Positions 1-60,910 of a stretch of DNA of 60,910 bases are shown here, one piece after another. Origin of the DNA: a virus; the IMG/VR virus record IMGVR_UViG_3300042557_001137, positions 1-60,910 of that record; one strand, written 5' to 3'. Position 1 is the stretch's first letter, and each line of letters opens with the position of its first letter. Position numbers and translations under genes: made by a program. The notes under the pieces were generated by a model, which saw only the letters and a list, made by a program, of their open reading frames with translations, did not search any database and was not told the origin of the DNA.

Positions 1-2
1 GT

Positions 3-306
3 TATGCGCGTTATCGGTATGCGGAATATGTCGCAAAGGCCGCGCTTGCGGAGCCGGAGCACATCCACACCTGCGGCCCCGACTGCCAGAAGCCCCTGTG
101 CGTAAACAGGCGGCGCGAGATTGCGGAAGCGGTTGAGGCCGAGCGGGAGGCGTGTAAACAAATCGCAAAAGAGCAGGCCGCGCAGTACAAAGTGGGCGGC
201 GCATTGCAGATGGTGATGGAGAAGTATTCTGCTCAGGCTGCTGCGTCTGCTTGCGGGCACATCGCGCATCTTATTGAGCAGAGAGGGGGAGCAAATGACA
301 GATGAG
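3..306 (+). CDS. C-terminal part of a small cassette-type protein (cut by window start)
   Basis: The reading frame is open from base 3 to a TGA at 304-306, about 100 residues, with no start visible. The protein is rich in Ala, Glu and Tyr near its beginning (YARYRYAEYVAKAALAE), has a Cys/His stretch (HTCGPDC) in the middle and a helical, charged second half. It overlaps the next start (ATG 295) by 12 bases, as is usual in this operon. The Ala/Tyr-rich beginning resembles the Ala-rich protein cut by the right end of the window (60741 onward), so the two may be halves of one gene. No function is recognised. Confidence 0.7.
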
Positions 307-537
307 CTCAGCTACGGCGCCGTTCAAGATCGCCGTCATTTGTCGACGTTACGAGAAGCTGTAGAACGAGCAGACCTGCTAGCTGATAACCAAGCTAGGT
401 TGATCGATATGCAATCTAAGCACATTGAACTTCAAAGCCAAGTTATAACCGACCTACAATTTCGTATCCAAAAAGCAACAAGCGAAATCGAAGAACTAAA
501 AGCCGCCCTTAATGTTCCTTGGCAAGTAGAGTTCTGA
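295..537 (+). CDS. Small coiled-coil protein, unknown function
   Basis: Eighty residues starting MTDELSYG. The ATG at 295 is chosen over the upstream in-frame start because GAGAGGGGGAG sits just before it. Most of the chain is predicted helix with heptad-like hydrophobic spacing (residues 15-70), rich in Gln, Leu and Glu, so a coiled coil is likely. It overlaps the upstream gene by 12 bases and is followed almost directly by the MazZ-like gene. No family is recognised. Confidence 0.75.
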   Translation: MTDELSYGAVQDRRHLSTLREAVERADLLADNQARLIDMQSKHIELQSQVITDLQFRIQKATSEIEELKAALNVPWQVEF

Positions 538-539
538 TC

Positions 540-1049
540 ATGACTATTGAACTGGATCCCTGGGACAAAGACTTTTTGTCTCGTTCCCACAGCAACGAAG
601 AGTATCAACGCGAAATCAAGTCTTTGCTTGAGCGCGCGGCAGAGTACTGCAGCCGCATTCAACAGTTAGAATCCCAAGTCAAAACGGAGGCTGTAGTGCC
701 AGTTGGAGACGTAAACAGCGATTCAAAAGGAAGCGGCGCCCGTTTCAACGACGGGAAAGCGTCATTTGAGCTGATCCCGCTGTGCACCTTGGAAGACGAA
801 GCTCGGGTATGGGCCCACGGTCAACGTAAGTATGCTTCTTGGAATTGGGCAAAGGGCATGGCATGGTCAGTGCCCTTTGCTTGCGCAATGCGGCACCTGG
901 CTGCCTGGCAACGCGGCGAAGAGCTCGACCCCGAGTCCGGGCTGCCGCACCTGGCCCACGCAATGTGCAACCTCCGGATGCTGACACTGTACTCAAAAAC
1001 GTTTCCGGAAGGCGACGATCGTCCTACTAAATGGATGCCAAAACCCTAA
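540..1049 (+). CDS. MazZ/DUF5664-like dATP/dGTP diphosphohydrolase
   Basis: The protein has 169 residues. Its second half carries the phage DUF5664 (dATP/dGTP diphosphohydrolase, MazZ-type) signature: GARFNDGK at about 66-73, KYASWNW at 97-103, a helix with MRHLAAWQRGE, and SGLPHLAHA at 133-141. The family is a small all-alpha NTP pyrophosphatase related to MazG, whose acidic and His residues bind Mg and substrate. In phages with 2-aminoadenine DNA it hydrolyses dGTP, but the domain is also common in ordinary phages. The first 60 residues look like a separate helical extension. The start at 540 follows the previous stop by 2 bases, and no PurZ or DatZ gene is seen in this window. Family assignment is fairly sure; substrate is inferred. 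Confidence 0.75.
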   Translation: MTIELDPWDKDFLSRSHSNEEYQREIKSLLERAAEYCSRIQQLESQVKTEAVVPVGDVNSDSKGSGARFNDGKASFELIPLCTLEDEARVWAHGQRKYASWNWAKGMAWSVPFACAMRHLAAWQRGEELDPESGLPHLAHAMCNLRMLTLYSKTFPEGDDRPTKWMPKP

Positions 1050-1052
1050 CCC

Positions 1053-1250
1053 ATGCCTGAATACTACGCTGTTTACAGTCTTGTTCAACTGATTTCCCAA
1101 TTATTAGTAGTAGTCTTTTTGACTGCCATCATCTATAGTCTTCTTTCATTAGCGTTCAAGTGCTACATGGATTGGAAGCACCCGCCACCTATCCCTCCAC
1201 GAAAACGCAAACGTAGATTTTCCGACCCTATACAGGACGAACACCAATGA
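1053..1250 (+). CDS. Small single-pass membrane protein
   Basis: Sixty-five residues. A hydrophobic segment of about 25 residues (roughly 8-36, with LVQLISQLLVVVFLTAII) is followed by a basic, proline-rich tail (HPPPIPPRKRKRR). The positive tail suggests N-out, C-in orientation. It ends with a 4-base overlap with the next gene, which has a signal peptide, so the two may act together at the cell envelope. They do not show the usual features of an Rz/Rz1 spanin pair. Function unknown. Confidence 0.7.
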   Translation: MPEYYAVYSLVQLISQLLVVVFLTAIIYSLLSLAFKCYMDWKHPPPIPPRKRKRRFSDPIQDEHQ

Positions 1251-1582
1251 AGATCTTTATGGCGTTGCTGATCAGTTTGCTGCCCGTTGCGGCATCAACC
1301 CAACAACTGCCTACTACCATCGGAACCATTCCAGCTAAGCTCGATGCTACGTTGGTGTTCACAAGCCTTCAATCCGAAACTTGCCAGCTAGGTGAATTCC
1401 TCATGTACATCCTGGAAAGCACAGGACAAGTACGCATTTGGGGGTGTTACGTTCTAGACGGAAACCAGCTTTTGGTCCGCTACAACGACGGAGATTTTTA
1501 CATCTATCCTTTGGCGGCGCTGCAGCCTGGCGTTGAATGGCAACGGTATGCACAGGAACCAAACAGTGCACCGAAGCAGTGA
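1247..1582 (+). CDS. Exported small protein of unknown function
   Basis: The protein has 111 residues. The first about 18 form a typical cleavable signal peptide (MKIFMALLISLLPVAAS), with probable cleavage near Ala-Ala-Ser-Thr and no lipobox Cys. The mature part is beta-rich with two Cys residues (in SETCQLG and WGCYVL), which could form a disulphide in the periplasm. It overlaps the upstream membrane-protein gene by 4 bases (ATGA). A role in envelope modification, superinfection exclusion or lysis is possible but nothing specific is visible. Confidence 0.7.
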   Translation: MKIFMALLISLLPVAASTQQLPTTIGTIPAKLDATLVFTSLQSETCQLGEFLMYILESTGQVRIWGCYVLDGNQLLVRYNDGDFYIYPLAALQPGVEWQRYAQEPNSAPKQ

Positions 1583-1642
1583 ATACTTGATCAACTACGT
1601 TTCGAGTCACCGTCGGTTCAGTTTTTTCTAACAGGAGCGTTT

Positions 1643-1897
1643 ATGTCATCTCTGACTTTTGTCGAGCAGATCAACCGCGATCGTACCACTGTCAACCTGC
1701 TTGATATGGTGATCTCTGCAATCGAGCGCGGGGCTTTGAATTCCGAAGACCCTAAGCCTTTCTTTTACGAGTATGAGGAGAAAGACTTTGAAATCTTCAT
1801 GGACGGTCTTTCGGTCAAGGCCCGGCAACAGGCCACCGAAGAAGTCCGTCAAATCCTGGCGCTGATGGAGCGCCTCAACAAGCGCCGTACTAACTGA
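1643..1897 (+). CDS. Small acidic helical protein, unknown function
   Basis: Eighty-four residues, mostly predicted helix with an acidic centre (FFYEYEEKDFEIF) and a basic end (MERLNKRRTN). An AACAGGAGC Shine-Dalgarno precedes the ATG. It is the last gene of the rightward arm before the convergent hairpin at 1904-1933. No family recognised. Confidence 0.7.
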   Translation: MSSLTFVEQINRDRTTVNLLDMVISAIERGALNSEDPKPFFYEYEEKDFEIFMDGLSVKARQQATEEVRQILALMERLNKRRTN

Positions 1898-1903
1898 CCA
1901 AAA

Positions 1904-1933
1904 GGGGTGGAGGACTTCACAGTCCTTCACCCC
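1904..1933. terminator. Convergent (probably bidirectional) terminator hairpin
   Basis: GGGGTGGAGGACT (1904-1916), loop TCAC, AGTCCTTCACCCC (1921-1933): a 13-bp stem with one G-T pair. It lies exactly where the rightward arm (last stop at 1897) meets the leftward arm (last stop at 1927). On the minus strand the stem is followed by TTTTGG, a short U-tract. The plus strand has no good T-run. Confidence 0.7.
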
Positions 1934-2493
1934 CATTGTTCCGCCATCGCGTCGGCGATCCCCAAAAAAGTCTTGTTACGCCGCCGTTTGCTGTTGCTGT
2001 ACCACTTGGGCAAGCGCTTGCCGCTGGGCGAAACGTAAAAATCTCCTTTGCTCACAATGCTTGTGGGTTTCAACAAAGGCAGACCTTTAAGCCACAAGCA
2101 CGTAGATTTTTGGTACGGATCGCCAAACTGCCAAGGTTGAATGATCTGGTCTGGCTTGCGCCATTCGGTCGACATGACCCCAATAGGGTTTTCAATCGCT
2201 ACCTTTGGCGCCGCTGCAGTTGCAAACAGCATGAAAAAATCGATGGCGGCTTGTTGCCGACCATCACTACGTTTGGCTTTGAAATGCTTTGCGCCGCTTG
2301 AAGCAAGGTGAGTGCAGGGCGGAAAAGCTATGATCAGATCCCAAGCCTGATCGATCAACGGCCGCACATCTCCTTCATGGTGCGGTCCAGGCTTTTCACT
2401 AGGTAATATGTCGCAAGACACTGCCTGATGCCCACGTTCAATGAACGCGTCACGCACTCGTCCTGAATACTCACACGCCACCAGTACTTTCAT
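1927..2493 (-). CDS. DNA cytosine-C5 methyltransferase-like protein
   Basis: A 188-residue SAM-dependent methyltransferase. Motif I is VACEYSGRVRDAF (5-17). The catalytic Pro-Cys motif is in AFPPCTHLASSG (PPC at 58-60). The motif VI equivalent is AIENPIG (ENP at 101-103). The C-terminus TFLGIADAMAEQWG resembles the closing motif X region. It is far shorter than a full Dcm enzyme (about 400 residues) and has almost no room for a target-recognition domain, a pattern common in phage copies. No restriction partner is nearby. As the last gene of the late operon it would modify DNA around packaging. It overlaps the upstream gene by 23 bases. Confidence 0.8.
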   Translation of the reverse strand: MKVLVACEYSGRVRDAFIERGHQAVSCDILPSEKPGPHHEGDVRPLIDQAWDLIIAFPPCTHLASSGAKHFKAKRSDGRQQAAIDFFMLFATAAAPKVAIENPIGVMSTEWRKPDQIIQPWQFGDPYQKSTCLWLKGLPLLKPTSIVSKGDFYVSPSGKRLPKWYSNSKRRRNKTFLGIADAMAEQWG

Positions 2494-2845
2494 CAGAGTC
2501 CTTCTTTGGTTTTGGAAACTTTGCTTTTACAGCAAGGATCTCTTTGCGCATCTCTTCTTGAAACGCGCCGCCTTTCCACAAAGCATCAAGCTGATCTTCG
2601 ATCGGCGGATAATGCTGTTTACGGAGATCAGCGTACGTGTCCGCTGCGTCGCCGTCAATCACTTGATGGACTATGCCGTTTTTCAGTTCATAACGGACCG
2701 ATTGCTTAGACGGGTTGTACTTGGCTATAGCTTCGTTATCTGCCAACTTGCAAGGCAACCACGAGCTGCTGGTGTCTCCTGGCTCAGACTGCGGTGAAGA
2801 CTCAGCGCCAAGTTCCCCCCACTTAATGTACATAAAAGGCTTCAT
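2471..2845 (-). CDS. Tail-associated accessory/assembly protein
   Basis: The protein has 124 residues. The C-terminal half has the motif seen at the end of many phage tail accessory proteins: HYPPIEDQLDALWKGG, then an EEMRKEILAVKAKFPKPK helix. The N-terminal part has FMYIKWGELG and a Ser/Pro-rich stretch. It follows the large tail protein with a 4-base overlap, the usual place for a fibre-assembly chaperone or small tail protein. Exact role is inferred from context. Confidence 0.6.
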   Translation of the reverse strand: MKPFMYIKWGELGAESSPQSEPGDTSSSWLPCKLADNEAIAKYNPSKQSVRYELKNGIVHQVIDGDAADTYADLRKQHYPPIEDQLDALWKGGAFQEEMRKEILAVKAKFPKPKKDSDESTGGV

Positions 2846-5157
2846 CGGATCCCCATAGCCAACAAGTCTACTCGTTTGATGGACACGCGGTTTGCGATCT
2901 GTGCTTTAAGTCTTACTTGATAAGAGCGGCCAAGCGTTGTCTGGCTTTCAGGCGCAAACAACGACACTCCTATCATGTCGTTTGCGTCGTAAAACGTGCT
3001 CGCCAGCAACGTGTAGTTTCCAACTACGCCATTGCCAAGCGTTGCACGCGTACGAGTGTATGTCGAACCGAGTGGGTCGCTTCCGTTTTCTACAAAAATG
3101 TGCGTTTGAAATCCATTGTAATAGACAGATGCGACAGGTCCTGAAGTTGACGTGTCAGCAGTAATAGTATCGCCTACTTGAACGTCTCCAGGAGCGCCAT
3201 CGTAAATTAGCCGCCAACCTATCTGATATTGCGTTCCCGTTAGCCAGTCGTATTCGTACCAATAAAGCTGATGAGTTGGTGCTCCTAAAGACAACGGCGG
3301 CACAGACTGACCAGTGCCAACTGGCGCCGACCAAAGCTCGACGTACACAAGAGTGACCCCGTACGCCTGATCCTGGACATTGATCTGCACGTAAGGCTTG
3401 TGGCCTTCGGGGTGGGTCGAAGCGGGCAACTGCGTCGTCAAAATTGTCGTAGAAGAAGTCGGCAAAGTCCCAGACCCAACTGCAAATCCAGTCATAAACC
3501 TAGTGATGTCGCCGGTCAGCTTGTTGACCGAAAGCGAATTGATTTTGGCGCCATCAATCGCGGCATTTGCAGCAATCAAGTTGTTACTAATAGACAGATC
3601 CTTGATACGCAACACGTTGCGCCCAAGTGCCGGGTTCCATACCGTGTCTAAAGTAACGCCATCAATTGACACCCGGGCTGCATCGAGCGAACCCGCATTG
3701 ATCTTGTCAGCGCTTAGATTGGCTATCTTAGCGTCATCTATCGCTGCATTGCCAATCTTTACATTGGTGATCGAACCATTTTGGATAAAAGCGTCTTTTA
3801 TATAAACGCCGACCGGAACCAATACGCCGTTGATAGTCTGCGGAGTAGTTATAACAATGAACGGAATGACATCAGCAGAGGGCGTATTCGTCAAGTTGTT
3901 TGCAGTAGACACTGGGTCTACGATCGCAAACTTGTCAGCACGAATGATAAACGCCGAAGTCGTAGCGCCGTTGTTTGTTTCAGACGCAAGACCAAACCCG
4001 GATACGTGCCCGTTGTTATCGATCTTTACGGTGTACTTAACCTGCAGCCCGTTGATGCTTGACGTGTTTGTTTGAATCGACGCAGTGTTGTTATCTACCG
4101 AAGTAGACAACGTATCTATCCTGCTGGCTGAAGCTGTTCCGTTCGGAAACACTTCCGTGTTCAGTACTGTCAACGCACTGGCGCTAGCAGCAACGCCAGT
4201 AGTAGGATTGTTGACCGTACTTTCTAGCGCAACAATAGCTTGAGCTGCTGCAGAACTACTGCTGGCACTTATCGTATTGATCTCTGTAATCTTAGACCCG
4301 TTTTTGTTTACGATGTCTCCGAGATTTGTAAACGTACCAAGAAGCAGCCAAAACGTGGTATTGGTCGGCAAGTTACCAGTAGTAGTCGACTTGGCTTCGT
4401 ACATCGATCCGTTGTACGTGACAAGATCGCCTTTCTTGTAAGTAGTCGCAGCGTTATATGCGATAGCATTCGTAAGAGCATTGATGCGCCAAGCGACAGA
4501 GTTCGTAACAGACGCACTGGCATCAATCAGATTGATACGCGCTCCTAAATCCTGGTACAGCTGCGACTCAGTTATTGAGTTCGTCAGTACGGTCAATAGC
4601 GTTTGTACGTCAGACGCTGTCGTCGCCAAAGTACCGTTAGCCGAGTTGAACGGCCCTTGCACTGCATCTAGGTTTACGTGCCTGGCCCAGTAGTAGTAGC
4701 TTTTGCTCTGCCCGACAGGGTCCACAAACGAGATGCCAGAGCTGACTCCCACCAACTGGGCGTCACCAATCACGTTAGTAGTACCGCGCCAGATCTCAGT
4801 CAACGCATGGCCTGCGTAGTTGGGGTAGTCCCAAAACAACGAGATCAGCGAATACCCGCCGGTCGCAGTAAAACTCGTAGGAGCTGTAGGAGTAGGTCCA
4901 ACTGGATCAGGATCAGACGGAGACGACGTAGGCGGTCCGATGACGTACGGGTTGCCCCTAAGTTCTTCAGCAAGACCCGAGTCAAGCAACTCGCGCACCG
5001 TGATCGCGCGGTCGCGCGCGTCCCCGCGTCTTCCAAGACGAATCTCGACCGCTTCAGCAAGGCTTTCAAGATAACGCCGCATCGCCGGCGTAGCTTCAGC
5101 CGGCGGTTTAGGTATTCCTGGAACCTCAGTTGGCGTATTGGTGCGAGCTTTGGTCAC
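2842..5157 (-). CDS. Large tail protein with FN3, CBM-like and DUF1983 (J-type) domains
   Basis: A 771-residue virion protein with a GTG start overlapping the previous TGA. An N-terminal helix is followed by a Pro/Ser linker and a fibronectin-III-like domain (about 95-180, LISLFWDYPN). Next is a carbohydrate-binding module-like patch (about 245-275, YKKGDLVTYNGSMYEAK), then a long low-complexity helical stretch rich in Ser, Thr and Asn. A DUF1983-like domain (about 375-420, GFGLASETNNG and FIIRADKFAIV), as in lambda J tail-tip proteins, and a beta-rich C-terminus complete it. It probably contacts the host surface. The repeated AAIDDAKI/AAIDGAKI motifs (about 475-550) suggest a trimeric stalk. 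Confidence 0.75.
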   Translation of the reverse strand: MTKARTNTPTEVPGIPKPPAEATPAMRRYLESLAEAVEIRLGRRGDARDRAITVRELLDSGLAEELRGNPYVIGPPTSSPSDPDPVGPTPTAPTSFTATGGYSLISLFWDYPNYAGHALTEIWRGTTNVIGDAQLVGVSSGISFVDPVGQSKSYYYWARHVNLDAVQGPFNSANGTLATTASDVQTLLTVLTNSITESQLYQDLGARINLIDASASVTNSVAWRINALTNAIAYNAATTYKKGDLVTYNGSMYEAKSTTTGNLPTNTTFWLLLGTFTNLGDIVNKNGSKITEINTISASSSSAAAQAIVALESTVNNPTTGVAASASALTVLNTEVFPNGTASASRIDTLSTSVDNNTASIQTNTSSINGLQVKYTVKIDNNGHVSGFGLASETNNGATTSAFIIRADKFAIVDPVSTANNLTNTPSADVIPFIVITTPQTINGVLVPVGVYIKDAFIQNGSITNVKIGNAAIDDAKIANLSADKINAGSLDAARVSIDGVTLDTVWNPALGRNVLRIKDLSISNNLIAANAAIDGAKINSLSVNKLTGDITRFMTGFAVGSGTLPTSSTTILTTQLPASTHPEGHKPYVQINVQDQAYGVTLVYVELWSAPVGTGQSVPPLSLGAPTHQLYWYEYDWLTGTQYQIGWRLIYDGAPGDVQVGDTITADTSTSGPVASVYYNGFQTHIFVENGSDPLGSTYTRTRATLGNGVVGNYTLLASTFYDANDMIGVSLFAPESQTTLGRSYQVRLKAQIANRVSIKRVDLLAMGIR

Positions 5158-6872
5158 GCCTGCATCACCTCATCCATGCTTTGGGCAAGACAAACTTCAT
5201 CGATATCAACTGCTCCAGCCACTTCAACCTCCCACACTGTAGCCAGTCGAGCAGGCAGCCGCATGATAGGTTCGCGCAACGTTCCAGTTGTCGCTCCAGC
5301 TGGCGCCGTCACCGTTTGAGTAAAAGTGTTGCCAGAAAACGACAAGTTGTAGTGAGAAAGCAACACCCCGTCTGCCCAGACTTTGACCTCAATCGGGTAT
5401 GCCTGAGCTTTGACACAGACCCAGCTCATGCTGAGCGGCCTGGGCATAACCAGCTGCTTTGACTTCCACGTCAAAGTCCGTTTGCTGGTACCGCCGCGAT
5501 ACCGACGGATCTTGTTGCCGACCACCAAGTACAGCTCCCCGTCTTTCGGGTTCATGTACCCGCCACGCACTTCGCCGCTGTTGGTCAAGGTCGAAATAGC
5601 GGCTTCTTGGGCCCTGGGATCGAACACAAACCCCTTGTGCACGACCCCTTCGCTCCAGAAAGCCACATAGGTGTTTTCATGGCGGAACGCTCTATAGGAT
5701 CCCGGAGAGAAGTTCTGAGACCACTGCTGGGCCGAAATCAGCCCTTCGGTGACAACGCGCCCTTCGCCACCGGTAACCGCGCAGAGCCCATCAGGGCCGG
5801 CGTACAGGAGGTACGACCCCATGTCCACGACGCTGTTGGCGTTGACACAGGCCTGAGCCAGGTCAACGCGGATAGCGGTCATGGCGCTGGGGTCGGTGCC
5901 GGTCACAAAGTACGGGGTGCCTGCGGTCAGTGCAATGATGCCGTTGCCCACCGCCCCGATCGCCACGATCTCCTCTTCAAGCGTAATCCGGTAATCGACC
6001 GGCCAGGCATGGGGGAGGAACGGTTCGCTCAAGCAGAGCCGCTTGCCGGTGAACCCGGCAAACACCCCGTTAGCCACGGCGATCAGCCCGCGTAGCGGCC
6101 CGTCCGGGTACAGGGTCGTGTTGTCGTCTGGGGGGCCTATCCAGCCTTCGGACGGCAGGATTTCGCCTAGGCCGTCCGACGGCGTAGTGTCAGCGTACGA
6201 ACCAGTAGCGATCGGTACCTGGGCCAAGAACTGGAACGCGCTGCTGTTTGAGCCGGTGTTCGAGCGGTAGATCCGCTTCACAGCCCCGGTGCCAAAGTTG
6301 TAGTTGCCGCTCGGGATGTCCCCCGCCGGCAAGGTAATGGTCACCGTTTCGGTGTCAGTCCGCTCGATGGCGGCGGTTGCCGGGCTCGGGGGGCCTTCTT
6401 CCCCGAAAGCTGTGACGAACGTGTAGACGTACGACACATCGTCCGGCGTCTGGTTTGGATTGGCCGTGCCAGACTTGGACACGCCTGGGGCGTTAGCAGG
6501 CGCCGGTACGCCTAGCCGGTAGCTGTTGGCCGGATACCCCGCTGCACCAGCTACGATCGTGCTGACCGTACCCATGCGGGGGTAGTTCTGACCGGTCCAA
6601 TAGAGCCGCGCCAACGTGTCACCGGGGATCGGGCCCGGGACAGCGCGCACGCCATCCTGGTCCCATTCCAGCCAGTTGGTATCACGGTAGAAGTAAATCG
6701 AGCGACGAAGCCCGTTCTGCAGTGTAAACGCGTCTACGTCGTTGGAAATCGGAGTCAATCGACCAGATTCAAAGTCGATGTTTTCGGCGACCTGTGCAAA
6801 CTGGTCACCAAGAAGACGCGGAGAGATACCTGGCGCTATACCGCTAAAACGCTCCAGCTTGAAATAAGACAC
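5154..6872 (-). CDS. Structural tail protein, unknown fold
   Basis: A 572-residue, beta-rich protein beginning MSYFKLERFSGIAPGI. The start resembles phage structural proteins that open with a short description-like segment (ENIDFESGRLTPISN). Repeated short beta motifs with many Gly and Pro are seen throughout (GPIPGDTLARLYWTGQN, GPDGLCAVTGGEGRVVTEG), suggesting a beta-propeller or tail-tube-like fold. It lies between a small coiled-coil membrane protein and the J-like tail protein, overlapping the latter by 4 bases. Virion role is inferred from position and composition. Confidence 0.65.
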   Translation of the reverse strand: MSYFKLERFSGIAPGISPRLLGDQFAQVAENIDFESGRLTPISNDVDAFTLQNGLRRSIYFYRDTNWLEWDQDGVRAVPGPIPGDTLARLYWTGQNYPRMGTVSTIVAGAAGYPANSYRLGVPAPANAPGVSKSGTANPNQTPDDVSYVYTFVTAFGEEGPPSPATAAIERTDTETVTITLPAGDIPSGNYNFGTGAVKRIYRSNTGSNSSAFQFLAQVPIATGSYADTTPSDGLGEILPSEGWIGPPDDNTTLYPDGPLRGLIAVANGVFAGFTGKRLCLSEPFLPHAWPVDYRITLEEEIVAIGAVGNGIIALTAGTPYFVTGTDPSAMTAIRVDLAQACVNANSVVDMGSYLLYAGPDGLCAVTGGEGRVVTEGLISAQQWSQNFSPGSYRAFRHENTYVAFWSEGVVHKGFVFDPRAQEAAISTLTNSGEVRGGYMNPKDGELYLVVGNKIRRYRGGTSKRTLTWKSKQLVMPRPLSMSWVCVKAQAYPIEVKVWADGVLLSHYNLSFSGNTFTQTVTAPAGATTGTLREPIMRLPARLATVWEVEVAGAVDIDEVCLAQSMDEVMQA

Positions 6873-6879
6873 CGGTACC

Positions 6880-7149
6880 TCACTTGAGTTTGAAGATCAG
6901 AGTAGCAAGCAAACCTGCCATGCCGCATACCAGCGTAAACCCGATCAAAAGACCCCAATGGTTGATCTTTTCGATGCCTTTTTCGATGACCGATAGCCGT
7001 GCATCGATGTTCTTGGCTCGTTCCTCGCACACCGCTTCGTGGGTAGTCACCCGTGTGTTGGTGTCGGCGATCCTGCTTGAAAGCTCCCAGTACCGGCTTT
7101 CGGGTTGGCTGTTAGACGGCATGATGCTCGGCAGTTCAGTGGCGGCCAT
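6880..7149 (-). CDS. Small coiled-coil protein with C-terminal membrane anchor
   Basis: Eighty-nine residues. The middle is a heptad-like helix (ITNTRVTTHEAV-type spacing up to about residue 62), followed by one C-terminal transmembrane segment (about 64-86, LIGFTLVCGMAGLLATLIF) ending in KLK. Tail-anchored phage proteins like this are sometimes holin partners or antiholins, but this one is among tail genes, far from the holin. Function uncertain. Confidence 0.6.
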   Translation of the reverse strand: MAATELPSIMPSNSQPESRYWELSSRIADTNTRVTTHEAVCEERAKNIDARLSVIEKGIEKINHWGLLIGFTLVCGMAGLLATLIFKLK

Positions 7150-7162
7150 GTGTCGATCTCGG

Positions 7163-7456
7163 TCAAGGAGTAAACGGGAAAGTCGTACGCAACGGATCGC
7201 TAGTAGAACGAGTCACTCGCGGCGTAGGTATTCCGTATACCGCCATATCGCCAATGTCTAACAAAATCCCTCTGTCATTGGCATGATCATGCCCTATAGC
7301 GGTTGCAGCAGATACAAACGGGGCGTTTAGTTGCTCAGTACCCGGTCTAAAATAATTTGATGGATACGTTCCCGACAAAAAATTAAAGCCAAAGAAATCG
7401 ATTTCCGTCGCGTCGTCGCTGTACCTGGAAAACCTATCGACAGTGTAAGTAGGCAT
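7163..7456 (-). CDS. Small structural-region protein, unknown
   Basis: Ninety-seven residues starting MPTYTVDRFSRYSDD, rich in Thr, Phe and Pro with no transmembrane segment. It lies between two virion-protein genes and is read in the same direction. Probable minor tail component by position only. Confidence 0.55.
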   Translation of the reverse strand: MPTYTVDRFSRYSDDATEIDFFGFNFLSGTYPSNYFRPGTEQLNAPFVSAATAIGHDHANDRGILLDIGDMAVYGIPTPRVTRSTSDPLRTTFPFTP

Positions 7457-7465
7457 GACGCTATA

Positions 7466-8434
7466 TCACACGCGAAGCAAAATGGGCTTTTGATCAGCAG
7501 AAGTTGCGCCTGAATGCGGCAAAACAACCGCACTATAAGTCACGCCACCCCAAACCCATTCAACGATGTCTCCAGTCAAAAAAGTTCCGCCAGAAATATT
7601 GTATAGGTCTTTCAAAAGCCCACGCATCCAATCAAAACGATTGTTGCTAGCACTACTTCTACCAGACACAACCGTGCGGTTCACAAACCGTTGGTTGGTG
7701 TACAAATTTAAACTACCGGTTTGAAAATTAGCAAAAGAAGGAATTGTAAAAGCGGAGTTATGCGAAGACGTACCAAGATATACTGCGCCAGTAGCAAAAT
7801 TGTGCGTGTTACCTGCTGTTTGCCCAGGTTCAGTCAACGCAAAACCTTGGACGTTATTATCAGCAACTGACTGATTAGGATTTCCTGCAAAACTGCCGGT
7901 AAACACAAACGGCAACGGGTCCAATGACAACGGCAAAATGCTGTCGAACAGGCCCATGTACCAAAGAAATTTAATGGTAGTATTGCCAACACTGTTAGCA
8001 GATGCGATGATCCGGTCATTGGTAACTGAGTAATAGTACGAGTCGCCAGTCGCCAATGTGATTGTACGGAATGCAATCTGCGTGCCGGTCGACGGCAGGG
8101 CTACAGCTCCTTGCGGGTTGTAACCAAGAGCGTCAGGGACAAGGATTGCGGTGTTTGGCAAGAATCTGGTAGCGCGCTTAGTAGTGGTGTTCCACTCTTT
8201 CATCGCGGTCCACGCCATCGTGGTCTGACCAGTGGTCAAATATCCGATGGCGATAAAGAACTCGTTGCCAGCGCTGTTATTAGCTGCCGGACTTCGAAGC
8301 ACATCCCAAGTATAGGTGCCTTCAACGTAGTCGTTTTCGACTACTACCCAACCGTTGAGCACTAGATCAGCCGACAAACGATCGACCAGATCTTTAGCTG
8401 GAGTGGAGTTCAGTGATCCTACTCGATAAGTCAT
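7466..8434 (-). CDS. Virion structural protein, probably tail
   Basis: The protein has 322 residues and is rich in Ser, Thr, Asn and aromatic residues. It begins MTYRVGSLNSTPAKDLVDRL, has a WDVLRSPAANNSAGNEFFIAI strand-rich region near 45-70, and ends with a short domain containing GDIVEWVWGGVTYSAVVLPH. Composition fits a beta-rich tail protein. The gene overlaps the next by 4 bases. Its base composition is clearly more AT-rich than the tailspike block upstream (24 G/C of 60 at 7561-7620). No family named with confidence. Confidence 0.6.
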   Translation of the reverse strand: MTYRVGSLNSTPAKDLVDRLSADLVLNGWVVVENDYVEGTYTWDVLRSPAANNSAGNEFFIAIGYLTTGQTTMAWTAMKEWNTTTKRATRFLPNTAILVPDALGYNPQGAVALPSTGTQIAFRTITLATGDSYYYSVTNDRIIASANSVGNTTIKFLWYMGLFDSILPLSLDPLPFVFTGSFAGNPNQSVADNNVQGFALTEPGQTAGNTHNFATGAVYLGTSSHNSAFTIPSFANFQTGSLNLYTNQRFVNRTVVSGRSSASNNRFDWMRGLLKDLYNISGGTFLTGDIVEWVWGGVTYSAVVLPHSGATSADQKPILLRV

Positions 8435-9051
8435 GCAAATGCCTCCAGACGGAGAGAACTTAACGTAAACGTCCGCGCACTAGGGCTGCGGTTCCTGATC
8501 CCGATAAACATGCTAGGCGCCCCGGCCGATGACTCATAATACCACGGCGCGCTCATCAAATAAGCATTGGACATGATGTCCCCTGCCGCCAGCATGAGCT
8601 CGCCGCTGGAATTACCAAGACCCCGCACCTCAAGGTCAAAGTTACCAGCAGCGTCAACGGAAACGTTGAACAGCGAAACCAAACCACGAGTGCAGGTATT
8701 GGGCACCGTATAGTAGGTAAAAGCTGTCTGATTACCAGCAAGCGTTCCTAGGGCGATATTGCTGCGGGTGACTTTGCTTGTGCCGCCGCCACCACCCCCA
8801 ATAATGGGGATGTTGCCGCTGCCAAGCAGGCTTTCGCCGTTGATCGTTTTGATGCTGGCGCCGGAGACCAGTTTTGCCTGGTACAGATCTGGTGACAGCG
8901 CGTAAGGCAACGCGCTCCAAGCGGCTGCCCCGTTGCCAATCTTGAAGTACCTGGTATCTGTCTCGATACCGATCTCTCGCTCCGCGAGCACCGGATTGAC
9001 TGCAGCCCACGCCGCAGCCAGATCGCCACGGATCTGTATACGGACGCTCAT
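8431..9051 (-). CDS. Fibre-like protein with tropism-determinant-type N-terminus
   Basis: The protein has 206 residues. Residues 1-52 (IQIRGDLAAAWAAVNPVLAE, then EIGIETDTRYFKIGNGAAAWSALPYA) match the short repeat domain at the N-terminus of phage tropism determinants and fibres, which attaches the fibre to the tail. A typical fibre linker follows (INGESLLGSGNIPI and a Gly-run at about 86-92). The remaining 110 residues are a beta-rich C-terminal domain probably used for host binding or trimerisation. It overlaps the upstream gene by 4 bases. Confidence 0.7.
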   Translation of the reverse strand: MSVRIQIRGDLAAAWAAVNPVLAEREIGIETDTRYFKIGNGAAAWSALPYALSPDLYQAKLVSGASIKTINGESLLGSGNIPIIGGGGGGTSKVTRSNIALGTLAGNQTAFTYYTVPNTCTRGLVSLFNVSVDAAGNFDLEVRGLGNSSGELMLAAGDIMSNAYLMSAPWYYESSAGAPSMFIGIRNRSPSARTFTLSSLRLEAFA

Positions 9052-9323
9052 GCGTTACCCCCATCAATTGTAGTCAGCGATCCGTAGCCGGTATCGGCGT
9101 CTCCGCCGTCAAGGTTGCCGATCGCCCCTCCGCCGATTCCATCAGGGATTTGCAGCAGCGGGACCTTGCCACCGCCATCCAAGGACGCATATCCGTTGGC
9201 AACGCCTTTGTTCGCCGACGACTCTTTGGCAGCCAAGCCGTTGCTTAAGGCCTGGAAGTTATCGTCAACCTCGTCGTTGGTCAGCGGCGAGTTTTTTACC
9301 CGCCTCAGAGTCAACGTCGTCAC
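9048..9323 (-). CDS. Short tail-fibre-type connector protein
   Basis: Ninety-one residues with a GTG start (MTTLTLRRVKNSPLTNDEVD). The segment LTNDEVDDNFQALSNGLA and then GYASLDGGGKVPLLQIP is a very common phage fibre motif near the N-terminus of tail fibres. The chain ends in a Gly/Asp-rich tail (NLDGGDADTGYGSL) with no receptor domain. It may be a separate attachment piece for the 206-residue protein, whose gene overlaps it by 4 bases. Confidence 0.65.
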   Translation of the reverse strand: MTTLTLRRVKNSPLTNDEVDDNFQALSNGLAAKESSANKGVANGYASLDGGGKVPLLQIPDGIGGGAIGNLDGGDADTGYGSLTTIDGGNA

Positions 9324-9799
9324 GGCGCGCCTCCAGGTGTGTCACCCTGAAGGGTGACGGTCCAAGCAATGCTGATCGAGTCGCTTGCCAGTTTGTTGAT
9401 AGGATCAAACACGGTCCGGCAAAGCATGTCGCCCCCTGTGGAAGCGTTGAAGACCCCGGCTTCTGCCAAAAGCCCGGTCGCGTCCCCGGCTTCAAAGGTG
9501 CAAGTGTACACGACTTTTTCACCGTTTGACCCGGCAATCACAGCCGAATCAATCGCCTCCCGGCTTCCAAGCTGCTGCATCAAAGAAGTGTCAGAAGCCG
9601 CTGGGGCTTGATTACTAGCCCCTAGGGCCATGAACCCCATCACGGGTTTAGCAACCCCCACCATACGGCTTATGACGAACGCGACCCCGGCGTTGACCAC
9701 CAGATTGCGTACGACTCGTGAGGCTTTGACCTGGCCGTCTTCGCTCCGCAACACAACCTCTAGGTCGCCTTTCAGCTTCAAACTGTCATGAATAGGCAT
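9320..9799 (-). CDS. Phage tail-type structural protein
   Basis: About 159 residues from MPIHDSLKLKGDLEV. The ATG at 9799 is preferred because GAGGT lies 5 bases upstream. The protein has a beta strand-rich start (LEVVLRSEDGQVKAS), a motif common in phage fibre-region proteins (VVNAGVAFVISRM) and a middle FMALGASNQAPAASDT. A similar architecture occurs in minor tail proteins next to fibres. It overlaps the following gene by 4 bases. Role by context. Confidence 0.6.
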   Translation of the reverse strand: MPIHDSLKLKGDLEVVLRSEDGQVKASRVVRNLVVNAGVAFVISRMVGVAKPVMGFMALGASNQAPAASDTSLMQQLGSREAIDSAVIAGSNGEKVVYTCTFEAGDATGLLAEAGVFNASTGGDMLCRTVFDPINKLASDSISIAWTVTLQGDTPGGAP

Positions 9800-9807
9800 G
9801 GCGTACC

Positions 9808-10506
9808 TCAAGTAAAGGCGCGGACGCTGCCGACGTAGTCGTCTTGGAAATAGGTCGGCGACGTGTAGTTTTGGATCAACATACGGCCGCTGGTCGTCAA
9901 TCGCATACCGTCCGATTTTTCGTTTGGCAGAGTGACGATCGCAAGCTCATCGGTTGCGTACAACAGGTCAGTCAAGTTGATCGGAGGAAGCGTTCGACCA
10001 AAATCAAAAGCTATCGACGCCTGACGGTACGTAAAGCTTACCGCCGTACCGCCGCTAGCTTCTGGTTTTGCTACAACCGTCGTAACTGTAGCTTCGATCG
10101 CTGTGATAGAAGAAGCAACATCCGGTTGAGTGACGTCAGACGTTACAGCTGTACCGCCACTGGCGGTAGCTTGTGGCTCGACGACCGCAGTTGAAGCAAC
10201 TGCATCGATAACGGCAACAGCAGCGGCAGGCTGGCTTGACCAGTCAGTCAGACCAATAGCGTCAGTTGAAATCTCTATTTCAATGGCTGTTGAAGACGCG
10301 CTAACAGCTATTTCTGTGCTTGGTAGAGGAAGAAGTTGAACAGCCGCAATCAAATGCGCAGCCGCTGTTCCAACAGCAATCCCAGAAATAGCTACCAGCC
10401 TCTGTCCAGCGTTTCCGGGAGACAAGGCGCGAGCCATCAGATGTGCGGCGGCGGTGCCTGAAGGAAGCTTAGACAACGCTATAAGACGCTGTGCAGCGGT
10501 CGTCAC
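9808..10506 (-). CDS. Repetitive tail-region protein with duplicated N-terminus
   Basis: The protein has 232 residues and a GTG start. The N-terminus has a tandem repeat of about 32 residues: AAQRLIALSKLPSGTAAAHL, then GQRLVAISGIAVGTAAAHL. The centre is a low-complexity Ala/Val/Thr/Ser stretch with two 'ASGGTAV' copies. The final 75 residues are more ordered (FDFGRTLPPINLTDLLYAT). It is the first gene downstream of the GC-rich spike block, and base composition drops at about this point. Probable virion protein; no family recognised. Confidence 0.6.
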   Translation of the reverse strand: MTTAAQRLIALSKLPSGTAAAHLMARALSPGNAGQRLVAISGIAVGTAAAHLIAAVQLLPLPSTEIAVSASSTAIEIEISTDAIGLTDWSSQPAAAVAVIDAVASTAVVEPQATASGGTAVTSDVTQPDVASSITAIEATVTTVVAKPEASGGTAVSFTYRQASIAFDFGRTLPPINLTDLLYATDELAIVTLPNEKSDGMRLTTSGRMLIQNYTSPTYFQDDYVGSVRAFT

Positions 10507-10934
10507 GGCAGCACCTTGTTCCAGACTGCATCAGCGACCTGCGCGGGCGTCGGGATGGCGCCGCCGGTGTTCACCACCGTCGAGGCCGCCGACTGGATCA
10601 GGAGGGTCTGGACTCCGGCGGAGTAGGCGATGGGGTCTCCTGCGGGTCCTCCGATGAGGTTTCCGCCGGCGACTCGGGCGACGTAATTGCCGGTTGCGAA
10701 CCGAAGCTGCCACGCCCCCAGTAATTCGACGGTGAGGCCGACCTGCACGCCTGGGCCGAGGAGGTTAAGTCCTGATCCGGTTCCGACGCGGGCATAGATG
10801 ATCCCCTCTTCGCTCGCCTGGGCCGCTTTGATGGCGTCATACAGCTGATCGCAATCCACGTCCGTCGTGCCGGCGTCGACGTCGATGACCGACGTCTCGA
10901 ACCGGAACGTGAACGGGGCCGTGTAGTAGGCCAT
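10503..10934 (-). CDS. Host-recognition-block protein, possibly C-terminally truncated
   Basis: The protein has 143 residues starting MAYYTAPFTFRFETSVIDVD. Residues 18-60 carry an acidic patch and a helix (DCDQLYDAIKAAQASEEG). The C-terminus IPTPAQVADAVWNKVLP is a motif I associate with the middle, not the end, of longer phage proteins in such loci, so the reading frame may have been cut when the block was exchanged. It is GC-rich like the spike gene (43 G/C of 60 at 10561-10620) and overlaps the next gene by 4 bases, at the composition boundary. Confidence 0.6.
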   Translation of the reverse strand: MAYYTAPFTFRFETSVIDVDAGTTDVDCDQLYDAIKAAQASEEGIIYARVGTGSGLNLLGPGVQVGLTVELLGAWQLRFATGNYVARVAGGNLIGGPAGDPIAYSAGVQTLLIQSAASTVVNTGGAIPTPAQVADAVWNKVLP

Positions 10935-10937
10935 CCG

Positions 10938-12374
10938 TCACACGTCGCTGTTGCGGCTGGCGTTGACCGAGCCACCAGCGGAGGTGACGCTCAAGAGCGT
11001 GTTGAACGGGATGATCGGCGAGCCGCCCGAGCCGTTGCGTACGTCCACGCGCGCGGTAAAGTTGGACGCAAAGATGAACGTCACAGACTCGGAAGCCGAG
11101 GCGGCGACCTTGTCGACGTAGGGCACGAACACCTCGTCGGCCGCCACGATGTTCGAAGCCAGCGCCGGGGACAGGCCCGAGAAGGTCTTGGTGCCGGCGT
11201 TGAACGACGAGTAGGTGTGCCGCAGCCCCTTGATCCGGATGACGCCCGAGCTCGGGGTGTCGGTCTTGATGGACTCGACCACCGTGAGCGCGGTCGCGCC
11301 GGAGCTCGCGGCGACCGGCGTGTACTCGTCCCGAAGGATGCCGCCGGAGCCGTTCTCGCGCGCGACGAGCACCCGATCGCCTGCGACCAGGTTGCCGACC
11401 GCGATGCCGATGAGAGTCGGCGGCACCTGGGTGGTGCCGTCGTGCGCGATGAGCTGGTAGCGGGTCGCCTCAGCGGGCAGCACTCCGGTCAGCGCCCAGC
11501 CCTGGGCGACGAAGAACGTGCCACCGGCGAAGGTGCCGAACGGGGCGGACGGGATCTCGGTGTAGGCGGCGTTGAGCACCCGGTAGCGCCAGCCCGGCGC
11601 GCCGTTGAGCGTCGCGGTGCTGGTCTCGCGCGCGAGGTACTGCAGATACTGGTACGCCTCCTGCAGCGTGCAGCCGCCAGTGAGGGCGATGGTGCCCTTG
11701 TACGCCTTCGAGCCGTTGCCGTTGTTGAGGTCGAGGGTGGTGTCGCCGAACGTGACAGTGACCTTCGAGGACAGGAGCGCGGCGTTGGCCTCAGACAGCA
11801 CGATATTCGAGTCGAGGGCGGTCGAGAGCGCCGCGTTCGACTCGCCACCGGCCGCGAGGTTGACGTCGAAGTGGGAGTAGGTCTGGCCCCACTTGCGCGA
11901 GAAGGCGGTCACGTTGCCCGAGTCGATGAAGGCGCCGCCAGTGCGCACCTTGACGAGAATCTGGACGTGGCCGTCCGACCAGAACTTCGTCAGCTTGTTG
12001 CCGTTCTGCACGACGTAGATCGGGCTGGCTGCGACGATGCCGCCGATGGTCTTGAGGCCCGAGTACTGGACGGCGGCGGCGGCCTGCTTGACCGAGCCGA
12101 AGTTGATGAACTGCGCGGCCGTGTCATCGAGGTTGAACGACACCGAGCCGTCGGTCAGCAGGTTGAGTCGGGACGCGACCGCCACGTCACGCGGGCCGTC
12201 GAGCTTCGACGGGTTCGGGGCGAGGATGGCGAGCAGGTCGTTGCCGGCTGCGGATTCGTCGTCGGCGAGATCCTGCAGCCAGGCATGAAGCTCGAGCACC
12301 GAATAGACGTCGGTTCCCGAGACGTGCCGGATGTCGCCGTTGGTTGCGACCGAAAAGTCTGTTGCGATGGGCAT
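10938..12374 (-). CDS. Tailspike-associated virion protein
   Basis: The protein has 478 residues starting MPIATDFSVATNGDIRHVSG. An N-terminal alpha/beta part (LELHAWLQDLADDE) is followed by long beta-rich repeats with many Thr, Ser, Asn and Gly. It lies directly after the 1076-residue spike gene, 3 bases downstream, and has the same high G/C content. In many proteobacterial phages such a protein accompanies the spike as a base or second host-recognition protein, which is the inferred role here. No catalytic motif seen. Confidence 0.65.
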   Translation of the reverse strand: MPIATDFSVATNGDIRHVSGTDVYSVLELHAWLQDLADDESAAGNDLLAILAPNPSKLDGPRDVAVASRLNLLTDGSVSFNLDDTAAQFINFGSVKQAAAAVQYSGLKTIGGIVAASPIYVVQNGNKLTKFWSDGHVQILVKVRTGGAFIDSGNVTAFSRKWGQTYSHFDVNLAAGGESNAALSTALDSNIVLSEANAALLSSKVTVTFGDTTLDLNNGNGSKAYKGTIALTGGCTLQEAYQYLQYLARETSTATLNGAPGWRYRVLNAAYTEIPSAPFGTFAGGTFFVAQGWALTGVLPAEATRYQLIAHDGTTQVPPTLIGIAVGNLVAGDRVLVARENGSGGILRDEYTPVAASSGATALTVVESIKTDTPSSGVIRIKGLRHTYSSFNAGTKTFSGLSPALASNIVAADEVFVPYVDKVAASASESVTFIFASNFTARVDVRNGSGGSPIIPFNTLLSVTSAGGSVNASRNSDV

Positions 12375-12377
12375 GGC

Positions 12378-15300
12378 TTACTCGTCCAGTTGTTGGTTGG
12401 CGGTTTGGCTGTTGTTCGACGCTGCGAGCGTGGTCGTCGTGCGCCACTCTTGGTAGAACGGGGAAGAGGTCGCCTTTCGGACGATGATCTCCACCGGGAT
12501 GTCCGACGTGTGCGTGTAGCTGTACGCGAAGCTCGACCCGCTGACGGTCTGGTTGGCGATGACCGCCGACGTGTCCGTCCGCCGGATCAGGATGCGCGAC
12601 CCGCTGACGATGTTGTTGACCGTCAGCGTGTAGCTGGCTGCTGGCGAGTAGTAGGTGCCATCATCGGCTTGCATACGAGCGAAGCCCGGAACCTCGTTGT
12701 CGCTGGCATCAACCACGCGCACACCCTTGAGCGCCGCGCCGGTCGATCCGAACAGCGTTCCGCGCTGCGTCTCGAGGGCCGTGCCGACCGCAACCACCAT
12801 GACGGGCCACGCCATGTTGTGGAAGCCGCCGCCGAGCGTGAAGGCGTCCTGCGCGGTCTGCCACGACAGCCACTGCGCGACCTGCGGGGCCGAGACACCG
12901 GCAGGTACGGTGACAGTGACCGACCACTGCTTGCCGTTCCACGTCACGGGCGAAGCGCCGTGGTTCGTGACCGTGATGCCCAGTGCGCCGGGGTCGGTGT
13001 CCGCAATCGCCGTGTCGGCCTGGTTGAGCGGAAACGCGGCGCCGTCTTCGGTGAGCGTGAACGGCGTCTGGACCTCTGCCCAGCCGGGGCGGCGGACGCG
13101 GAGCGTTACGTTCGCGTCGGCGAACCACGCGGGATACAGGCGCGACTGAGTCGACGGCCGCACGTCTAGCAGGCGCCCGTCGCTGTTGCGGAAGATTGCG
13201 GACAGCGAACCGGACTGAACGCCCGACAAAGCAACGGTCGGCTCGTTGTACGGGTAGGGGTTCGCGACGATGTCGGCCGCGCTGGTCGCGCCGAACCAAG
13301 ACACCGTGCGCAGCACGTTGCCCGTGTTCGCGACCACGCATCGGGCACGCAGGCGGATCTTGACGCCCGACGGGCTGATGCCCGTCTCGGCCGACAGGTT
13401 CGCGGTGTTGAGGGTCTTGAACGTGCCCGAGAAGCCCGTTCCTTTGTCGAGGTCGTAGGTGAGCGCGATGTTCGCGGTGTTCGTGCCGGAAACGACAGGC
13501 GCGGTGTTCGAGAACCCGGTCAGCCCCCGAATCCAGTACGGCCACGTCCACGTCACCTGATCGTCGAGCGCGCGCAGGAGCAGACCGTTGGTGCCGTCGC
13601 GCCGGATGGTGCCGACGTCATCGACGTATGCCGACTGACTGAACGGAGACGGGCTTTTATCGATGCCTGTGAACACAGAAAGCATCGCTTCAGTTGCCGA
13701 CACTTCCTGCTCGGCAAAGTGCAAGCCGATGGTCGAGAACGTCGTCGGGGTGGTGCCGTTAGCCAGAGCTGCCGCATGAGTGCGGTTTCCGCCCGAAGCC
13801 GTGCGTTGTATAAACGCGGTTTGAGGGAATGTCGCAAGCACGCTGCTTGCCGCGAAAGCTGTCGGATCGCCGCAATCGGAGATCCACACCTCATCGCAGT
13901 TTTGCGTCAGGACTGTCGAGTCAGCCGCCTGCGAACCTCCGCTAAAGTAAACCCGCGAGACACGCGCGGTCTTGACGTTGACAAGCTGCGCGACATACCG
14001 ACCGTCGGCGCCCAGCACCATCGGCGCGGCGCGTGTGCCGATGTTCCGAATGCGAATGTTGGTCGTCTGATCCTGCGCGAGCACTGCGGTAAACACGAAC
14101 GCGAGCGTCCCAGGAAAGAGCGCCAATCCGTCGACCGCTACGTCGGCGCAGTTGATGAACTGGATGGCGTAGTTGGCGCGCGTCCCAGTGGCAGCGTGCA
14201 GAGATGCAACGACGATGTTGGTGATTTCCACCGCCGCGCAGCCAACGAGCGCCATCGCGACGTTGGCCGCCCCCGAGACGTGGACGCAGTTGCGCAGCAC
14301 AATCTCGCTGGAGTACGAAACCGTCCACGATGTAACCGACTTGTTGTTGAACGCCTCGCACGAGTCGAAGACGACCCCGACGCAGTTGGCGACGTTGAAC
14401 GCGCCCGTGGCGGTTCCGGACCCCGCCGCCTGAAAGCTCTCGCAGCCCTTGAACTCAACATCTGTCGAGTAGCCGACCGCGAAGCTTTGATGATTGATAG
14501 CGCCGACGCGCGACGCTGCCACATTCTCAAAGCGAACTTGCGACAGGGCGGTTGCGTTGCTTGTGGCGTTCGATTGCCCCCCGGCCCAGCATGAATCAGC
14601 ACCGCAAGAGTCCTTGACGCGGTAAAGAGAGGCGTTTCTTGCTCCGAACAACGTGTTCGCGCAAGCAAACTCGACGTCTACCACGCCGCCCGTCGACAAG
14701 AATTCGTAGCGGTTCAGGACGTTTACCGTGTTGAAGGTGTTTGCCGACCAGTTCGCTGAAGTCGAGCTTGAGAAATGCACGTTCGGAACGCGGATACGCG
14801 CGCCGCTCGGCGGCAACCGCCCGAAGGTCGCGCCGCCGAACGTGATGACCCCAGCCGCCGAGCAGGTGAAGTACCGACCCCTGCCATCGGTGGCGATGTT
14901 GGTCGCGTTGAACTCGGCAGACGGAGCGCAGCCCCACCATTCGTACACCCCTGAGCCTGCCGCCGTCTCGATCTGCACGGCTGAGACAAAGTCAGCGACG
15001 TAGTGCTGGACTGTCTGACCGGAGACACCGCTTGCCGTGCCGAGGTCGAACCAGTCGCCGCGCACGGTAAGCGCGCCTAGGCGCGGAATGTTCACAATGC
15101 CCGTGGTCCCGCCTGTGCCCTCAACGCCGACGACGTGTATCCAGCCGCGCTGCCCCGCGCTCGAAAGCGTGGCGGTCGCGCCGCCGGCGAAGGTCAGCAC
15201 GTCGTTTGCGGCGAGGGTGGCGCTGCGACGGCGCAGTTTGATCCAGCCAGTCGCCGGCATCGCGCCGCCGGGGGCGCTTGGTGCGGCGCCGAGCGCCGTC

Positions 15301-15608
15301 CAGATGCCGAGGTACTCGCCGACGTTCGAGCCGCCGCGCGTCACGTCGGGGGTGCCTTGGACGCCTAGCGCCGGGACGTTGCCCGTCGCCGCGCTGAACG
15401 GAACCCACCAGACGTCACGCCCGTCTATCCGCAGCTCGCCATCGTTGACATCCATCACTCCAAGAACGGCGGCGTTTTGACCCCAGCGGACGTCGGAGTT
15501 GATGGTGACGGAACCACCCGAATTGATGGTGATGGTTTCGCCGTTCAGGAGCCCCGAAACCGAGGCGTCGTCGTAGTTGACGGCGGTGGTGACGGTTTGG
15601 TTGGCCAT
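12378..15608 (-). CDS. Tailspike with parallel beta-helix, host-receptor binding
   Basis: The protein has 1076 residues. The N-terminal 40 residues (LLNGETITINSGGSVTINSD) are followed by a ladder of short repeated strands with hydrophobic, Asn/Gly and Cys positions (about 230-520, with VEFKGCESFQ, VVFDSCEAFN, IVLRNCVHVS, VEITNIVVAS). This is the pattern of a right-handed parallel beta-helix, the fold of many spikes that bind or cleave surface polysaccharide. The C-terminal about 230 residues are a separate beta domain. The gene is GC-rich (40 G/C of 60 at 11221-11280 in the same block) with a sharp compositional edge at its start, which suggests acquisition by exchange. Confidence 0.8.
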   Translation of the reverse strand: MANQTVTTAVNYDDASVSGLLNGETITINSGGSVTINSDVRWGQNAAVLGVMDVNDGELRIDGRDVWWVPFSAATGNVPALGVQGTPDVTRGGSNVGEYLGIWTALGAAPSAPGGAMPATGWIKLRRRSATLAANDVLTFAGGATATLSSAGQRGWIHVVGVEGTGGTTGIVNIPRLGALTVRGDWFDLGTASGVSGQTVQHYVADFVSAVQIETAAGSGVYEWWGCAPSAEFNATNIATDGRGRYFTCSAAGVITFGGATFGRLPPSGARIRVPNVHFSSSTSANWSANTFNTVNVLNRYEFLSTGGVVDVEFACANTLFGARNASLYRVKDSCGADSCWAGGQSNATSNATALSQVRFENVAASRVGAINHQSFAVGYSTDVEFKGCESFQAAGSGTATGAFNVANCVGVVFDSCEAFNNKSVTSWTVSYSSEIVLRNCVHVSGAANVAMALVGCAAVEITNIVVASLHAATGTRANYAIQFINCADVAVDGLALFPGTLAFVFTAVLAQDQTTNIRIRNIGTRAAPMVLGADGRYVAQLVNVKTARVSRVYFSGGSQAADSTVLTQNCDEVWISDCGDPTAFAASSVLATFPQTAFIQRTASGGNRTHAAALANGTTPTTFSTIGLHFAEQEVSATEAMLSVFTGIDKSPSPFSQSAYVDDVGTIRRDGTNGLLLRALDDQVTWTWPYWIRGLTGFSNTAPVVSGTNTANIALTYDLDKGTGFSGTFKTLNTANLSAETGISPSGVKIRLRARCVVANTGNVLRTVSWFGATSAADIVANPYPYNEPTVALSGVQSGSLSAIFRNSDGRLLDVRPSTQSRLYPAWFADANVTLRVRRPGWAEVQTPFTLTEDGAAFPLNQADTAIADTDPGALGITVTNHGASPVTWNGKQWSVTVTVPAGVSAPQVAQWLSWQTAQDAFTLGGGFHNMAWPVMVVAVGTALETQRGTLFGSTGAALKGVRVVDASDNEVPGFARMQADDGTYYSPAASYTLTVNNIVSGSRILIRRTDTSAVIANQTVSGSSFAYSYTHTSDIPVEIIVRKATSSPFYQEWRTTTTLAASNNSQTANQQLDE

Positions 15609-15946
15609 TAAGCAAAATCTTCGCGCAGTTTGAATTTCAACAGATCGTACACAGTCTGACGTGCGCCGGCTGCCGCCCAGACAATTTCGACTTCGCCTTC
15701 GTACTCGCCGGCGGGACGATCAAGGTCACCTATTTGCCACGTAAACACGGCTTTGCCGTCGGTAGCCGCGCCAGGACTGACCACTCCTTCACGAGAAAAA
15801 AGCACGGTTGTGCTTCCGACTTCCCGGAAATGCAGTGTCACCGTAGCACCGGTCAAATCGATCGGCAGCTTTGTGTTTGGATCGGTAAGAGTGACTCTGA
15901 CCTGCGGGTAAGTGTCACCTTGAACGAGCTTTATCTTGGTAGCCAT
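15608..15946 (-). CDS. BppU-like baseplate/attachment protein
   Basis: The protein has 112 residues starting MATKIKLVQGDTYPQVRVTL. It is an all-beta immunoglobulin-like domain with the pattern of the BppU N-terminal domain (LVQGDTYPQVRVTL, LTGATVTLHFREVGS, GEYEGEVEIVWA). Such domains attach receptor-binding proteins to a tail. It lies immediately upstream of the spike in the transcript, with a 1-base overlap, and has ordinary genome base composition. Confidence 0.7.
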   Translation of the reverse strand: MATKIKLVQGDTYPQVRVTLTDPNTKLPIDLTGATVTLHFREVGSTTVLFSREGVVSPGAATDGKAVFTWQIGDLDRPAGEYEGEVEIVWAAAGARQTVYDLLKFKLREDFA

Positions 15947-16011
15947 TCTAGACCTTTACGAGGCGGCGCCTCTTCGAATGGTAGCAAATTGGGGGGTCAT
16001 GTGCATCAACA

Positions 16012-16452
16012 TCAAAGAAGCCGGCTTTCAGCCTGGCGCCGGCGAACAAGCCCCGGTAGCACACGCCCCCCGCCCCTAGTCCAACGCATCAACTGCTCTT
16101 TGGCGCCTTCCCAGTCCTCCATGTTGAGCTTCCGGCGCAAAGTGCTTGTCTGAAGTCGACCAACGCCTAGATTATAGGCAAAGTCAACAATCGCGTTAAG
16201 CCTAGCTGGATGGGCTACAAGCCCTGGGCACGCCCGTAGTACGCCGGGCAGATAGTCGTTGCGCAGCTGGTCCAGCAGCAGCGCTTCTGCTTGCTGTCTA
16301 GTGACGGGCGGGTCATCAAGGCTCACCGCTCGGCCAGTTGAGTACCTTGTAGTCCCGTAACCGATAGTAGCCACGCTAGCCGGGCACAAGTATGGCTTGG
16401 CCCGAAACCCCTCAAACTCCTTGCAAAGGGCGATGGCGATCGACAAATCCAT
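16012..16452 (-). CDS. Endolysin, GH24 lysozyme with E-C-T catalytic triad
   Basis: A 146-residue muramidase of the T4-lysozyme family that cleaves peptidoglycan at the end of infection. The ATG at 16452 overlaps the holin stop (TGATG). Motifs: CKEFEGFRAKPY at about 10-21, TIGYGTT from 29, and NAIVDFAYNLGVG near 100. The catalytic positions are E14-x8-C23-x5-T29, so Cys replaces the usual Asp. This variant occurs in several phage endolysins and is expected to be active. There is no signal peptide or SAR segment, so a holin must release it. Confidence 0.9.
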   Translation of the reverse strand: MDLSIAIALCKEFEGFRAKPYLCPASVATIGYGTTRYSTGRAVSLDDPPVTRQQAEALLLDQLRNDYLPGVLRACPGLVAHPARLNAIVDFAYNLGVGRLQTSTLRRKLNMEDWEGAKEQLMRWTRGGGRVLPGLVRRRQAESRLL

Positions 16453-16946
16453 CAAAGCCCCCGCTGCTTGAGCGTACGGTCAAGGAACCAGTAGTTCAAC
16501 GTACCCGCAACCAAAGCGGAAAAATCCGGGGTAAGCATGGCCTTGAACGCGGCGGTCGGATCTAGCCCTGCGCTGATAGCCTGGGCGCAATACCACAGGT
16601 GGACCAACGACCAGAGCAGCAACACCCAGTACGTGATCACTGGACGGACGCTGGACGCTAAAGCCGCTACCCACCCGGACGTGGCTTTGGTCATCTCTGT
16701 CTGCTGTTCGATCGCGGCCTTGAACGCGTCGATGACTCCGCTGTCCACGGCCAAATCCCGCTGCGCTCCGATCTCGGCCATCTTCTGGGCCCCGCGCTGC
16801 TCTTCCAGCTTGCACTGCCGGTCAAACATGGCCAGTTCGTGACCGCGTTCGCTTTTGCGATCGAACGCTTTGATGAACTCGGGCACAAGACGGAACACAC
16901 CACCGATAACGCTACCCAAAACGCCACCACCAAGAGCTTCCAACAT
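16452..16946 (-). CDS. Holin-like membrane protein (3TM-holin type)
   Basis: The protein has 164 residues. It starts with a Gly-rich hydrophobic segment (GGGVLGSVIGGVFRLV), then a charged coiled-coil part (about 25-80, FDRKSERGHELAMFDRQCK) and two C-terminal membrane segments (about 98-125, VRPVITYWVLLLWSLVHLW, and 140-158). The pattern of Trp-rich helices after a charged domain fits 3TM holins of the gene-transfer-agent type. It is directly upstream of the endolysin with overlapping stop and start, which supports a lysis cassette. Confidence 0.75.
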   Translation of the reverse strand: MLEALGGGVLGSVIGGVFRLVPEFIKAFDRKSERGHELAMFDRQCKLEEQRGAQKMAEIGAQRDLAVDSGVIDAFKAAIEQQTEMTKATSGWVAALASSVRPVITYWVLLLWSLVHLWYCAQAISAGLDPTAAFKAMLTPDFSALVAGTLNYWFLDRTLKQRGL

Positions 16947-16961
16947 ACAAGTTTCTCCTGA

Positions 16962-19900
16962 TCAAAGAAGAGTGTAGAGAGGCAACAGCCGGTCGCCGAC
17001 CGTTTTGTCAACGCGCCAGCCGTTAGTCATAGCCACATCAAGGGTTTCAGCCGTAGGCCCAAGCAACGAGAACAGCGGACTTTGCCCCCATTCGCCGCTC
17101 TGGTTGGCACTGGTTATGATCGCCATAGCTCCGTGCAACCCGGTGCGGTTGAACGTTTCGCCAAGATACTCCGGCCAATCCATACGGTCGGTTTTGAAGA
17201 ACCGTTGGTCAGCTTCCACGCCAGGCAGAAGGGCGGCAAGACCATACTTGGCGTACTCACGAAGCTCCAACCCGAGCATGGCCAACGGCATCAAAGCGAC
17301 GATCGGCAGCGCAATGCTATAAGCCGCAGCGGTCATCATGGCTTTGTTGTTTGCTGCCGCTCCGGTCTGCAGCTTGCTTATAAGCTCGCGCTTTACGCCG
17401 CCAACGATCACTTTGCCCATAGAGTAGAAATACCCCTTGAGCTGCCACACCAGCGCCCAATGCGGATCCGAAGCCCACGTCGGGCGCTCAGCAGCATTCG
17501 GGCTAAGGACCGACGACTGAACAAACCGTCGCACGGCGTTGGACATTTTCTGCCCTGCCGGGGAAGTCATGTCTCGACCGCCGTTGACCCAGTTCTGAAC
17601 GTCAGCTTGAGTAAGCCCAAGCTCGGCAAGATAGCGGTCAGAGTTCGGATTGCCCGTCTGGTTATCGGCGTGTTTCATGATGAACCGCACCGCCATACCA
17701 GCCGAAAATTCCCGTGTGAACCGCGTGAACCAGTTAAGGCCGATATAGGTGAAGAACTTGTCGGTAAGGTCCCTAGCTTTAGGGTCCATGTATTCAGCTT
17801 CCGCGTCGGAAACCCATACGTTGGCCATACTAGCCGAGGTGGTAAGACCGATATCACGGGCAAACCGAGCGGCTTCGTCGCGGTTTTTGATCTGGCTAGC
17901 GATCTCTTTGAACGCTTCGGTTATTGACGAAAACTCTTTAGAAGCAATGACCGGACCAGCCAGATCAGTAAGCGACGACAAAGTAGCAAAAGGCAGTAGC
18001 AGGATGAACTGCAAGAACTGCCCCCAGCTGTTCAGCTTTTTCCAGAACGGGCTCAACGGCTCCGACTGACGACCAAGGTAGATGTTGAGGATGTTCTCAA
18101 CCTCGGCCCGGTCGCGCGGTGACAACTTCTGCAGCTCGGTAAGCAACCTGCTGGATCTTTTACCATTGCTGTCTACGCCCTGAGTGTGTCGATTCCACTC
18201 TACTCGACGGGTTACATGGCTGACGTACTTCAGCATAGACAGCTCTGGATCAAGCAAAAACTGACCGAGCTTATTCTTGTCGAGGATGTTCTTGGTCAAA
18301 AGCAGGGCTTTTTCGACCTGCCCAGACGGATCAGTCGGAGAAACAGCAGGCTGCACATCGTCGTCGATCGCTTCTTGGATGTTCTTCATAGCTTTGATAG
18401 CCGCGTCGACCGCAGCCGGGTCAAGGCTCGGGTCAGCCTGCAACAGCACTGTGCGGAAGCCGTCAGGATCATTGGCAATCGCTTCCAGATCGAACACCGT
18501 AGGGAAGTAGTTAGGCAGCCGCCTGATGTTGGTGTTTGACGGAGCTATGTACTCGCTGTGTATACGCTCAAGGTACTGGCGTATTTCAAGCGCCTTTCCT
18601 TGCAGCTGAGCCGTAGGAATGCTCGTGTTCCGCGCTTCCAAAAGCGCTTGCTCGCGTGTGGCTTGGTCAAGCGTAGGGGGCATTATCTTGCCCCACTCTT
18701 CTTTCCACTTACGGAACGCGTCTGCACGAGCGCCAAGAAAACCCTGTCTACCGCCGCCGTCTGGGTCCTGGGACTGTACGTACATCATGTCGGCGATCGC
18801 CGGCGAGAACATGCGCAGTACACCGTCAGCCGTGCGCCAGACTTTAGTGAAGTCCAGCATGTTCGGGCTCTTAAGGAACGCGTTTAGTTTGCCGGCCATC
18901 ACCGCTGCGCGTTGCGCAGAACCAGCGCTGACAGACATCTCGTCGAACTTGTACACCATGCTCTTTTCCATGTACGACAGCCCGTTGTTCTCGGCCTGTT
19001 CGCGACGGCTCTTGAGCACGTCCGTCATGTACGTAGAAAAGTCGCCGCTGACTTTTTGCTTAAACCGCTTCTGGAACGAACGGCTAAGCGCGTCATACAG
19101 CCCACGAAGTCTGGCGACAAAGTCCTTGAAGAACTTTTCGGTCATGGACTTTGACTGTCGAGTTCGGTAGCGCTTGCTAGCCCACAGTGCTACCTGGTCC
19201 GAGAACCACTCCTCAAAACCGCCTTCCACGCCGTACTTCCGGCTCAAAGAAGCAAAGGTGCTGGACTTCCGATACGCCTTCATCAACCGGTCGCGGAGCT
19301 CTTTGTTGGCAAGAGACCTGTCGCGTTCTTCCTTGTAAAGGCTGTGCCCAAGTTCGTGCGCGAGCACCAAAGTGTCGCGCAAAGGGTTGTTTGACGGCTT
19401 GTAGATGATGACTTTTCCAAACTCGCCCGAAATGTGCTGCCCAAGCAGCGACCGGCTTTCGGCGAGCCGCTTCATGGAAAGCCGCACAGCGGCCAAGCCT
19501 TTTGGGAACGCGGCCTCAAGCTCCGCCCGGCTCATAGCCTGCAGCTCTGTCAAGGTGTAGATCTTCGGCGGATCCTTGAACTTGAGGATGGTAAGCAGGT
19601 CTTGCAAAACCGCGCGCACCATCGGCACAACGCTTTCGCTCATGCCCGCCACCCCGGCCGGCTCAACCGCCGGACGTGCTTGCGGAGATAGGGCAATACC
19701 GACCGGATCGACCGGCGCCGGAAGATCTCTTGCTCTCGGCGTTACACCAGAGACAGTAGATCGATCCATAGTGTTTTCAGACGAGAGCGGGTTCTGGTTG
19801 CCCATCTGCTCAACCAGGGTGTCGCCGGGGACCGGAGGAACGCCGCTGTATTCCGGTTCGCTGTCAACCGTGTCAGGAAGCTTTTCGTACGCCGTAACGT

Positions 19901-22900
19901 ACCCTCGCGCTTCATAGTCTTTTCTGCGGGCTTCAAGCAAGGCCGGCGTGCCACGGAATTCAAAAAGAGGCTTGTTGCCAAAGTATTCTTGCTCAGCCGC
20001 AGAAATCGATTCAGGACTGGTGTTAGACGCAGAGACCGTGCGCTTTATGCGGCGCACGGGCAGTTCTGTAACTTTTACTCGGCTTCCTTCTGTAGCCTCA
20101 AAAAGCTTTCCGGCCTTTGCTTGAGCTTGGTTAAGCGCCGTCGGATCGTCGACGGTTACATCCATCAAAGGATCGCCGTTGCTGTCCAAAATGGGTCTGC
20201 CGTCTTTACCAAGCAGTTGGACCCTGTGCATGGTCATTTCTTCGGTAAAGGCTTCGATTCCCTCGTCGCTTTGGAAGACCTGCGCGGAATAAACGTTGAG
20301 CTTGTATTCAGACTCAATCGTCTCTTCCGTCTGAAGAAGCTGACGAAGCGTGAACTTGGCGCCGCCGTTCTGCCACGCCTCGATCGTATCAAGCGCCCAG
20401 TCCGGCAACACTTGACCAAACATAGAATTAGTATTCGACGTCTGCATAAACTGCTTGGTCGGAATACGGGTGATCTCAAGACGCAGGTTTTTATCAGACG
20501 CCTTTATGAGGCGCTTTGCCTCGACCTCTGCTCTATCCAAAGCCTCCTGGTCATTGACCGTTACATCGTAAACAGACCCAAACGGGTCTTTGTCATTCTG
20601 GTCAATAACCCGCACGCGATACGGCGTGTTCCGCTTACCGTTGTTGAGCGTAGGACCGCGCTGCCCAGTAAGCATATGAACCTGCTTCCCGTCGCGGCTA
20701 CGGAGTTCTACTTGATACCCCTCAAGCATCAAATCGCCAATGATCTCCTGCAGCGCGTTCTTTGCTGCACCGCGCGGGTTGGTTACAAGCTCCCGCTTAC
20801 CGTTGACCGCCATTTCAGTCTTGGTAAGCGTCTTACCGCGCGCTTTCAACAAACCGCGACCGGAGTTGATCAGATCCCACAGCGCAATAGGAATGCGCTG
20901 GTTATCCGGAGTGACAACAAAAACCCTACGCAACGAAGCGTCCACTGCCGACTTACTTGGATTTCCGAGGACCCTATTGGCGCGAGCAATCGACCGAGCC
21001 AAGAACTCCCCCAAGCCGAGAAGAACAGATTCGCGCTGCTTGACCCCGTTGACAGTCCGTTCCAACTGGAACGGGATAAGCTCCGTGTCAGGAGACTCGT
21101 CCCGCACGATCTTGAACCCGTTGTCAGTATTCTCGATGCTTACAACAGAGTTAGGATTGGCCAGCTGCTCTTCAGCAGCAGTCTTAAGCAAGGCCTCGCT
21201 CATGCGGTTGAGCCGCCCGTCGCGCCAGTTCTGCGGCCCGAAAGCGCGCTCATAAAGCTCACGAACAGAGAACGTGTTCGGGTATACAGCTGTCGGATCC
21301 GCTTTTCTGCCTGTCCCGTTAAAACGTACGTCGACCCGCTGGCCTTCCCGCTCGGTAATCGACTCAACAAAAGCGTCAAGAGGGTCGCGGTTAGCGTTGT
21401 CGACGTTTAAATCATCAGCCTCTAGATTTGTGTCTAGATCTTCATTACTTTTCCGGTTTGCCGGGTCGAGCTCGTCAACGTTCGTTTCAACAATGTCGCC
21501 GTCTGTATTAACAAGGTGATGGGGCCAGTTTGCCGGGTTTAGGCTCTCGTCGTACGCTTCAGCGGCTCTAACATAAGCGTCCTCCTCGTCCGCGTCCATG
21601 TCACGCACTTCGAGCCGCTGGTCCTGTTGCACCCGGCGTCTGCGATCTTCAAGCGCTTTTTCGACCGTGGTCTGTCGAACGCTGCCGTTTTCCGGCATCA
21701 GCTTACGCGCGGCTTCAAACGCGGCGCTGACCCCGGCGTCGGTAGTGGCTTCTTCGGAGACGATGTTGCCAGCGGCGTCCAGCGCCTGCACAACGATATC
21801 CCCGGGCTCACTGGCTTGTTTGACCGCGCTGTAACCAAGCGCAATCTGCAAAGCCTGATCCGAAGCGCCGGCGGCGATCACTTCTCTTACAAGCTCTTTG
21901 TCGTCCGAGATGATCGTGCCACGACCTGGAACAAACGCAGCGTAAGAGATCTTGTCGGAGTCCGCAAAACGGATGTACTTGATCTCGTTCGGGCCGGCGT
22001 TATAGCGCGGCTCATTACCAGCGACCCAAACAGCTCGTTTGCTGCTGGTAGTGTCCTTCATGGCCCGGATCTGCGCCTCTATGTCGCGTTCGGATTCAGG
22101 CGAAGTCACGCCAGACAACAAGTCTCCAAACTGCTCGTTGTTGACCTGTTGATTTACTCTCTGCTCACGAGCCGCGCTGAGCATGGACTTGGCCTTGTCC
22201 ATTGCCCCGCGAGCGGCGTCAGGCACACGCACGGCGGCATCAAGCGTACTGCCAAACGCGCCGCCTGCAGCGCCAGGAGCTGCACCGCCAAAAAAACCTA
22301 GGAAAGCCGATTCCGCGAGCCGCATCTGGGCTTCTTCGGCGGTAAAAAGCGGGTCGAGATCAGCGCGATTGGCTACAGCGATGCTTTCTTGGGCAAGCTC
22401 AGTAGACCCTTCAATTGCTCCGCCGCGCAACCCGCCGCTGCCAACGCGCTTGGCGAAGTTGGCGAACAAGCTTCCTTCTTTAGCCGCGCGCACCGATGCC
22501 TGTTTGCCGATCAGCTTAAGCAACGCATATTCGCTGCCGGCGCCAATAGCCGCCTGCGGAACTCCGACCAGAGCAGCTCGGGTGGCCGACTCAGGGTCAA
22601 GGAGATAGCCGGAGTCCAAAGCTTCTGACAGATTGCTGCCAGACAGCGGAACGTACTCGGCGCCAAACGCGCCGGTCAATCCACCCACTTTGGCTGCTCG
22701 GCGCAGCGAGGCATACGCTTGCTCAGCAATCTCTTTCTCTACGTCGCTGGCTGTACCGCGCGCGGTGCGAGTGACAGAATCGCGGATGATCCGCTTGGCC
22801 ACTTCCCGATTGACCGAGTTAAGAACGCCTTGGCCTGCGACCGCCACAAGAGAGCCAGTACCGGCGCTAGCTATCGACAGCGCAGCAGACGGCAAGATCT

Positions 22901-23342
22901 GGCCGGTGCCGCGCGTCACTTGACTTATGAAGCCACTGAACGTCGGTTCGTCCAGGAACTCGCCGAAAGACTGCATGTTCTCCAAAGGCGCGGCAGCCGA
23001 TTCTTCGGCAAGTCGCGCATTTTTGATGTCAGCAGCAGCCTGTCCTTCGTTGCCTACAAGGGTGTTAAGCAGTCCCTTGAAATACAGCGCGTCGGCCCGT
23101 AGCCCTTCTATGCCAGACTGCACGCCGGCCTGGAACTCTTCGGCAAGCGTGCCAGGAACCGGCAGCGGCGCCCACGACTGGTCAGGGCTGTTCAGCAAAG
23201 CAGTCTGCGCCTCAAGGGCGCGGTTGCTCCTAGCAGTATTGCGGGCTACAACTTCAGCCTGCGCCTCCATAGGGCCGGGCTGCGGCGGCTCGCTATTGGC
23301 GGCAAAAAACCGCTGCATCAGATCATCGATTTGCGGATCCAT
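16962..23342 (-). CDS. Giant internal virion (ejection) protein with metallopeptidase motif
   Basis: The protein has 2126 residues and is the largest in the window. The N-terminus is rich in small hydrophobic segments (about 150-380, with GGLTGAFGAEY and FLGFFGGAAPGAAGG) that could form membrane helices in the infected cell. A gluzincin zinc site is seen at HELGH (1329-1333) in VLAHELGHSLYKEER, with an acidic GGFEEWFSD further on that could supply the third ligand. The C-terminal 450 residues are strongly helical, ending in membrane-like segments and a Trp-rich tail (GEWGQSPLFSLLG). The position after the 783-residue protein matches T7 gp16, but there is no lytic transglycosylase domain. Confidence 0.8.
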   Translation of the reverse strand: MDPQIDDLMQRFFAANSEPPQPGPMEAQAEVVARNTARSNRALEAQTALLNSPDQSWAPLPVPGTLAEEFQAGVQSGIEGLRADALYFKGLLNTLVGNEGQAAADIKNARLAEESAAAPLENMQSFGEFLDEPTFSGFISQVTRGTGQILPSAALSIASAGTGSLVAVAGQGVLNSVNREVAKRIIRDSVTRTARGTASDVEKEIAEQAYASLRRAAKVGGLTGAFGAEYVPLSGSNLSEALDSGYLLDPESATRAALVGVPQAAIGAGSEYALLKLIGKQASVRAAKEGSLFANFAKRVGSGGLRGGAIEGSTELAQESIAVANRADLDPLFTAEEAQMRLAESAFLGFFGGAAPGAAGGAFGSTLDAAVRVPDAARGAMDKAKSMLSAAREQRVNQQVNNEQFGDLLSGVTSPESERDIEAQIRAMKDTTSSKRAVWVAGNEPRYNAGPNEIKYIRFADSDKISYAAFVPGRGTIISDDKELVREVIAAGASDQALQIALGYSAVKQASEPGDIVVQALDAAGNIVSEEATTDAGVSAAFEAARKLMPENGSVRQTTVEKALEDRRRRVQQDQRLEVRDMDADEEDAYVRAAEAYDESLNPANWPHHLVNTDGDIVETNVDELDPANRKSNEDLDTNLEADDLNVDNANRDPLDAFVESITEREGQRVDVRFNGTGRKADPTAVYPNTFSVRELYERAFGPQNWRDGRLNRMSEALLKTAAEEQLANPNSVVSIENTDNGFKIVRDESPDTELIPFQLERTVNGVKQRESVLLGLGEFLARSIARANRVLGNPSKSAVDASLRRVFVVTPDNQRIPIALWDLINSGRGLLKARGKTLTKTEMAVNGKRELVTNPRGAAKNALQEIIGDLMLEGYQVELRSRDGKQVHMLTGQRGPTLNNGKRNTPYRVRVIDQNDKDPFGSVYDVTVNDQEALDRAEVEAKRLIKASDKNLRLEITRIPTKQFMQTSNTNSMFGQVLPDWALDTIEAWQNGGAKFTLRQLLQTEETIESEYKLNVYSAQVFQSDEGIEAFTEEMTMHRVQLLGKDGRPILDSNGDPLMDVTVDDPTALNQAQAKAGKLFEATEGSRVKVTELPVRRIKRTVSASNTSPESISAAEQEYFGNKPLFEFRGTPALLEARRKDYEARGYVTAYEKLPDTVDSEPEYSGVPPVPGDTLVEQMGNQNPLSSENTMDRSTVSGVTPRARDLPAPVDPVGIALSPQARPAVEPAGVAGMSESVVPMVRAVLQDLLTILKFKDPPKIYTLTELQAMSRAELEAAFPKGLAAVRLSMKRLAESRSLLGQHISGEFGKVIIYKPSNNPLRDTLVLAHELGHSLYKEERDRSLANKELRDRLMKAYRKSSTFASLSRKYGVEGGFEEWFSDQVALWASKRYRTRQSKSMTEKFFKDFVARLRGLYDALSRSFQKRFKQKVSGDFSTYMTDVLKSRREQAENNGLSYMEKSMVYKFDEMSVSAGSAQRAAVMAGKLNAFLKSPNMLDFTKVWRTADGVLRMFSPAIADMMYVQSQDPDGGGRQGFLGARADAFRKWKEEWGKIMPPTLDQATREQALLEARNTSIPTAQLQGKALEIRQYLERIHSEYIAPSNTNIRRLPNYFPTVFDLEAIANDPDGFRTVLLQADPSLDPAAVDAAIKAMKNIQEAIDDDVQPAVSPTDPSGQVEKALLLTKNILDKNKLGQFLLDPELSMLKYVSHVTRRVEWNRHTQGVDSNGKRSSRLLTELQKLSPRDRAEVENILNIYLGRQSEPLSPFWKKLNSWGQFLQFILLLPFATLSSLTDLAGPVIASKEFSSITEAFKEIASQIKNRDEAARFARDIGLTTSASMANVWVSDAEAEYMDPKARDLTDKFFTYIGLNWFTRFTREFSAGMAVRFIMKHADNQTGNPNSDRYLAELGLTQADVQNWVNGGRDMTSPAGQKMSNAVRRFVQSSVLSPNAAERPTWASDPHWALVWQLKGYFYSMGKVIVGGVKRELISKLQTGAAANNKAMMTAAAYSIALPIVALMPLAMLGLELREYAKYGLAALLPGVEADQRFFKTDRMDWPEYLGETFNRTGLHGAMAIITSANQSGEWGQSPLFSLLGPTAETLDVAMTNGWRVDKTVGDRLLPLYTLL

Positions 23343-25693
23343 TACTGCCCGGCTTCCAGTGCCTGATTAGCCATAACCGCCGCCTGCACAACTTCAAAAA
23401 GCGCTGGGTCAGCGTTACGGATCTGGGACGACGACACGAAACCCCCGGTTTTTGAACCGCTAGGCGAAAGGTAGTTGAACCCTTTAATGGTCTGTTGCCC
23501 GTTCCGCCCCGTTCCATAAACCGGCTGCAGCCGTGACAACACGTCGTCACCGATCGCAATTGAAGAATTGTCCTGAAAAATCCATTTATTTTCGTTGGAC
23601 ATAACTCCGATGACCGCGCCCACTTGCGAGTTGATTTCGGCAAGCATCGGCTGCAACTGGGCGGCCGGAATAGTGCCCTGCAGCGCCTTATAGGTCTGAA
23701 GCAACGGCACAGTATGAAACTGCAAAGCTGCAAGCGCGCGTTGACCAGTTGAGTTCGCAGTGTACCCAGTATCTTCTTCGTTTTTACCCATAGGCTTGCC
23801 TCCGACAAGTCCAAGCCTAAAGGTCTGATTAAAGTCACTGTTTACCTTGCGTATATGCCCACCAACGTTTTCGCCGCTCTCAATTCGACGCGCAAGCTCT
23901 CTCTGACGCGCTTCGCCTCTCTGCAATTCAAGAGTTGCTCGCTCCACGTCCAGCTTGCCCGCCGCAATATTGGTTCTTATCTGCTCTAGCTTGTATTTTG
24001 CAAGATCTTGGGAGCTCCAAGAAAGAGACCCGGTCTCGCCAACGTTAGCCATATACGCAAGGAGTGTTTGACGTTCCTGGGGATTGTCTGTCCAACTAGC
24101 CATGACTCCAAGAAGCGCGATCTGCTCGGCCTTACTCGGCAACTTGCTGATGTCAGCTGCCGTTCTCACTCCGGCTTCTTCTGCTCGACGCCGGACAACG
24201 CCCGCCTGCTGCGGGGTAAAAGTGATCTGCTGATTGCGGACCAGCTCTGCAGCCTGCGCCCCTGTCAGCGTGTCAAGCCTTGCCAAAACAGAGTCTTTGA
24301 ACTCCTTGAACGCTTGCGTTTGCATCTGGGGCGTGGCGAACCCGGCGCGCACATAGGCATCCCGGCGCGCATTAAGCGTCTGGATCTTAGCGTCAAACGT
24401 ACCTCGCCGTTCGTTAGGCGTACGCTCGCGCTCTCTCTGCAAAGCGTCAAGCTCTGAAGTGATCTTGTTGAACGCTCCAGAATTGATGTCACCGACCAGC
24501 TTTTGCCGGCTTTCGCGCAACTGATTCAGCTCTGTTTCAGCGGAAACTCGAGCATCTCCCGAAAGCTTATCTGCTTTTTTCTCGAGCTTAGAAATCTTCT
24601 CGTCTATGGCGGCTATAGGGTTGCTTGCAGCAAGCGATGGATCGCCCTTCTGCATTGGGTTTACATACCTACGGCTAGCAGCAACTTCCTTACTAACCAG
24701 CTCAGGCTCGATCAAATCGCTGGCGTTTCCGCGCCTAGAGCCGCTAAACAGCGCTCGCGGAATTTGAATCTTGGCGCCGCTTTTGTTCAGGGTTTCAGCA
24801 ATGCCGGTAAGCCGCTTGATGATTTCTTGAGGGTTATCCCCGGCTTCGGCTATTGCCGCCCGAGCGAGACGGGCGCCTTCCGGCCCGCTGATTTCCCTTG
24901 CCGCGCTGACGACGGTTCGCGTCAGCCTGTCGGTTTCGACACTGGTTGGACTAGCGGGCTGTCCACTAGACCGCTGATTGACACTGCCCGGAGCCATAGC
25001 ATCCGAAAAAACTTGGGCGCGAAACCATTGACTATCCGCGCCCAAGTTTGAGCCGGTAGGCAAAAGATCGGTCTTGGCATAAAGCTCCATATGCCGCGCG
25101 GCGTCGTCAAAAGAAAGCGCAAGCACGGGCGAGTTAGGATCGCTAGACCCATCGACGGTCGCAACTCCGGGGCGCCCGTCCTTATATTCGCCGCGAACAA
25201 CAATCTGTCCTTTAGCAAGCGCTTCGGGATCCAGCGTGGTAAACCGGAAGTCGTCCGATTCATACCGACCACTACTAATAGCACGTGTGTCGCGTTCGTG
25301 GTTGTAAAAGTCCACGAGGACACGTTCTGCGGCCCCGCGTTTGACAGGATCCGGATCTTTCAGCGCTGCAACAATGGCTTGGCCGCTGATCGGCCTGTCG
25401 CGGTTTTCAAAAGACACCGCGCCTAGCGACTTCATCATGCTCAGCATATTGTCGCCAGAACGCTTTTGGTCCGCAATTCTGCCGGTCTTTATAGCTTCGT
25501 CGCGCACTCGGATCGTTTCCGACCGCGCTAGTTCTAGGTTCTGCAGCTGTGACTTGTCCACCGCCAACGCGCTTTCGGTACGCTGGCGGTCAAGCTCCAT
25601 GCGGTCACGATCAAGGCGCATCTGCTGACGGCGTGCTGCACCATCCTGCACCGACTGAATGCCTTGGAGGATAGCGCTACCGAGGTCTGCCAT
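23342..25693 (-). CDS. Internal virion protein, gp15-like
   Basis: A 783-residue, mostly helical protein starting MADLGSAILQGIQSVQDGAA. Coiled-coil stretches are seen near 30-60 (QMRLDRDRMELDRQRTES) and near 360-400 (EKISKLEKKADKL). Several Arg/Gln-rich helices follow. It lies between the gp14-like proteins and the giant ejection protein and overlaps the latter by 1 base. Size, helical content and order match T7 gp15-like core proteins ejected into the cell with the DNA. Assigned by context and composition. Confidence 0.7.
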   Translation of the reverse strand: MADLGSAILQGIQSVQDGAARRQQMRLDRDRMELDRQRTESALAVDKSQLQNLELARSETIRVRDEAIKTGRIADQKRSGDNMLSMMKSLGAVSFENRDRPISGQAIVAALKDPDPVKRGAAERVLVDFYNHERDTRAISSGRYESDDFRFTTLDPEALAKGQIVVRGEYKDGRPGVATVDGSSDPNSPVLALSFDDAARHMELYAKTDLLPTGSNLGADSQWFRAQVFSDAMAPGSVNQRSSGQPASPTSVETDRLTRTVVSAAREISGPEGARLARAAIAEAGDNPQEIIKRLTGIAETLNKSGAKIQIPRALFSGSRRGNASDLIEPELVSKEVAASRRYVNPMQKGDPSLAASNPIAAIDEKISKLEKKADKLSGDARVSAETELNQLRESRQKLVGDINSGAFNKITSELDALQRERERTPNERRGTFDAKIQTLNARRDAYVRAGFATPQMQTQAFKEFKDSVLARLDTLTGAQAAELVRNQQITFTPQQAGVVRRRAEEAGVRTAADISKLPSKAEQIALLGVMASWTDNPQERQTLLAYMANVGETGSLSWSSQDLAKYKLEQIRTNIAAGKLDVERATLELQRGEARQRELARRIESGENVGGHIRKVNSDFNQTFRLGLVGGKPMGKNEEDTGYTANSTGQRALAALQFHTVPLLQTYKALQGTIPAAQLQPMLAEINSQVGAVIGVMSNENKWIFQDNSSIAIGDDVLSRLQPVYGTGRNGQQTIKGFNYLSPSGSKTGGFVSSSQIRNADPALFEVVQAAVMANQALEAGQ

Positions 25694-25702
25694 GTTTGCC
25701 TC

Positions 25703-26305
25703 TTAGATGGTGAAAGCAAGGATCGCCGCCGAAGCGAGCGAGCCGATCGTGGAGTACGTATTAGCCTTGGACTGAGCGCGGGCCTGCGTGTACGCGTTGC
25801 GGCGAGCGGTAGCATCCGCAGCAGCAGAACCAAGCTGGCTCTGCGCTGCTCGGTTGACGCCCTGACCAACGTCGATCAAACCAGCAAGCAACGCGTTGTT
25901 GGAGTCGCGCTGAGCGATCTTTGCGTCGTTGACCGCCTGCACCCCGCCAAGAACATTGGCGCGCTGCAAACGAAGAGTCCGCTGCTGCAGCTGATCCGGG
26001 GTAAGGTTGACCCCGTACCGCTGCGCGTTGCGTTCTGCGATGCCCTGCGTAAGCGCCGACGCCACACCGACATCCTGACGGGCCTGATCGATCAGGGTTC
26101 TGTCTGTCCGAGCTCTTTGTATCAGCTGCTCCTCAAACCCGCGATAGTTCTGGACATAGTCCAGATACTCACGGCGGGTCAAATCGGCAAACGCTTTCTC
26201 GGGGTCGGCTACGGTTGGGATGGACGCAGAATACCCCGAAGGCACAGCCCCCGTTCTGCTGATGTATTCCCGATCGGGCGGAAGGCCCATGTACATATCA
26301 GGCAT
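25703..26305 (-). CDS. Internal virion protein, gp14-like
   Basis: The protein has 200 residues starting MPDMYMGLPPDREYI. It is mainly helix rich in Ala, Arg and Gln (LTQGIAERNAQRYGVNL, RLQRANVLGGVQAV) with a hydrophobic C-terminal segment (STIGSLASAAILAFTI). The hydrophobic end and helical body fit a small ejection protein that enters the host envelope. It sits in the ejection-protein run. Confidence 0.65.
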   Translation of the reverse strand: MPDMYMGLPPDREYISRTGAVPSGYSASIPTVADPEKAFADLTRREYLDYVQNYRGFEEQLIQRARTDRTLIDQARQDVGVASALTQGIAERNAQRYGVNLTPDQLQQRTLRLQRANVLGGVQAVNDAKIAQRDSNNALLAGLIDVGQGVNRAAQSQLGSAAADATARRNAYTQARAQSKANTYSTIGSLASAAILAFTI

Positions 26306-26329
26306 AGCGTGTCCTCAACCGTATCTAAA

Positions 26330-27037
26330 TTAGCGCGGTCCTTTGACCTTTGGGTCGACAGCATTTGGGTCCATAAGCGGATTCGGCCGGGCCGCAAACG
26401 GCCGCGACATGTCGCCAAAAGTCGAATATGACAGACGACCACCAAACCCAGAAACCTTAGAGCCGTCGGCTCGGACCGGCGAAAAGAACGTACCTTTGAC
26501 TTCCTGCCCGTCAGGCCCAATGCCACGAGTAGCTTTGTTCTCCAGCCCCTGGAACGCAAACGTGGACGCGACCTGTACTGCTGCGGCCTGTTTGGCCTCC
26601 GCAACCTGCTGATTGGCGCGTGCACGCTCAAGGGCCGAGGACGTAGCGAGACGGCTAGCCGTCGCCATTCCATCCTGAGCAGTAGCCATTTGGCCGCGCG
26701 CGGCGCCCAACACACCCAGCCGCTGCTCGTTGCTGGCTTTGTTCGCGACCATATTGGCTTCGTTCATCTGCCCACCGAGAGCAGCCGCCGTGTCTCCAGC
26801 GACCGTAGCACTGGTCGCGCGCTCGTAGCTAGGAGCCGACAGCTGCTGCATGGTGTCAGCGTTCGCGCGACCACGCAGCGTCGAACGAATGTCTTCGTTC
26901 ATCGACTTGTCGCGCATTTCCTGCAGCAAAGGGTCGTACTTCTGCTTGAAGTACTCATACTCTGCAGTAGCGACGCCAGCAGAAGCCTTTTCCGCTTCGC
27001 TTGCCTGATAGTCCTGCTTTTTAGGTTTGCTGCTCAT
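26330..27037 (-). CDS. Internal virion protein, helical
   Basis: The protein has 235 residues. The N-terminal 180 are helical and Ala/Gln/Glu-rich (SAGVATAEYEYFKQKYDPLL, GQMATAQDGMATASRL). The C-terminus is Gly/Pro-rich and probably flexible. It precedes the 200-residue helical protein in the ejection-protein block and overlaps its upstream gene by 4 bases. Role assigned by position and composition. Confidence 0.65.
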   Translation of the reverse strand: MSSKPKKQDYQASEAEKASAGVATAEYEYFKQKYDPLLQEMRDKSMNEDIRSTLRGRANADTMQQLSAPSYERATSATVAGDTAAALGGQMNEANMVANKASNEQRLGVLGAARGQMATAQDGMATASRLATSSALERARANQQVAEAKQAAAVQVASTFAFQGLENKATRGIGPDGQEVKGTFFSPVRADGSKVSGFGGRLSYSTFGDMSRPFAARPNPLMDPNAVDPKVKGPR

Positions 27038-27486
27038 AGGCGTTTTGTGTACACCACTGTATCAACGGTCCACCCGTGGGCTTCCATGTGGCTCATCAGC
27101 CCCAGGAAAGGCGATCTGGTTTCGAGCGTACTATAACCTGCTTCGCGGGCCACTTGCTCGAAAAATGCCTGATACTTTGACACCAAACTGGTGCCTCGGA
27201 CCTTGGCCCAAGCCAGCCAAAGAAACATGGTTTTTTCGCCGGTGAATTGGTCAATCTCGGTCGAAGAGATGACAAACCCCTCGCTAGTCGTCCACAACAC
27301 GGCTTGTTTGTTCACGCAGGCCGCGTAAACGTCTTCAGCACGATAAGTCAGCGAACGGGAAGCAGCGCAGATCTCGTCGATGCCCGGGCGGACCCAGTCC
27401 CACTCACGACGGATATCAGAGACAACCGGCTGCTCAGCTGCCGTAGCGGTTGCGCCGCTTGGAGAACGAAGTGTGGATACCACCAT
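27034..27486 (-). CDS. Possible gp13-like acyltransferase-fold protein
   Basis: The protein has 150 residues. The pattern (an Arg/Trp-rich N-terminal helix, strands in AACVNKQAVLWTTSEGFVIS and MFLWLAWAKV, a helix in SKYQAFFEQVAREAG, and an ending GWTVDTVVYTKRL) resembles the GNAT-like fold of T7 gp13-type proteins (DUF2833), which help head assembly. It sits between a connector protein and ejection proteins, the expected place. Its N-terminus overlaps the upstream gene by 53 bases. Confidence 0.5.
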   Translation of the reverse strand: MVVSTLRSPSGATATAAEQPVVSDIRREWDWVRPGIDEICAASRSLTYRAEDVYAACVNKQAVLWTTSEGFVISSTEIDQFTGEKTMFLWLAWAKVRGTSLVSKYQAFFEQVAREAGYSTLETRSPFLGLMSHMEAHGWTVDTVVYTKRL

Positions 27487-28114
27487 AAGCGACCTTCCTC
27501 ACGATCCGGGTATCGGCATGGCGAGACTTCAGGTCGGCGGCTGCCACGCCTTCGCCATACATAGTGCCGTAAACGCGGGCCGCGTTCATGTCGGTCCAGG
27601 GCTTGCTCGGCAACCGAAGCAGCCGGAACAAGGCCCCGTTGACGATGGTGTCGCGATAGTCCGACATCAGCTCGTCGTCCGCTGAATCCGACGTGTGGGT
27701 CGGCTTAAGCTGCGCACGGACGATAGTGCTGGACGCCTGTGTGACAAACGGAACGGGCACCAGCCACATCAACGACTGGCTGACTTTCACGAAATACTCT
27801 GGCGTTCCACGCTCGGACTTGTCGCGCCAGCCGGGCTTTCGCTGCTCCAGAAGGTCGGTGCTGATAGGGTCAAGCGTGCTGCCGTTGTGCACAGCCCAAA
27901 GAAGCTTGTGCACCACCGTGTCGGTAGGCGGCTCTAGGTCGTATTCAAACGTGCCGGCAATCGTAGTGATCGGGTCGAGCTCGACCTGCAGCACCGGGGC
28001 CCGTTCACAGAGGTCGATGACCGCTGAGCGGATGTGGTTTTCGATCATCGTGTCCGGGCAACCCGGAACCATCGGGATGATCTCAGGGAGCAGCGACTCA
28101 TAGAGAGTAGCCAT
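27434..28114 (-). CDS. Head-tail adaptor/tail connector protein
   Basis: The protein has 226 residues starting MATLYESLLPEIIPMVPGCP. It has a helical N-terminus (MIENHIRSAVIDLCERAPVL), a beta-rich middle (FEYDLEPPTDTVVHKLL) and a helical end (LFRLLRLPSKPWTDMNAARV). Its position between the other connector and the ejection proteins fits a tail-tubular/adaptor protein of podoviruses. The 3' end overlaps the gp13-like gene. Confidence 0.65.
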   Translation of the reverse strand: MATLYESLLPEIIPMVPGCPDTMIENHIRSAVIDLCERAPVLQVELDPITTIAGTFEYDLEPPTDTVVHKLLWAVHNGSTLDPISTDLLEQRKPGWRDKSERGTPEYFVKVSQSLMWLVPVPFVTQASSTIVRAQLKPTHTSDSADDELMSDYRDTIVNGALFRLLRLPSKPWTDMNAARVYGTMYGEGVAAADLKSRHADTRIVRKVAYGGIHTSFSKRRNRYGS

Positions 28115-28120
28115 CTCCGT

Positions 28121-28828
28121 TTACCCGATCGGAGCGACGGGCGGAGGACGGCGCGGGCTGTCGTTGTTCGGCGAAGTAAACGCGTCGACCGCGCCCTTGC
28201 CGGTCACCGACGCCACGAACAGCTGATAGTGCGACGAAGCCCGCTGGCTGTTGCCCGCGTACTCGGCGTCCTTCATATACGCCATGTACAGGACGTAGTT
28301 CATCACGGCGTTGGCGTAGATGTCGGGGATATCAAGGTTACCGTTCTGCGCCACAGTCGCAGGGTTGGCCGAGTAGATGATCTCGGCAAACGCGGCGTTG
28401 GAGGTCGACACGCCAGGGTAGACGTAGAAGTTACGCGGGTTCTGCTCGTCGTAAATGTAGTGCTTTACGATCGTCGTGTGCGCGGCGTCACCGGTGATCG
28501 ACGGGTTGTGCCATTCCGGGGTCTGCGCGTCGAGAACCTCGCGCTGCACGATACGAATGGCTCGGCGGCCAGTACCGCCAGAAGCGGCCGACATGTTGCG
28601 GACAACGCGCAGCAGCGCATTGCCGTCGCTGGGGATTTCCTGTTTGGTGCCTACAGACAGCGTGATCGTGGTGTTCTTGGCCGACGCGTCCGGTTTGAGC
28701 AGCGCAATCTCACGCTGAGCGTCGTTGACCCACAGCACCAGCTCGTCGACTACGGGCCAGCGAACGCCGGTAGTGTCTTGCAGGGTCTTTTGGACGCGGT
28801 CGATAACACTCTGGACAGAGACGGTCAT
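28121..28828 (-). CDS. Head-tail connector protein (DUF6682-like)
   Basis: The protein has 235 residues starting MTVSVQSVIDRVQKTLQD. It contains VDELVLWVNDAQREIALLKPDA, a hallmark of phage connector/adaptor proteins placed after the capsid gene. A beta-rich middle (FYVYPGVSTSNAAFAEI) and a helix (YANAVMNYVLYMAYMKDAEYA) follow, then a proline-rich end. It is probably the ring protein beneath the portal. Confidence 0.7.
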   Translation of the reverse strand: MTVSVQSVIDRVQKTLQDTTGVRWPVVDELVLWVNDAQREIALLKPDASAKNTTITLSVGTKQEIPSDGNALLRVVRNMSAASGGTGRRAIRIVQREVLDAQTPEWHNPSITGDAAHTTIVKHYIYDEQNPRNFYVYPGVSTSNAAFAEIIYSANPATVAQNGNLDIPDIYANAVMNYVLYMAYMKDAEYAGNSQRASSHYQLFVASVTGKGAVDAFTSPNNDSPRRPPPVAPIG

Positions 28829-28836
28829 ACCTTACC

Positions 28837-29220
28837 TCACGAATTGATGAACGCCGTCCAAGCTGCCTCACGAGCCTCGGGGCTTACGTTGTGCCCGACC
28901 TCGCGGTTTACGGCCGAGGCTTTGGGAGTGCCGTCGGCTTTGAAGTCTTCGGGGTTGCCCTCAGCGACGATCCTCTCGATCGCCGAAAGGATCACAGAAT
29001 CGGGGGTCGGCTGCTCGATGTAAGCCGTTCCGTCAAAAGCGTCGGTAGGAGACGCGGACGGAACTGCGGGCGGGCTCGCGCTCATGACTTGTTTGGCGCC
29101 AAGCTGCAGGGCAAGCACACCGATTTCGTCGGACACTTCCTGTTCCGCGTTCGGCTCAAACACGATGACGGCGCCCCACAGCGTTGCCACACGGATTTCG
29201 CGATCTGCAATGACCTTCAT
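28837..29220 (-). CDS. Small virion-region protein, unknown
   Basis: The protein has 127 residues starting MKVIADREIRVATLWGAVIVF. The N-terminal half is strand-rich and ends in IGVLALQLGAKQV. A Ser/Pro linker and a helical C-terminal half with EREIVAEGNPEDF-type charged residues follow. It is the first gene after the capsid terminator and is probably a head-completion or decoration protein. Function is unproven. Confidence 0.6.
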   Translation of the reverse strand: MKVIADREIRVATLWGAVIVFEPNAEQEVSDEIGVLALQLGAKQVMSASPPAVPSASPTDAFDGTAYIEQPTPDSVILSAIERIVAEGNPEDFKADGTPKASAVNREVGHNVSPEAREAAWTAFINS

Positions 29221-29244
29221 GTCTTCTCCTTGGCCAAAGAAAAA

Positions 29245-29272
29245 GGGGCCCTCCCGGTTAGGGGAGGGCCCC
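29245..29272 (-). terminator. Strong terminator downstream of the capsid gene
   Basis: Minus strand: GGGGCCCTCCC / GGGAGGGCCCC 11-bp stem (plus 29245-29255 and 29262-29272) followed by TTTTTCTTT (plus 29236-29244). It lies 6 bases past the capsid stop and isolates capsid mRNA. Confidence 0.9.
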
Positions 29273-29278
29273 CACGGC

Positions 29279-30421
29279 TCAGAACGCCGTATCGAGGCAG
29301 ATCACGCCGAAGTCCTGCACATCACCGCTCACGTCGGTGTTGTAGCGGGGCTTGCGGAGGCCGAAGATCTTGCCGATCGAGATGCCAGCCTGGTTCTTGT
29401 AGTCGAAGGCGTCCTCGGTGATCTCCGGCAGACCGATGTCCGCCATCGCGAGGGCCTGCGCACCACAGAACAGGGCACGAGCACCGTTGACGTTAGCGGT
29501 CGCGCCCCACTTGTAGCCGGGGGCGCCCGCGTTGCCGACCGCGCCCGTGAGCGCGCCAGCCGTGTTGAAGACGTGACGGAACTCATGGACCATCACACCA
29601 TCAACCATCAGCGAGCTCGAACCCGAGAACAGCTGGTTATCCGGGCCTCGCACGCCAGCGTTACGAACGTTGGCAAGGAAGTCCGAATCCAGCTTAAGCG
29701 CGGCCATCTGCTGCGGGGTGACGAAGAGGTGATAGACCTCCTCATTACCGGCGCCACGCAGACCACGGATGTACTGGTCCTTAGCGTAGGCCTTAAGGTC
29801 GACGATGTGGCGGTACTTCAGCTTGTCGGTGGCAGTGATGGACGTCACGCTGCCAGCGGCCAAGTTGTCGCCCGACACACGACGATGCCGAAGAGCCGTC
29901 GGCGCAGTCACGTTCGAGGCGAACTCGAGGTTCGACAGGTTCTGGCCAGCAGGCAGGACCGTGCGAAGCGCGCCGTTCGTCTTGAGCGTGTAGGCCACAC
30001 CCGAAAGCGTAAGGAACCCGAGCTGATCGATACGATCCGCCATCGCGTAAGCGAGGGCGTCGCGCGAGGTCTCGCGGAAGTTCACCACCGACTTCTGATC
30101 AGCGAGACGGCCCGCGATACGGTTCGCGAAACGCAGCTGGTCGAGGTTGATGTTGATATCGTAGGCGCGGAGCGCCTCTTCGTTGCCTTCGAGCGTGTTG
30201 TCACCGGTCACGCCGTCGCCGGTCATGTCCGCGAGCAGGGTGATGACGGCCTTCGTGCCCTTGTCCGACTTGGTGAGCTCGGTGACACGCTGGATCATCG
30301 CATTGGAGCCAGAACCGACGAAGCGGTTCACAAACGACATATTGCGAGAGACGCGCCAGAAATCACGGCTCCACGCCGTGAGCTGTTCACTGGTCAGCGC
30401 CGCAAAGTTAGTAAGAGCCAT
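29279..30421 (-). CDS. Major capsid protein
   Basis: About 380 residues from MALTNFAALTSEQLTAWSRD. The ATG at 30421 is chosen because AAGGAG precedes it at the right spacing. The family is the HK97-like DUF4043/N4gp56-type capsid, recognisable by RDFWRVSRNMSFVNRFVG, TLEGNEEALRAYDININLDQ and the ANRIAGRLADQK segment. It self-assembles into the icosahedral shell with scaffold help. The gene has its own predicted promoter (30648-30676), a long leader and a strong terminator (29245-29272), so it is probably the most abundant late product. Confidence 0.9.
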   Translation of the reverse strand: MALTNFAALTSEQLTAWSRDFWRVSRNMSFVNRFVGSGSNAMIQRVTELTKSDKGTKAVITLLADMTGDGVTGDNTLEGNEEALRAYDININLDQLRFANRIAGRLADQKSVVNFRETSRDALAYAMADRIDQLGFLTLSGVAYTLKTNGALRTVLPAGQNLSNLEFASNVTAPTALRHRRVSGDNLAAGSVTSITATDKLKYRHIVDLKAYAKDQYIRGLRGAGNEEVYHLFVTPQQMAALKLDSDFLANVRNAGVRGPDNQLFSGSSSLMVDGVMVHEFRHVFNTAGALTGAVGNAGAPGYKWGATANVNGARALFCGAQALAMADIGLPEITEDAFDYKNQAGISIGKIFGLRKPRYNTDVSGDVQDFGVICLDTAF

Positions 30422-30641
30422 GTTGGCATCTCCTTGAATTGCGTTATCAAACCCGATACGCACCCGCGTACCAGGAGCTGCAGCCGACTTGTGGAGCGGC
30501 TAACCCGTTTCCCCGTATCGTGGGGTCACGACTTAGCGCGTGTTCACGAGACGCGACCTCGGCAGGTTTACGCCGCTGCGGGCGAGGGTTCACCGTTTTT
30601 AACGTGTGCGACACGGCCGGAAACGTTCCGGCAAACGAATA
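30422..30641 (-). promoter_or_regulatory. Long structured 5' leader of the capsid mRNA
   Basis: There are about 220 bases between the predicted start site (about 30641) and the capsid ATG with no gene. Several inverted repeats are visible on the minus strand: GCCGGAA-ACG-TTCCGGC (plus 30616-30632), an AGCCG/CGGCT stem near 30480-30501, and TCGTG/CACGA with CCCC/GGGG around 30512-30530. A Shine-Dalgarno AAGGAG (about 30431-30436) is near the end. A structured leader could control stability or translation of capsid mRNA. No known RNA family is recognised. Confidence 0.5.
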
Positions 30642-30647
30642 CGTTGT

Positions 30648-30676
30648 AGATTAACAACAGTGATGCAAGTTCGCAA
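30648..30676 (-). promoter_or_regulatory. Predicted sigma70-type promoter for the capsid gene
   Basis: On the minus strand TTGCGA (30671-30676) and TAATCT (30648-30653) are separated by 17 bases. AT-rich DNA lies just upstream, and a hairpin GTCCTTGCCGCC/GGCGGCAAGGAC (30712-30751) separates it from the previous gene. Confidence 0.5.
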
Positions 30677-30711
30677 CTGCTGAAGAAAAATTTGTCTTCA
30701 CGGTAAAATTT

Positions 30712-30751
30712 GTCCTTGCCGCCAAATTTTTCCAAAACTGGCGGCAAGGAC
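30712..30751. terminator. Hairpin between the 36-residue gene and the capsid promoter
   Basis: GTCCTTGCCGCC (30712-30723) pairs with GGCGGCAAGGAC (30740-30751), a 12-bp stem with a 16-base loop. A T6 run follows on the plus strand (30753-30758). On the minus strand, the one transcribed here, the stem is followed by AAATTTT, so termination may be partial. Confidence 0.55.
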
Positions 30752-30756
30752 GTTTT

Positions 30757-30867
30757 TTATACCCCTAGGTACTTCTTGGCCGGGGCGCTCTTGGCGCTAG
30801 CTTTCTTCATGCACTTACCCGCCTTCACACAGCGGCCAGGGGTCGGACAACCAGGACAAGGCTTCAT
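30757..30867 (-). CDS. Cys-rich microprotein (36 residues)
   Basis: Starts MKPCPGCPTPGRCVKAGKC and ends KKYLGV. Four Cys residues (4, 7, 13, 19) are spaced CxxC-x5-C-x5-C, able to bind a metal, followed by a Lys/Ala tail. A GGAGAA Shine-Dalgarno precedes the ATG. Similar short CPGC proteins occur in many phages. Location between head genes suggests a virion or assembly accessory. Confidence 0.7.
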   Translation of the reverse strand: MKPCPGCPTPGRCVKAGKCMKKASAKSAPAKKYLGV

Positions 30868-30877
30868 ACAATTCTCC

Positions 30878-31162
30878 TTACCACTTCACTTTGTTGGCCC
30901 AGTAAGCAGCGGACATCTTGCCTTTGGCAATGTTGTCCGCGTGACGAGCTTTGAAGCTTTCGCGCCGGTTGCGATAAGCCTCAGACTCCCCCGTCTTTTT
31001 CGGGGATCCGCTGACGCCCTGCTGCCCGAAGCGGATAGTCTTCACCTGATCGCCGGTCTTAGCCACGACAACGTGGCTTTTGGTCGGATGACTAGGCGTA
31101 CGCTTCGGCTGGTTGTACCCGGAAACACCGACCCGGGCCAAACGCGGGTCTTTGCCAGCCAT
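30878..31162 (-). CDS. Conserved small basic head-region protein
   Basis: The protein has 94 residues. The C-terminal half (TIRFGQQGVSGSPKKTGESE, then ESFKARHADNIAKG and MSAAYWANKVKW) is a conserved block in many phage and viral small proteins. It is strongly basic with Gly/Pro-rich turns, so it may bind nucleic acid or capsid. It lies between scaffold and capsid genes and overlaps the scaffold stop by 1 base. Function unknown. Confidence 0.7.
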   Translation of the reverse strand: MAGKDPRLARVGVSGYNQPKRTPSHPTKSHVVVAKTGDQVKTIRFGQQGVSGSPKKTGESEAYRNRRESFKARHADNIAKGKMSAAYWANKVKW

Positions 31163-32184
31163 TAGATCAAGTCTCCACGCAGGCGCTTCAACGTTGCGGG
31201 CGGAAGAGCGTTGAACTCCTCTTCGGTGAGCGACATGAGGTCGAAAGTCTTCTCGCCCCGCGCTGCCGAGCTCTCCCCGGCCATGTCGGGAGGCTGCGAT
31301 GCTGCGGCCTTCAGTTTGTTAGCGACCTCGGCGCGCTTCTTCGCCACTTCATCGACAGCAGCCGTCTTGTCCCCCGTAGTCGGGGTGGTAACGGGCGTCG
31401 TAGCAGCCGCAGCGGCCGTTTCTCCCGCCAGGCCGTACTCGCTGATGACGAATTTGGCCGCTTTCGACAAGGCCGCAACCGCGTTTTCGCCCTTCACGAT
31501 GAAGGCATCACGCAAATCGATGACCTCCTGCGTGTACTTTTCGTTGAAATCGGGGCTCGCCCGGTCGAAAACCGGGAAGTTCGTTTCCAACGCTGCGGCA
31601 GCCTGCTGCAGAGCGCTGATCTGGTAGCTCTGCGCCACCTTCTGCTCCATCTTCTGGCCCATTTCGAACTCGATCTGGGCCCGTTCGGCCTTGCGGATGT
31701 CCGCTCGGAGCGCCGCCGCCTTCTCGTGCTGCCCATCGAGCACCAAGTTCTGGTACTCGACCTCCTTCGAGGCGAAATCGTAGGCATCTGGAGCGGTTTC
31801 CGCCGCCTGCCGGGTCGCCATCAGGTCGTCGAGCTGCTTCTGGAGGGCCTTCTGCTTGGCCAGCACCTCGTCAAGACGGGCTTTCGGCACCATCGGGCGA
31901 CGCTGCTCCGGCTCTTTGGCCGCTTTCGGCGGCTCGGGAGTGGGCTCCGGGGGCGTTTCCGGCTTTGCGGCCTCAGAAACCGGCTCGGGAGTCGGTTCGG
32001 CGGCGGGCTTTTCGGGTTCCGGGGTCGGCTCGGGGGTCGGATCCGGGGCCGAAGCCTCGGCAGCAGGGGGCGCTGGCTCGTCGCCGAGGCCAAAGTTGAA
32101 GTCGAACGGCTGCTCCGGAGCCGCCTCGGCCGGATCGGCGCCAGGCATCTGCTCCATAACCACTTCCTTCTTGCTGTCAGACAT
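31162..32184 (-). CDS. Scaffold protein
   Basis: The protein has 340 residues. The N-terminal 110 are a disordered Pro/Glu/Ala-rich region with repeated PEPTPEP units. The middle is a long helical segment (about 115-215, LDEVLAKQKALQKQLDDLM, then IRKAERAQIEFEMGQKM), and the rest is helical to the DLI end. Acidic disordered start plus coiled-coil body, between portal and capsid genes, is typical of phage scaffolds that template capsid assembly. Confidence 0.8.
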   Translation of the reverse strand: MSDSKKEVVMEQMPGADPAEAAPEQPFDFNFGLGDEPAPPAAEASAPDPTPEPTPEPEKPAAEPTPEPVSEAAKPETPPEPTPEPPKAAKEPEQRRPMVPKARLDEVLAKQKALQKQLDDLMATRQAAETAPDAYDFASKEVEYQNLVLDGQHEKAAALRADIRKAERAQIEFEMGQKMEQKVAQSYQISALQQAAAALETNFPVFDRASPDFNEKYTQEVIDLRDAFIVKGENAVAALSKAAKFVISEYGLAGETAAAAATTPVTTPTTGDKTAAVDEVAKKRAEVANKLKAAASQPPDMAGESSAARGEKTFDLMSLTEEEFNALPPATLKRLRGDLI

Positions 32185-32194
32185 AGGTACTCCT

Positions 32195-34339
32195 TCAGTT
32201 TGTCATGGGCCGCGAAGGGGACGGGCGCGGCTGGCCCTGGGACTGCGCTTTTGCAGAGGTCTGCATAACGGTGGCGGCAATGCGAGTAGCCGCCGCCGTC
32301 TCCTGCTGCTGCTGTCGCGACTGGTTGGAGAGCGCGGCAAGCTCGCGGCGCAGCTCCAGTTCGCGGGTCTTGGTGTCGACCTTGCTCTGCAGCTCCGCCA
32401 TGCGCAACTGCGGGTCGACTTCGGCAACGGTCTGCGCCTTGGCCATGTTGACCGCAGTCTCCGACTGGAGCTTTTCGATCTCGGCCTGTGCACGCTGCAG
32501 CTCCAGCTGGATCTGCTGCATCGCCAGTTCGTTCTGCATGGCGGCGGCCTCCTGCTGCTCCGGGGTCTGCTCGACGCCTGTAGCCATACGGATACGCTTG
32601 GCGAGTTCGCCCTTACGAGCGAGGTGGCTGTACTCGATGATCGCGTCGTCCGGGATCATGATGCCGACCTGCCGCAGGCTAAGCGCCTCGGCAAACTGCA
32701 TCTCATCGAACGAGTCGCGGGCCGGCGCGGTGCCGATCACCACGTCATACTCGCCGAGCGTAAGGTCGTTGATGACGCGGCCTTCCGGAGTCATGGCGTT
32801 GATCACCATCGGCTCTCGCGGCTTGAGCGGATCGTCTTCGTTGGTGATCTGGATGACACGCTGCTCAGTGTAAAACCGCTGCACAATATTGAGGATCTTC
32901 TCAGCCAGATAATGCCGCGTCTTTCGCAGGTTGTCGAGCGGCACCTGGATCATGATCACGCCGCGATTCTGCTTGGCCTGGATAGCGATCCCCGAGACCT
33001 CAGCTCCGTCCGACCCGAGCATCGAGTCGTTCACGCCGCTGATGGTCTTGATGTTGAGCGCCGCTTTCTGGCTGATGCGATCCAGCCCGGTGGGGATCTG
33101 GTTCGGAGTGATCTTTGTCGGCGGCTGTGAGCCACGGTTGTACTCGACCACCAAGCCGGTTTCCGCGCCCTTCTCCTCAAGATCATCGACCGTCATGCTG
33201 GTCAAAGAGCCGCTCTCGACCATCCACCCGCTGTTGGCGGTGGTGTTGACGATGTGCAGCTCTTGGCTGGCGATCTTGTTCAGCTGCTCCTGCGGAGACA
33301 GCAGATTGCGGACCATGCCAAACGGCCGGCCGCGACGGAAGTACGCGAAATACGGCACCAACGTGAAGTCTTCATAAGGCGACCAGTCATCGTGCAGCAC
33401 GACCCGATCGCAAGTCACGGTCCACCGCACTTTGCGCTGCATCTTGCTGATGATACCGAGTCCGTACTGCTTGGCGAACTTCTTGGTCCGCTGCTCGGAC
33501 CAGCTGTCGGGGACAATGCGCTGGTCGCCCGTGTTCGGGTCGACAAAGAACTCCGCGCGCGACATCTTGCGGTACTGACGTTCGATCACACGCAGCGCCT
33601 TGACGTTGCGATAGCTTTCGCCGTCGGGGATCGCCGCGCCAAGGAACGCCTGCGAATTCTCGGTCTCGCCGAAACGCGTCTCTTCGTACTCGATAGAGTC
33701 GCGGCTGTAACCGGTGCCGTTCTCGGCGACATACCGCAGGGCCTCGGCCTTGTCTTTACCGTACAGCTCTTCGATCTCGTCCAAGGTCATCCAGCGACTT
33801 TCGAACACTTCGTTCCAGGTCTTCGGATCGTATTCTTTGGCGTCCGGATCGAGCAGGATGTCCAGCGGGTCTTTGGCCGTGATACGGACTTCGCCCTCGA
33901 CGTGGTCGCTGAAGTCCATGCGGACGTCAAAGTAACCACGTCCGTCCAAGATCAGCCCGTCGCTGAACACCTGCTGCTCGACCCAGTCGAGCTTGTTGTT
34001 GTCGCCGATCTGCATGTAGAGCTTGGTCAGCACAGAGGCGACGTCCTGATCACCGCCGCGACGCGGCTTGAACTGCACGTCGGCCCGGCGCGTGGACTGT
34101 TCGCCAAGGACCGTGTTCACGGTCGGAAGCACGGTGTTGATGGTCAGTGACGGGCGTCCCTCGGCTTCCAGCTTCGCGATATCAGCCTTGTCCCACTGGT
34201 CGCCACGGTAGAAGGCATCGCACTTCTTGGCCATCTCGACATACTTGAGATGCCCGTTGTCCCGCGCGCGTACGTAGCGGTTCCACTGCGTGCGAGCCAG
34301 CTGCTGCTCTTCGATGGACTGCGACTTGATCTTGGCCAT
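32195..34339 (-). CDS. Portal protein, P22-like
   Basis: The protein has 714 residues. Conserved P22/N4-type portal blocks: CDAFYRGDQWDKADIAKLEA near 44-63, PSLTINTVLPTVNTVLGEQ at about 66-84, then a long alpha/beta body. The C-terminal 150 residues form Gln-rich coiled-coil helices (about 560-680) as in portal barrel extensions. It forms the dodecameric vertex through which DNA enters and leaves. Its stop is just upstream of the scaffold start. Confidence 0.9.
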   Translation of the reverse strand: MAKIKSQSIEEQQLARTQWNRYVRARDNGHLKYVEMAKKCDAFYRGDQWDKADIAKLEAEGRPSLTINTVLPTVNTVLGEQSTRRADVQFKPRRGGDQDVASVLTKLYMQIGDNNKLDWVEQQVFSDGLILDGRGYFDVRMDFSDHVEGEVRITAKDPLDILLDPDAKEYDPKTWNEVFESRWMTLDEIEELYGKDKAEALRYVAENGTGYSRDSIEYEETRFGETENSQAFLGAAIPDGESYRNVKALRVIERQYRKMSRAEFFVDPNTGDQRIVPDSWSEQRTKKFAKQYGLGIISKMQRKVRWTVTCDRVVLHDDWSPYEDFTLVPYFAYFRRGRPFGMVRNLLSPQEQLNKIASQELHIVNTTANSGWMVESGSLTSMTVDDLEEKGAETGLVVEYNRGSQPPTKITPNQIPTGLDRISQKAALNIKTISGVNDSMLGSDGAEVSGIAIQAKQNRGVIMIQVPLDNLRKTRHYLAEKILNIVQRFYTEQRVIQITNEDDPLKPREPMVINAMTPEGRVINDLTLGEYDVVIGTAPARDSFDEMQFAEALSLRQVGIMIPDDAIIEYSHLARKGELAKRIRMATGVEQTPEQQEAAAMQNELAMQQIQLELQRAQAEIEKLQSETAVNMAKAQTVAEVDPQLRMAELQSKVDTKTRELELRRELAALSNQSRQQQQETAAATRIAATVMQTSAKAQSQGQPRPSPSRPMTN

Positions 34340-34340
34340 G

Positions 34341-35990
34341 TTATGAACTCATCGCGGATTTTTGGCGGGGTCCGCGAGCGATGGAGAGAAGTTTGTCCCG
34401 CCAGGACGGTACGTGGACGACAGGAGGCTGGAACGTAGAAAACTCGGCCATCATCAAGCCGATCCACGAGATCGCGTCTACTTGGTCGTCGTGCATACCG
34501 TTAGGAAACCGCAGCAGCTCCGCGATCATAGGGCCGGTGAATGAGGCATCGCGCGGGAAGTATACCTTACCCTGCTGCATTCGGCCTTGGATTGCACGCG
34601 CCCGGGCTTCTTTGTCCCGGCGACCGGTTTTGAGGTCTTTGAAGTACGCCTCGTACAATCCGCGTTCCCGGACCCGTTTCTCCAGAAAGGGGCCAAGCGC
34701 CATTTCGATGTGGCTCTTCTCGATGCCGACGATCGACGGCTTCCATTGGACGTACAGGTCAAGGATGCGCTCGACCAGCTCGAAGCCGTCGAACCGCCCC
34801 CGCACCACGTCCATGACGTACATGTCGTCCTGCTGGTTGATCCCGACCACCACCCCTACGCTGTAGTCGTTGCGGTCGTTCTTGCCGATCGCCAAGTCCC
34901 ACGCACAGTAGTAGCGCATCTGCTTCTGGTCGACGTCGTCCGGGCCGTAGTACTTGACCATGCTGCGGGTGAAGTACTGGCCGTCGTCAGCTACCGGGTT
35001 CTGTTGGTAGAGGGCCGACCAGTCCCGGGGGCCGACCGCCTTTTCGATCCGGCGCAACGCCTCGACGTTGTACCGCTCCGGGTGCAGGGCGTCGCCCGAC
35101 TTGCGGAACTCCTCGTCCTCCTCGGCGATCGCCGGGTACCGCACCACCTCCCACTCATCACCCCCCTGCGAAGCCGCCTTCAGCAGCCGGCCGGCTAGGT
35201 CGTCGTCATGCCAGCGGGTGAGGATGACCAGCACCCCGCCGCCCGGCGCCAAGCGGGTGTACGCGGTCGAGGTGTACCAGTCCCAGGTCGCGTCCCGGTT
35301 GTTCTGGCTCTCGGCGTCTTCGCGGTTCTTGATGGGGTCGTCGATCACGAGGACGTGGGCGCCTTTGCCGGTGATACCACCGCCCACACCCGCCGCCACG
35401 AACCCACCCCCGGCCGTGGTCAGCCACGCCTCAGCGCTTTGGCTGTCCGGATCCAGACGCGTCTTGAATATCGTCTTATAGGAAGGCTCACGTAGTACCT
35501 GACGCACCTTACGGCTAAAACCCATCGCCAGAGAACCCGAGTACGAACAGCTGATGAACTCGTGCTCAGGGTTGCCGCCCAAGTGCCAAGCCGGGAACGC
35601 GACCGACGCCAAGGTCGACTTTCCGTGGCGCGGCGGTAGAAAGAGCATAAGCCGTGGCGACTTTTGGTCCACCACGTCGCGAGAAAACTGCTCAAGCCGT
35701 TTGCAGACATCTTTGTGCACCCACCCTGCGTTGTAGTCCGGGTTGAACTTCTCGACGAACGGCAACAGCCGCTTACGCGACAGGATACGCTCGGCGAGCT
35801 CCTTTTGAGCGCGCTCTTTGATGGATAGTTCCGGGGCTTCGGCCGGGGCCTGACCAGCGGCCTCCGGTAACCGCTCGGCGTCGTCGGCTTTGCAGTAGAC
35901 GCACAGGCCGTCCACTTCGGAGGAGTACAAGGTCGCCGGATGGCTGTTCTTGCACCGCTTGCACCGGCGCGTCGGCACGGCCTCGGTCAT
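34341..35990 (-). CDS. terL: Terminase large subunit (TerL)
   Basis: A 549-residue DNA-packaging motor. Walker A-like LPPRHGKSTLA (about 118-128), Walker B VLVIDDPI (213-220), and a nuclease Asp in YYCAWDLAIGKNDRND (D365), with further acids in HDDQVDAIS near the C-terminus. The N-terminus carries a zinc-ribbon-like CxxC...CxxC (C10, C13, C30, C33), which is unusual. It sits downstream of TerS, overlapping by 4 bases, and the portal gene follows. Confidence 0.95.
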   Translation of the reverse strand: MTEAVPTRRCKRCKNSHPATLYSSEVDGLCVYCKADDAERLPEAAGQAPAEAPELSIKERAQKELAERILSRKRLLPFVEKFNPDYNAGWVHKDVCKRLEQFSRDVVDQKSPRLMLFLPPRHGKSTLASVAFPAWHLGGNPEHEFISCSYSGSLAMGFSRKVRQVLREPSYKTIFKTRLDPDSQSAEAWLTTAGGGFVAAGVGGGITGKGAHVLVIDDPIKNREDAESQNNRDATWDWYTSTAYTRLAPGGGVLVILTRWHDDDLAGRLLKAASQGGDEWEVVRYPAIAEEDEEFRKSGDALHPERYNVEALRRIEKAVGPRDWSALYQQNPVADDGQYFTRSMVKYYGPDDVDQKQMRYYCAWDLAIGKNDRNDYSVGVVVGINQQDDMYVMDVVRGRFDGFELVERILDLYVQWKPSIVGIEKSHIEMALGPFLEKRVRERGLYEAYFKDLKTGRRDKEARARAIQGRMQQGKVYFPRDASFTGPMIAELLRFPNGMHDDQVDAISWIGLMMAEFSTFQPPVVHVPSWRDKLLSIARGPRQKSAMSS

Positions 35991-36502
35991 GAGGGTTCCG
36001 GCTCCAGGTACGCCGGATCGCGGCCGGAGAGCTTGAGGAGATCGGCGTCGGACATCCGCTCCAGCTGAGCGGTGTTGACGTTGATGTTGATCTGGGTGGC
36101 GTTGTCTGGCGCCGCTAGGCCGTGCAGCTTGACCAACGAGTCGGTGGCGTTCTTCATCTCGGTCGAGGTCGCCGCAGCGTTGTACGCTTCTAGGTACATC
36201 TGATGGGCCTGGACCCGGGTGAACCGCACCTCTTCGCGCATCTGCTCGCGGAAGTATTCGATCGCCTTCAGCACGGCTGGCCGCTTGGAAGCAGCAAGCG
36301 CGGTCTCGGCGCTGGCGTACCCGGCGGCTCGGCCAGCGGCCGCTACTGACATTCCACGGACGATGTACAGCACCAGCCGTTCCTGCTGGATGGTCAAGTC
36401 CCCGAGAGTAAGCCCCATGTAGGGCATGAGGGACTGGAACTCGACTTGAGCGAGCTCGTCGTCAGTGGACCGAGGTTCCTGGTCCGGCAAGGATTTCGTC
36501 AT
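35987..36502 (-). CDS. terS: Terminase small subunit (TerS)
   Basis: About 171 residues from MTKSLPDQEPRSTDDE. The ATG at 36502 has GGAG just upstream. A helix-turn-helix-like region (about 50-85, GMSVAAAGRAAGYASAETAL) is typical of TerS DNA recognition, followed by helices (about 90-140) and a C-terminal strand-forming segment (ININVNTAQLERM) that can contact TerL. It overlaps the 92-residue gene by 41 bases. Confidence 0.85.
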   Translation of the reverse strand: MTKSLPDQEPRSTDDELAQVEFQSLMPYMGLTLGDLTIQQERLVLYIVRGMSVAAAGRAAGYASAETALAASKRPAVLKAIEYFREQMREEVRFTRVQAHQMYLEAYNAAATSTEMKNATDSLVKLHGLAAPDNATQININVNTAQLERMSDADLLKLSGRDPAYLEPEPS

Positions 36503-36740
36503 CGTCTCCAAAGAGGTCCTCGTCAAGATAGACAAACACCGGCGCTCGATCGCCAAGCTTGCTGAGGGAGATCTTGGTCAAAAAGTCTTCAAGCGTCGCG
36601 GCTTCGCCTTCAAGTGAGCGGACGATCGCTTCGGCAAGGTGGCCGTCGTAGACCAGTACCTCATTGCCGCCGCGATACGCGGTGCCGATGACGGCCTGGT
36701 CGAAACCCTCCAACGCAATGACCTGGAATACCTGTGACAT
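36462..36740 (-). CDS. Small acidic protein beside terminase, unknown
   Basis: The protein has 92 residues starting MSQVFQVIALEGFDQAVIGT. It is alpha/beta with acidic ends (FVYLDEDLFGDDDEILAG). Conserved-looking strand VLVYDGHLAEAIV is visible. It is between the HNH protein and TerS and overlaps TerS by 41 bases. It may assist packaging, but nothing proves it. Confidence 0.65.
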   Translation of the reverse strand: MSQVFQVIALEGFDQAVIGTAYRGGNEVLVYDGHLAEAIVRSLEGEAATLEDFLTKISLSKLGDRAPVFVYLDEDLFGDDDEILAGPGTSVH

Positions 36741-36761
36741 GGATATTAGTCCGTATATGGA

Positions 36762-37235
36762 TCAATCACAAGAGTGGGCGTGGATGGTCTTCACCCACCA
36801 GTAGAGCATATCAGTGCTTAGGGTCTGCTTCAGTATATTGACGCGAAGCGCGACCAATTGGATGTTTCCGGGGACGTAGCCTAATTGGCTGTCGATCCGG
36901 TCGATGCTGGCATTGAAGTCTTTATGCCCGGATCCGTCGACGTGGTGGGTGAGCACGACCCCTGACACAGCGCATCGCCCGTTCTGCGCTTCCCACAGTT
37001 CTATCAGCTGTTCCAGCGTCACTTCGTAATCGCCGAGATCACGTCGTTTGCTGTTGTCGCGGCTTTTTGAAAGAAGGTTGGAGAGATAGGTTTCGTAGCT
37101 TGAAGATGCTGTTTTTCTTGTGGCGGCGGACCTGCACGGGTTACACGTCTGCCGGTAGTTACCCGATTTGAACCTGTCGAATGTACCTACTGGCAGGGCC
37201 TGCTGACAGCGAGCACAGGTGCGTTGTTCAGTCAC
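36762..37235 (-). CDS. HNH-type endonuclease with zinc-ribbon N-terminus
   Basis: About 157 residues if the GTG at 37235 is used. An alternative ATG at 37331 has GGGAG upstream and would add 32 residues. The protein has a CxxC-x22-CxxC zinc ribbon near its start (CARCQQALPVGTF, then CNPCR), then helices and a C-terminal HNH-like core (NGRCAVSGVVLTHH, SIDRIDSQLGYVPGNIQLV). Phage HNH proteins beside terminase genes often assist packaging at cohesive ends, and free-standing homing nucleases look similar. It is first in the leftward arm, just after the divergent promoter region. Confidence 0.8.
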   Translation of the reverse strand: MTEQRTCARCQQALPVGTFDRFKSGNYRQTCNPCRSAATRKTASSSYETYLSNLLSKSRDNSKRRDLGDYEVTLEQLIELWEAQNGRCAVSGVVLTHHVDGSGHKDFNASIDRIDSQLGYVPGNIQLVALRVNILKQTLSTDMLYWWVKTIHAHSCD

Positions 37236-37270
37236 GTGGTTCGTGGTCCGAGGGCCGTGGACTGGGCGGG

Positions 37271-37297
37271 AGTATAGCGAAAATTTTTTGCAAAAAA
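37271..37297 (-). promoter_or_regulatory. Candidate leftward promoter region with 14-bp AT palindrome
   Basis: On the minus strand a TATACT -10 (plus AGTATA, 37271-37276) lies downstream of an AT-rich stretch holding a perfect 14-base palindrome TTTTTTGCAAAAAA (37284-37297). No good -35 at 17 bases was found. It is at the point where the two arms diverge. Confidence 0.4.
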
Positions 37298-37331
37298 AGT
37301 TTTGGGTTTCACTTCTACTTCGCTCACTCAT

Positions 37332-37547
37332 GGTCTCCCGGCCGCCTCCACGATGACCCCCTTCCCGGAACCCACCGCCCCCTAACGAAGATTAGCCATT
37401 TCAGCATTTGGAACCTTGTCTGGCAGTAACCCTCTTCGCACGAAGAACTCAAGCTCACACGGGGTCAGCTATCGGACAGCTCGCTCGCGCTTCGCGCTCG
37501 CGGTCAGCGTCAGTTGTGTATTCCGTCCACCACTCAAGGAGTTAGTC
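37332..37547. other. Divergent intergenic region
   Basis: About 215 bases with no convincing gene between the leftward HNH gene and the first rightward small gene. It holds one copy of a GC-rich self-complementary repeat (37478-37507, AGCTCGCTCGCGCTTCGCGC core) also present at 37639-37675. I see no clear rightward -35/-10 pair. Confidence 0.5.
37478..37507. repeat. GC-rich hairpin repeat, copy 1
   Basis: The 30-base copy begins AGCTCGCTCGCGCTTCGCGC and ends GCGGTCAG. It can fold on itself through CGCG/CGCG pairs around a CTT loop. Copy 2 is at 37639-37675. Both precede small genes. Confidence 0.6.
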
Positions 37548-37637
37548 ATGGACCGTCGCGATATCCCTGTTGTCATCGCTGCTGGCGCGTTTGTCGTCAG
37601 CCTCTTGTGGGCCACTTACTACCTGTGGCTCGTTTGA
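37548..37637 (+). CDS. 29-residue single-pass membrane microprotein
   Basis: Starts MDRRDIPVVIAAGAFVVSLL and ends WLV. Nearly the whole chain is one transmembrane helix after a charged MDRRD start. AAGGAG precedes the ATG at 7 bases. It is the first gene of the rightward arm. Function unknown; short membrane proteins of this type can be morons or regulators of host membrane enzymes. Confidence 0.65.
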   Translation: MDRRDIPVVIAAGAFVVSLLWATYYLWLV

Positions 37638-37638
37638 T

Positions 37639-37675
37639 AGCTCGCTGCGCTCCGCGCTTCGCGCGTCGCGGTCAG
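37639..37675. repeat. GC-rich hairpin repeat, copy 2
   Basis: A 37-base relative of 37478-37507, with shared AGCTCGCT start and CGCGGTCAG end and an extra 7 bases inside. Self-complementary. It lies right after the 29-residue gene. Confidence 0.6.
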
Positions 37676-37695
37676 TAGTGTTTGTGTAGTTTGTG

Positions 37696-37720
37696 CAACC
37701 AGTCCTAGGAGGACACTTCG
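37696..37720 (+). repeat. Duplicated translation leader, copy 1
   Basis: CAACCAGTCCTAGGAGGACA then CTTCG just before ATG 37721. Nearly the same 25 bases precede ATG 37956 (37931-37955), and a shorter relative precedes ATG 38330. AGGAGG is a very strong Shine-Dalgarno. Confidence 0.7.
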
Positions 37721-37888
37721 ATGCAGATCAACGATACCACTGAGTCCACTGTCGCCACCAAGACGGAGGAACTCAAGGCTCAGGCCAAGGAAGTTGGGGC
37801 CGACCTCATGCAGGCCGCCAAGCGTGAGGCCCAAGAGCGCCCGCTGTCGACCGCGCTGCTCGCGATCTTGCTGCTCACGAGCACCTGA
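37721..37888 (+). CDS. Small helical protein with C-terminal hydrophobic segment
   Basis: The protein has 55 residues starting MQINDTTESTVATKTEELKA. A charged amphipathic helix (about 12-40) is followed by a hydrophobic end (STALLAILLLTST). The layout resembles the small ElaB/YqjD-type membrane-attached helical proteins of bacteria, but the similarity is only general. AGGAGG precedes it. Confidence 0.6.
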   Translation: MQINDTTESTVATKTEELKAQAKEVGADLMQAAKREAQERPLSTALLAILLLTST

Positions 37889-37893
37889 CCCCC

Positions 37894-37920
37894 AGCCCTG
37901 AGCATGGCTCAAAACTGCTC
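37894..37920. repeat. 27-bp leader repeat, copy 1
   Basis: AGCCCTGAGCATGGCTCAAA then ACTGCTC, with a GAGC-ATG-GCTC inverted repeat inside. Copy 2 at 38272-38298 differs by one base (ATG to ACG in the loop). It lies between two small genes, so a processing site or regulatory element is possible. Confidence 0.65.
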
Positions 37921-37955
37921 ATCTCTTCTACAACCAGCCCCAGGAGGGCACTTCG

Positions 37956-38264
37956 ATGAACAAAATCTACCAGCCGATCACCGTCGCCCCCGGCCGCCTC
38001 GTGGCCTTCGTCAAGGCCCGCCGCGACCCCAAGGAGTTCAGAGACCCCCACTACCAGGGTGTGATGGCGCTGCCCGATGGCACGCGTTTGCAGGTCTCGA
38101 TATGGATCGACACCACGCGCGCCGGCAAGCCCATCATCAACGGCTCTGTCCGCCCTGAGCCCGTCCGCACGGCGCATCACCTCGACTCGGCCGAACTCGC
38201 CAAGTCCGAGGACATCCCGCAGCACCCGGGCGCCAAGGTCGACCCCAACTTCGACCTGTTCTGA
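37956..38264 (+). CDS. Small soluble protein, unknown
   Basis: The protein has 102 residues starting MNKIYQPITVAPGRLVAFVK. It is beta-rich, with PHYQGVMALPDGTRLQVSIW and strand-turn-strand IINGSVRP, ending in acidic VDPNFDLF. A strong Shine-Dalgarno AGGAGG is present in the duplicated leader. The fold could be an OB-like small barrel, but no family is recognised. Confidence 0.65.
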   Translation: MNKIYQPITVAPGRLVAFVKARRDPKEFRDPHYQGVMALPDGTRLQVSIWIDTTRAGKPIINGSVRPEPVRTAHHLDSAELAKSEDIPQHPGAKVDPNFDLF

Positions 38265-38271
38265 TCCTCCT

Positions 38272-38298
38272 AGCCCTGAGCACGGCTCAAAACTGCTC
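38272..38298. repeat. 27-bp leader repeat, copy 2
   Basis: Same as 37894-37920 except one base in the loop. It precedes the two-TM gene at 38330. Confidence 0.65.
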
Positions 38299-38329
38299 CC
38301 TTCTCTCAACCAGTCCAGGAGAACTGACC

Positions 38330-38485
38330 ATGTCCAGCAAGATCCGCACCTCGACCATCTTCGCGATGGCCGCCAACATGACCTTCATCGCTTCGTTCTT
38401 CGCCGGCGAGATGGCGCTGCCGATGCTCTTCATCACCGCCTACGCCGGTCTGGCCGGGCTCACCTTCGCCACCCTCGGCGACTGA
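38330..38485 (+). CDS. Small two-helix membrane protein
   Basis: The protein has 51 residues, two hydrophobic segments (about 8-24 TIFAMAANMTFIASFF and 27-46 MALPMLFITAYAGLAGLTF) joined by AGE, with a basic start MSSKIR. AGGAGAACTGACC precedes the ATG. Function unknown; holin-like size but far from the lysis genes. Confidence 0.65.
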   Translation: MSSKIRTSTIFAMAANMTFIASFFAGEMALPMLFITAYAGLAGLTFATLGD

Positions 38486-38495
38486 GGTACGCACC

Positions 38496-38837
38496 GTGAT
38501 CTACCAACCTGCTCCGCCGAACTTCCTCGAAGAAGCACGCGCGCTGATCGAGGCCCACAACATCAACAACGCCTACGAGTTCATCGAATACGCGATGAAC
38601 GACCGTCTCCACGGAGACGAGTACTTCGCCGCTGTCGCCGGCTTGGTGACCTGCGAAATCACCCCATTCTGTGTCCGCGTCGGTGACTCCCTCATGGACC
38701 AGGACGAATGGCTGGAGGGCGCCCTCAGCGGCATCAAGGGCGATGACCTCACCGTGTGGGTGGCCAAGTTCCTCGACCGCCATCACGAGTTCCTCGTCGA
38801 TGAGCTCGGCGACGACATTGACGTCGTCCCGGTCTGA
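38496..38837 (+). CDS. Acidic helical protein, unknown
   Basis: The protein has 113 residues with a GTG start. It is helical and strongly acidic at its C-terminus (HHEFLVDELGDDIDVVPV). A helix with Ala/Glu spacing near the N-terminus (EEARALIEAHNINNAYEFI) is seen. It is the last gene before the terminator at 38846. Acidic charge suggests a DNA-mimic or protein-binding role, only as speculation. Confidence 0.6.
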   Translation: MIYQPAPPNFLEEARALIEAHNINNAYEFIEYAMNDRLHGDEYFAAVAGLVTCEITPFCVRVGDSLMDQDEWLEGALSGIKGDDLTVWVAKFLDRHHEFLVDELGDDIDVVPV

Positions 38838-38845
38838 TCCCTCAG

Positions 38846-38888
38846 CTGCAGGGTCAAGGCCCCCAAGCCTTGGCCCTGCAGTTCTTTT
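38846..38888 (+). terminator. Strong intrinsic terminator
   Basis: CTGCAGGGTCAAGGC (38846-38860) pairs with GCCTTGGCCCTGCAG (38867-38881) as a 15-bp stem, with a 6-base loop and TTCTTTT after. It ends the first small-gene transcript of the rightward arm before the gene-free region. Confidence 0.9.
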
Positions 38889-38989
38889 CAGCGTAAGAGG
38901 GGGACCACGTGCCGGGGGGAACGAGCAACGTGCCCCGAGCCCCCATCCACGATCGGTGTGCCGTGCTCATCGGCCCACGCCCCTTGGAC

Positions 38990-39045
38990 CGTGGCCACCG
39001 GTGCTTGCGCCGTGGTCCGTGGCCACCGGTGCTTGCGCCGTGGTC
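38990..39045. repeat. 28-bp direct tandem repeat
   Basis: Two perfect copies (38990-39017 and 39018-39045) of a unit starting CGTGGCCACCGGTGCTTGCG and ending CCGTGGTC. The first 8 bases recur partly after the second copy. GC-rich with a GGTCCGTGGCCACCGG core that is nearly palindromic. Confidence 0.85.
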
Positions 39046-39067
39046 CGTGGACATCGGCCGACGTGGA

Positions 39068-39352
39068 TGTGTACCGGCTGTGTACCGCCGGTACCAGTTC
39101 GTGGTACACAGAAGTGGTACACATTAACCCCTTGCCACGTAAGGGTTTTTCAGCACTTTCACAAAGTGTGTACCGCGAAAGGGGGGGGTCTCAAACATGA
39201 CGAAATACCCTATATGTGTTTTCTAACACATAGTCGTTTTTCAATTTACCCCCTAAAATGGTGGTACACATGGTACCAAATTGATTCTTAAGGAAAAATG
39301 GTGGTACACAAGGTGGTACACAAGCCACTGTTCCTGGTACACATGGTACACA
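39068..39352. repeat. Iteron cluster, ten [T/C]GGTACACA sites
   Basis: The 9-base TGGTACACA reads forward at 39102, 39115, 39262, 39302, 39314, 39335 and 39344. TGTGTACCG, its reverse complement with one changed base, occurs at 39068, 39079 and 39167. GGTACC palindromes occur at 39090 and 39272. Copies are in both orientations with spacings of 9 to 147 bases. Confidence 0.85.
39213..39232. repeat. Hairpin in AT-rich DNA
   Basis: TATGTGTT (39213-39220), loop TTCT, AACACATA (39225-39232), a perfect 8-bp stem in a locally AT-rich stretch between iterons. Confidence 0.7.
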
Positions 39353-39385
39353 CCACTGTATTTCCATACAGACATTTGTATTTTC

Positions 39386-39408
39386 GCAACAGATTCTGTT
39401 GCTTTAAT
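39386..39408 (+). promoter_or_regulatory. Candidate extended -10 promoter with overlapping hairpin
   Basis: TGCTTTAAT (39400-39408) fits an extended -10 (TGnTATAAT, 5 of 6). The 7-bp inverted repeat GCAACAG-ATT-CTGTTGC (39386-39402) overlaps its upstream end, an arrangement typical of an operator. The first gene it could drive starts at 39488. No good -35. Confidence 0.4.
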
Positions 39409-39487
39409 ACAACAAAGGCGTGTCCCCCTTCGGGGTCCACGGTCAGAGGGTTATTTTGTCGTTTATCCCTCATAGGAGTGTGAATCG

Positions 39488-39730
39488 ATGTATCAGACCT
39501 ATGACGAGTTCTTCCGGCAAGTCGAACAACGGATCCTGGCCACGAACCCCGTGGCTATGGACGAGCCCGCTGTACTCAACCGCATGCTGGAGATCCTCTA
39601 CCCGCCCAATTCCTACCACCACTTCATGCTGCACGGCGCCGAGTTCGACGACGTGGTCGAGGCTGCAGTCAACGACTGCACCGCAAACCTCTCCGTCAAC
39701 ACCATCGCCGGCCTGCTCAGGAGCCACTGA
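39488..39730 (+). CDS. Small protein, unknown, first in the middle operon
   Basis: The protein has 80 residues starting MYQTYDEFFRQVEQRILATN, helical with an aromatic turn (PPNSYHHFMLHG) and an Asp-rich C-terminal part. It is first after the control region. No family recognised. Confidence 0.65.
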   Translation: MYQTYDEFFRQVEQRILATNPVAMDEPAVLNRMLEILYPPNSYHHFMLHGAEFDDVVEAAVNDCTANLSVNTIAGLLRSH

Positions 39731-39732
39731 CC

Positions 39733-39981
39733 ATGAGCCACGGACACCCGGCCGAGGTTCGTCGGATCTTCTACGTCCTTGGACCTTTCGGCTACCGGCG
39801 CGCGTTCCGCTCCATCCGCAAAGCCCTCAAGTGCGGCGAGTCGACCGTCTCCATCTCCCAGAAGCTCAGACGCAACCCGTTCGAAATCAACCTGCAGAAC
39901 CGAGACCTTGTCGCATTCGTCCGCCACGTGGCCACCCGCCACTACCGGGCTGAACTCCGTCGCTACCACTCATACCGTTGA
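39733..39981 (+). CDS. Small basic protein, probably nucleic-acid-binding
   Basis: The protein has 82 residues and is strongly basic (many Arg and His, HVATRHYRAELRRYHSYR). A helix-turn-helix-like pattern is seen at AFRSIRKALKCGESTVSISQ, with a Cys in the turn. It follows the previous stop by 2 bases. A DNA- or RNA-binding regulator is a reasonable guess. Confidence 0.6.
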   Translation: MSHGHPAEVRRIFYVLGPFGYRRAFRSIRKALKCGESTVSISQKLRRNPFEINLQNRDLVAFVRHVATRHYRAELRRYHSYR

Positions 39982-40008
39982 CCTTCACCTAGCAAAGGAC
40001 AAACCACC

Positions 40009-40242
40009 ATGAACCAGAACTTACTGACCATTGCCCGCATCGCTTTCGCCGACGCCCAGATCGAGTGGGCCAAGGCCCTCAAGAGCTTCGACTACGACGC
40101 CATGTACGCCGCCGCTTGCGCGGTCTGCATCGCCGAGCGCGATGTTTGCCGCCTCCAGTTGGAGGAGGACTTCTTCCTCGCGACCCGGCCGTGGCCTTCT
40201 TCCACTCAGGCCGTCGCCTGGCAACCCGCTCAGGTGTCGTGA
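40009..40242 (+). CDS. Small helical protein, unknown
   Basis: The protein has 77 residues starting MNQNLLTIARIAFADAQIEW. Helical with aromatic and Ala-rich middle (YDAMYAAACAVCIAERDVC) and a Pro/Gln end. Three Cys residues. It ends overlapping the next start (TGATG). Confidence 0.6.
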   Translation: MNQNLLTIARIAFADAQIEWAKALKSFDYDAMYAAACAVCIAERDVCRLQLEEDFFLATRPWPSSTQAVAWQPAQVS

Positions 40243-40442
40243 TGAGAGCGCTCCACATCGCCGAGTGGCGCGAGTACTCGCAAGAGTGCGCGCACCAAGC
40301 CCGCGAGGCCCGTTACGCAGCCGAGAACGTCTGCCCCAGTTGCGGGGGCACAGGCGATCACGGCGTAGAACCTGACACCGGTTGCCTGTTCGTCTGCTAC
40401 AGCTGCGCCGGCACCGGCAAGTACTTTTTCTCTCTCACCTGA
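40242..40442 (+). CDS. Small DnaJ-type zinc-finger protein
   Basis: The protein has 66 residues. The C-terminal half has two CxxCxGxG-type repeats, CPSCGGTG (about 31-38) and CYSCAGTGK (about 52-60), as in the Cys-rich domain of DnaJ. They probably hold one zinc ion. There is no J domain. The start at 40242 shares the A of the previous TGA. It may bind unfolded protein or act as a small zinc adapter. Confidence 0.7.
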   Translation: MRALHIAEWREYSQECAHQAREARYAAENVCPSCGGTGDHGVEPDTGCLFVCYSCAGTGKYFFSLT

Positions 40443-40464
40443 CCATAGCCAAGGAGAACCATCC

Positions 40465-40707
40465 ATGTCTGAAATCAACAAGTCCAAGAAGCGTCAGTCG
40501 ACCGTCAACGGTCCGTATTACTCGGCCCAGTTCGGCAACACCTTCAACAACAAGGTGCGCGCTCTGGCCAAGAAGCTCGCTGAGCTGACCGCCGCTTTCA
40601 AGCGCGCGATGGAGAAGGGCCAGTCCAAGAAGGCCGACAACATCCAGGAGCAGATCAAGCTCGTGGAGGCCGCCCGCAAGTCCATCCCCCTCAAGCGGGG
40701 TGGCTGA
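40465..40707 (+). CDS. Small basic helical protein, unknown
   Basis: The protein has 80 residues, Lys/Arg-rich at both ends (NKSKKRQSTVNGP and KSIPLKRGG) with a long helix between (about 28-70). AAGGAG precedes the ATG. Could bind nucleic acid. No family recognised. Confidence 0.6.
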   Translation: MSEINKSKKRQSTVNGPYYSAQFGNTFNNKVRALAKKLAELTAAFKRAMEKGQSKKADNIQEQIKLVEAARKSIPLKRGG

Positions 40708-40898
40708 TGAAGATCACCATCCGCGATCTGTCGGGCGACACGCCGACCGAGACCTGCGAGTTGCCGGACAACTTCGAGCAGGTGCTGATGACCCTCCTTC
40801 GCGGGGCCCACTCTGTGGGCTTCCGTCGAGGGGTGGTCGTCGGCGCCGTCTCGACCTTGATCGGTGCGGTCGCGTTCTACATGTTCTCGGGAGCCTGA
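40707..40898 (+). CDS. Small membrane-anchored protein
   Basis: The protein has 63 residues. N-terminal 40 residues are soluble alpha/beta (MKITIRDLSGDTPTETCELP), and the C-terminal 22 form one hydrophobic helix (GVVVGAVSTLIGAVAFYMF). It overlaps the upstream stop by 1 base. Confidence 0.65.
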   Translation: MKITIRDLSGDTPTETCELPDNFEQVLMTLLRGAHSVGFRRGVVVGAVSTLIGAVAFYMFSGA

Positions 40899-40899
40899 C

Positions 40900-41094
40900 A
40901 TGACCAAGAAATGGGTGCCAGAAGCAGCTGTTGCTCACCGTGAGTCTCTCATGATTCTGGTCAGAGTAAATGAAGCTATCCATCACTATGGCCTGGAAGG
41001 ACGCGCTTACGAGTACGACATGAAAAACGATTGCGTCGTGGTTTGGGCCACAGACACAATCACTCCTTACGTCTACGTCCGGATCTACCCCTGA
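40900..41094 (+). CDS. Small alpha/beta protein, unknown
   Basis: The protein has 64 residues starting MTKKWVPEAAVAHRESLMIL. A helical start is followed by strands (NDCVVVWATDTITPYVYVRI). It follows the previous stop by one base and is the last gene before the terminator at 41106. Confidence 0.6.
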   Translation: MTKKWVPEAAVAHRESLMILVRVNEAIHHYGLEGRAYEYDMKNDCVVVWATDTITPYVYVRIYP

Positions 41095-41105
41095 CCACTT
41101 CTATG

Positions 41106-41138
41106 CCCCCATTGAGAGTTACTCAATGGGGGTTTTTT
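41106..41138 (+). terminator. Strong intrinsic terminator
   Basis: CCCCCATTGAG (41106-41116) and CTCAATGGGGG (41122-41132) form an 11-bp stem around AGTTA, followed by TTTTTT (41133-41138). Confidence 0.95.
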
Positions 41139-41152
41139 CTTGCGAGGTCACA

Positions 41153-41350
41153 ATGAACGAGCGTTCCGACATCTCGACCGAAACCCTTATCGACAGACTT
41201 GGCCACGCTGCCTGGCACTACGCAGAGATGCGTGCTGAGCAAGCGCGTGCCAACTTGGTTGCGAAGCAGGCTGAACAGAAGTACATCGACGCGTACAACA
41301 CAGTCTTGTCTCGCATCCAGAACCTCGAAGAGTACGTGAAGAACACATGA
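41153..41350 (+). CDS. Small helical protein, unknown
   Basis: The protein has 65 residues starting MNERSDISTETLIDRLGHAA, almost all helix with a heptad-like part (about 20-60) rich in Ala, Gln and Glu. Probably a coiled coil. It follows the terminator, so it needs a promoter within the terminator-to-gene gap or readthrough. Confidence 0.6.
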   Translation: MNERSDISTETLIDRLGHAAWHYAEMRAEQARANLVAKQAEQKYIDAYNTVLSRIQNLEEYVKNT

Positions 41351-41547
41351 CCACGAACCACGAATACCACATCACGCTCAAGTGGTACGTCGAAGACGTC
41401 CACAGGGTGCGCCCAGATCTCGATGATCGGCAAGCACGAGAAGTGCTCAGGTACATCCGCGACAACCACAGCGCAGATGTGGGTGTGAATTGGTACGTGA
41501 TCGAATGTGCAGCTAGTGATTTGTTTCCAACAAAGGACGACGAATAA
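41347..41547 (+). CDS. Small alpha/beta protein, unknown
   Basis: The protein has 66 residues starting MTTNHEYHITLKWYVEDVHR. Strand-helix-strand pattern with HLKWYV-like aromatic content (about 8-15) and a DRQAREVLRYIRDN helix. It overlaps the previous gene by 4 bases and the next by 1. Confidence 0.6.
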   Translation: MTTNHEYHITLKWYVEDVHRVRPDLDDRQAREVLRYIRDNHSADVGVNWYVIECAASDLFPTKDDE

Positions 41548-41726
41548 TGGCCATTGAACCCCGGATCATCCACATAGACTTAGACATCACCACTATCGAC
41601 GAAGATACTTACGACACCGTGCTTCGAGAATTCATGCTCGTCATCGACCGTATGGGGCTTGATGGCGACAAGTTCTCATACGATAAATGGCGGATCACTT
41701 GCGTAGCAGAGGAAAGCACTCCATGA
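41547..41726 (+). CDS. Small acidic alpha/beta protein, unknown
   Basis: The protein has 59 residues starting MAIEPRIIHIDLDITTIDED. It shares the A of the previous TAA and overlaps the next ATG by 4 bases. No family recognised. Confidence 0.6.
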   Translation: MAIEPRIIHIDLDITTIDEDTYDTVLREFMLVIDRMGLDGDKFSYDKWRITCVAEESTP

Positions 41727-41986
41727 CTGTCTCCGTCACATCATCCATCTGGGTAGTGAAAGCTACGGAACAAGTTTCAGGCGACTACGACGTCGTGTTC
41801 CTCATGTCTTTCAATACCCGCAACGGTGCAAAAGCCGTGTACGACTACGGCAGGCGCAAAGTACCCAAACTGTATTGGCAGTACGACGCTATGCCTTTTC
41901 TCGACAACAACGACTACGACTACGCCATATACAACATCGACGAATTGAGCGAAGGGTTCTACAACGACAAGATCGAACCCGTATGA
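41723..41986 (+). CDS. Small acidic, aromatic-rich protein, unknown
   Basis: The protein has 87 residues starting MTVSVTSSIWVVKATEQVSG. Asp/Tyr-rich in its second half (NNDYDYAIYNIDELSEGFYN), strongly acidic, which suggests a possible DNA-mimic or inhibitor. No specific family. Confidence 0.6.
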   Translation: MTVSVTSSIWVVKATEQVSGDYDVVFLMSFNTRNGAKAVYDYGRRKVPKLYWQYDAMPFLDNNDYDYAIYNIDELSEGFYNDKIEPV

Positions 41987-42011
41987 ATCAGAACTCACAG
42001 ACACAAAAGCC

Positions 42012-42221
42012 ATGAACAGACATACTGAGATCAAGCCTGGAGCATATCGCGCCCTGTTCCTTGACGCACTTGCCAAGTATCGCGAAACAGCAGACCCTGC
42101 TGAGATCCCTGTCATCGATCATTACGTACGAACGCTTCAAAACCCCGACTACAAATTCGGAAAGATGACATACCACGGCCAAAAGATTTATGGCCCTGGC
42201 GAATTGTTCTTTCGTTCTTAA
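42012..42221 (+). CDS. Small helical protein, unknown
   Basis: The protein has 69 residues starting MNRHTEIKPGAYRALFLDAL. It has a helical N-terminus with a Tyr/Phe/Gly end (MTYHGQKIYGPGELFF). Between 41984 and 42012 there may also be a 9-residue frame. No family recognised. Confidence 0.55.
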   Translation: MNRHTEIKPGAYRALFLDALAKYRETADPAEIPVIDHYVRTLQNPDYKFGKMTYHGQKIYGPGELFFRS

Positions 42222-42234
42222 AGGAGAACTGACC

Positions 42235-42447
42235 ATGCCCCCCGATTTCTCGAAACTGACCACTACCGAACTGATGGACAAGCTGATCAACCAGGCTTAC
42301 GCAGTCGGCCGACTCAAAGCCGAAGCTGCTCACGCCAGGACTATGGCAGACCGGGCTCTATCTGAGTACGAAACGCTCCACACTGAAGCCCAGACTCGTC
42401 TGCACAACATGGCGGAGACGTTGGCCATCACATCGGGTAAACCCTGA
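42235..42447 (+). CDS. Small coiled-coil protein, unknown
   Basis: The protein has 70 residues starting MPPDFSKLTTTELMDKLINQ, with a long helix (about 12-65) rich in Ala, Glu and Arg. AAGGAGAACTGACC precedes the ATG. It overlaps the next gene by 1 base. Confidence 0.6.
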   Translation: MPPDFSKLTTTELMDKLINQAYAVGRLKAEAAHARTMADRALSEYETLHTEAQTRLHNMAETLAITSGKP

Positions 42448-42650
42448 TGGCCACTCGACAGTACATGGAGCGTTACATCGTCAGGTCCTACACCGAAGAA
42501 CTCATGAAGAGCAAAGCTGCACTGAAGTATTTCATTTACGAAGTGCTTCATTACGGGTACAGCGCTTCTCTTCCTACCAACGGTCCTTTGGACGCAATGG
42601 ACGATTACGAAGTGAAACAAGTCTATGACGATTACAGGGGAAGCAAATGA
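42447..42650 (+). CDS. Small alpha-helical protein, unknown
   Basis: The protein has 67 residues starting MATRQYMERYIVRSYTEELM, with aromatic-rich helices (YFIYEVLHYGY). It overlaps the next gene by 4 bases. Confidence 0.6.
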   Translation: MATRQYMERYIVRSYTEELMKSKAALKYFIYEVLHYGYSASLPTNGPLDAMDDYEVKQVYDDYRGSK

Positions 42651-42856
42651 ACAAAGACAAGCTTGAAAAAGTTGATTCTATGTTTTCCATATTTGCATCG
42701 ATCGTGATCATCGGAGCTGTTGTACTGGCGTTCAGCGCCAGCTACCGTGAGTCATTGCGCGCTAAAGGCGAAGCCAAGTTCTGCAATGAGCGCAATGGAG
42801 TGTTGTTGCGTAGCCACGAGGGCACCGTATGCGCCAAGCTGGAGATCGTCGACTGA
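42647..42856 (+). CDS. Small membrane-anchored protein with a CxxR-type tail
   Basis: The protein has 69 residues. It has a charged start (MNKDKLEKVD), one transmembrane helix (about 11-30, IFASIVIIGAVVLAFSA) and a soluble C-terminal tail with Cys in KFCNERNG and VCAKLE. Orientation is N-in, C-out by positive-inside logic. Confidence 0.6.
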   Translation: MNKDKLEKVDSMFSIFASIVIIGAVVLAFSASYRESLRAKGEAKFCNERNGVLLRSHEGTVCAKLEIVD

Positions 42857-43056
42857 CGACTTTTGTCGATCAAACCCTTGAACACTTGTACGAACAGTTA
42901 GCCGAGTCCCATCAGATATGGGAACAAGCCAACGAACAACTGAACTACGACGGGTCCATACCATTTGTCCAAGCAGAGAAGAAAGCCTGGTCCCGTGTAG
43001 TCAGGATTCAACGGTCTATCCTTCGTTTTGAACAAGCCACAAAGGACAACAAATGA
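42829..43056 (+). CDS. Small helical protein, unknown
   Basis: The protein has 75 residues starting MRQAGDRRLTTFVDQTLEHL. A CTG start at 42853 is also possible. Helical with Gln/Glu-rich stretches. It overlaps the upstream gene by 28 bases and the next by 4. Confidence 0.5.
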   Translation: MRQAGDRRLTTFVDQTLEHLYEQLAESHQIWEQANEQLNYDGSIPFVQAEKKAWSRVVRIQRSILRFEQATKDNK

Positions 43057-43241
43057 AGCCCAACAGCTACAAAGTCTTGCTCCATGCTGTCGAGATCGGT
43101 GTTGCTCTTGGCGTAAGCCGAGCTTTCAAACACGACAAAAACCCGTCTTTTGACCAGCTTACTGAGACCGTTGAACAAGCGATTGTCGACCAGATCTGCG
43201 AATGGTTCGAATTCGAACCGGATTTCAATTCACACAACTGA
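43053..43241 (+). CDS. Small helical protein, unknown
   Basis: The protein has 62 residues starting MKPNSYKVLLHAVEIGVALG. Hydrophobic helix at 8-24 could be amphipathic or membrane-associated, followed by an acidic C-terminus (ICEWFEFEPDFNSHN). Confidence 0.55.
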   Translation: MKPNSYKVLLHAVEIGVALGVSRAFKHDKNPSFDQLTETVEQAIVDQICEWFEFEPDFNSHN

Positions 43242-43257
43242 TCAGGAACCACTCATC

Positions 43258-43533
43258 ATGTCCACCCTCAACACTCCTATTTCCCTTTCTGATTACGACA
43301 CCCGTCTCCGATCGCACGACTGGTACTACCAGTATTCCGACAACCACGGCGTGTGGCGCCGGGGCGACGGCGAACGAACTGCTCTGGTCAACCGCAGCAA
43401 GGAATCTCCGGAGCACAAAGAGCTGTACGACGCCTGGGTCACGTACTTCTTTTCGGGCGACAATTTCGACAGCCCCAAGTTCACCCAAGAAGAGCGTGAC
43501 GCTGTGCGTCGTCGCTTGGGTGTCATCGAGTAA
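43258..43533 (+). CDS. Small tandem-paralogue protein, copy A
   Basis: The protein has 91 residues starting MSTLNTPISLSDYDTRLRSH. It contains DWYYQYSDN, a segment with Asp/Arg-rich polar stretch, and a helical HKELYDAWVTYFFSG part. It is homologous to the next protein (43545), which shares PISxSDYxTxL and DWYYxxSxN with the same spacing. This shows a tandem duplication. Function unknown. Confidence 0.7.
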   Translation: MSTLNTPISLSDYDTRLRSHDWYYQYSDNHGVWRRGDGERTALVNRSKESPEHKELYDAWVTYFFSGDNFDSPKFTQEERDAVRRRLGVIE

Positions 43534-43544
43534 GGCCGTGTTTT

Positions 43545-43859
43545 ATGGCTACTGATCCCGTTCCTATATCCATCTCTGACTACAACACCGCTTTGGAAAA
43601 CTTCGATTGGTACTACGACTTTTCAGAAAACCCTGATGAGCGCGACCAAAGCCGCCAACGCGCGGACGAGCTTTTTCGGATACGTGATCAAAGCGGTTTG
43701 CACCATTATCTTTACGGAATTTGGGCCATGTTCATGGCACACCATCTTTGTGAAGAAGACCTTCAAGAAGAGATCACTTGGGTGATGTCTGTTAGTCCTA
43801 GTACTTCACAGTTTGATATACATGAAGCTAAACAGATGCTGGAGGGCCTCTCAGAATGA
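43545..43859 (+). CDS. Small tandem-paralogue protein, copy B
   Basis: The protein has 104 residues, paralogous to the previous: PISISDYNTALENFDWYYDF aligns with the same region of copy A, followed by YLYGIWAMFMAHHLCEEDL. The C-terminal 25 residues are extra. It overlaps the next gene by 4 bases. Confidence 0.7.
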   Translation: MATDPVPISISDYNTALENFDWYYDFSENPDERDQSRQRADELFRIRDQSGLHHYLYGIWAMFMAHHLCEEDLQEEITWVMSVSPSTSQFDIHEAKQMLEGLSE

Positions 43860-44125
43860 ACACCGCCAAACTCGAAGCAGCTACAAGCAACAGCGTCGCT
43901 AACGCACGTTTGCTGCTTCGCTCTATCCAAAACCAAGTTGATTCTGACTGTTACATCGGTTCCGGTCCGCTTTCTTCCGCACAGCTTTTCAACGCTGCAG
44001 CCGACGCACACGAGCTTTTCTCTTTGTTGCTCCACGCAGCCAGTGGACGCGCTGTGCTAGAACAACGCGCATCCTTTCAGGATGCGCGGTCAGAAAATGT
44101 TGGTGAAGTCGGTAGCAAGGAGTGA
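43856..44125 (+). CDS. Small helical protein, unknown
   Basis: The protein has 89 residues starting MNTAKLEAATSNSVANARLL. Helical with a Ser/Ala-rich N-terminus and a His/Leu-rich middle (AADAHELFSLLLHAASG). A polar C-terminus. No family recognised. Confidence 0.55.
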   Translation: MNTAKLEAATSNSVANARLLLRSIQNQVDSDCYIGSGPLSSAQLFNAAADAHELFSLLLHAASGRAVLEQRASFQDARSENVGEVGSKE

Positions 44126-44129
44126 TTGT

Positions 44130-44297
44130 ATGCAACAGTTACGTCTTCCGTTCAAAACAGACATGATCCAGAGCATTGTTTACAAAGCCAAGGACGCTCT
44201 TGCGTACGTGGCCAAGCATCCTGGTGATCTGATCCTGGCTGTAATGCTCGTCATGCTGATCGACATCGAAGACGATCTTGAAAACCTCAACCAGTAA
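44130..44297 (+). CDS. Small membrane-associated protein, unknown
   Basis: The protein has 55 residues starting MQQLRLPFKTDMIQSIVYKA, with a C-terminal hydrophobic stretch (LILAVMLVMLIDI) followed by acidic residues (EDDLENLNQ). AAGGAG precedes it. Confidence 0.6.
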   Translation: MQQLRLPFKTDMIQSIVYKAKDALAYVAKHPGDLILAVMLVMLIDIEDDLENLNQ

Positions 44298-44308
44298 GGA
44301 TATCCACT

Positions 44309-44464
44309 ATGCTTGAACTTGATCTCAACACCGCTCACTGGGACTTTCTCATCGCTTACGAATCAGAGCTCCCAGATAATGAGCCCGTAGGGTTCAACAT
44401 CGACACCGCGTTCGCCGCTGCTGAACGCAACGTTTCTGACATCGAATTCACCGTGTTCATCTGA
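44309..44464 (+). CDS. Small acidic protein, unknown
   Basis: The protein has 51 residues starting MLELDLNTAHWDFLIAYESE, with high Glu and Asp content. AAGGATATCC precedes the ATG. It sits just before a much larger unknown gene. Confidence 0.6.
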   Translation: MLELDLNTAHWDFLIAYESELPDNEPVGFNIDTAFAAAERNVSDIEFTVFI

Positions 44465-44494
44465 CCATCAATCCAATCTCAAAAGGTACATACC

Positions 44495-45148
44495 ATGACC
44501 ATCAAAGACCAGTCTTTCATCCCCAACGTCCTCGGTTACACCGCCGAGAAAAACTCCACGCTCGGCCAGATCGCCCGTTTCGTCGAGACGCAGGCGGCTG
44601 ATTGCCCTCTCGAGCGCATTGCGTTGGCGTTCTTCTCGCTCCAGCGCGAACGCCAGAACGCCATCCGTTCCGAGATGGAGACCGGCGTCCCGGCTTCGGG
44701 CCCGCTGTTCAAGCCGGAGCGCTTGCTCAGCTTCGTCCAGAGCATGATGAACGGCGTCTGCTGGGCCGCGCGCCGTTTGTACGTCGCCAACGATCGGCAG
44801 GACGCCAACGACCTCGGTAACGGCATCGACTTCTCGGAGCAGGTCAGCGACTGGGTGGGCGTTCGCGCCAGCAACGACCACATCCCCGAGCTGGTCGACA
44901 GCGACTACTTGGCGCTCAACCGCCTGCACTCGCTGCTCGCGGTTAAGATGGGGTACCTGACCGACATCGCTCCGCTCTATCACTTCGAAGAGCGGGTTCG
45001 TGACGATCAGGGCAACTGGTACGTGGCCAAGACCTGCGGTTCGTTCGCCGAGGCGCTGCCGGTCATGGACGAGATCGTCGTCCGCCTGCAGCAGCAGTCC
45101 GAAGCCAGCGAAGTCGCCGACTTCATGAAGCAGCTCCGCGCCGCTTAA
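44495..45148 (+). CDS. Probably abundant early protein of unknown function
   Basis: The protein has 217 residues starting MTIKDQSFIPNVLGYTAEKN. Helical with ETQAADCPLERIALAFFSLQ, MMNGVCWAARRLYVANDRQD and a Gln-rich end helix. It has an AAAGGTACATACC leader and a much more GC-biased, host-like codon choice than the small genes around it. It is followed by its own terminator at 45167. These are signs of high expression. No family recognised. Confidence 0.7.
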   Translation: MTIKDQSFIPNVLGYTAEKNSTLGQIARFVETQAADCPLERIALAFFSLQRERQNAIRSEMETGVPASGPLFKPERLLSFVQSMMNGVCWAARRLYVANDRQDANDLGNGIDFSEQVSDWVGVRASNDHIPELVDSDYLALNRLHSLLAVKMGYLTDIAPLYHFEERVRDDQGNWYVAKTCGSFAEALPVMDEIVVRLQQQSEASEVADFMKQLRAA

Positions 45149-45166
45149 TTTCAGCAACCACAACAG

Positions 45167-45198
45167 CCCGCTTGGTGTAACAGCCAAGCGGGTTTTTT
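45167..45198 (+). terminator. Strong intrinsic terminator
   Basis: CCCGCTTGG (45167-45175) pairs with CCAAGCGGG (45184-45192), followed by TTTTTT. It terminates the transcript after the 217-residue gene. Confidence 0.95.
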
Positions 45199-45219
45199 GC
45201 TTTTTCCCAGGCTGTTTCC

Positions 45220-45540
45220 ATGTACCAGGTTCATCCGGATTACGGGTTCGACAACGAACACCTTCTCAAGACTGATTCCAATTACCGCTCTCTTTGGGCA
45301 AGCGTCATCCTGCAAGCTATCCGAGACATAGATATCTGCGAAAACCCGGATCGCGACCTGGCATTGGATTACATCTTAGACGACCAAGAATACATCGGGT
45401 CGTTTACCTGGATATGCGACGTGCTAAATCTTGATAGCACCGCTATCCGCAAACGAGCGCTTACCCGCGAAGGTCGTACCATGTTGATCGGCCGTAATAA
45501 AGGAAACCGCAAACCACGGGCCCTGGATCATGGACCATGA
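45220..45540 (+). CDS. Small protein, unknown
   Basis: The protein has 106 residues starting MYQVHPDYGFDNEHLLKTDS. Helical middle (WASVILQAIRDIDICENPDR) and a C-terminal basic end (RNKGNRKPRALDHGP). A possible helix-turn-helix is DVLNLDSTAIRKRALTREG. It overlaps the next gene by 11 bases. Confidence 0.6.
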   Translation: MYQVHPDYGFDNEHLLKTDSNYRSLWASVILQAIRDIDICENPDRDLALDYILDDQEYIGSFTWICDVLNLDSTAIRKRALTREGRTMLIGRNKGNRKPRALDHGP

Positions 45541-45748
45541 AACACGACAGATTGCGTGCCGCGATTGCGACGCACCAGTGCCTGCAGCACGCTGGCAACT
45601 GGGCTATTTCACTTGCTTAATTTGTGGAGAAGCTGAAGCGCGTGCCGTAATACATACAGTACTCCCGTTGCATAAAAGCAACTACATGATGCCTGCTAAC
45701 CGTGAAGAGATCGTAGGCTTCAACAACAAAGGAGGACTGGTCCGTTGA
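45530..45748 (+). CDS. Small zinc-ribbon protein
   Basis: The protein has 72 residues. CRDCDAPVPAARW and YFTCLICGEAE form a CxxC...CxxC zinc ribbon at about 10-32, as in DksA-like and small transcription-associated proteins. There is a short helical C-terminus. It overlaps the next start (TTG 45745) by 4 bases. Confidence 0.6.
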   Translation: MDHETRQIACRDCDAPVPAARWQLGYFTCLICGEAEARAVIHTVLPLHKSNYMMPANREEIVGFNNKGGLVR

Positions 45749-45942
45749 AGATCGTTCTGCCTTCACGCAAGAAGCTTTACGGCTGGGACTATCGAAAGGA
45801 CAAACAACTTCACATGACCGGTAAGGAGTGGCACCAATATGCCGATCTTCAACAATTCAAGACCGAACGTGCAGCTGACTCCGCTTGGGGCAACAAATGC
45901 GAAGTATGGCTGGACGGCACTGACATTGCTGGCAAGAAATAA
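45745..45942 (+). CDS. Small basic protein, unknown, TTG start
   Basis: The protein has 65 residues. Start TTG 45745 with GGAGGA just upstream. Basic and aromatic (KLYGWDYRKDKQLHMTGKEW). No family recognised. Confidence 0.55.
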   Translation: MKIVLPSRKKLYGWDYRKDKQLHMTGKEWHQYADLQQFKTERAADSAWGNKCEVWLDGTDIAGKK

Positions 45943-46029
45943 ATGGTCTTTACGACCTGCAATAAGGTCATGGTCAAGAGTTCCTTCGCCCAATTGGGCT
46001 TGTAAACGCAATGGTCAGGAGTATTGGTA

Positions 46030-46401
46030 ATGCGCCAAAACCCGTTTTTCGACACTACACCTTCTACTGTCCCTAAAAAGTTCCTGCCTACATACCGCAA
46101 ACTTATCCCTAAAAACGCAATCGTTGCCGACTTTTGCTGGATAAGCTCGGACATCTTGATAACCGAGTACGACGGACTTTCGTTCGTCAACCCTCGTATC
46201 ATCAAAGGCGATTGGTATCACGATCGCGAATTCATCAGCGAGAAAAACGCTATGCGACTTCATTCGCATCTTCGCATCATCGTAGCCAATTTTGTCCGGC
46301 ATCATTTCATAGACCTGGAATACCTTCACAAATTGCTTGATATCAAAACTGACGAGAATCACGCTTGGATCTACCACAACCACATCCGTCGTAACAACTA
46401 A
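46030..46401 (+). CDS. Small soluble protein, unknown
   Basis: The protein has 123 residues starting MRQNPFFDTTPSTVPKKFLP. Alpha/beta with a His-rich second half (RLHSHLRIIVANFVRHHFID). The region from 45943 has a 20-residue frame that I would not call a gene. No family recognised. Confidence 0.55.
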   Translation: MRQNPFFDTTPSTVPKKFLPTYRKLIPKNAIVADFCWISSDILITEYDGLSFVNPRIIKGDWYHDREFISEKNAMRLHSHLRIIVANFVRHHFIDLEYLHKLLDIKTDENHAWIYHNHIRRNN

Positions 46402-46433
46402 AAACAACGCCGACGCGCATCATTACAATCAAA

Positions 46434-46448
46434 GAGGTGAAGCCGTGA
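46434..46448 (+). repeat. Cassette junction motif, orphan copy
   Basis: GAGGTGAAGCCGTGA. The SD-like GAGGTG and the GTG start of the next gene are present, but no upstream gene ends in frame here: the EVKP frame closes at a stop only 14 codons upstream and has no start. This looks like the remains of a lost cassette. Confidence 0.7.
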
Positions 46449-46657
46449 GCGAAGAATTGTTGAAAGCATTGGACGAAGCGGCATATCAGCTGTTCTCTGC
46501 ATACCGAATGCTCGATGCAATCTGCAAAAACGATGAGGCAGACCCGCTAGGCGTAAGTGCCGACCGCATCAAGGCACGGGATAACGCATGGGAAGCGTAC
46601 ATGGCAGCAACAAAAACAAGTCACGCGCATAGATGGGCGCGAGAGGTGAAGCCGTGA
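46445..46657 (+). CDS. Cassette protein ending in REVKP
   Basis: The protein has 70 residues with a GTG start at 46445. Helical, Ala-rich (LLKALDEAAYQLFSAYRMLD, WEAYMAATKTSH) and ending AREVKP. The end shares the junction motif with the next gene: GAGGTGAAGCC provides its final codons and the Shine-Dalgarno of the next gene. Confidence 0.7.
   Translation: MSEELLKALDEAAYQLFSAYRMLDAICKNDEADPLGVSADRIKARDNAWEAYMAATKTSHAHRWAREVKP
46643..46657 (+). repeat. Cassette junction motif
   Basis: GAGGTGAAGCCGTGA: final codons EVKP-stop of the upstream gene, SD-like GAGGTG, and GTG start of the downstream gene. Confidence 0.8.
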
Positions 46658-46884
46658 GCACGCAGCCCGAAGCCCTGCGGTTGGCTGACATTATTGGCGG
46701 GGACTGCGCCGCCGAACTGCGCCGCCTGCATACGGCGAACTCAACGCTGTTGAGCGCCTTGCAAAACATCGCCCTCTACACCAGTCAGACGCATCCGGAC
46801 AAAGAAGTGATGGCGCAGGTGTTAGACGAAAATGCGCGAATCGCCCGCGCCGCCATAGCCAAAGCAGAAAAGGTAAAGCCGTGA
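46654..46884 (+). CDS. Cassette protein, AAELRR family, copy 1
   Basis: The protein has 76 residues starting MSTQPEALRLADIIGGDCAA. It contains the shared core CAAELRRLHTANSTLLSALQ and ends with AKAEKVKP. The nucleotide core GCCGCCGAACTGCGCCG (46708-46724) is identical in four such genes. Family is common in small phage gene clusters, function unknown; helical ends suggest a protein-binding adapter. Confidence 0.7.
   Translation: MSTQPEALRLADIIGGDCAAELRRLHTANSTLLSALQNIALYTSQTHPDKEVMAQVLDENARIARAAIAKAEKVKP
46870..46884 (+). repeat. Cassette junction motif, diverged
   Basis: AAGGTAAAGCCGTGA, two changes from the other copies. Shows that the element can drift but keeps the stop/start overlap. 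Confidence 0.7.
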
Positions 46885-47105
46885 ACAAACAACCTGAAGC
46901 CCTGTGGTTGGCTGATTGGCTTGATGCTGATGCTTGCGACCTGCAAACGCCACGACTTGCCGCCGCCGAACTGCGCCGTCTTTATTCCGTTAACGCGGAA
47001 CTGTTGGAGGCGTTGAAGTGGGCAATAGCCGCATCATACGACGGGCCGATGCCGGATTACGCACGGGACAAAGCCCGCGCTGCCATCAAGAAAGCATATG
47101 ACTAA
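46881..47105 (+). CDS. Cassette protein, AAELRR family, copy 2
   Basis: The protein has 74 residues starting MNKQPEALWLADWLDADACD. Has LAAAELRRLYSVNAELLEAL, then KWAIAASYDGPMPDYARD. Shares the 17-base core at 46962-46978. Does not end in EVKP; its gene ends in a natural stop (KKAYD) and overlaps the next start by 8 bases. Confidence 0.7.
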   Translation: MNKQPEALWLADWLDADACDLQTPRLAAAELRRLYSVNAELLEALKWAIAASYDGPMPDYARDKARAAIKKAYD

Positions 47106-47409
47106 GCTCAACACAACATCAGACGATCTGATCTTGATCTGCACCATCAGTATGGCGACTCGAACTGCTCCTATCTTGAAGCACGCGACCAAGTTTTACT
47201 GGAGCCTTTCGACGTTCCGAAACCCGCCAGAAATGGACATAGCCCTGGACACAGTTGCCCGGGAGATGATCATTTATGACGGTCCGGGTTCTTACCTTGC
47301 TGCGGCAAACTACAAAGTCAACGAGCTCATCGGCATAGCTGTGTTAGCGCAGTTCAAGATCACTCTTGTCAAAGAACAATCTGACATGTTCCCTTACCAA
47401 AAGGACTGA
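47098..47409 (+). CDS. Small protein, unknown
   Basis: The protein has 103 residues starting MTKLNTTSDDLILICTISMA. Alpha/beta, hydrophobic near both ends. It overlaps the previous gene by 8 bases. No family recognised. Confidence 0.55.
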   Translation: MTKLNTTSDDLILICTISMATRTAPILKHATKFYWSLSTFRNPPEMDIALDTVAREMIIYDGPGSYLAAANYKVNELIGIAVLAQFKITLVKEQSDMFPYQKD

Positions 47410-47413
47410 CATC

Positions 47414-47716
47414 ATGATGTTTTTCGCCGGACTCATCGCTGCACTTGGCATGATTTTTCTGCTTTTGAAATTCAATCTTAAACGCATCATCAAATACGAC
47501 ATCATCTTGGACATCGTACTTACGTTCTTTTTCATCTACGCTTTTGCTGGCACTTTCATGGGAATGATGGCTGGCCTTTGGGCTGGCTGCATCATTTCAG
47601 TTTTTCTCTGGGTAGTCAAAAAGTCCATCACTCAAGAAGAGCTTAGATGGATCAAGACACCCAAGTTCCCCTACCGCAAGCTTGCTTGGGTAGAAGTCAT
47701 CAACACCAAACGCTGA
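47414..47716 (+). CDS. Small polytopic membrane protein
   Basis: The protein has 100 residues with about three hydrophobic segments (MMFFAGLIAALGMIFLLL, then about 29-45 and 47-66 with GMMAGLWAGCIISVFLW) and a basic cytoplasmic tail. Function unknown; may alter membrane properties in the infected cell. Confidence 0.65.
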   Translation: MMFFAGLIAALGMIFLLLKFNLKRIIKYDIILDIVLTFFFIYAFAGTFMGMMAGLWAGCIISVFLWVVKKSITQEELRWIKTPKFPYRKLAWVEVINTKR

Positions 47717-47746
47717 TCAACTTTCATCTATATAGGAGAACATCCT

Positions 47747-48745
47747 TTGCGTACTATCCGTCCTAAGCAGCTCAAGTCCGAGTTGCGTAGCAATGCAATG
47801 GCAGGCGTTGCCAGCATGATCTGGGGCCCGCCGGGCATCGGCAAGTCCCAGATGGTCTATCAATTCGCTTCCGACCTCAACGCGAAAGTCTTCGAGCTGC
47901 GTGCAAACCTGTTCGATCCTGTCGACGTTCGTGGTGGTCTTAAGGTCGTCGAAACCGAGAACGGCACTTACCGGACCAAATATGGCGTGCCGGAAGATTA
48001 TCCGGACACCTCGTATACGGGCACCGTCGTGCTGTTCATCGACGAACTGCCGAATGCGCCCAAGGCTACGCAGAACGCGCTTCTGCAGCTCATCCTGGAC
48101 CGTCGCATCGGTACTTACGAATTGCCGCCCAACACGATCTTGATCGGCGGCGGCAACCGGGCTCAAGACCGGGCAGCAGTTCACGAAATGCCAAGCACGG
48201 TCAAGAACCGTTTCGCGCATTACACCGTCGAGCCCAACATCGATGACTGGGTCGCATGGGCGTTGCACAACAACATCGACACGAGCATCACGTCGTTCCT
48301 GCGTTACCGGCCGCAATTGCTTCACAGCATCGACCAGCATGACTACGCGTTTCCGTCTCCTCGTACTTGGGAGATGGTCAGCCGCAAGCTGCCGTTCATG
48401 GACGACATGTTCTATGGCGTTGCGTCGTTGGTTGGCGACGGCCCGGCAGGCGAGTATCTCGCGCATCGTGCCATCCACAGCGATCTGCCGGACCTGGATC
48501 AGCTTTTGCTGTCTCCGTCGAGCACGAAGGTGCCGACCGACCCGTCAGCTCTGTACGCTGTGGCGGCAGCATTGGCCCAGCGTGCCACGCCCGCGACTTT
48601 CAGTTCGATCATGCGGTATTGCCGTCGGCTGCCGCGTGAATTCCAGGTCGTCCTTGTCCGTGACTGCGTAGCCAAGGACCGTGCGCTGATCACTGACCAG
48701 GCTTATAAGGACTGGTCGGCGATCCATTCAGACGTTTCGATCTAA
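47747..48745 (+). CDS. MoxR-family AAA+ ATPase
   Basis: The protein has 332 residues with a TTG start and AGGAGAA upstream. Walker A GPPGIGKS (27-34), Walker B VVLFIDELP (94-102), sensor 1 in ILIGGGNRAQ (131-140) and arginine finger region KNRF (153-156). These are MoxR/RavA-type chaperone ATPases, which work with a VWA partner to remodel a target protein. Such a partner, a VWA protein, is at 49458, with one unknown protein between. Substrate in the phage is unknown. Confidence 0.9.
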   Translation: MRTIRPKQLKSELRSNAMAGVASMIWGPPGIGKSQMVYQFASDLNAKVFELRANLFDPVDVRGGLKVVETENGTYRTKYGVPEDYPDTSYTGTVVLFIDELPNAPKATQNALLQLILDRRIGTYELPPNTILIGGGNRAQDRAAVHEMPSTVKNRFAHYTVEPNIDDWVAWALHNNIDTSITSFLRYRPQLLHSIDQHDYAFPSPRTWEMVSRKLPFMDDMFYGVASLVGDGPAGEYLAHRAIHSDLPDLDQLLLSPSSTKVPTDPSALYAVAAALAQRATPATFSSIMRYCRRLPREFQVVLVRDCVAKDRALITDQAYKDWSAIHSDVSI

Positions 48746-48760
48746 CATCAGGAGAACTAC

Positions 48761-49456
48761 ATGGCTTCTGTCCGCATGACGAACGACTTGCGTCGTTCGA
48801 TCCATCAGAAAGCGCTGACGGCGTTTGACGTCGCGCGTCCTGAACCCACGCCAAACGCCTTGCTTACCGAGCAAGTTCGCGACGGCATTCTCAACAGCTT
48901 GGCCTACAAGGTCATGAAGGAGACTTACGCCAACCAGCGTCAGCATTCGTTCAAGAGCTTGGGTGGGTACAACACTTGGGTCCACAGCGAAAACGAGTCT
49001 AAGGTCATCCTTCACAGCGACAACTCTTTTAACCACAACAAGCCGGTTTATAACAACACCCGCATGAACCTTGTGTTCAATCTTGTGCCGAGCATTCCGA
49101 TCTATCGTAACCGTGGTTCCTACCACATCGATTTTTATCACGAAGAGCTCCCAGCTGAGTACCGAGACTTGACTGGTCCTGGCTGCGTTGCGCTTTGCAA
49201 CGAGATCAGGGAGTACAACAACGAGCGTCATCAGTATTCCAGGAAGATCGAGCTGCTTCTTGACCAGGTCACTTCGGTCAAGCAGTTGCTCGAAGCTTGG
49301 CCGGCGGCTGAGTCGTTCGTGCCGTCCGAGTCCATTCAGCGCATGTACGTCAAGGTGACCCGCGCTGAACGAGCCAAGCGAGCTAAGGAAGCCGTCCAGT
49401 TCGACGAACCGGCGGTCAACCAAGTTGTCTTAACCGCTAAGATCATCGGAGCTTAA
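48761..49456 (+). CDS. Unknown protein between MoxR and VWA genes, possibly Nmad5-like
   Basis: The protein has 231 residues starting MASVRMTNDLRRSIHQKALT. The opening (MTNDLRRSI...) resembles the nucleotide-modification-associated domain 5 seen in some phages, but this is only a loose resemblance. C-terminal region is helical and Lys/Arg-rich (RAERAKRAKEA). Its placement in one operon, between the ATPase and the VWA protein, suggests it is the target or cofactor of the pair. Confidence 0.5.
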   Translation: MASVRMTNDLRRSIHQKALTAFDVARPEPTPNALLTEQVRDGILNSLAYKVMKETYANQRQHSFKSLGGYNTWVHSENESKVILHSDNSFNHNKPVYNNTRMNLVFNLVPSIPIYRNRGSYHIDFYHEELPAEYRDLTGPGCVALCNEIREYNNERHQYSRKIELLLDQVTSVKQLLEAWPAAESFVPSESIQRMYVKVTRAERAKRAKEAVQFDEPAVNQVVLTAKIIGA

Positions 49457-49457
49457 T

Positions 49458-50582
49458 ATGTCGGTCGAAAAGGCCATTGTCAAAGCACGTTCTCAACTTC
49501 TTCTAGACCAACCGTTCTTTGGCACTTTGGCCCTTCGACTTCGTGTCGTCCACGACGATACGGTCGAAACTGCTGCCACTGACGGAAAGCACTTCTATTA
49601 CAACGAGAAGTTCATTTCGAAACTGGACCCGTTCCAGTTGCGCGGACTGATCGCTCACGAAGTCATGCACTGTGTGTTCAACCACATGACGCGTCGCCAA
49701 CAGCGCGAGCAAGGCCGTTGGAACGCAGCTTGTGACTACGCCATAAACGGTTACTTGTTGCACAATGGGTTCATCTTGCCGAAAGGCGGCTTGCATGACC
49801 CGAAGTACAACGACATGACAGCCGAAGCGATCTACAATGTCCTGCCGGCATCCACTAAACCCTGCAAATGGGGCCTGGTACTGGATGCTGGATCTGGTTC
49901 TGGCGCCGACAACATTCAGTCTATTTCCCCGGCGCAGCTGGAAGCAGAGTGGCAAATTTCAATCGGGCAGGCGATTCAAACCGCCAAGTCCCGGGGCAAA
50001 CTGCCAGCCAATATGGAGCTGCTTGTCAGCGACATCTTGTCTCCGCGCATCGATTGGCGTACCGTCCTTTGGCCGTTCTTCACAGATCTCAGTCACGACA
50101 ACTACAATTGGCGTAAGCCTAACCGGGCTTACATCTCTGAAGACGAGTACTTGCCGTCTATGCTTGAAGAAGCATGCGGCAAGATTGCCGTGATCAACGA
50201 TTCAAGCGGTTCGATCAACGACTCGCAAGGCGCCCAGTTCATCTCTGAATTGGATGCCGTGTTGGAACAAGTACAGCCGTCTCAGATAGTTTACATCCAA
50301 GCCGATTGCGCGGTGCGCGATGTCAAGCTGTTTGAACGCGGCGATAGGATCAAGGATCAACAGCTTACGTTCAAGGGCCGTGGCGGCACGGCCTTCGCTC
50401 CTGCGTTCAAGTACCTCTTCGAAGAGCACCAGGATGTGCAAGCCGTCGTTTACTTGACGGATCTCGATTCTGGGGACTTTAACGAAGCCGAAAAGTACAC
50501 GACTTGTCCAGTGCTCTGGGTTTCGGTCGAACCCCGAGCCGTAGCCCCGTTCGGGACAACCGTGTACATGCCGCCAGTTTGA
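49458..50582 (+). CDS. VWA/metallopeptidase-type protein (DUF2201-like)
   Basis: The protein has 374 residues. N-terminal zinc-peptidase-like site HEVMH (67-71) in LIAHEVMHCVFNHMTRR. The C-terminal VWA-like domain has a MIDAS-type DSSGS (248-252) in AVINDSSGSIND and GRGGT (307-311). This is the usual layout of the putative metallopeptidase (DUF2201) plus VWA-like domain partner of MoxR ATPases in bacteria and phages. Start ATG is next to the previous stop with one base between. Confidence 0.85.
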   Translation: MSVEKAIVKARSQLLLDQPFFGTLALRLRVVHDDTVETAATDGKHFYYNEKFISKLDPFQLRGLIAHEVMHCVFNHMTRRQQREQGRWNAACDYAINGYLLHNGFILPKGGLHDPKYNDMTAEAIYNVLPASTKPCKWGLVLDAGSGSGADNIQSISPAQLEAEWQISIGQAIQTAKSRGKLPANMELLVSDILSPRIDWRTVLWPFFTDLSHDNYNWRKPNRAYISEDEYLPSMLEEACGKIAVINDSSGSINDSQGAQFISELDAVLEQVQPSQIVYIQADCAVRDVKLFERGDRIKDQQLTFKGRGGTAFAPAFKYLFEEHQDVQAVVYLTDLDSGDFNEAEKYTTCPVLWVSVEPRAVAPFGTTVYMPPV

Positions 50583-50632
50583 TTCAGTGGCTGTCTTCAG
50601 CTACTCTCATGCAATACCAGGAAGGAGTCCAA

Positions 50633-50848
50633 ATGGCCAAGCGTGCCCCTGACGTTTTTCCGCGAACTGTCACTACCAGAAACAAAGTCAACATCGCTTC
50701 GCTTACGATCGTTCTTGCTGAATTAAGCAAAGACGACGAGCTGCGTGAGCAGGCAAACAAGATGCTTGACCGGTTGTACAGGAAGTCTCAACGACGCGCC
50801 GTAAGCCGCGCGCTTGCTGTAGCTCATGTTCTCGAGATCGATAACTGA
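50633..50848 (+). CDS. Small basic helical protein, unknown
   Basis: The protein has 71 residues starting MAKRAPDVFPRTVTTRNKVN. GAAGGAG precedes the ATG at 50633. Basic, mostly helix (LAELSKDDELREQANKMLDR). Directly precedes the polymerase gene (2 bases apart). Confidence 0.55.
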   Translation: MAKRAPDVFPRTVTTRNKVNIASLTIVLAELSKDDELREQANKMLDRLYRKSQRRAVSRALAVAHVLEIDN

Positions 50849-50850
50849 TC

Positions 50851-52662
50851 ATGCTTGTCACCCTTGATTTCGAGACGTACTACGACACCAAGTGCAGTCT
50901 CACCAAAATGACCACGATGGAGTACGTCAAACACGAGTCTTTTCTCGTGTGGGGCGTTGGCGTCAAAGTCGATTCTGAGCCTGCTGAATGGTATGGCGCG
51001 GATGAAGTTGAAGACGCTTTGCGCGCTTTCAACTGGGACGACGTCGATCTTCTGTGCCACAACACGATGTTCGACGGATACATCCTTGCTAGGTTGTACA
51101 ACATCAAGCCTCGCAGCTATTTGGATACAGCCGCCATGTCCCGTGGCCGGTTTCCGACCCAGTCTGCTTCATTGAAAGACTTGGCTGTTCGGTTGTTTCC
51201 AAACGACACCACCAAGCGCAAAGGCGAAGACCTTGTAAAAGCCAAAGGATTGGTCACTCTGCCGCCAGACGTCGAAGAAGCCTTGGCAAGTTATTGCATC
51301 AAAGACGTCGAACTTACGTACGAATCGTACTTGGTATTGGCCAAAGACTATCCGCAAAGCGAACTTGAGCTGATCAGCTTGGTAACCGACATGTTCTGCA
51401 ACCCCGTGTTGCATGTTGACTTGCCGCGTTTGGCCAAGTACCACGACCAAGAAATCGCCCGCACCCTGCAATCAATCGCCAATTCCGGACTTACTCGAGA
51501 AGAACTTGCCGCCAATCTGAAGTTCAAAAAGCACTTGGAAAGTTTAGGCATCACTCCGCCTACCAAGAAAAGCCTGACCACAGGTCAAATGATCCCAGCT
51601 TTTGGCAAAAACGACGCCGGGTGGAAACAGCTTTGTGCCATGTATCCGCAGCATCAAGCGCTTTGGGACGCCCGCACAGCTGTGAAATCACGCATCGCCG
51701 AGACCCGGGCTAAGCGCTTCATCGACGTTGCGCATTCTGACGGCACCATTAGCGTACCTTTGCGATACTACGCTGCGCACACTGGCCGTTTCGGCGGCAC
51801 AGAAAAGATCAATCTCCAGAACTTGCCTCGCAGCAGCGAGCTTCGCAAGTGCTTGATCGCGCCGCCAGACCATTTGGTCTACGTCGCTGACTTGTCCAAC
51901 ATCGAAGCCCGCATGCTTGCCTGGCTTGCAGGGCAACATGACCTGCTTCAGCAGTTCGCAAGAGGTGAGGATATATACAGTAACTTCGCCTCCAAGATCT
52001 ACAACAGACCCATTAACAAGCAGCACAACCCGACAGAACGTTTTGTCGGCAAAACGGCCATTCTTGGCTTGGGCTATGGCATGGGTCACAACAAGTTCAA
52101 GGCTACTTTGGAGTCTGGGGCTGCTGGCCCAGCTATGCAGATCTCGGAAAACGAAGCTCTCAACGTAGTCCAGACTTACCGTAGCACGTACGACCAAATA
52201 CCCGTGCTATGGGCCCGTATGGAAAACCTTTTGAAATTGTCTCTCCACCGAGACAATTACGGCGTTCGTTACCGAGACGTCCTAGAAGTTCAGGAGCGAG
52301 CGTTGTTTATGCCCAACGGGATGGCCCTGCGGTATGACAACTTACAAATGTCGCCCCAGGGACTTACGTACAACGTTCGCGGCTATGTACAGGAAATGAC
52401 TTACGGCGGCCGGATCACCGAGAACGTCGTTCAAGCCCTGTCACGCATTGTTGTCACCGATTCGATGCTACGCCTTAACAAGAAGCTTGACAACGGTAAA
52501 GTGGCTTTAAGCGTCCACGACGAAATTGTTGTAGTTGCTTCGGATGAAGATCCAGATGCTACAATGCAGCTGATTCTTAACGATCTTTGCACGCCACCGA
52601 CATGGGCCCAGGATTTGCCGCTTTCGGCTGAAGGCGGATACGACAGGATGTATAGCAAGTAA
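50851..52662 (+). CDS. DNA polymerase, family A, with 3'-5' exonuclease
   Basis: A 603-residue replicative phage polymerase. Exonuclease motifs: DFET (6-9), HNTMFDGY (N71, D75), YCIKD (148-152). Polymerase motifs: A at VADLSNIEAR (D347, E352), where the usual SQIELR is changed to SNIEAR; B at RFVGKTAILGLGYGMG (R397, K401, Y409); C at SVHDEIV (H556, D557, E558). No thumb-inserted TrxA-binding loop is visible. Its stop TAA overlaps the CsrA ATG by 1 base. Confidence 0.95.
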   Translation: MLVTLDFETYYDTKCSLTKMTTMEYVKHESFLVWGVGVKVDSEPAEWYGADEVEDALRAFNWDDVDLLCHNTMFDGYILARLYNIKPRSYLDTAAMSRGRFPTQSASLKDLAVRLFPNDTTKRKGEDLVKAKGLVTLPPDVEEALASYCIKDVELTYESYLVLAKDYPQSELELISLVTDMFCNPVLHVDLPRLAKYHDQEIARTLQSIANSGLTREELAANLKFKKHLESLGITPPTKKSLTTGQMIPAFGKNDAGWKQLCAMYPQHQALWDARTAVKSRIAETRAKRFIDVAHSDGTISVPLRYYAAHTGRFGGTEKINLQNLPRSSELRKCLIAPPDHLVYVADLSNIEARMLAWLAGQHDLLQQFARGEDIYSNFASKIYNRPINKQHNPTERFVGKTAILGLGYGMGHNKFKATLESGAAGPAMQISENEALNVVQTYRSTYDQIPVLWARMENLLKLSLHRDNYGVRYRDVLEVQERALFMPNGMALRYDNLQMSPQGLTYNVRGYVQEMTYGGRITENVVQALSRIVVTDSMLRLNKKLDNGKVALSVHDEIVVVASDEDPDATMQLILNDLCTPPTWAQDLPLSAEGGYDRMYSK

Positions 52663-52892
52663 TGGCACGCCTTGTTCTAACTCGCCGACTCAACGAGTCT
52701 GTCATTGTTCACATTGACGGACAGGTTGTTGCCACCGTCAAGCTATCACGCCTTGACCACAACAGCGCTCGGCTTACTTTTGTAGCCGATCCTTCGGTCT
52801 CTATCGACCGAGAAGAGATCTACGAGCGCAACAAGTCCGCCATGAAACAGCAGCAAGAGGTCGAAGAAGCCTGGAACCAGGCCATCAAGTAA
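52662..52892 (+). CDS. csrA: CsrA-family translational regulator
   Basis: The protein has 76 residues. LVLTRRLNESVIV (4-16) matches CsrA strand 1 and turn, with R8 and R9 aligning to bacterial R6 and R7. SIDREEIYER (47-56) matches the RNA-binding strand 5 and helix (VHREEIYQR in E. coli), keeping the essential Arg (R50). The usual GxxG central part is changed (KLSRLDHNSARLTFV), and there is an extra C-terminal helix of about 17 residues. CsrA proteins dimerise and bind GGA in mRNA leaders. The gene is translationally coupled to the polymerase (1-base overlap). Confidence 0.9.
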   Translation: MARLVLTRRLNESVIVHIDGQVVATVKLSRLDHNSARLTFVADPSVSIDREEIYERNKSAMKQQQEVEEAWNQAIK

Positions 52893-52909
52893 CCGCTGCC
52901 GAGGGGTTC

Positions 52910-55453
52910 ATGAAAATCACGTTTTTGGAAGCTGCCAACGGAACGCCGTTGGGCAAGCACTATCCTGTCAAAGGAGATGTCACTCCTTATCCCCACGTCA
53001 AAGACGTCACTTCTCACGAGTACGACATCAAAGTCTCGCAAGCTGGCTTGCAAGACCTTGAAAACATGATCCGTCAGCATGCCGCTCTTGGGCATTGCAT
53101 GTTGAAAGGTCCATTGAAACGCCCGTTGGTAGCAGAAAGCCGCGCTCAAAAAAGCGATCGCTTGGCTCTTACGGGCTTGCTGGTGCTTGACTTTGACGCC
53201 ATCAGCATTCCTAGGCGCATCGTCCGTTCCAACAAGCTGACGGCCAACGACGTACAGCTTATAGCAGAACAGATCATCGCAGATCTGCCTAGCTCATTGC
53301 ATGACGTCAGCTACATTGCGCAGGCATCAGCCAGTTTTGGGCTAAAGGGCGACCGCATTTCGATGCACATTTTCATGTTGTTGACTGTTCCGATGCCACC
53401 TAAGTCAGTAAAGCTGTGGCTCCAGAACATCAACTACACTGTTCCTTTGTTCAAGGACCAAGTGTTGTTGAGCGTCAACGGACAGTCATTGAAACACCCG
53501 CTTGACACTTCTGTCGCGGACAACAGCAAGCTCATCTTCATTGCACCTCCGGTGTTTGAAGATCCTAGCAGCAACCCTTTTGTGACTGACACTGACCGTA
53601 TTGTACGAGTAGACAGAAGCCGTGCTTCGTTCGATCTTGCGGCGCTCATGAACGCCCTCAACCCGGAGTCTTGCTTTGCTCTTGGGCAGCAGATCAAAGA
53701 TGAGCTTCGGCAGAAAAGCGGTATCAAGAAAAAAACCGCTAGGCTGCAGACTCTGACGATCGACTATCAAGCCCAGGAAGTCTTGTTGAACCCCGACAAG
53801 ATGTCCATCAGCATCGTCGACAGCGGTAGCATCCCTTTTGTTCGTTGCAACATCAACGGCGGAGACAGCGGAGCTTACTATTTCAATATCGAGCGTCCGA
53901 AGTACATGTACAACTTCAAGGACGAACCGATTTTCGAGATCGAAAAAGCCGACCGCGAGTTCTACAAGAGCATCTTTGAGATATTCAAGACCCATCTGGA
54001 AAAAAGCGGCAAAGCCCAGTATCCGGTAGTCCTTCGTGATTACTACACAGACGTTTACTACAACGGCGTTTACGACCCTAATCTGAACCAATTCACCGAA
54101 GACTACCCGCTTGTTCCTACAAGCAAGAACAGCATAGCCAGTTTCATGATGAGCCACGGTTATCCTGAACCCGATTACGTACGCGACGCGCGCGTCGTGT
54201 TCGATCCGACCCTCAATAGTCCGTCAATCGACCTGGATAACGTCCCGTATTTCGTCAACATGTACCGCAAGACCAAGTACATGCTTGACCCGAAACTTCC
54301 GACCAAAGCCCTGGACTTTGGCCATGCAACACTGATCAAGCCGCACTGCCCTCGCATCTGCACTTTGCTGCATCATGTGCTGGGCAACGGCAATGAAGAG
54401 TTTGAGCGCTTCATCAATTGGCTTGCTTACATTTTCCAAACCCGGCAAAAAGCCAAGACTGCATGGGTGTTGGGAGGCGTTCCAGGAACAGGCAAAGGCC
54501 TGTTCTACAGCAAGGTGCTTCGGCCGTTGTTCGGCCCAGAGCACGTGCCTATGCGTTCGCTGCAGAATATCGAAGAGCATTTCAATCTCTACATGCGCAA
54601 CGCTTTGTTCTTGATTGTCGACGAGTTCCATATGGCGTCTTCGTCCATCGGCGCCATGAAGATCGCCGACAAGCTCAAGAACCAGATCACAGAAGACACG
54701 CTTACGATTCGCGCTATGCGCACCAACCAGATCGAAGTCCCGAATTACACCAGCTTCATCTTCCTTACCAACCGCAACGATGCGGTAAAGATCGAAGCAG
54801 GGGACCGGAGATACAATATCCCGCCGCGCCAAGAGCAGCGGCTTGAAGAAGCACATCCTCAGATCTTGAAAGAGTTGCCTCAGCTGGAAGCCGAGCTTGA
54901 TGCGTTTGCCGGATACCTTGCGACTTTCAAGGTCAACGAACGATTGGTGCACACTTGCATCGACAACACTTCGAAAGACCAGATGCGTCAAGTGTCTATG
55001 TCCGTCTTGGAAGAATTCAGTCAAGCGGTCAAGACAGGCGACCTCGGCTTTTTCAGCGACATCCTTGACATCAATACGGCCAATGCGTTCAACATGAACG
55101 AAGTGGCCACTGCGCAGCGCATTGTCAAAACCTGGATTGCCGGGGCAAAAGAGCCATTTTGCATGGTTCCTATGGAGCATCTTCGCACCGTGTTCCACGT
55201 CCAGACTGAGCAGAACCCCCGCTTGTCTCAGCGAGAGTTTCTTAAGCAAATGAGCCGTAACGGTATCGCCCTTGGGCGGCGGCGCAACCCTAATGCCAGC
55301 AGAGACTCTTCTCCTGTTCGGGGCGTCATGATCAACTGGCAAACCGATGAACTCGAAGTCCAACGGCTGATCAACCAGTATTTTGACGCTACCGACCAAC
55401 GACAGTTGTTGCGCGAACAAGACATTGGTTATACTGCGGAGGTCAACAACTGA
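52910..55453 (+). CDS. Primase/helicase with SF3-type (DUF5906) ATPase domain
   Basis: The protein has 847 residues. The C-terminal SF3-like domain has Walker A GVPGTGKG (about 522-529), Walker B ALFLIVDEF (about 565-573) and sensor FIFLTNRNDAVK (about 616-627). The N-terminal 200 residues carry an AEP-like pair: VLDFDA (about 92-97) and DRISMHIFML (about 147-156), suggesting primase activity. It unwinds the fork and probably primes synthesis together with the family A polymerase. Confidence 0.85.
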   Translation: MKITFLEAANGTPLGKHYPVKGDVTPYPHVKDVTSHEYDIKVSQAGLQDLENMIRQHAALGHCMLKGPLKRPLVAESRAQKSDRLALTGLLVLDFDAISIPRRIVRSNKLTANDVQLIAEQIIADLPSSLHDVSYIAQASASFGLKGDRISMHIFMLLTVPMPPKSVKLWLQNINYTVPLFKDQVLLSVNGQSLKHPLDTSVADNSKLIFIAPPVFEDPSSNPFVTDTDRIVRVDRSRASFDLAALMNALNPESCFALGQQIKDELRQKSGIKKKTARLQTLTIDYQAQEVLLNPDKMSISIVDSGSIPFVRCNINGGDSGAYYFNIERPKYMYNFKDEPIFEIEKADREFYKSIFEIFKTHLEKSGKAQYPVVLRDYYTDVYYNGVYDPNLNQFTEDYPLVPTSKNSIASFMMSHGYPEPDYVRDARVVFDPTLNSPSIDLDNVPYFVNMYRKTKYMLDPKLPTKALDFGHATLIKPHCPRICTLLHHVLGNGNEEFERFINWLAYIFQTRQKAKTAWVLGGVPGTGKGLFYSKVLRPLFGPEHVPMRSLQNIEEHFNLYMRNALFLIVDEFHMASSSIGAMKIADKLKNQITEDTLTIRAMRTNQIEVPNYTSFIFLTNRNDAVKIEAGDRRYNIPPRQEQRLEEAHPQILKELPQLEAELDAFAGYLATFKVNERLVHTCIDNTSKDQMRQVSMSVLEEFSQAVKTGDLGFFSDILDINTANAFNMNEVATAQRIVKTWIAGAKEPFCMVPMEHLRTVFHVQTEQNPRLSQREFLKQMSRNGIALGRRRNPNASRDSSPVRGVMINWQTDELEVQRLINQYFDATDQRQLLREQDIGYTAEVNN

Positions 55454-55468
55454 CCTTAGCAGGACGCC

Positions 55469-56224
55469 GTGGCACCACTAACGCAGACTACCAGGCCGGA
55501 TTCCGTCGACTTTTTGCAGGAAAAGCCTGTAAAACTAGGCCCGGTTCCGACCTGGTCTTACTCAGCGCTTAAGACTTTCGAAGAGTGTCCGTATCGGACA
55601 TACATTCAACGAGTCAAGAAGATCCCTGAGCCGCCTAGTCCAGCAGCTGATCGCGGCACAGCTATCCACAAGCTGGCCGAGCGGTACGTTAAAGGCGAAC
55701 TGGCTGAACTGCCTATAGAGCTAGCCAAGTTCAAGAACTCGTATCACGAGCTCAGGGCCTTGTACGTTGAAGCCAAGGTCGAAGTCGAAGGCGAATGGGG
55801 CTACACCATCGATTGGCAGCCTGCTCCGTGGATGGGCTCTCAGACTTGGGCCCGGATCAAGTTAGACGCGCTGGTGCACCAAGACGAGACAAGCGCCAGG
55901 GTCATTGACTACAAGACCGGCAAGAAATTCGGCAACGAAATCGGCCATGCCCAGCAGTGTCTGCTGTACGCTATCGGCACTTTCTTTCGTTACGAGCGCC
56001 TTCAGCTTGTCCAAACCGAGCTTTGGTATCTCGACAAAGGTGAAGACACTAAACGAGTTTTCACCCGCGAAGAAGCCATGCAATTCGCTCCTGGATTCCA
56101 TCGACGAGGCGTGTTGATGACGTCTTGTACTGATTTTGCACCAACTCCAAGCAAAGACTCTTGCCGTTGGTGTCCTTACGGCAAAGGCGAACACCCCGAG
56201 TGTACTTGGGGCGTCGCCCCCTGA
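55469..56224 (+). CDS. Cas4/RecB-type PD-(D/E)XK nuclease
   Basis: The protein has 251 residues with a GTG start. PD-(D/E)XK core: DRGTAIHKLAE (about 61-71), KLDALVHQ (about 131-138), VIDYKTGKK (145-153) and QQCLLYAIG. One Cys near 40 (FEECPYRTY) plus three near the end (SCRWCPYGKGEHPEC) match the iron-sulphur-binding layout of Cas4/AddB nucleases. Probably 5'-3' DNA processing in replication or recombination. Confidence 0.85.
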   Translation: MAPLTQTTRPDSVDFLQEKPVKLGPVPTWSYSALKTFEECPYRTYIQRVKKIPEPPSPAADRGTAIHKLAERYVKGELAELPIELAKFKNSYHELRALYVEAKVEVEGEWGYTIDWQPAPWMGSQTWARIKLDALVHQDETSARVIDYKTGKKFGNEIGHAQQCLLYAIGTFFRYERLQLVQTELWYLDKGEDTKRVFTREEAMQFAPGFHRRGVLMTSCTDFAPTPSKDSCRWCPYGKGEHPECTWGVAP

Positions 56225-56232
56225 TACTAAAA

Positions 56233-56256
56233 CCCCGCTACTACGCGGGGTTTTTT
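56233..56256 (+). terminator. Intrinsic terminator
   Basis: CCCCGC (56233-56238), loop TACTAC, GCGGGG (56245-56250), then TTTTTT (56251-56256). Stop of the nuclease is 9 bases before. Confidence 0.9.
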
Positions 56257-56290
56257 ATGGGCTATCAAAGCTCACGTAACAGGAGAGCCT

Positions 56291-56455
56291 ATGAGCTGGT
56301 TCCTTCGGCTGTTTGCAGTCGTAGAAGTCATCCTATTTCTCAAACAGTTACGAGAACAAAACGAAAATGACTCAACTGACGCGTACAAAATACCGGAAAA
56401 GCGTAGTCCTTCCAGCGCCAGATCGCCGGACTATACTGAAACCGGGGAGCAATAA
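56291..56455 (+). CDS. Small membrane-type protein overlapping the next gene
   Basis: The protein has 54 residues starting MSWFLRLFAVVEVILFLKQL, with one hydrophobic helix then a polar tail. AGGAGAGCCT precedes the ATG. It overlaps the following gene by 89 bases in another frame, which is unusual, so it could be a minor or unexpressed frame. Confidence 0.5.
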   Translation: MSWFLRLFAVVEVILFLKQLREQNENDSTDAYKIPEKRSPSSARSPDYTETGEQ

Positions 56456-57026
56456 CGCTAAGCTGGGGGGCTCCGTCCGCAAAGGCATGTGGAAGGGGCT
56501 CCCCATTTTTTCTATCACGCTCGAAGAACGTCGTACTTGCCCTACTACCTGTCAGCAATGGGACAACTGCTACGGCAACAACATGCCGTTTGCTCATCGC
56601 TTTGACCATACATCTGCGGTATTTTTACCACAACTTCACTCTGAATTGGCCCGTGCGCTGGAGCGGCACCCACAAGGCATAGTAGTTCGGCTGCATGTTC
56701 TTGGCGATTTCTACAGCAAGACCTACCTGCAGTTCTGGGAAAACGCTTTGTATAAGCGCCCTGGCCTTCGAGTGTTTGGCTACACCCACCACCCGGCCAA
56801 CAGCCCGTTGGGCAAACGGATCGCCAAGCTAAATCGAGATTACCCTAAACGCTGGCGGGTACGCTTTTCAGACGACCCAAACACTGAGTTCCGAGCAGAA
56901 GTTGTTGCGTCTGCACAACAAGCACCGGGCGTAGTTTGCCCGGAACAACTAGGCAAGACCAAGTCTTGCGGCACTTGCGCATACTGCTGGCACAGCGAAA
57001 AGCCAGTGTACTTTCTTGAACACTGA
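56367..57026 (+). CDS. Gp88/DUF7227-like Cys-rich phage protein
   Basis: The protein has 219 residues. The CxxxC motif in ERRTCPTTCQQWDNCYGNNM (about 55-74) and the C-terminal CPEQLGKTKSCGTCAYCWH (about 191-210) are characteristic of phage gp88-like proteins of unknown function. The middle is alpha/beta (VVRLHVLGDFYSKTYLQFW) and may be a TIM-barrel-like fold. The many Cys suggest metal or Fe-S binding. Located between nuclease and helicase. Confidence 0.6.
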   Translation: MTQLTRTKYRKSVVLPAPDRRTILKPGSNNAKLGGSVRKGMWKGLPIFSITLEERRTCPTTCQQWDNCYGNNMPFAHRFDHTSAVFLPQLHSELARALERHPQGIVVRLHVLGDFYSKTYLQFWENALYKRPGLRVFGYTHHPANSPLGKRIAKLNRDYPKRWRVRFSDDPNTEFRAEVVASAQQAPGVVCPEQLGKTKSCGTCAYCWHSEKPVYFLEH

Positions 57027-57067
57027 GCAAGCTTCGGTTAGTATCGCTCAACTACTGGAAATTTCTA

Positions 57068-58414
57068 ATGCTAAAACCTTTCGATCATCAGAAAGAAACG
57101 ACTGAGTTTCTCGTCAAAACGCCTAGAGCTCTGGTCACTTCTGACCCCGGCACAGGCAAAACACGCAGCGTCATCGACGCATACGCCAAGCGCAAAGAAG
57201 GCCGGATGCTGGTATTGGCGCCGCTGTCCATCTTGGACGCTTCTTGGGCTGACGACTTGAAGAAATTCCAGCCCAACCTCACATTTGTCGTTGCTTACGC
57301 ACGCAACCGTGAAGAAGCGTTCAACGCTGACGTCGACATCGTCATCGCTAACCACGACGCGGTGAAATGGATCGCCAAGCATATGTACCTGCTTGACGAT
57401 TTCACTACTCTTGTCATCGACGAGTTTACCGCGTTCAAGAACAAAGACAGCCAGCGCAGCAAAGCCCTGGCGCGTATTGCTGCCAAATTCAAGTACCGGA
57501 TCGGTATGTCCGGTACTCCTAACAGCAACAGCATCCTGGACCTTTGGCATCCGACTTTCATCGTTGATGACGGTGAACGGCTAGGTAAGCGTTTTTACGG
57601 TTTCCGTTCTGCAGTCTGCACTTCGAAGTTCAACGGCTTTGCCAACGAATGGGTGGATAAGCCAAACGCCCAAGAGATTGTTGCTGCTACGATCAAAGAC
57701 ATCAACATCCGCTTCCGTCTTGAAGACTGCATGGACATGCCTGAGCAGTCTGTACACACAATGTGTGTACAACTGACCCCTGCCATCATGCAGCAGTACA
57801 AGACCTTAGCTGAAGACTCGGTTCTTTATACCGGCCAAGCCACGATCAACGCTGTCCATGCGGGGTCCAGGGCAAAGAAGCTTTTGCAGCTTTGCACTGG
57901 CGCCGTGTACACCGAAGACGGTACGCCTACCGGAATACACGAAGAGCGCTATGAGCTGGTGATGCAGCTTGTCAGCGAACGAAAACATTCATTGGTGGCT
58001 TTTAATTGGCGGCACGAGCGTGAGCATCTCGTCAAACTTGCAGAAGAGATGAAGCTCGACTACGGCGTCATCGACGGCGATACGCCAGCAAACAAACGCA
58101 AAGACATCGTCGATCGTATGCAAGCCGGACAGCTGCAAGTAGTGTTCGCTCACCCTCAATCCGCAGGCCACGGCTTGACATTGACCAAAGCCACTACTGT
58201 GATTTGGGCTTCGCCGACATACAACGCTGAGCACTACCAGCAGTTCAACCGTCGTATCTATCGTGCAGGCCAAAAGCAAAAAACTGAGATCATCCAGATC
58301 GCTGCAAACGACACTTGGGAAACAGAGGTCTACAAAAAGCTTTCTACCAAGCTTGAGCGTATGGACGAGCTGCTTATGATCCTGCGTATTTTGTCACCGA
58401 TGAGGAAGATCTAA
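57068..58414 (+). CDS. SNF2/DEAD-like helicase
   Basis: The protein has 448 residues. Walker A SDPGTGKT (25-32), Walker B VIDEF (116-120), SGTP (148-151), C-terminal GHGLTLTKA and FNRRIYRAGQKQKT motifs (near 372-412). These are SF2 SNF2-like phage helicases used in replication or recombination. It overlaps the next gene by 1 base. Confidence 0.9.
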   Translation: MLKPFDHQKETTEFLVKTPRALVTSDPGTGKTRSVIDAYAKRKEGRMLVLAPLSILDASWADDLKKFQPNLTFVVAYARNREEAFNADVDIVIANHDAVKWIAKHMYLLDDFTTLVIDEFTAFKNKDSQRSKALARIAAKFKYRIGMSGTPNSNSILDLWHPTFIVDDGERLGKRFYGFRSAVCTSKFNGFANEWVDKPNAQEIVAATIKDINIRFRLEDCMDMPEQSVHTMCVQLTPAIMQQYKTLAEDSVLYTGQATINAVHAGSRAKKLLQLCTGAVYTEDGTPTGIHEERYELVMQLVSERKHSLVAFNWRHEREHLVKLAEEMKLDYGVIDGDTPANKRKDIVDRMQAGQLQVVFAHPQSAGHGLTLTKATTVIWASPTYNAEHYQQFNRRIYRAGQKQKTEIIQIAANDTWETEVYKKLSTKLERMDELLMILRILSPMRKI

Positions 58415-58791
58415 TGTCTGAAGGAACTAACATCAATGAGCTTATTGAACGCCGCGCGTTCATCAAGCATCAAGTCGATGAGCTTAACGCTCGTCTTAAA
58501 GAACTGAAGGAGCAGCAAGATACTACTGATATCGAGCTCCTCAAGAAAATGGACGCCGAAGGCTTGTCGCGGACTGCCAACGCACAGTACTCGGTGTCCA
58601 TCAATGAAGACACGGTACCCGAAGTCGTGAACTGGGATTCAGTCTACGAACACGTCGTCGCTACCCGTGACTTCAGTTTGATCCAGCGGAGGATAAGCTC
58701 CACGGCTTACAAAGAGCTGTTGAAGCTCGGGGAAGGAGTCCCCGGACTGGAACCCAGGACCATCCGCAAGATCAATTTCCGTTCGCTTTAA
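58414..58791 (+). CDS. Phage DUF7173-like protein, unknown
   Basis: The protein has 125 residues. N-terminal coiled coil (ELIERRAFIKHQVDELNARL, about 9-45), then a compact C-terminal domain with LSRTANAQYSVSINEDTVPE. This arrangement is found next to SSB-like and helicase genes in phages and is probably a replication accessory. Confidence 0.6.
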   Translation: MSEGTNINELIERRAFIKHQVDELNARLKELKEQQDTTDIELLKKMDAEGLSRTANAQYSVSINEDTVPEVVNWDSVYEHVVATRDFSLIQRRISSTAYKELLKLGEGVPGLEPRTIRKINFRSL

Positions 58792-58817
58792 TCTACTCTG
58801 AAAGGAATCATCAAGCT

Positions 58818-59501
58818 ATGTCTAGCACTTCAATCGCTCTTGTTTCTTCTGCTGTTCCAGCACACGCGATGGAAGGCACCGGTCTCGGTAACGAGAACGT
58901 TGGCCAGCACGTCACGATCCCCCGGGTCAAACTGCTTCAGAAGATGTCTGACGAAGTGGACAAGTACAACTCGAAGTACATCGCTGGCGCTGAGCCAGGT
59001 CACTTTTTCAACTCGTTGACCGGCCAGAACTACGGCGAAGAGCTGTACGTCATCAACCTGCTGTTCCGGAACGAATACGTGGTATGGCGCAACCGCGAAG
59101 CGGGCGGCGGCATCCTCGGATCGTTCAGCTCCATGCAGGACGCTCAGGCGGCCATCAAGTCTCAGCAGAAGCCTGAAGACTACACCGTCACCGATACCCA
59201 CTCCCACGTTCTGCTGATCAAGAATCCGGCCACCGGTGAGCTCGACAAGACCCCGGTGATCATGGATTTCTCCAGTTCCAAGATGCGGATCTCCCGCAGC
59301 TGGAACTCGATGATCGGCATCAAGGGTGGTAACCGGTTTTCGGGTCTTTGGAAGCTGAAGTCTGTCTCAGTCCAGAACAAGACCGGAGCCCAGTATATGA
59401 ACCTGGAGTCCGAGTTTGTCGGTTGGGCCACTGACGAAGACTATCAGTACGCCAAGTCGGTTTATTCCCAGCACGCCAATCTCGGCAATCTGGCGGACTA
59501 A
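58818..59501 (+). CDS. Probable single-stranded DNA-binding protein
   Basis: The protein has 227 residues, beta-rich with several aromatic residues (YGEELYVINLLFRNEYVVWR) suited to an OB-like fold. The acidic-rich end is short. Codon use is GC-rich like the 217-residue abundant protein. Its position between helicase accessory and VRR-NUC nuclease matches SSB in related phages. No signature is decisive. Confidence 0.6.
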   Translation: MSSTSIALVSSAVPAHAMEGTGLGNENVGQHVTIPRVKLLQKMSDEVDKYNSKYIAGAEPGHFFNSLTGQNYGEELYVINLLFRNEYVVWRNREAGGGILGSFSSMQDAQAAIKSQQKPEDYTVTDTHSHVLLIKNPATGELDKTPVIMDFSSSKMRISRSWNSMIGIKGGNRFSGLWKLKSVSVQNKTGAQYMNLESEFVGWATDEDYQYAKSVYSQHANLGNLAD

Positions 59502-59511
59502 CCGTTAACCG

Positions 59512-59952
59512 ATGACCGAGCACGGTTTTATACGAGCCGTGCACGCTCGTCTTTCGCCGAGTTTGTTTCGGTGGAAGATCTGCGACAAGTTTGCCGGCGG
59601 TGTCCCTGACGCTTTTTACGCAGGGCCCGCCGGCACGCTTTTTGTCGAATACAAGTATCTGAAAGCGTTGCCCAAACGGAACAACACAGCTGTAAACACT
59701 TGTCTTACGCCGCAACAAATCTTGTGGCTTAACACAATGCACAAGTTCAACCATCCAGTGGCTTTGGTCATTGGAGTAGCAGATCAAGCAGTGATTCTTA
59801 CTTGCGGCGCTTGGAATTCAGTCCTTTCAAAGCAGCAATTCCAGCAGCTTGCTATACCTAAAAACGACGTTGCAGTCTGGATAGAACAGGCCTGCTTAAA
59901 AAAAAAAACTTACGCTATGAACCTAAAAAACGACTTTGAGGTGAAGCCATGA
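59512..59952 (+). CDS. VRR-NUC-like PD-(D/E)XK nuclease
   Basis: The protein has 146 residues. The fold motifs are GGVPDAFYAGPAGTLFVEYK (about 30-49, with PD and the E-x-K catalytic pair) and TPQQILWLNTMHKFNHPVAL. These match phage VRR-NUC Holliday-junction/flap nucleases. The last residues are DFEVKP because the gene end is the cassette junction motif, so the cassette set appears to be joined directly onto this gene. Confidence 0.8.
   Translation: MTEHGFIRAVHARLSPSLFRWKICDKFAGGVPDAFYAGPAGTLFVEYKYLKALPKRNNTAVNTCLTPQQILWLNTMHKFNHPVALVIGVADQAVILTCGAWNSVLSKQQFQQLAIPKNDVAVWIEQACLKKKTYAMNLKNDFEVKP
59938..59952 (+). repeat. Cassette junction motif, ATG version
   Basis: GAGGTGAAGCCATGA, one change that gives an ATG rather than GTG start. 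It forms the end of the nuclease gene. Confidence 0.8.
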
Positions 59953-60164
59953 GCACGATCAACGACGGCGGGCAGGCGTTTCCGGCAGGGAATCCGACGC
60001 ACGGCGGTCACGAAGGCATGACCCTGCGCGACTGGTTCGCGGGTCAGGCGTTGGCGGGGATGGGCGTCGAATGCACTAGCGACGAATTCTGCCATTCGTC
60101 CGTAGCGGAATGCGCCTACGCCTACGCCGACGCCATGCTTCGGGCGCGGGAGGTGAAGCCGTGA
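59949..60164 (+). CDS. Cassette protein, common phage small protein
   Basis: The protein has 71 residues starting MSTINDGGQAFPAGNPTHGG. The pattern GGxAFP...GMTLRDWFAGQAL...YAYADAMLRARE is widespread in phages. Function unknown. Ends in AREVKP at the junction motif. Confidence 0.75.
   Translation: MSTINDGGQAFPAGNPTHGGHEGMTLRDWFAGQALAGMGVECTSDEFCHSSVAECAYAYADAMLRAREVKP
60150..60164 (+). repeat. Cassette junction motif
   Basis: GAGGTGAAGCCGTGA. Confidence 0.8.
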
Positions 60165-60430
60165 CCACGCAACCAAAAGCCTTGTGGCTGGCTTATTTGC
60201 TCGACGTCGACCCAAGAAGTAAGGCGCATCATGACGAAGCCGCCGCCGAACTGCGCCGCCAACACGCTGAGATCAAGCGGTTGCGGTATGAAAATGAAGC
60301 GTGGGAGACTGCCGTTCGTAATTGCTTGGCGATGAGCAACGGACAAGAAAGCGAATGGGGCCTCCGAGCGCAATCCGCTTTTACGATTTTGCATAACGCC
60401 ATCGCCCGCGCAGAGGAGGTGAAGCCGTGA
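60161..60430 (+). CDS. Cassette protein, AAELRR family, copy 3
   Basis: The protein has 89 residues starting MTTQPKALWLAYLLDVDPRS. Core EAAAELRRQHAEIKRLRYEN (about 27-46), end AEEVKP. Shares the 17-base core at 60242-60258. Confidence 0.7.
   Translation: MTTQPKALWLAYLLDVDPRSKAHHDEAAAELRRQHAEIKRLRYENEAWETAVRNCLAMSNGQESEWGLRAQSAFTILHNAIARAEEVKP
60416..60430 (+). repeat. Cassette junction motif
   Basis: GAGGTGAAGCCGTGA. Confidence 0.8.
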
Positions 60431-60744
60431 GCGCGCAGCCCGAAGCGAAACAGGTGCCGTTAATTGAGCGGCTTGAGTCTGTCCCCGTCGATGCGCGATT
60501 GGCTGTCGATGATGGCCCGTACAGCACCTCGTTTTACGCGGTCGGCGCAATGGCACACGAAGCCGCCGCCGAACTGCGCCGCCTTCATGCGGTCAACGCG
60601 GAACTGTTGGAGAGGTTGAAGGTGGTTGCTTGGACGCTAAACCTTGTGCATCCCTACGGCGTACCCGAGTTTCTGCATGATGGAAGCGCATTTAGGAAAA
60701 GCATCATCGCCGCCATCGCAAAGGCAGAGGAGGTGAAGCCGTGA
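60427..60744 (+). CDS. Cassette protein, AAELRR family, copy 4
   Basis: The protein has 105 residues starting MSAQPEAKQVPLIERLESVP. Core EAAAELRRLHAVNAELLERL, end AEEVKP. Shares the 17-base core at 60565-60581. The N-terminal 45 residues differ from the other copies. Confidence 0.7.
   Translation: MSAQPEAKQVPLIERLESVPVDARLAVDDGPYSTSFYAVGAMAHEAAAELRRLHAVNAELLERLKVVAWTLNLVHPYGVPEFLHDGSAFRKSIIAAIAKAEEVKP
60730..60744 (+). repeat. Cassette junction motif
   Basis: GAGGTGAAGCCGTGA. Confidence 0.8.
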
Positions 60745-60910
60745 GCACGAAACTGGACGAAATGTGGGCGGCGCTAGAGGCGCACAAGCCTGCGCCGGAA
60801 TATGCGGAAGCGTGGGCGACGATGCTCAAGGAGCGGATGGCTGATGCGGCGGCTGATGCGGGGCGAGCGGCAGAATCCGCAGGGTTTTTTTCGGCTATGT
60901 CTGCGGCGTA
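60741..60910 (+). CDS. N-terminal part of a cassette protein (cut by window end)
   Basis: GTG start at 60741. Fifty-six codons are visible, MSTKLDEMWAALEAHKPAPE and onward, strongly Ala-rich (ADAADAGRAAESAG) near the end. No stop before the window ends. It may continue as the C-terminal part at 3-306. Confidence 0.65.
   Translation, partial: MSTKLDEMWAALEAHKPAPEYAEAWATMLKERMADAAADAGRAAESAGFFSAMSAA

Follow-up and report, generated by a model that had tools for sequence, protein, structure and literature searches.

A two-armed array of short words as candidate replication origin of an uncultivated tailed phage, with words that seem to change in concert among its relatives

In the 60,910-base phage record that was analysed here as a whole (the window), ten copies of a short word lie in both orientations around an AT-rich centre. 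Comparison with other phages makes it very probable that this array is the replication origin of the phage. Our main reading, to which we give a probability of about 0.77, is that the origin is read by the phage's own PrimPol-SF3 protein (52910-55453), in the manner of the SaPI, P4 and NrS-1 systems. The array has a conserved place and layout in related phages, its words are clade-specific and have changed together, and arrays of the same kind stand beside replication helicase genes in other elements. The unexpected part of these results is that the word has changed repeatedly and in concert. The parts of the array and the features used with it are as follows, with the basis of each in parentheses.

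38846-38888, plus strand: strong terminator-like stem, then a T run, closing gene 38496-38837 (direct reading of the sequence)
39068-39087, minus strand: left arm, outer pair of words TGTGTACCG at 39068 and 39079 (word count)
39088-39097, no strand: GGTACC site at 39090, a probable decayed word (sequence reading)
39102-39123, plus strand: left arm, two words at 39102 and 39115 (word count)
39167-39175, minus strand: left arm, innermost word, turned toward the centre (word count)
39176-39261, no strand: AT-rich centre, putative unwinding element, with a hairpin at 39213-39232 (composition and alignment)
39262-39278, plus strand: right arm, innermost word, then the probable decayed word TGGTACACATGGTACCA at a 9-bp period (word count and direct reading)
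39279-39298, no strand: spacer ATTGATTCTTAAGGAAAAA, kept in relatives having other words (alignment)
39302-39352, plus strand: right arm, four outer words at 39302, 39314, 39335 and 39344 (word count)
50851-52662, plus strand: family A DNA polymerase, preceding and adjoining the proposed initiator gene (domain match)
52910-55453, plus strand: PrimPol-SF3 (DUF5906/VapE-like) protein of 847 aa, the proposed initiator (domain and fold matches)

The first-pass annotation had described a ten-copy array in both orientations, and its coordinates and orientations were confirmed: counting over the entire record gave ten exact copies of YGGTACACA at 39068-39352, seven on the plus and three on the minus strand, and zero copies in the rest of the window. 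Dinucleotide shuffles contain 0.57 copies per window on average and three at most. An assembly artefact is excluded because the array is present with 100% identity in the contigs L048-L051, which come from other metagenomes. A nucleotide search of the array region against the phage collection returned chance matches only. The centre has an AT content of 60% compared with an average of 44%, and the 60-bp stretches at 39189 and 39357 equal the window's AT-richest stretch of that length. The array thus shows two features of SaPI/P4/NrS-1-type origins, a group of short words of both orientations within one non-coding stretch and an AT-rich part between two arms. The perfect hairpin that had been noted at 39213-39232 is indeed present and reads TATGTGTT-TTCT-AACACATA. 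Two GGTACC sites, also noted before, were found at 39090 and 39272, and six more copies occur elsewhere in the window; both sites in the array look like decayed words (CGGTACCAG and TGGTACCAA), the second one lying exactly 9 bp after a perfect word.

The description of the surrounding transcripts is borne out in part. Their being bounded by terminators holds for the left side at least, where the stem and T run at 38846-38888 stand behind the gene ending at 38837. Three further terminator-like sites (39129, 39262 and, on the minus strand, 39432) compare with 0.9 expected. The proposed nearby promoter found no support, as a search at the array for sigma-70 promoter-like sites detected none. GC skew has no inflection at the array and is uninformative here, because gene strand and arm coincide. 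Immediately to the left, imperfect CCGTGGTCCGTGGCCACCGGTGCTTGCG repeats occupy 38985-39060, and similar ACCGTGG/GGTCCACGG runs flank the arrays of relatives. Around and behind the array (37956-44300), about 20 small ORFs are nearly without relatives, even in comparison with phages that are 70-87% identical in other genes; judged by this pattern, the stretch appears to be a hypervariable early region.

Relatives were gathered by TerL, and further contigs through the DUF5906 protein. Most of those with DNA covering the place of the array, including the cultured phages KPP25 and phiR18, carry 5-14 short words there, in both orientations. The words vary by clade (TGGTACACA, CTGCACACA, CGACACACA, CCTGTTACA, TTCGTAACA and others, about a dozen in all), and in a common reading direction nearly all of them finish with ACA; word assignment was partly by the most frequent repeated k-mer per locus, so that rare variants are uncounted. 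The closest relatives by TerL (85-87%) have no TGGTACACA arrays and carry 5-14 copies of CTGCACACA in both orientations at the same place, while in more distant relatives the word is once more TGGTACACA, or else GTGGAACAT, GTGGAACCA or TGTAACA. Contigs reached via the DUF5906 protein added CGACACACA, TGTCTCACA, CTGGCACACA, CGCGCACA (weak), CCTGTTACA and CCTGCTACA. In most arrays the innermost words face outward in opposed senses and flank an AT-rich centre of about 80-95 bp, and the words often form tandem pairs with a period of 8-9 bp. On the TerL tree, five word groups require 5 word changes compared with 20 in shuffles, which means that the words track descent. The window lies inside a clade otherwise made up of CTGCACACA phages and TGGTACACA is scattered over the tree; TGGTACACA may be the ancestral word. 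In L213, L163, L243 and other contigs, repeats that contain GGTACACA recur at a 9-bp period in one orientation; these were regarded as coding repeats and not considered further.

The cultured Kochitakasuvirus phages KPP25 and phiR18 are related to the window by TerL (42%) and by the DUF5906 protein (30%) and likewise have a word array in a gap, with seven TTCGTAACA-type words in 676 bp. They differ from the window in the word, in the position of the array beyond the first five early genes and in the presence of DnaA boxes. In the Pseudomonas phage KPP25 the array lies at 26394-26747 (L263:8395-8748), close to a DnaA box; the annotation of the two phage records shows no array. The Aeromonas phage phiA008, which TerL places among the relatives, lacks a word array of this kind, and its origin may be built differently. 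A long AT-rich gap in this phage (L264:2811-3227) holds an imperfect CCCTCTAGA..CTTTTTT inverted repeat.

Perfect DnaA boxes (TTATCCACA) were found within 250 bp of 17 of the 19 distinct CTGCACACA arrays, a count of lowered weight since these arrays are kin, and of both Kochitakasuvirus arrays. Despite the kinship, this neighbourhood points to replication. For the window, initiation driven by DnaA was rejected, as no DnaA box was found at its own array.

Alignment of the window's array with those of two close relatives, L266 and L275, suggests how the words change. The left half of the centre (39176-39261) is kept in L266 and L275; all three arrays have a common centre core, which reads CGAAA.GGGGGGGTCTC.AACATGAC.AAA.AC in most of them, and they share the spacer ATTGATT..TAAGGAAAAA. 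At matching positions, however, the window has TGGTACACA, L266 has CGACACACA and L275 has CTGCACACA. Because centre and spacer are kept while the words differ, it seems that the array was retained and its words were altered together, rather than the whole array having been replaced. Such concerted change would be expected from a shift in the preference of a single protein that recognises every copy. We tentatively propose that the origin word has been switched in concert repeatedly, with the unwinding centre retained and the initiator little changed, and that specificity lies in very few residues or in another reader protein; we hold this to be possible, with the odds somewhat against it. Switching could be driven by escape from competitors sharing the origin, from satellites or from origin-directed nucleases. 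Selection for iteron changes by an origin-directed nuclease is described for the PLE satellites of the Vibrio phage ICP1 (PMC8263062), and for this reason word switching may mark an arms race here as well.

Arrays of the same kind were also found outside the lineage. When viral contigs were scanned for the array core, 33 loci came up; similarity in TerL, TerS, HNH or MoxR assigns 22 of these to the lineage and leaves 11 others. Among the latter, a PrimPol-VapE gene ends 69 bp before the array in L283 and 21 bp before it in L310, a DUF927 gene with a Cch-type HTH stands 8 bp before a GGTACACA array in L292, an ORF of equal size lies at the same distance in L312, and a DUF3987 gene precedes the array of L196 by 76 bp. 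In L297 the words are inside a lambda-O-like gene; the remaining loci are L285, L287 and L298 with three words each, the fragment L295, and L301. A separate scan added L187/L325, where 21 bp separate a DUF5906 gene from the array behind it. In all five cases with a helicase gene (L283, L310, L292, L196 and L325) the array is 3' of it. The association is not circular, because the loci were chosen by word pattern and not by gene content; the numbers are small, and the genes scanned were the largest near neighbours. The same core gave 12 matches in bacterial genomes, mostly with few copies. Small GGTACACA clusters adjoin tyrosine integrase genes at L314:4460-4566 and L316:4342-4452 and are possibly integrase arm sites. 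None of the bacterial matches tested adjoins a replication helicase, and with their few copies and the two integrase neighbours we treated them as chance or as other systems.

These comparisons lend good support to the earlier suggestion of an origin. The earlier statement that no initiator is recognised was not borne out. The middle part of the protein at 52910-55453 matches DUF5906 and the NrS-1 helicase, with VapE-like just at the cut-off. At the N terminus the fold is similar to that of AEP primase-polymerases, which make up almost all of the top hits (best E 3e-3). The C-terminal 136 residues give a confident model of a small domain, for which winged-helix matches are weak and the fold search returned no significant match. 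The element thus encodes an SF3/D5/VapE-type helicase with a primase, as SaPI/P4/NrS-1-type elements do. The DUF5906 protein and the array co-occur in the window, L084, L095, L115, L127, KPP25 and the contigs found through this protein; the DUF5906 match is absent from some long array-bearing records (e.g. G044, 47.6 kb), which are possibly incomplete. Upstream of the polymerase gene, the stretch 47747-50582 encodes a MoxR-like ATPase (47747), an Nmad5-like protein (48761) and a protein matching PHROG 1314 (49458), which are conserved in most relatives. The basic protein at 39733, which had been put forward as the binder, has no relative in the array-bearing phages tested, no PHROG and no Pfam family above the cut-off, and was rejected as a conserved binder.

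From these observations we infer that the array acts as an origin, which protein is its initiator, that the centre opens and that replication is bidirectional. The PrimPol-SF3 protein would bind the words of both arms, probably via its C-terminal domain, and form two oppositely facing assemblies. These would open the AT-rich centre between the arms, where the protein may load as two hexamers. Synthesis would then be primed both ways from the point at which the structural arm, running leftward, meets the early arm, running rightward.

The origin might instead be read by another protein of phage or host, with PrimPol-SF3 recruited afterwards, which we consider unlikely, though it is the strongest of the alternatives. 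A candidate is the 217-aa protein at 44495-45148, member of a fast-evolving family and the first conserved gene behind the array. In the L189, L042, L043, L032 and L039 contigs its relatives follow the array at a distance of about 0.3-2 kb, and they show faster divergence than the DUF5906 protein, in which no word-reading residues were found: among 20 proteins, no clear set of residues co-varied with the word. However, no relatives of the 217-aa protein were found in the array-bearing contigs L084, L191, L197, L200, L240 and L038, it has no known DNA-binding domain that we could find, and elsewhere the same arrays adjoin Rep-type helicases.

An operator array, through which a phage repressor would govern the two divergent arms, was the other half of the first-pass proposal and, on a non-exhaustive search for repressor genes, is now disfavoured as very improbable. 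It would fit the position where leftward and rightward transcription part, and the change of word from one close relative to another, since immunity specificities can switch in the same way. Operators or stoperators would be expected as dispersed sites with an integrase/repressor module, whereas all ten sites form one 285-bp cluster, no tyrosine integrase was found in the integrase search, no sigma-70 promoter-like site overlaps the array, and the arrays of unrelated elements adjoin replication helicase genes. The least probable reading is a packaging (pac) site that the small terminase would recognise. In its favour, the terS gene (35987-36556) is only 2.5 kb away from the array, and in relatives too the two are a few kb apart at most. 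Against it, the same word array stands beside replication helicases in unrelated contigs, the array of KPP25 lies past the first five early genes, and the layout matches the P4 ori and crr.

With an origin read by PrimPol-SF3, the uncultivated lineage and the cultured Kochitakasuvirus phages gain a precise candidate replication origin, and proteins currently annotated as DUF5906 or hypothetical a likely role. About a dozen clade-specific words with related initiators would form a natural series on origin reading by self-loading helicases, in which origin specificity is seen changing in all copies together.

Among known systems, the multiple short iterons of SaPI origins are read by the C-terminal domain of Rep, a self-loading helicase, apparently as two hexamers (PMC7581432). 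SaPI Rep origins and the iterons of SCCmec Cch2 (PMC7581432) are like the array in their multiple short, element-specific repeats and in a self-loading helicase of the D5/VapE/DUF927 kind as reader. The SaPI origin, however, is directly behind the rep gene, while the array of the window is 13.6 kb from the proposed initiator gene, and the window belongs to a tailed phage that itself encodes a polymerase A. The annotated record of P4 has type 1 repeats (GGTGAACA) in ori and crr, 8-mer words ending in ACA in both orientations; in crr, directly 3' of the alpha gene, outward-pointing words surround an AT-rich stretch. Opposed layout and ACA endings are thus shared, whereas in P4 the sites are split into ori and crr kilobases apart, with fewer words per site. 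The P4 alpha protein is a primase of another type than the window protein.

The helicase domain of the PrimPol of the Nitratiruptor phage NrS-1 is the closest solved relative of that protein. We found 11 mixed-orientation GGTTACAC-type words directly 3' of the PrimPol gene (L282:17061-17378), inside a small annotated ORF; the array layout is of the same kind, and differs from the window in the word and in lying beside the PrimPol gene. The parts of the NrSPol work that we consulted describe an 8-nt start site, TTTGGTTA (PMC8718748), and contain no description of this word array. One copy of the start site overlaps a GGTTACAC-type word, and it is the one exact copy in the NrS-1 record searched here, compared with two counted for the genome in PMC7102993. 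Origins beside the initiator gene are also seen in L283, L292, L310, L325 and L196. By analogy, the array of the window resembles the SaPI, P4 and NrS-1 origins but sits apart from its proposed initiator gene, and for this reason we regard it as a probable variant layout of this type.
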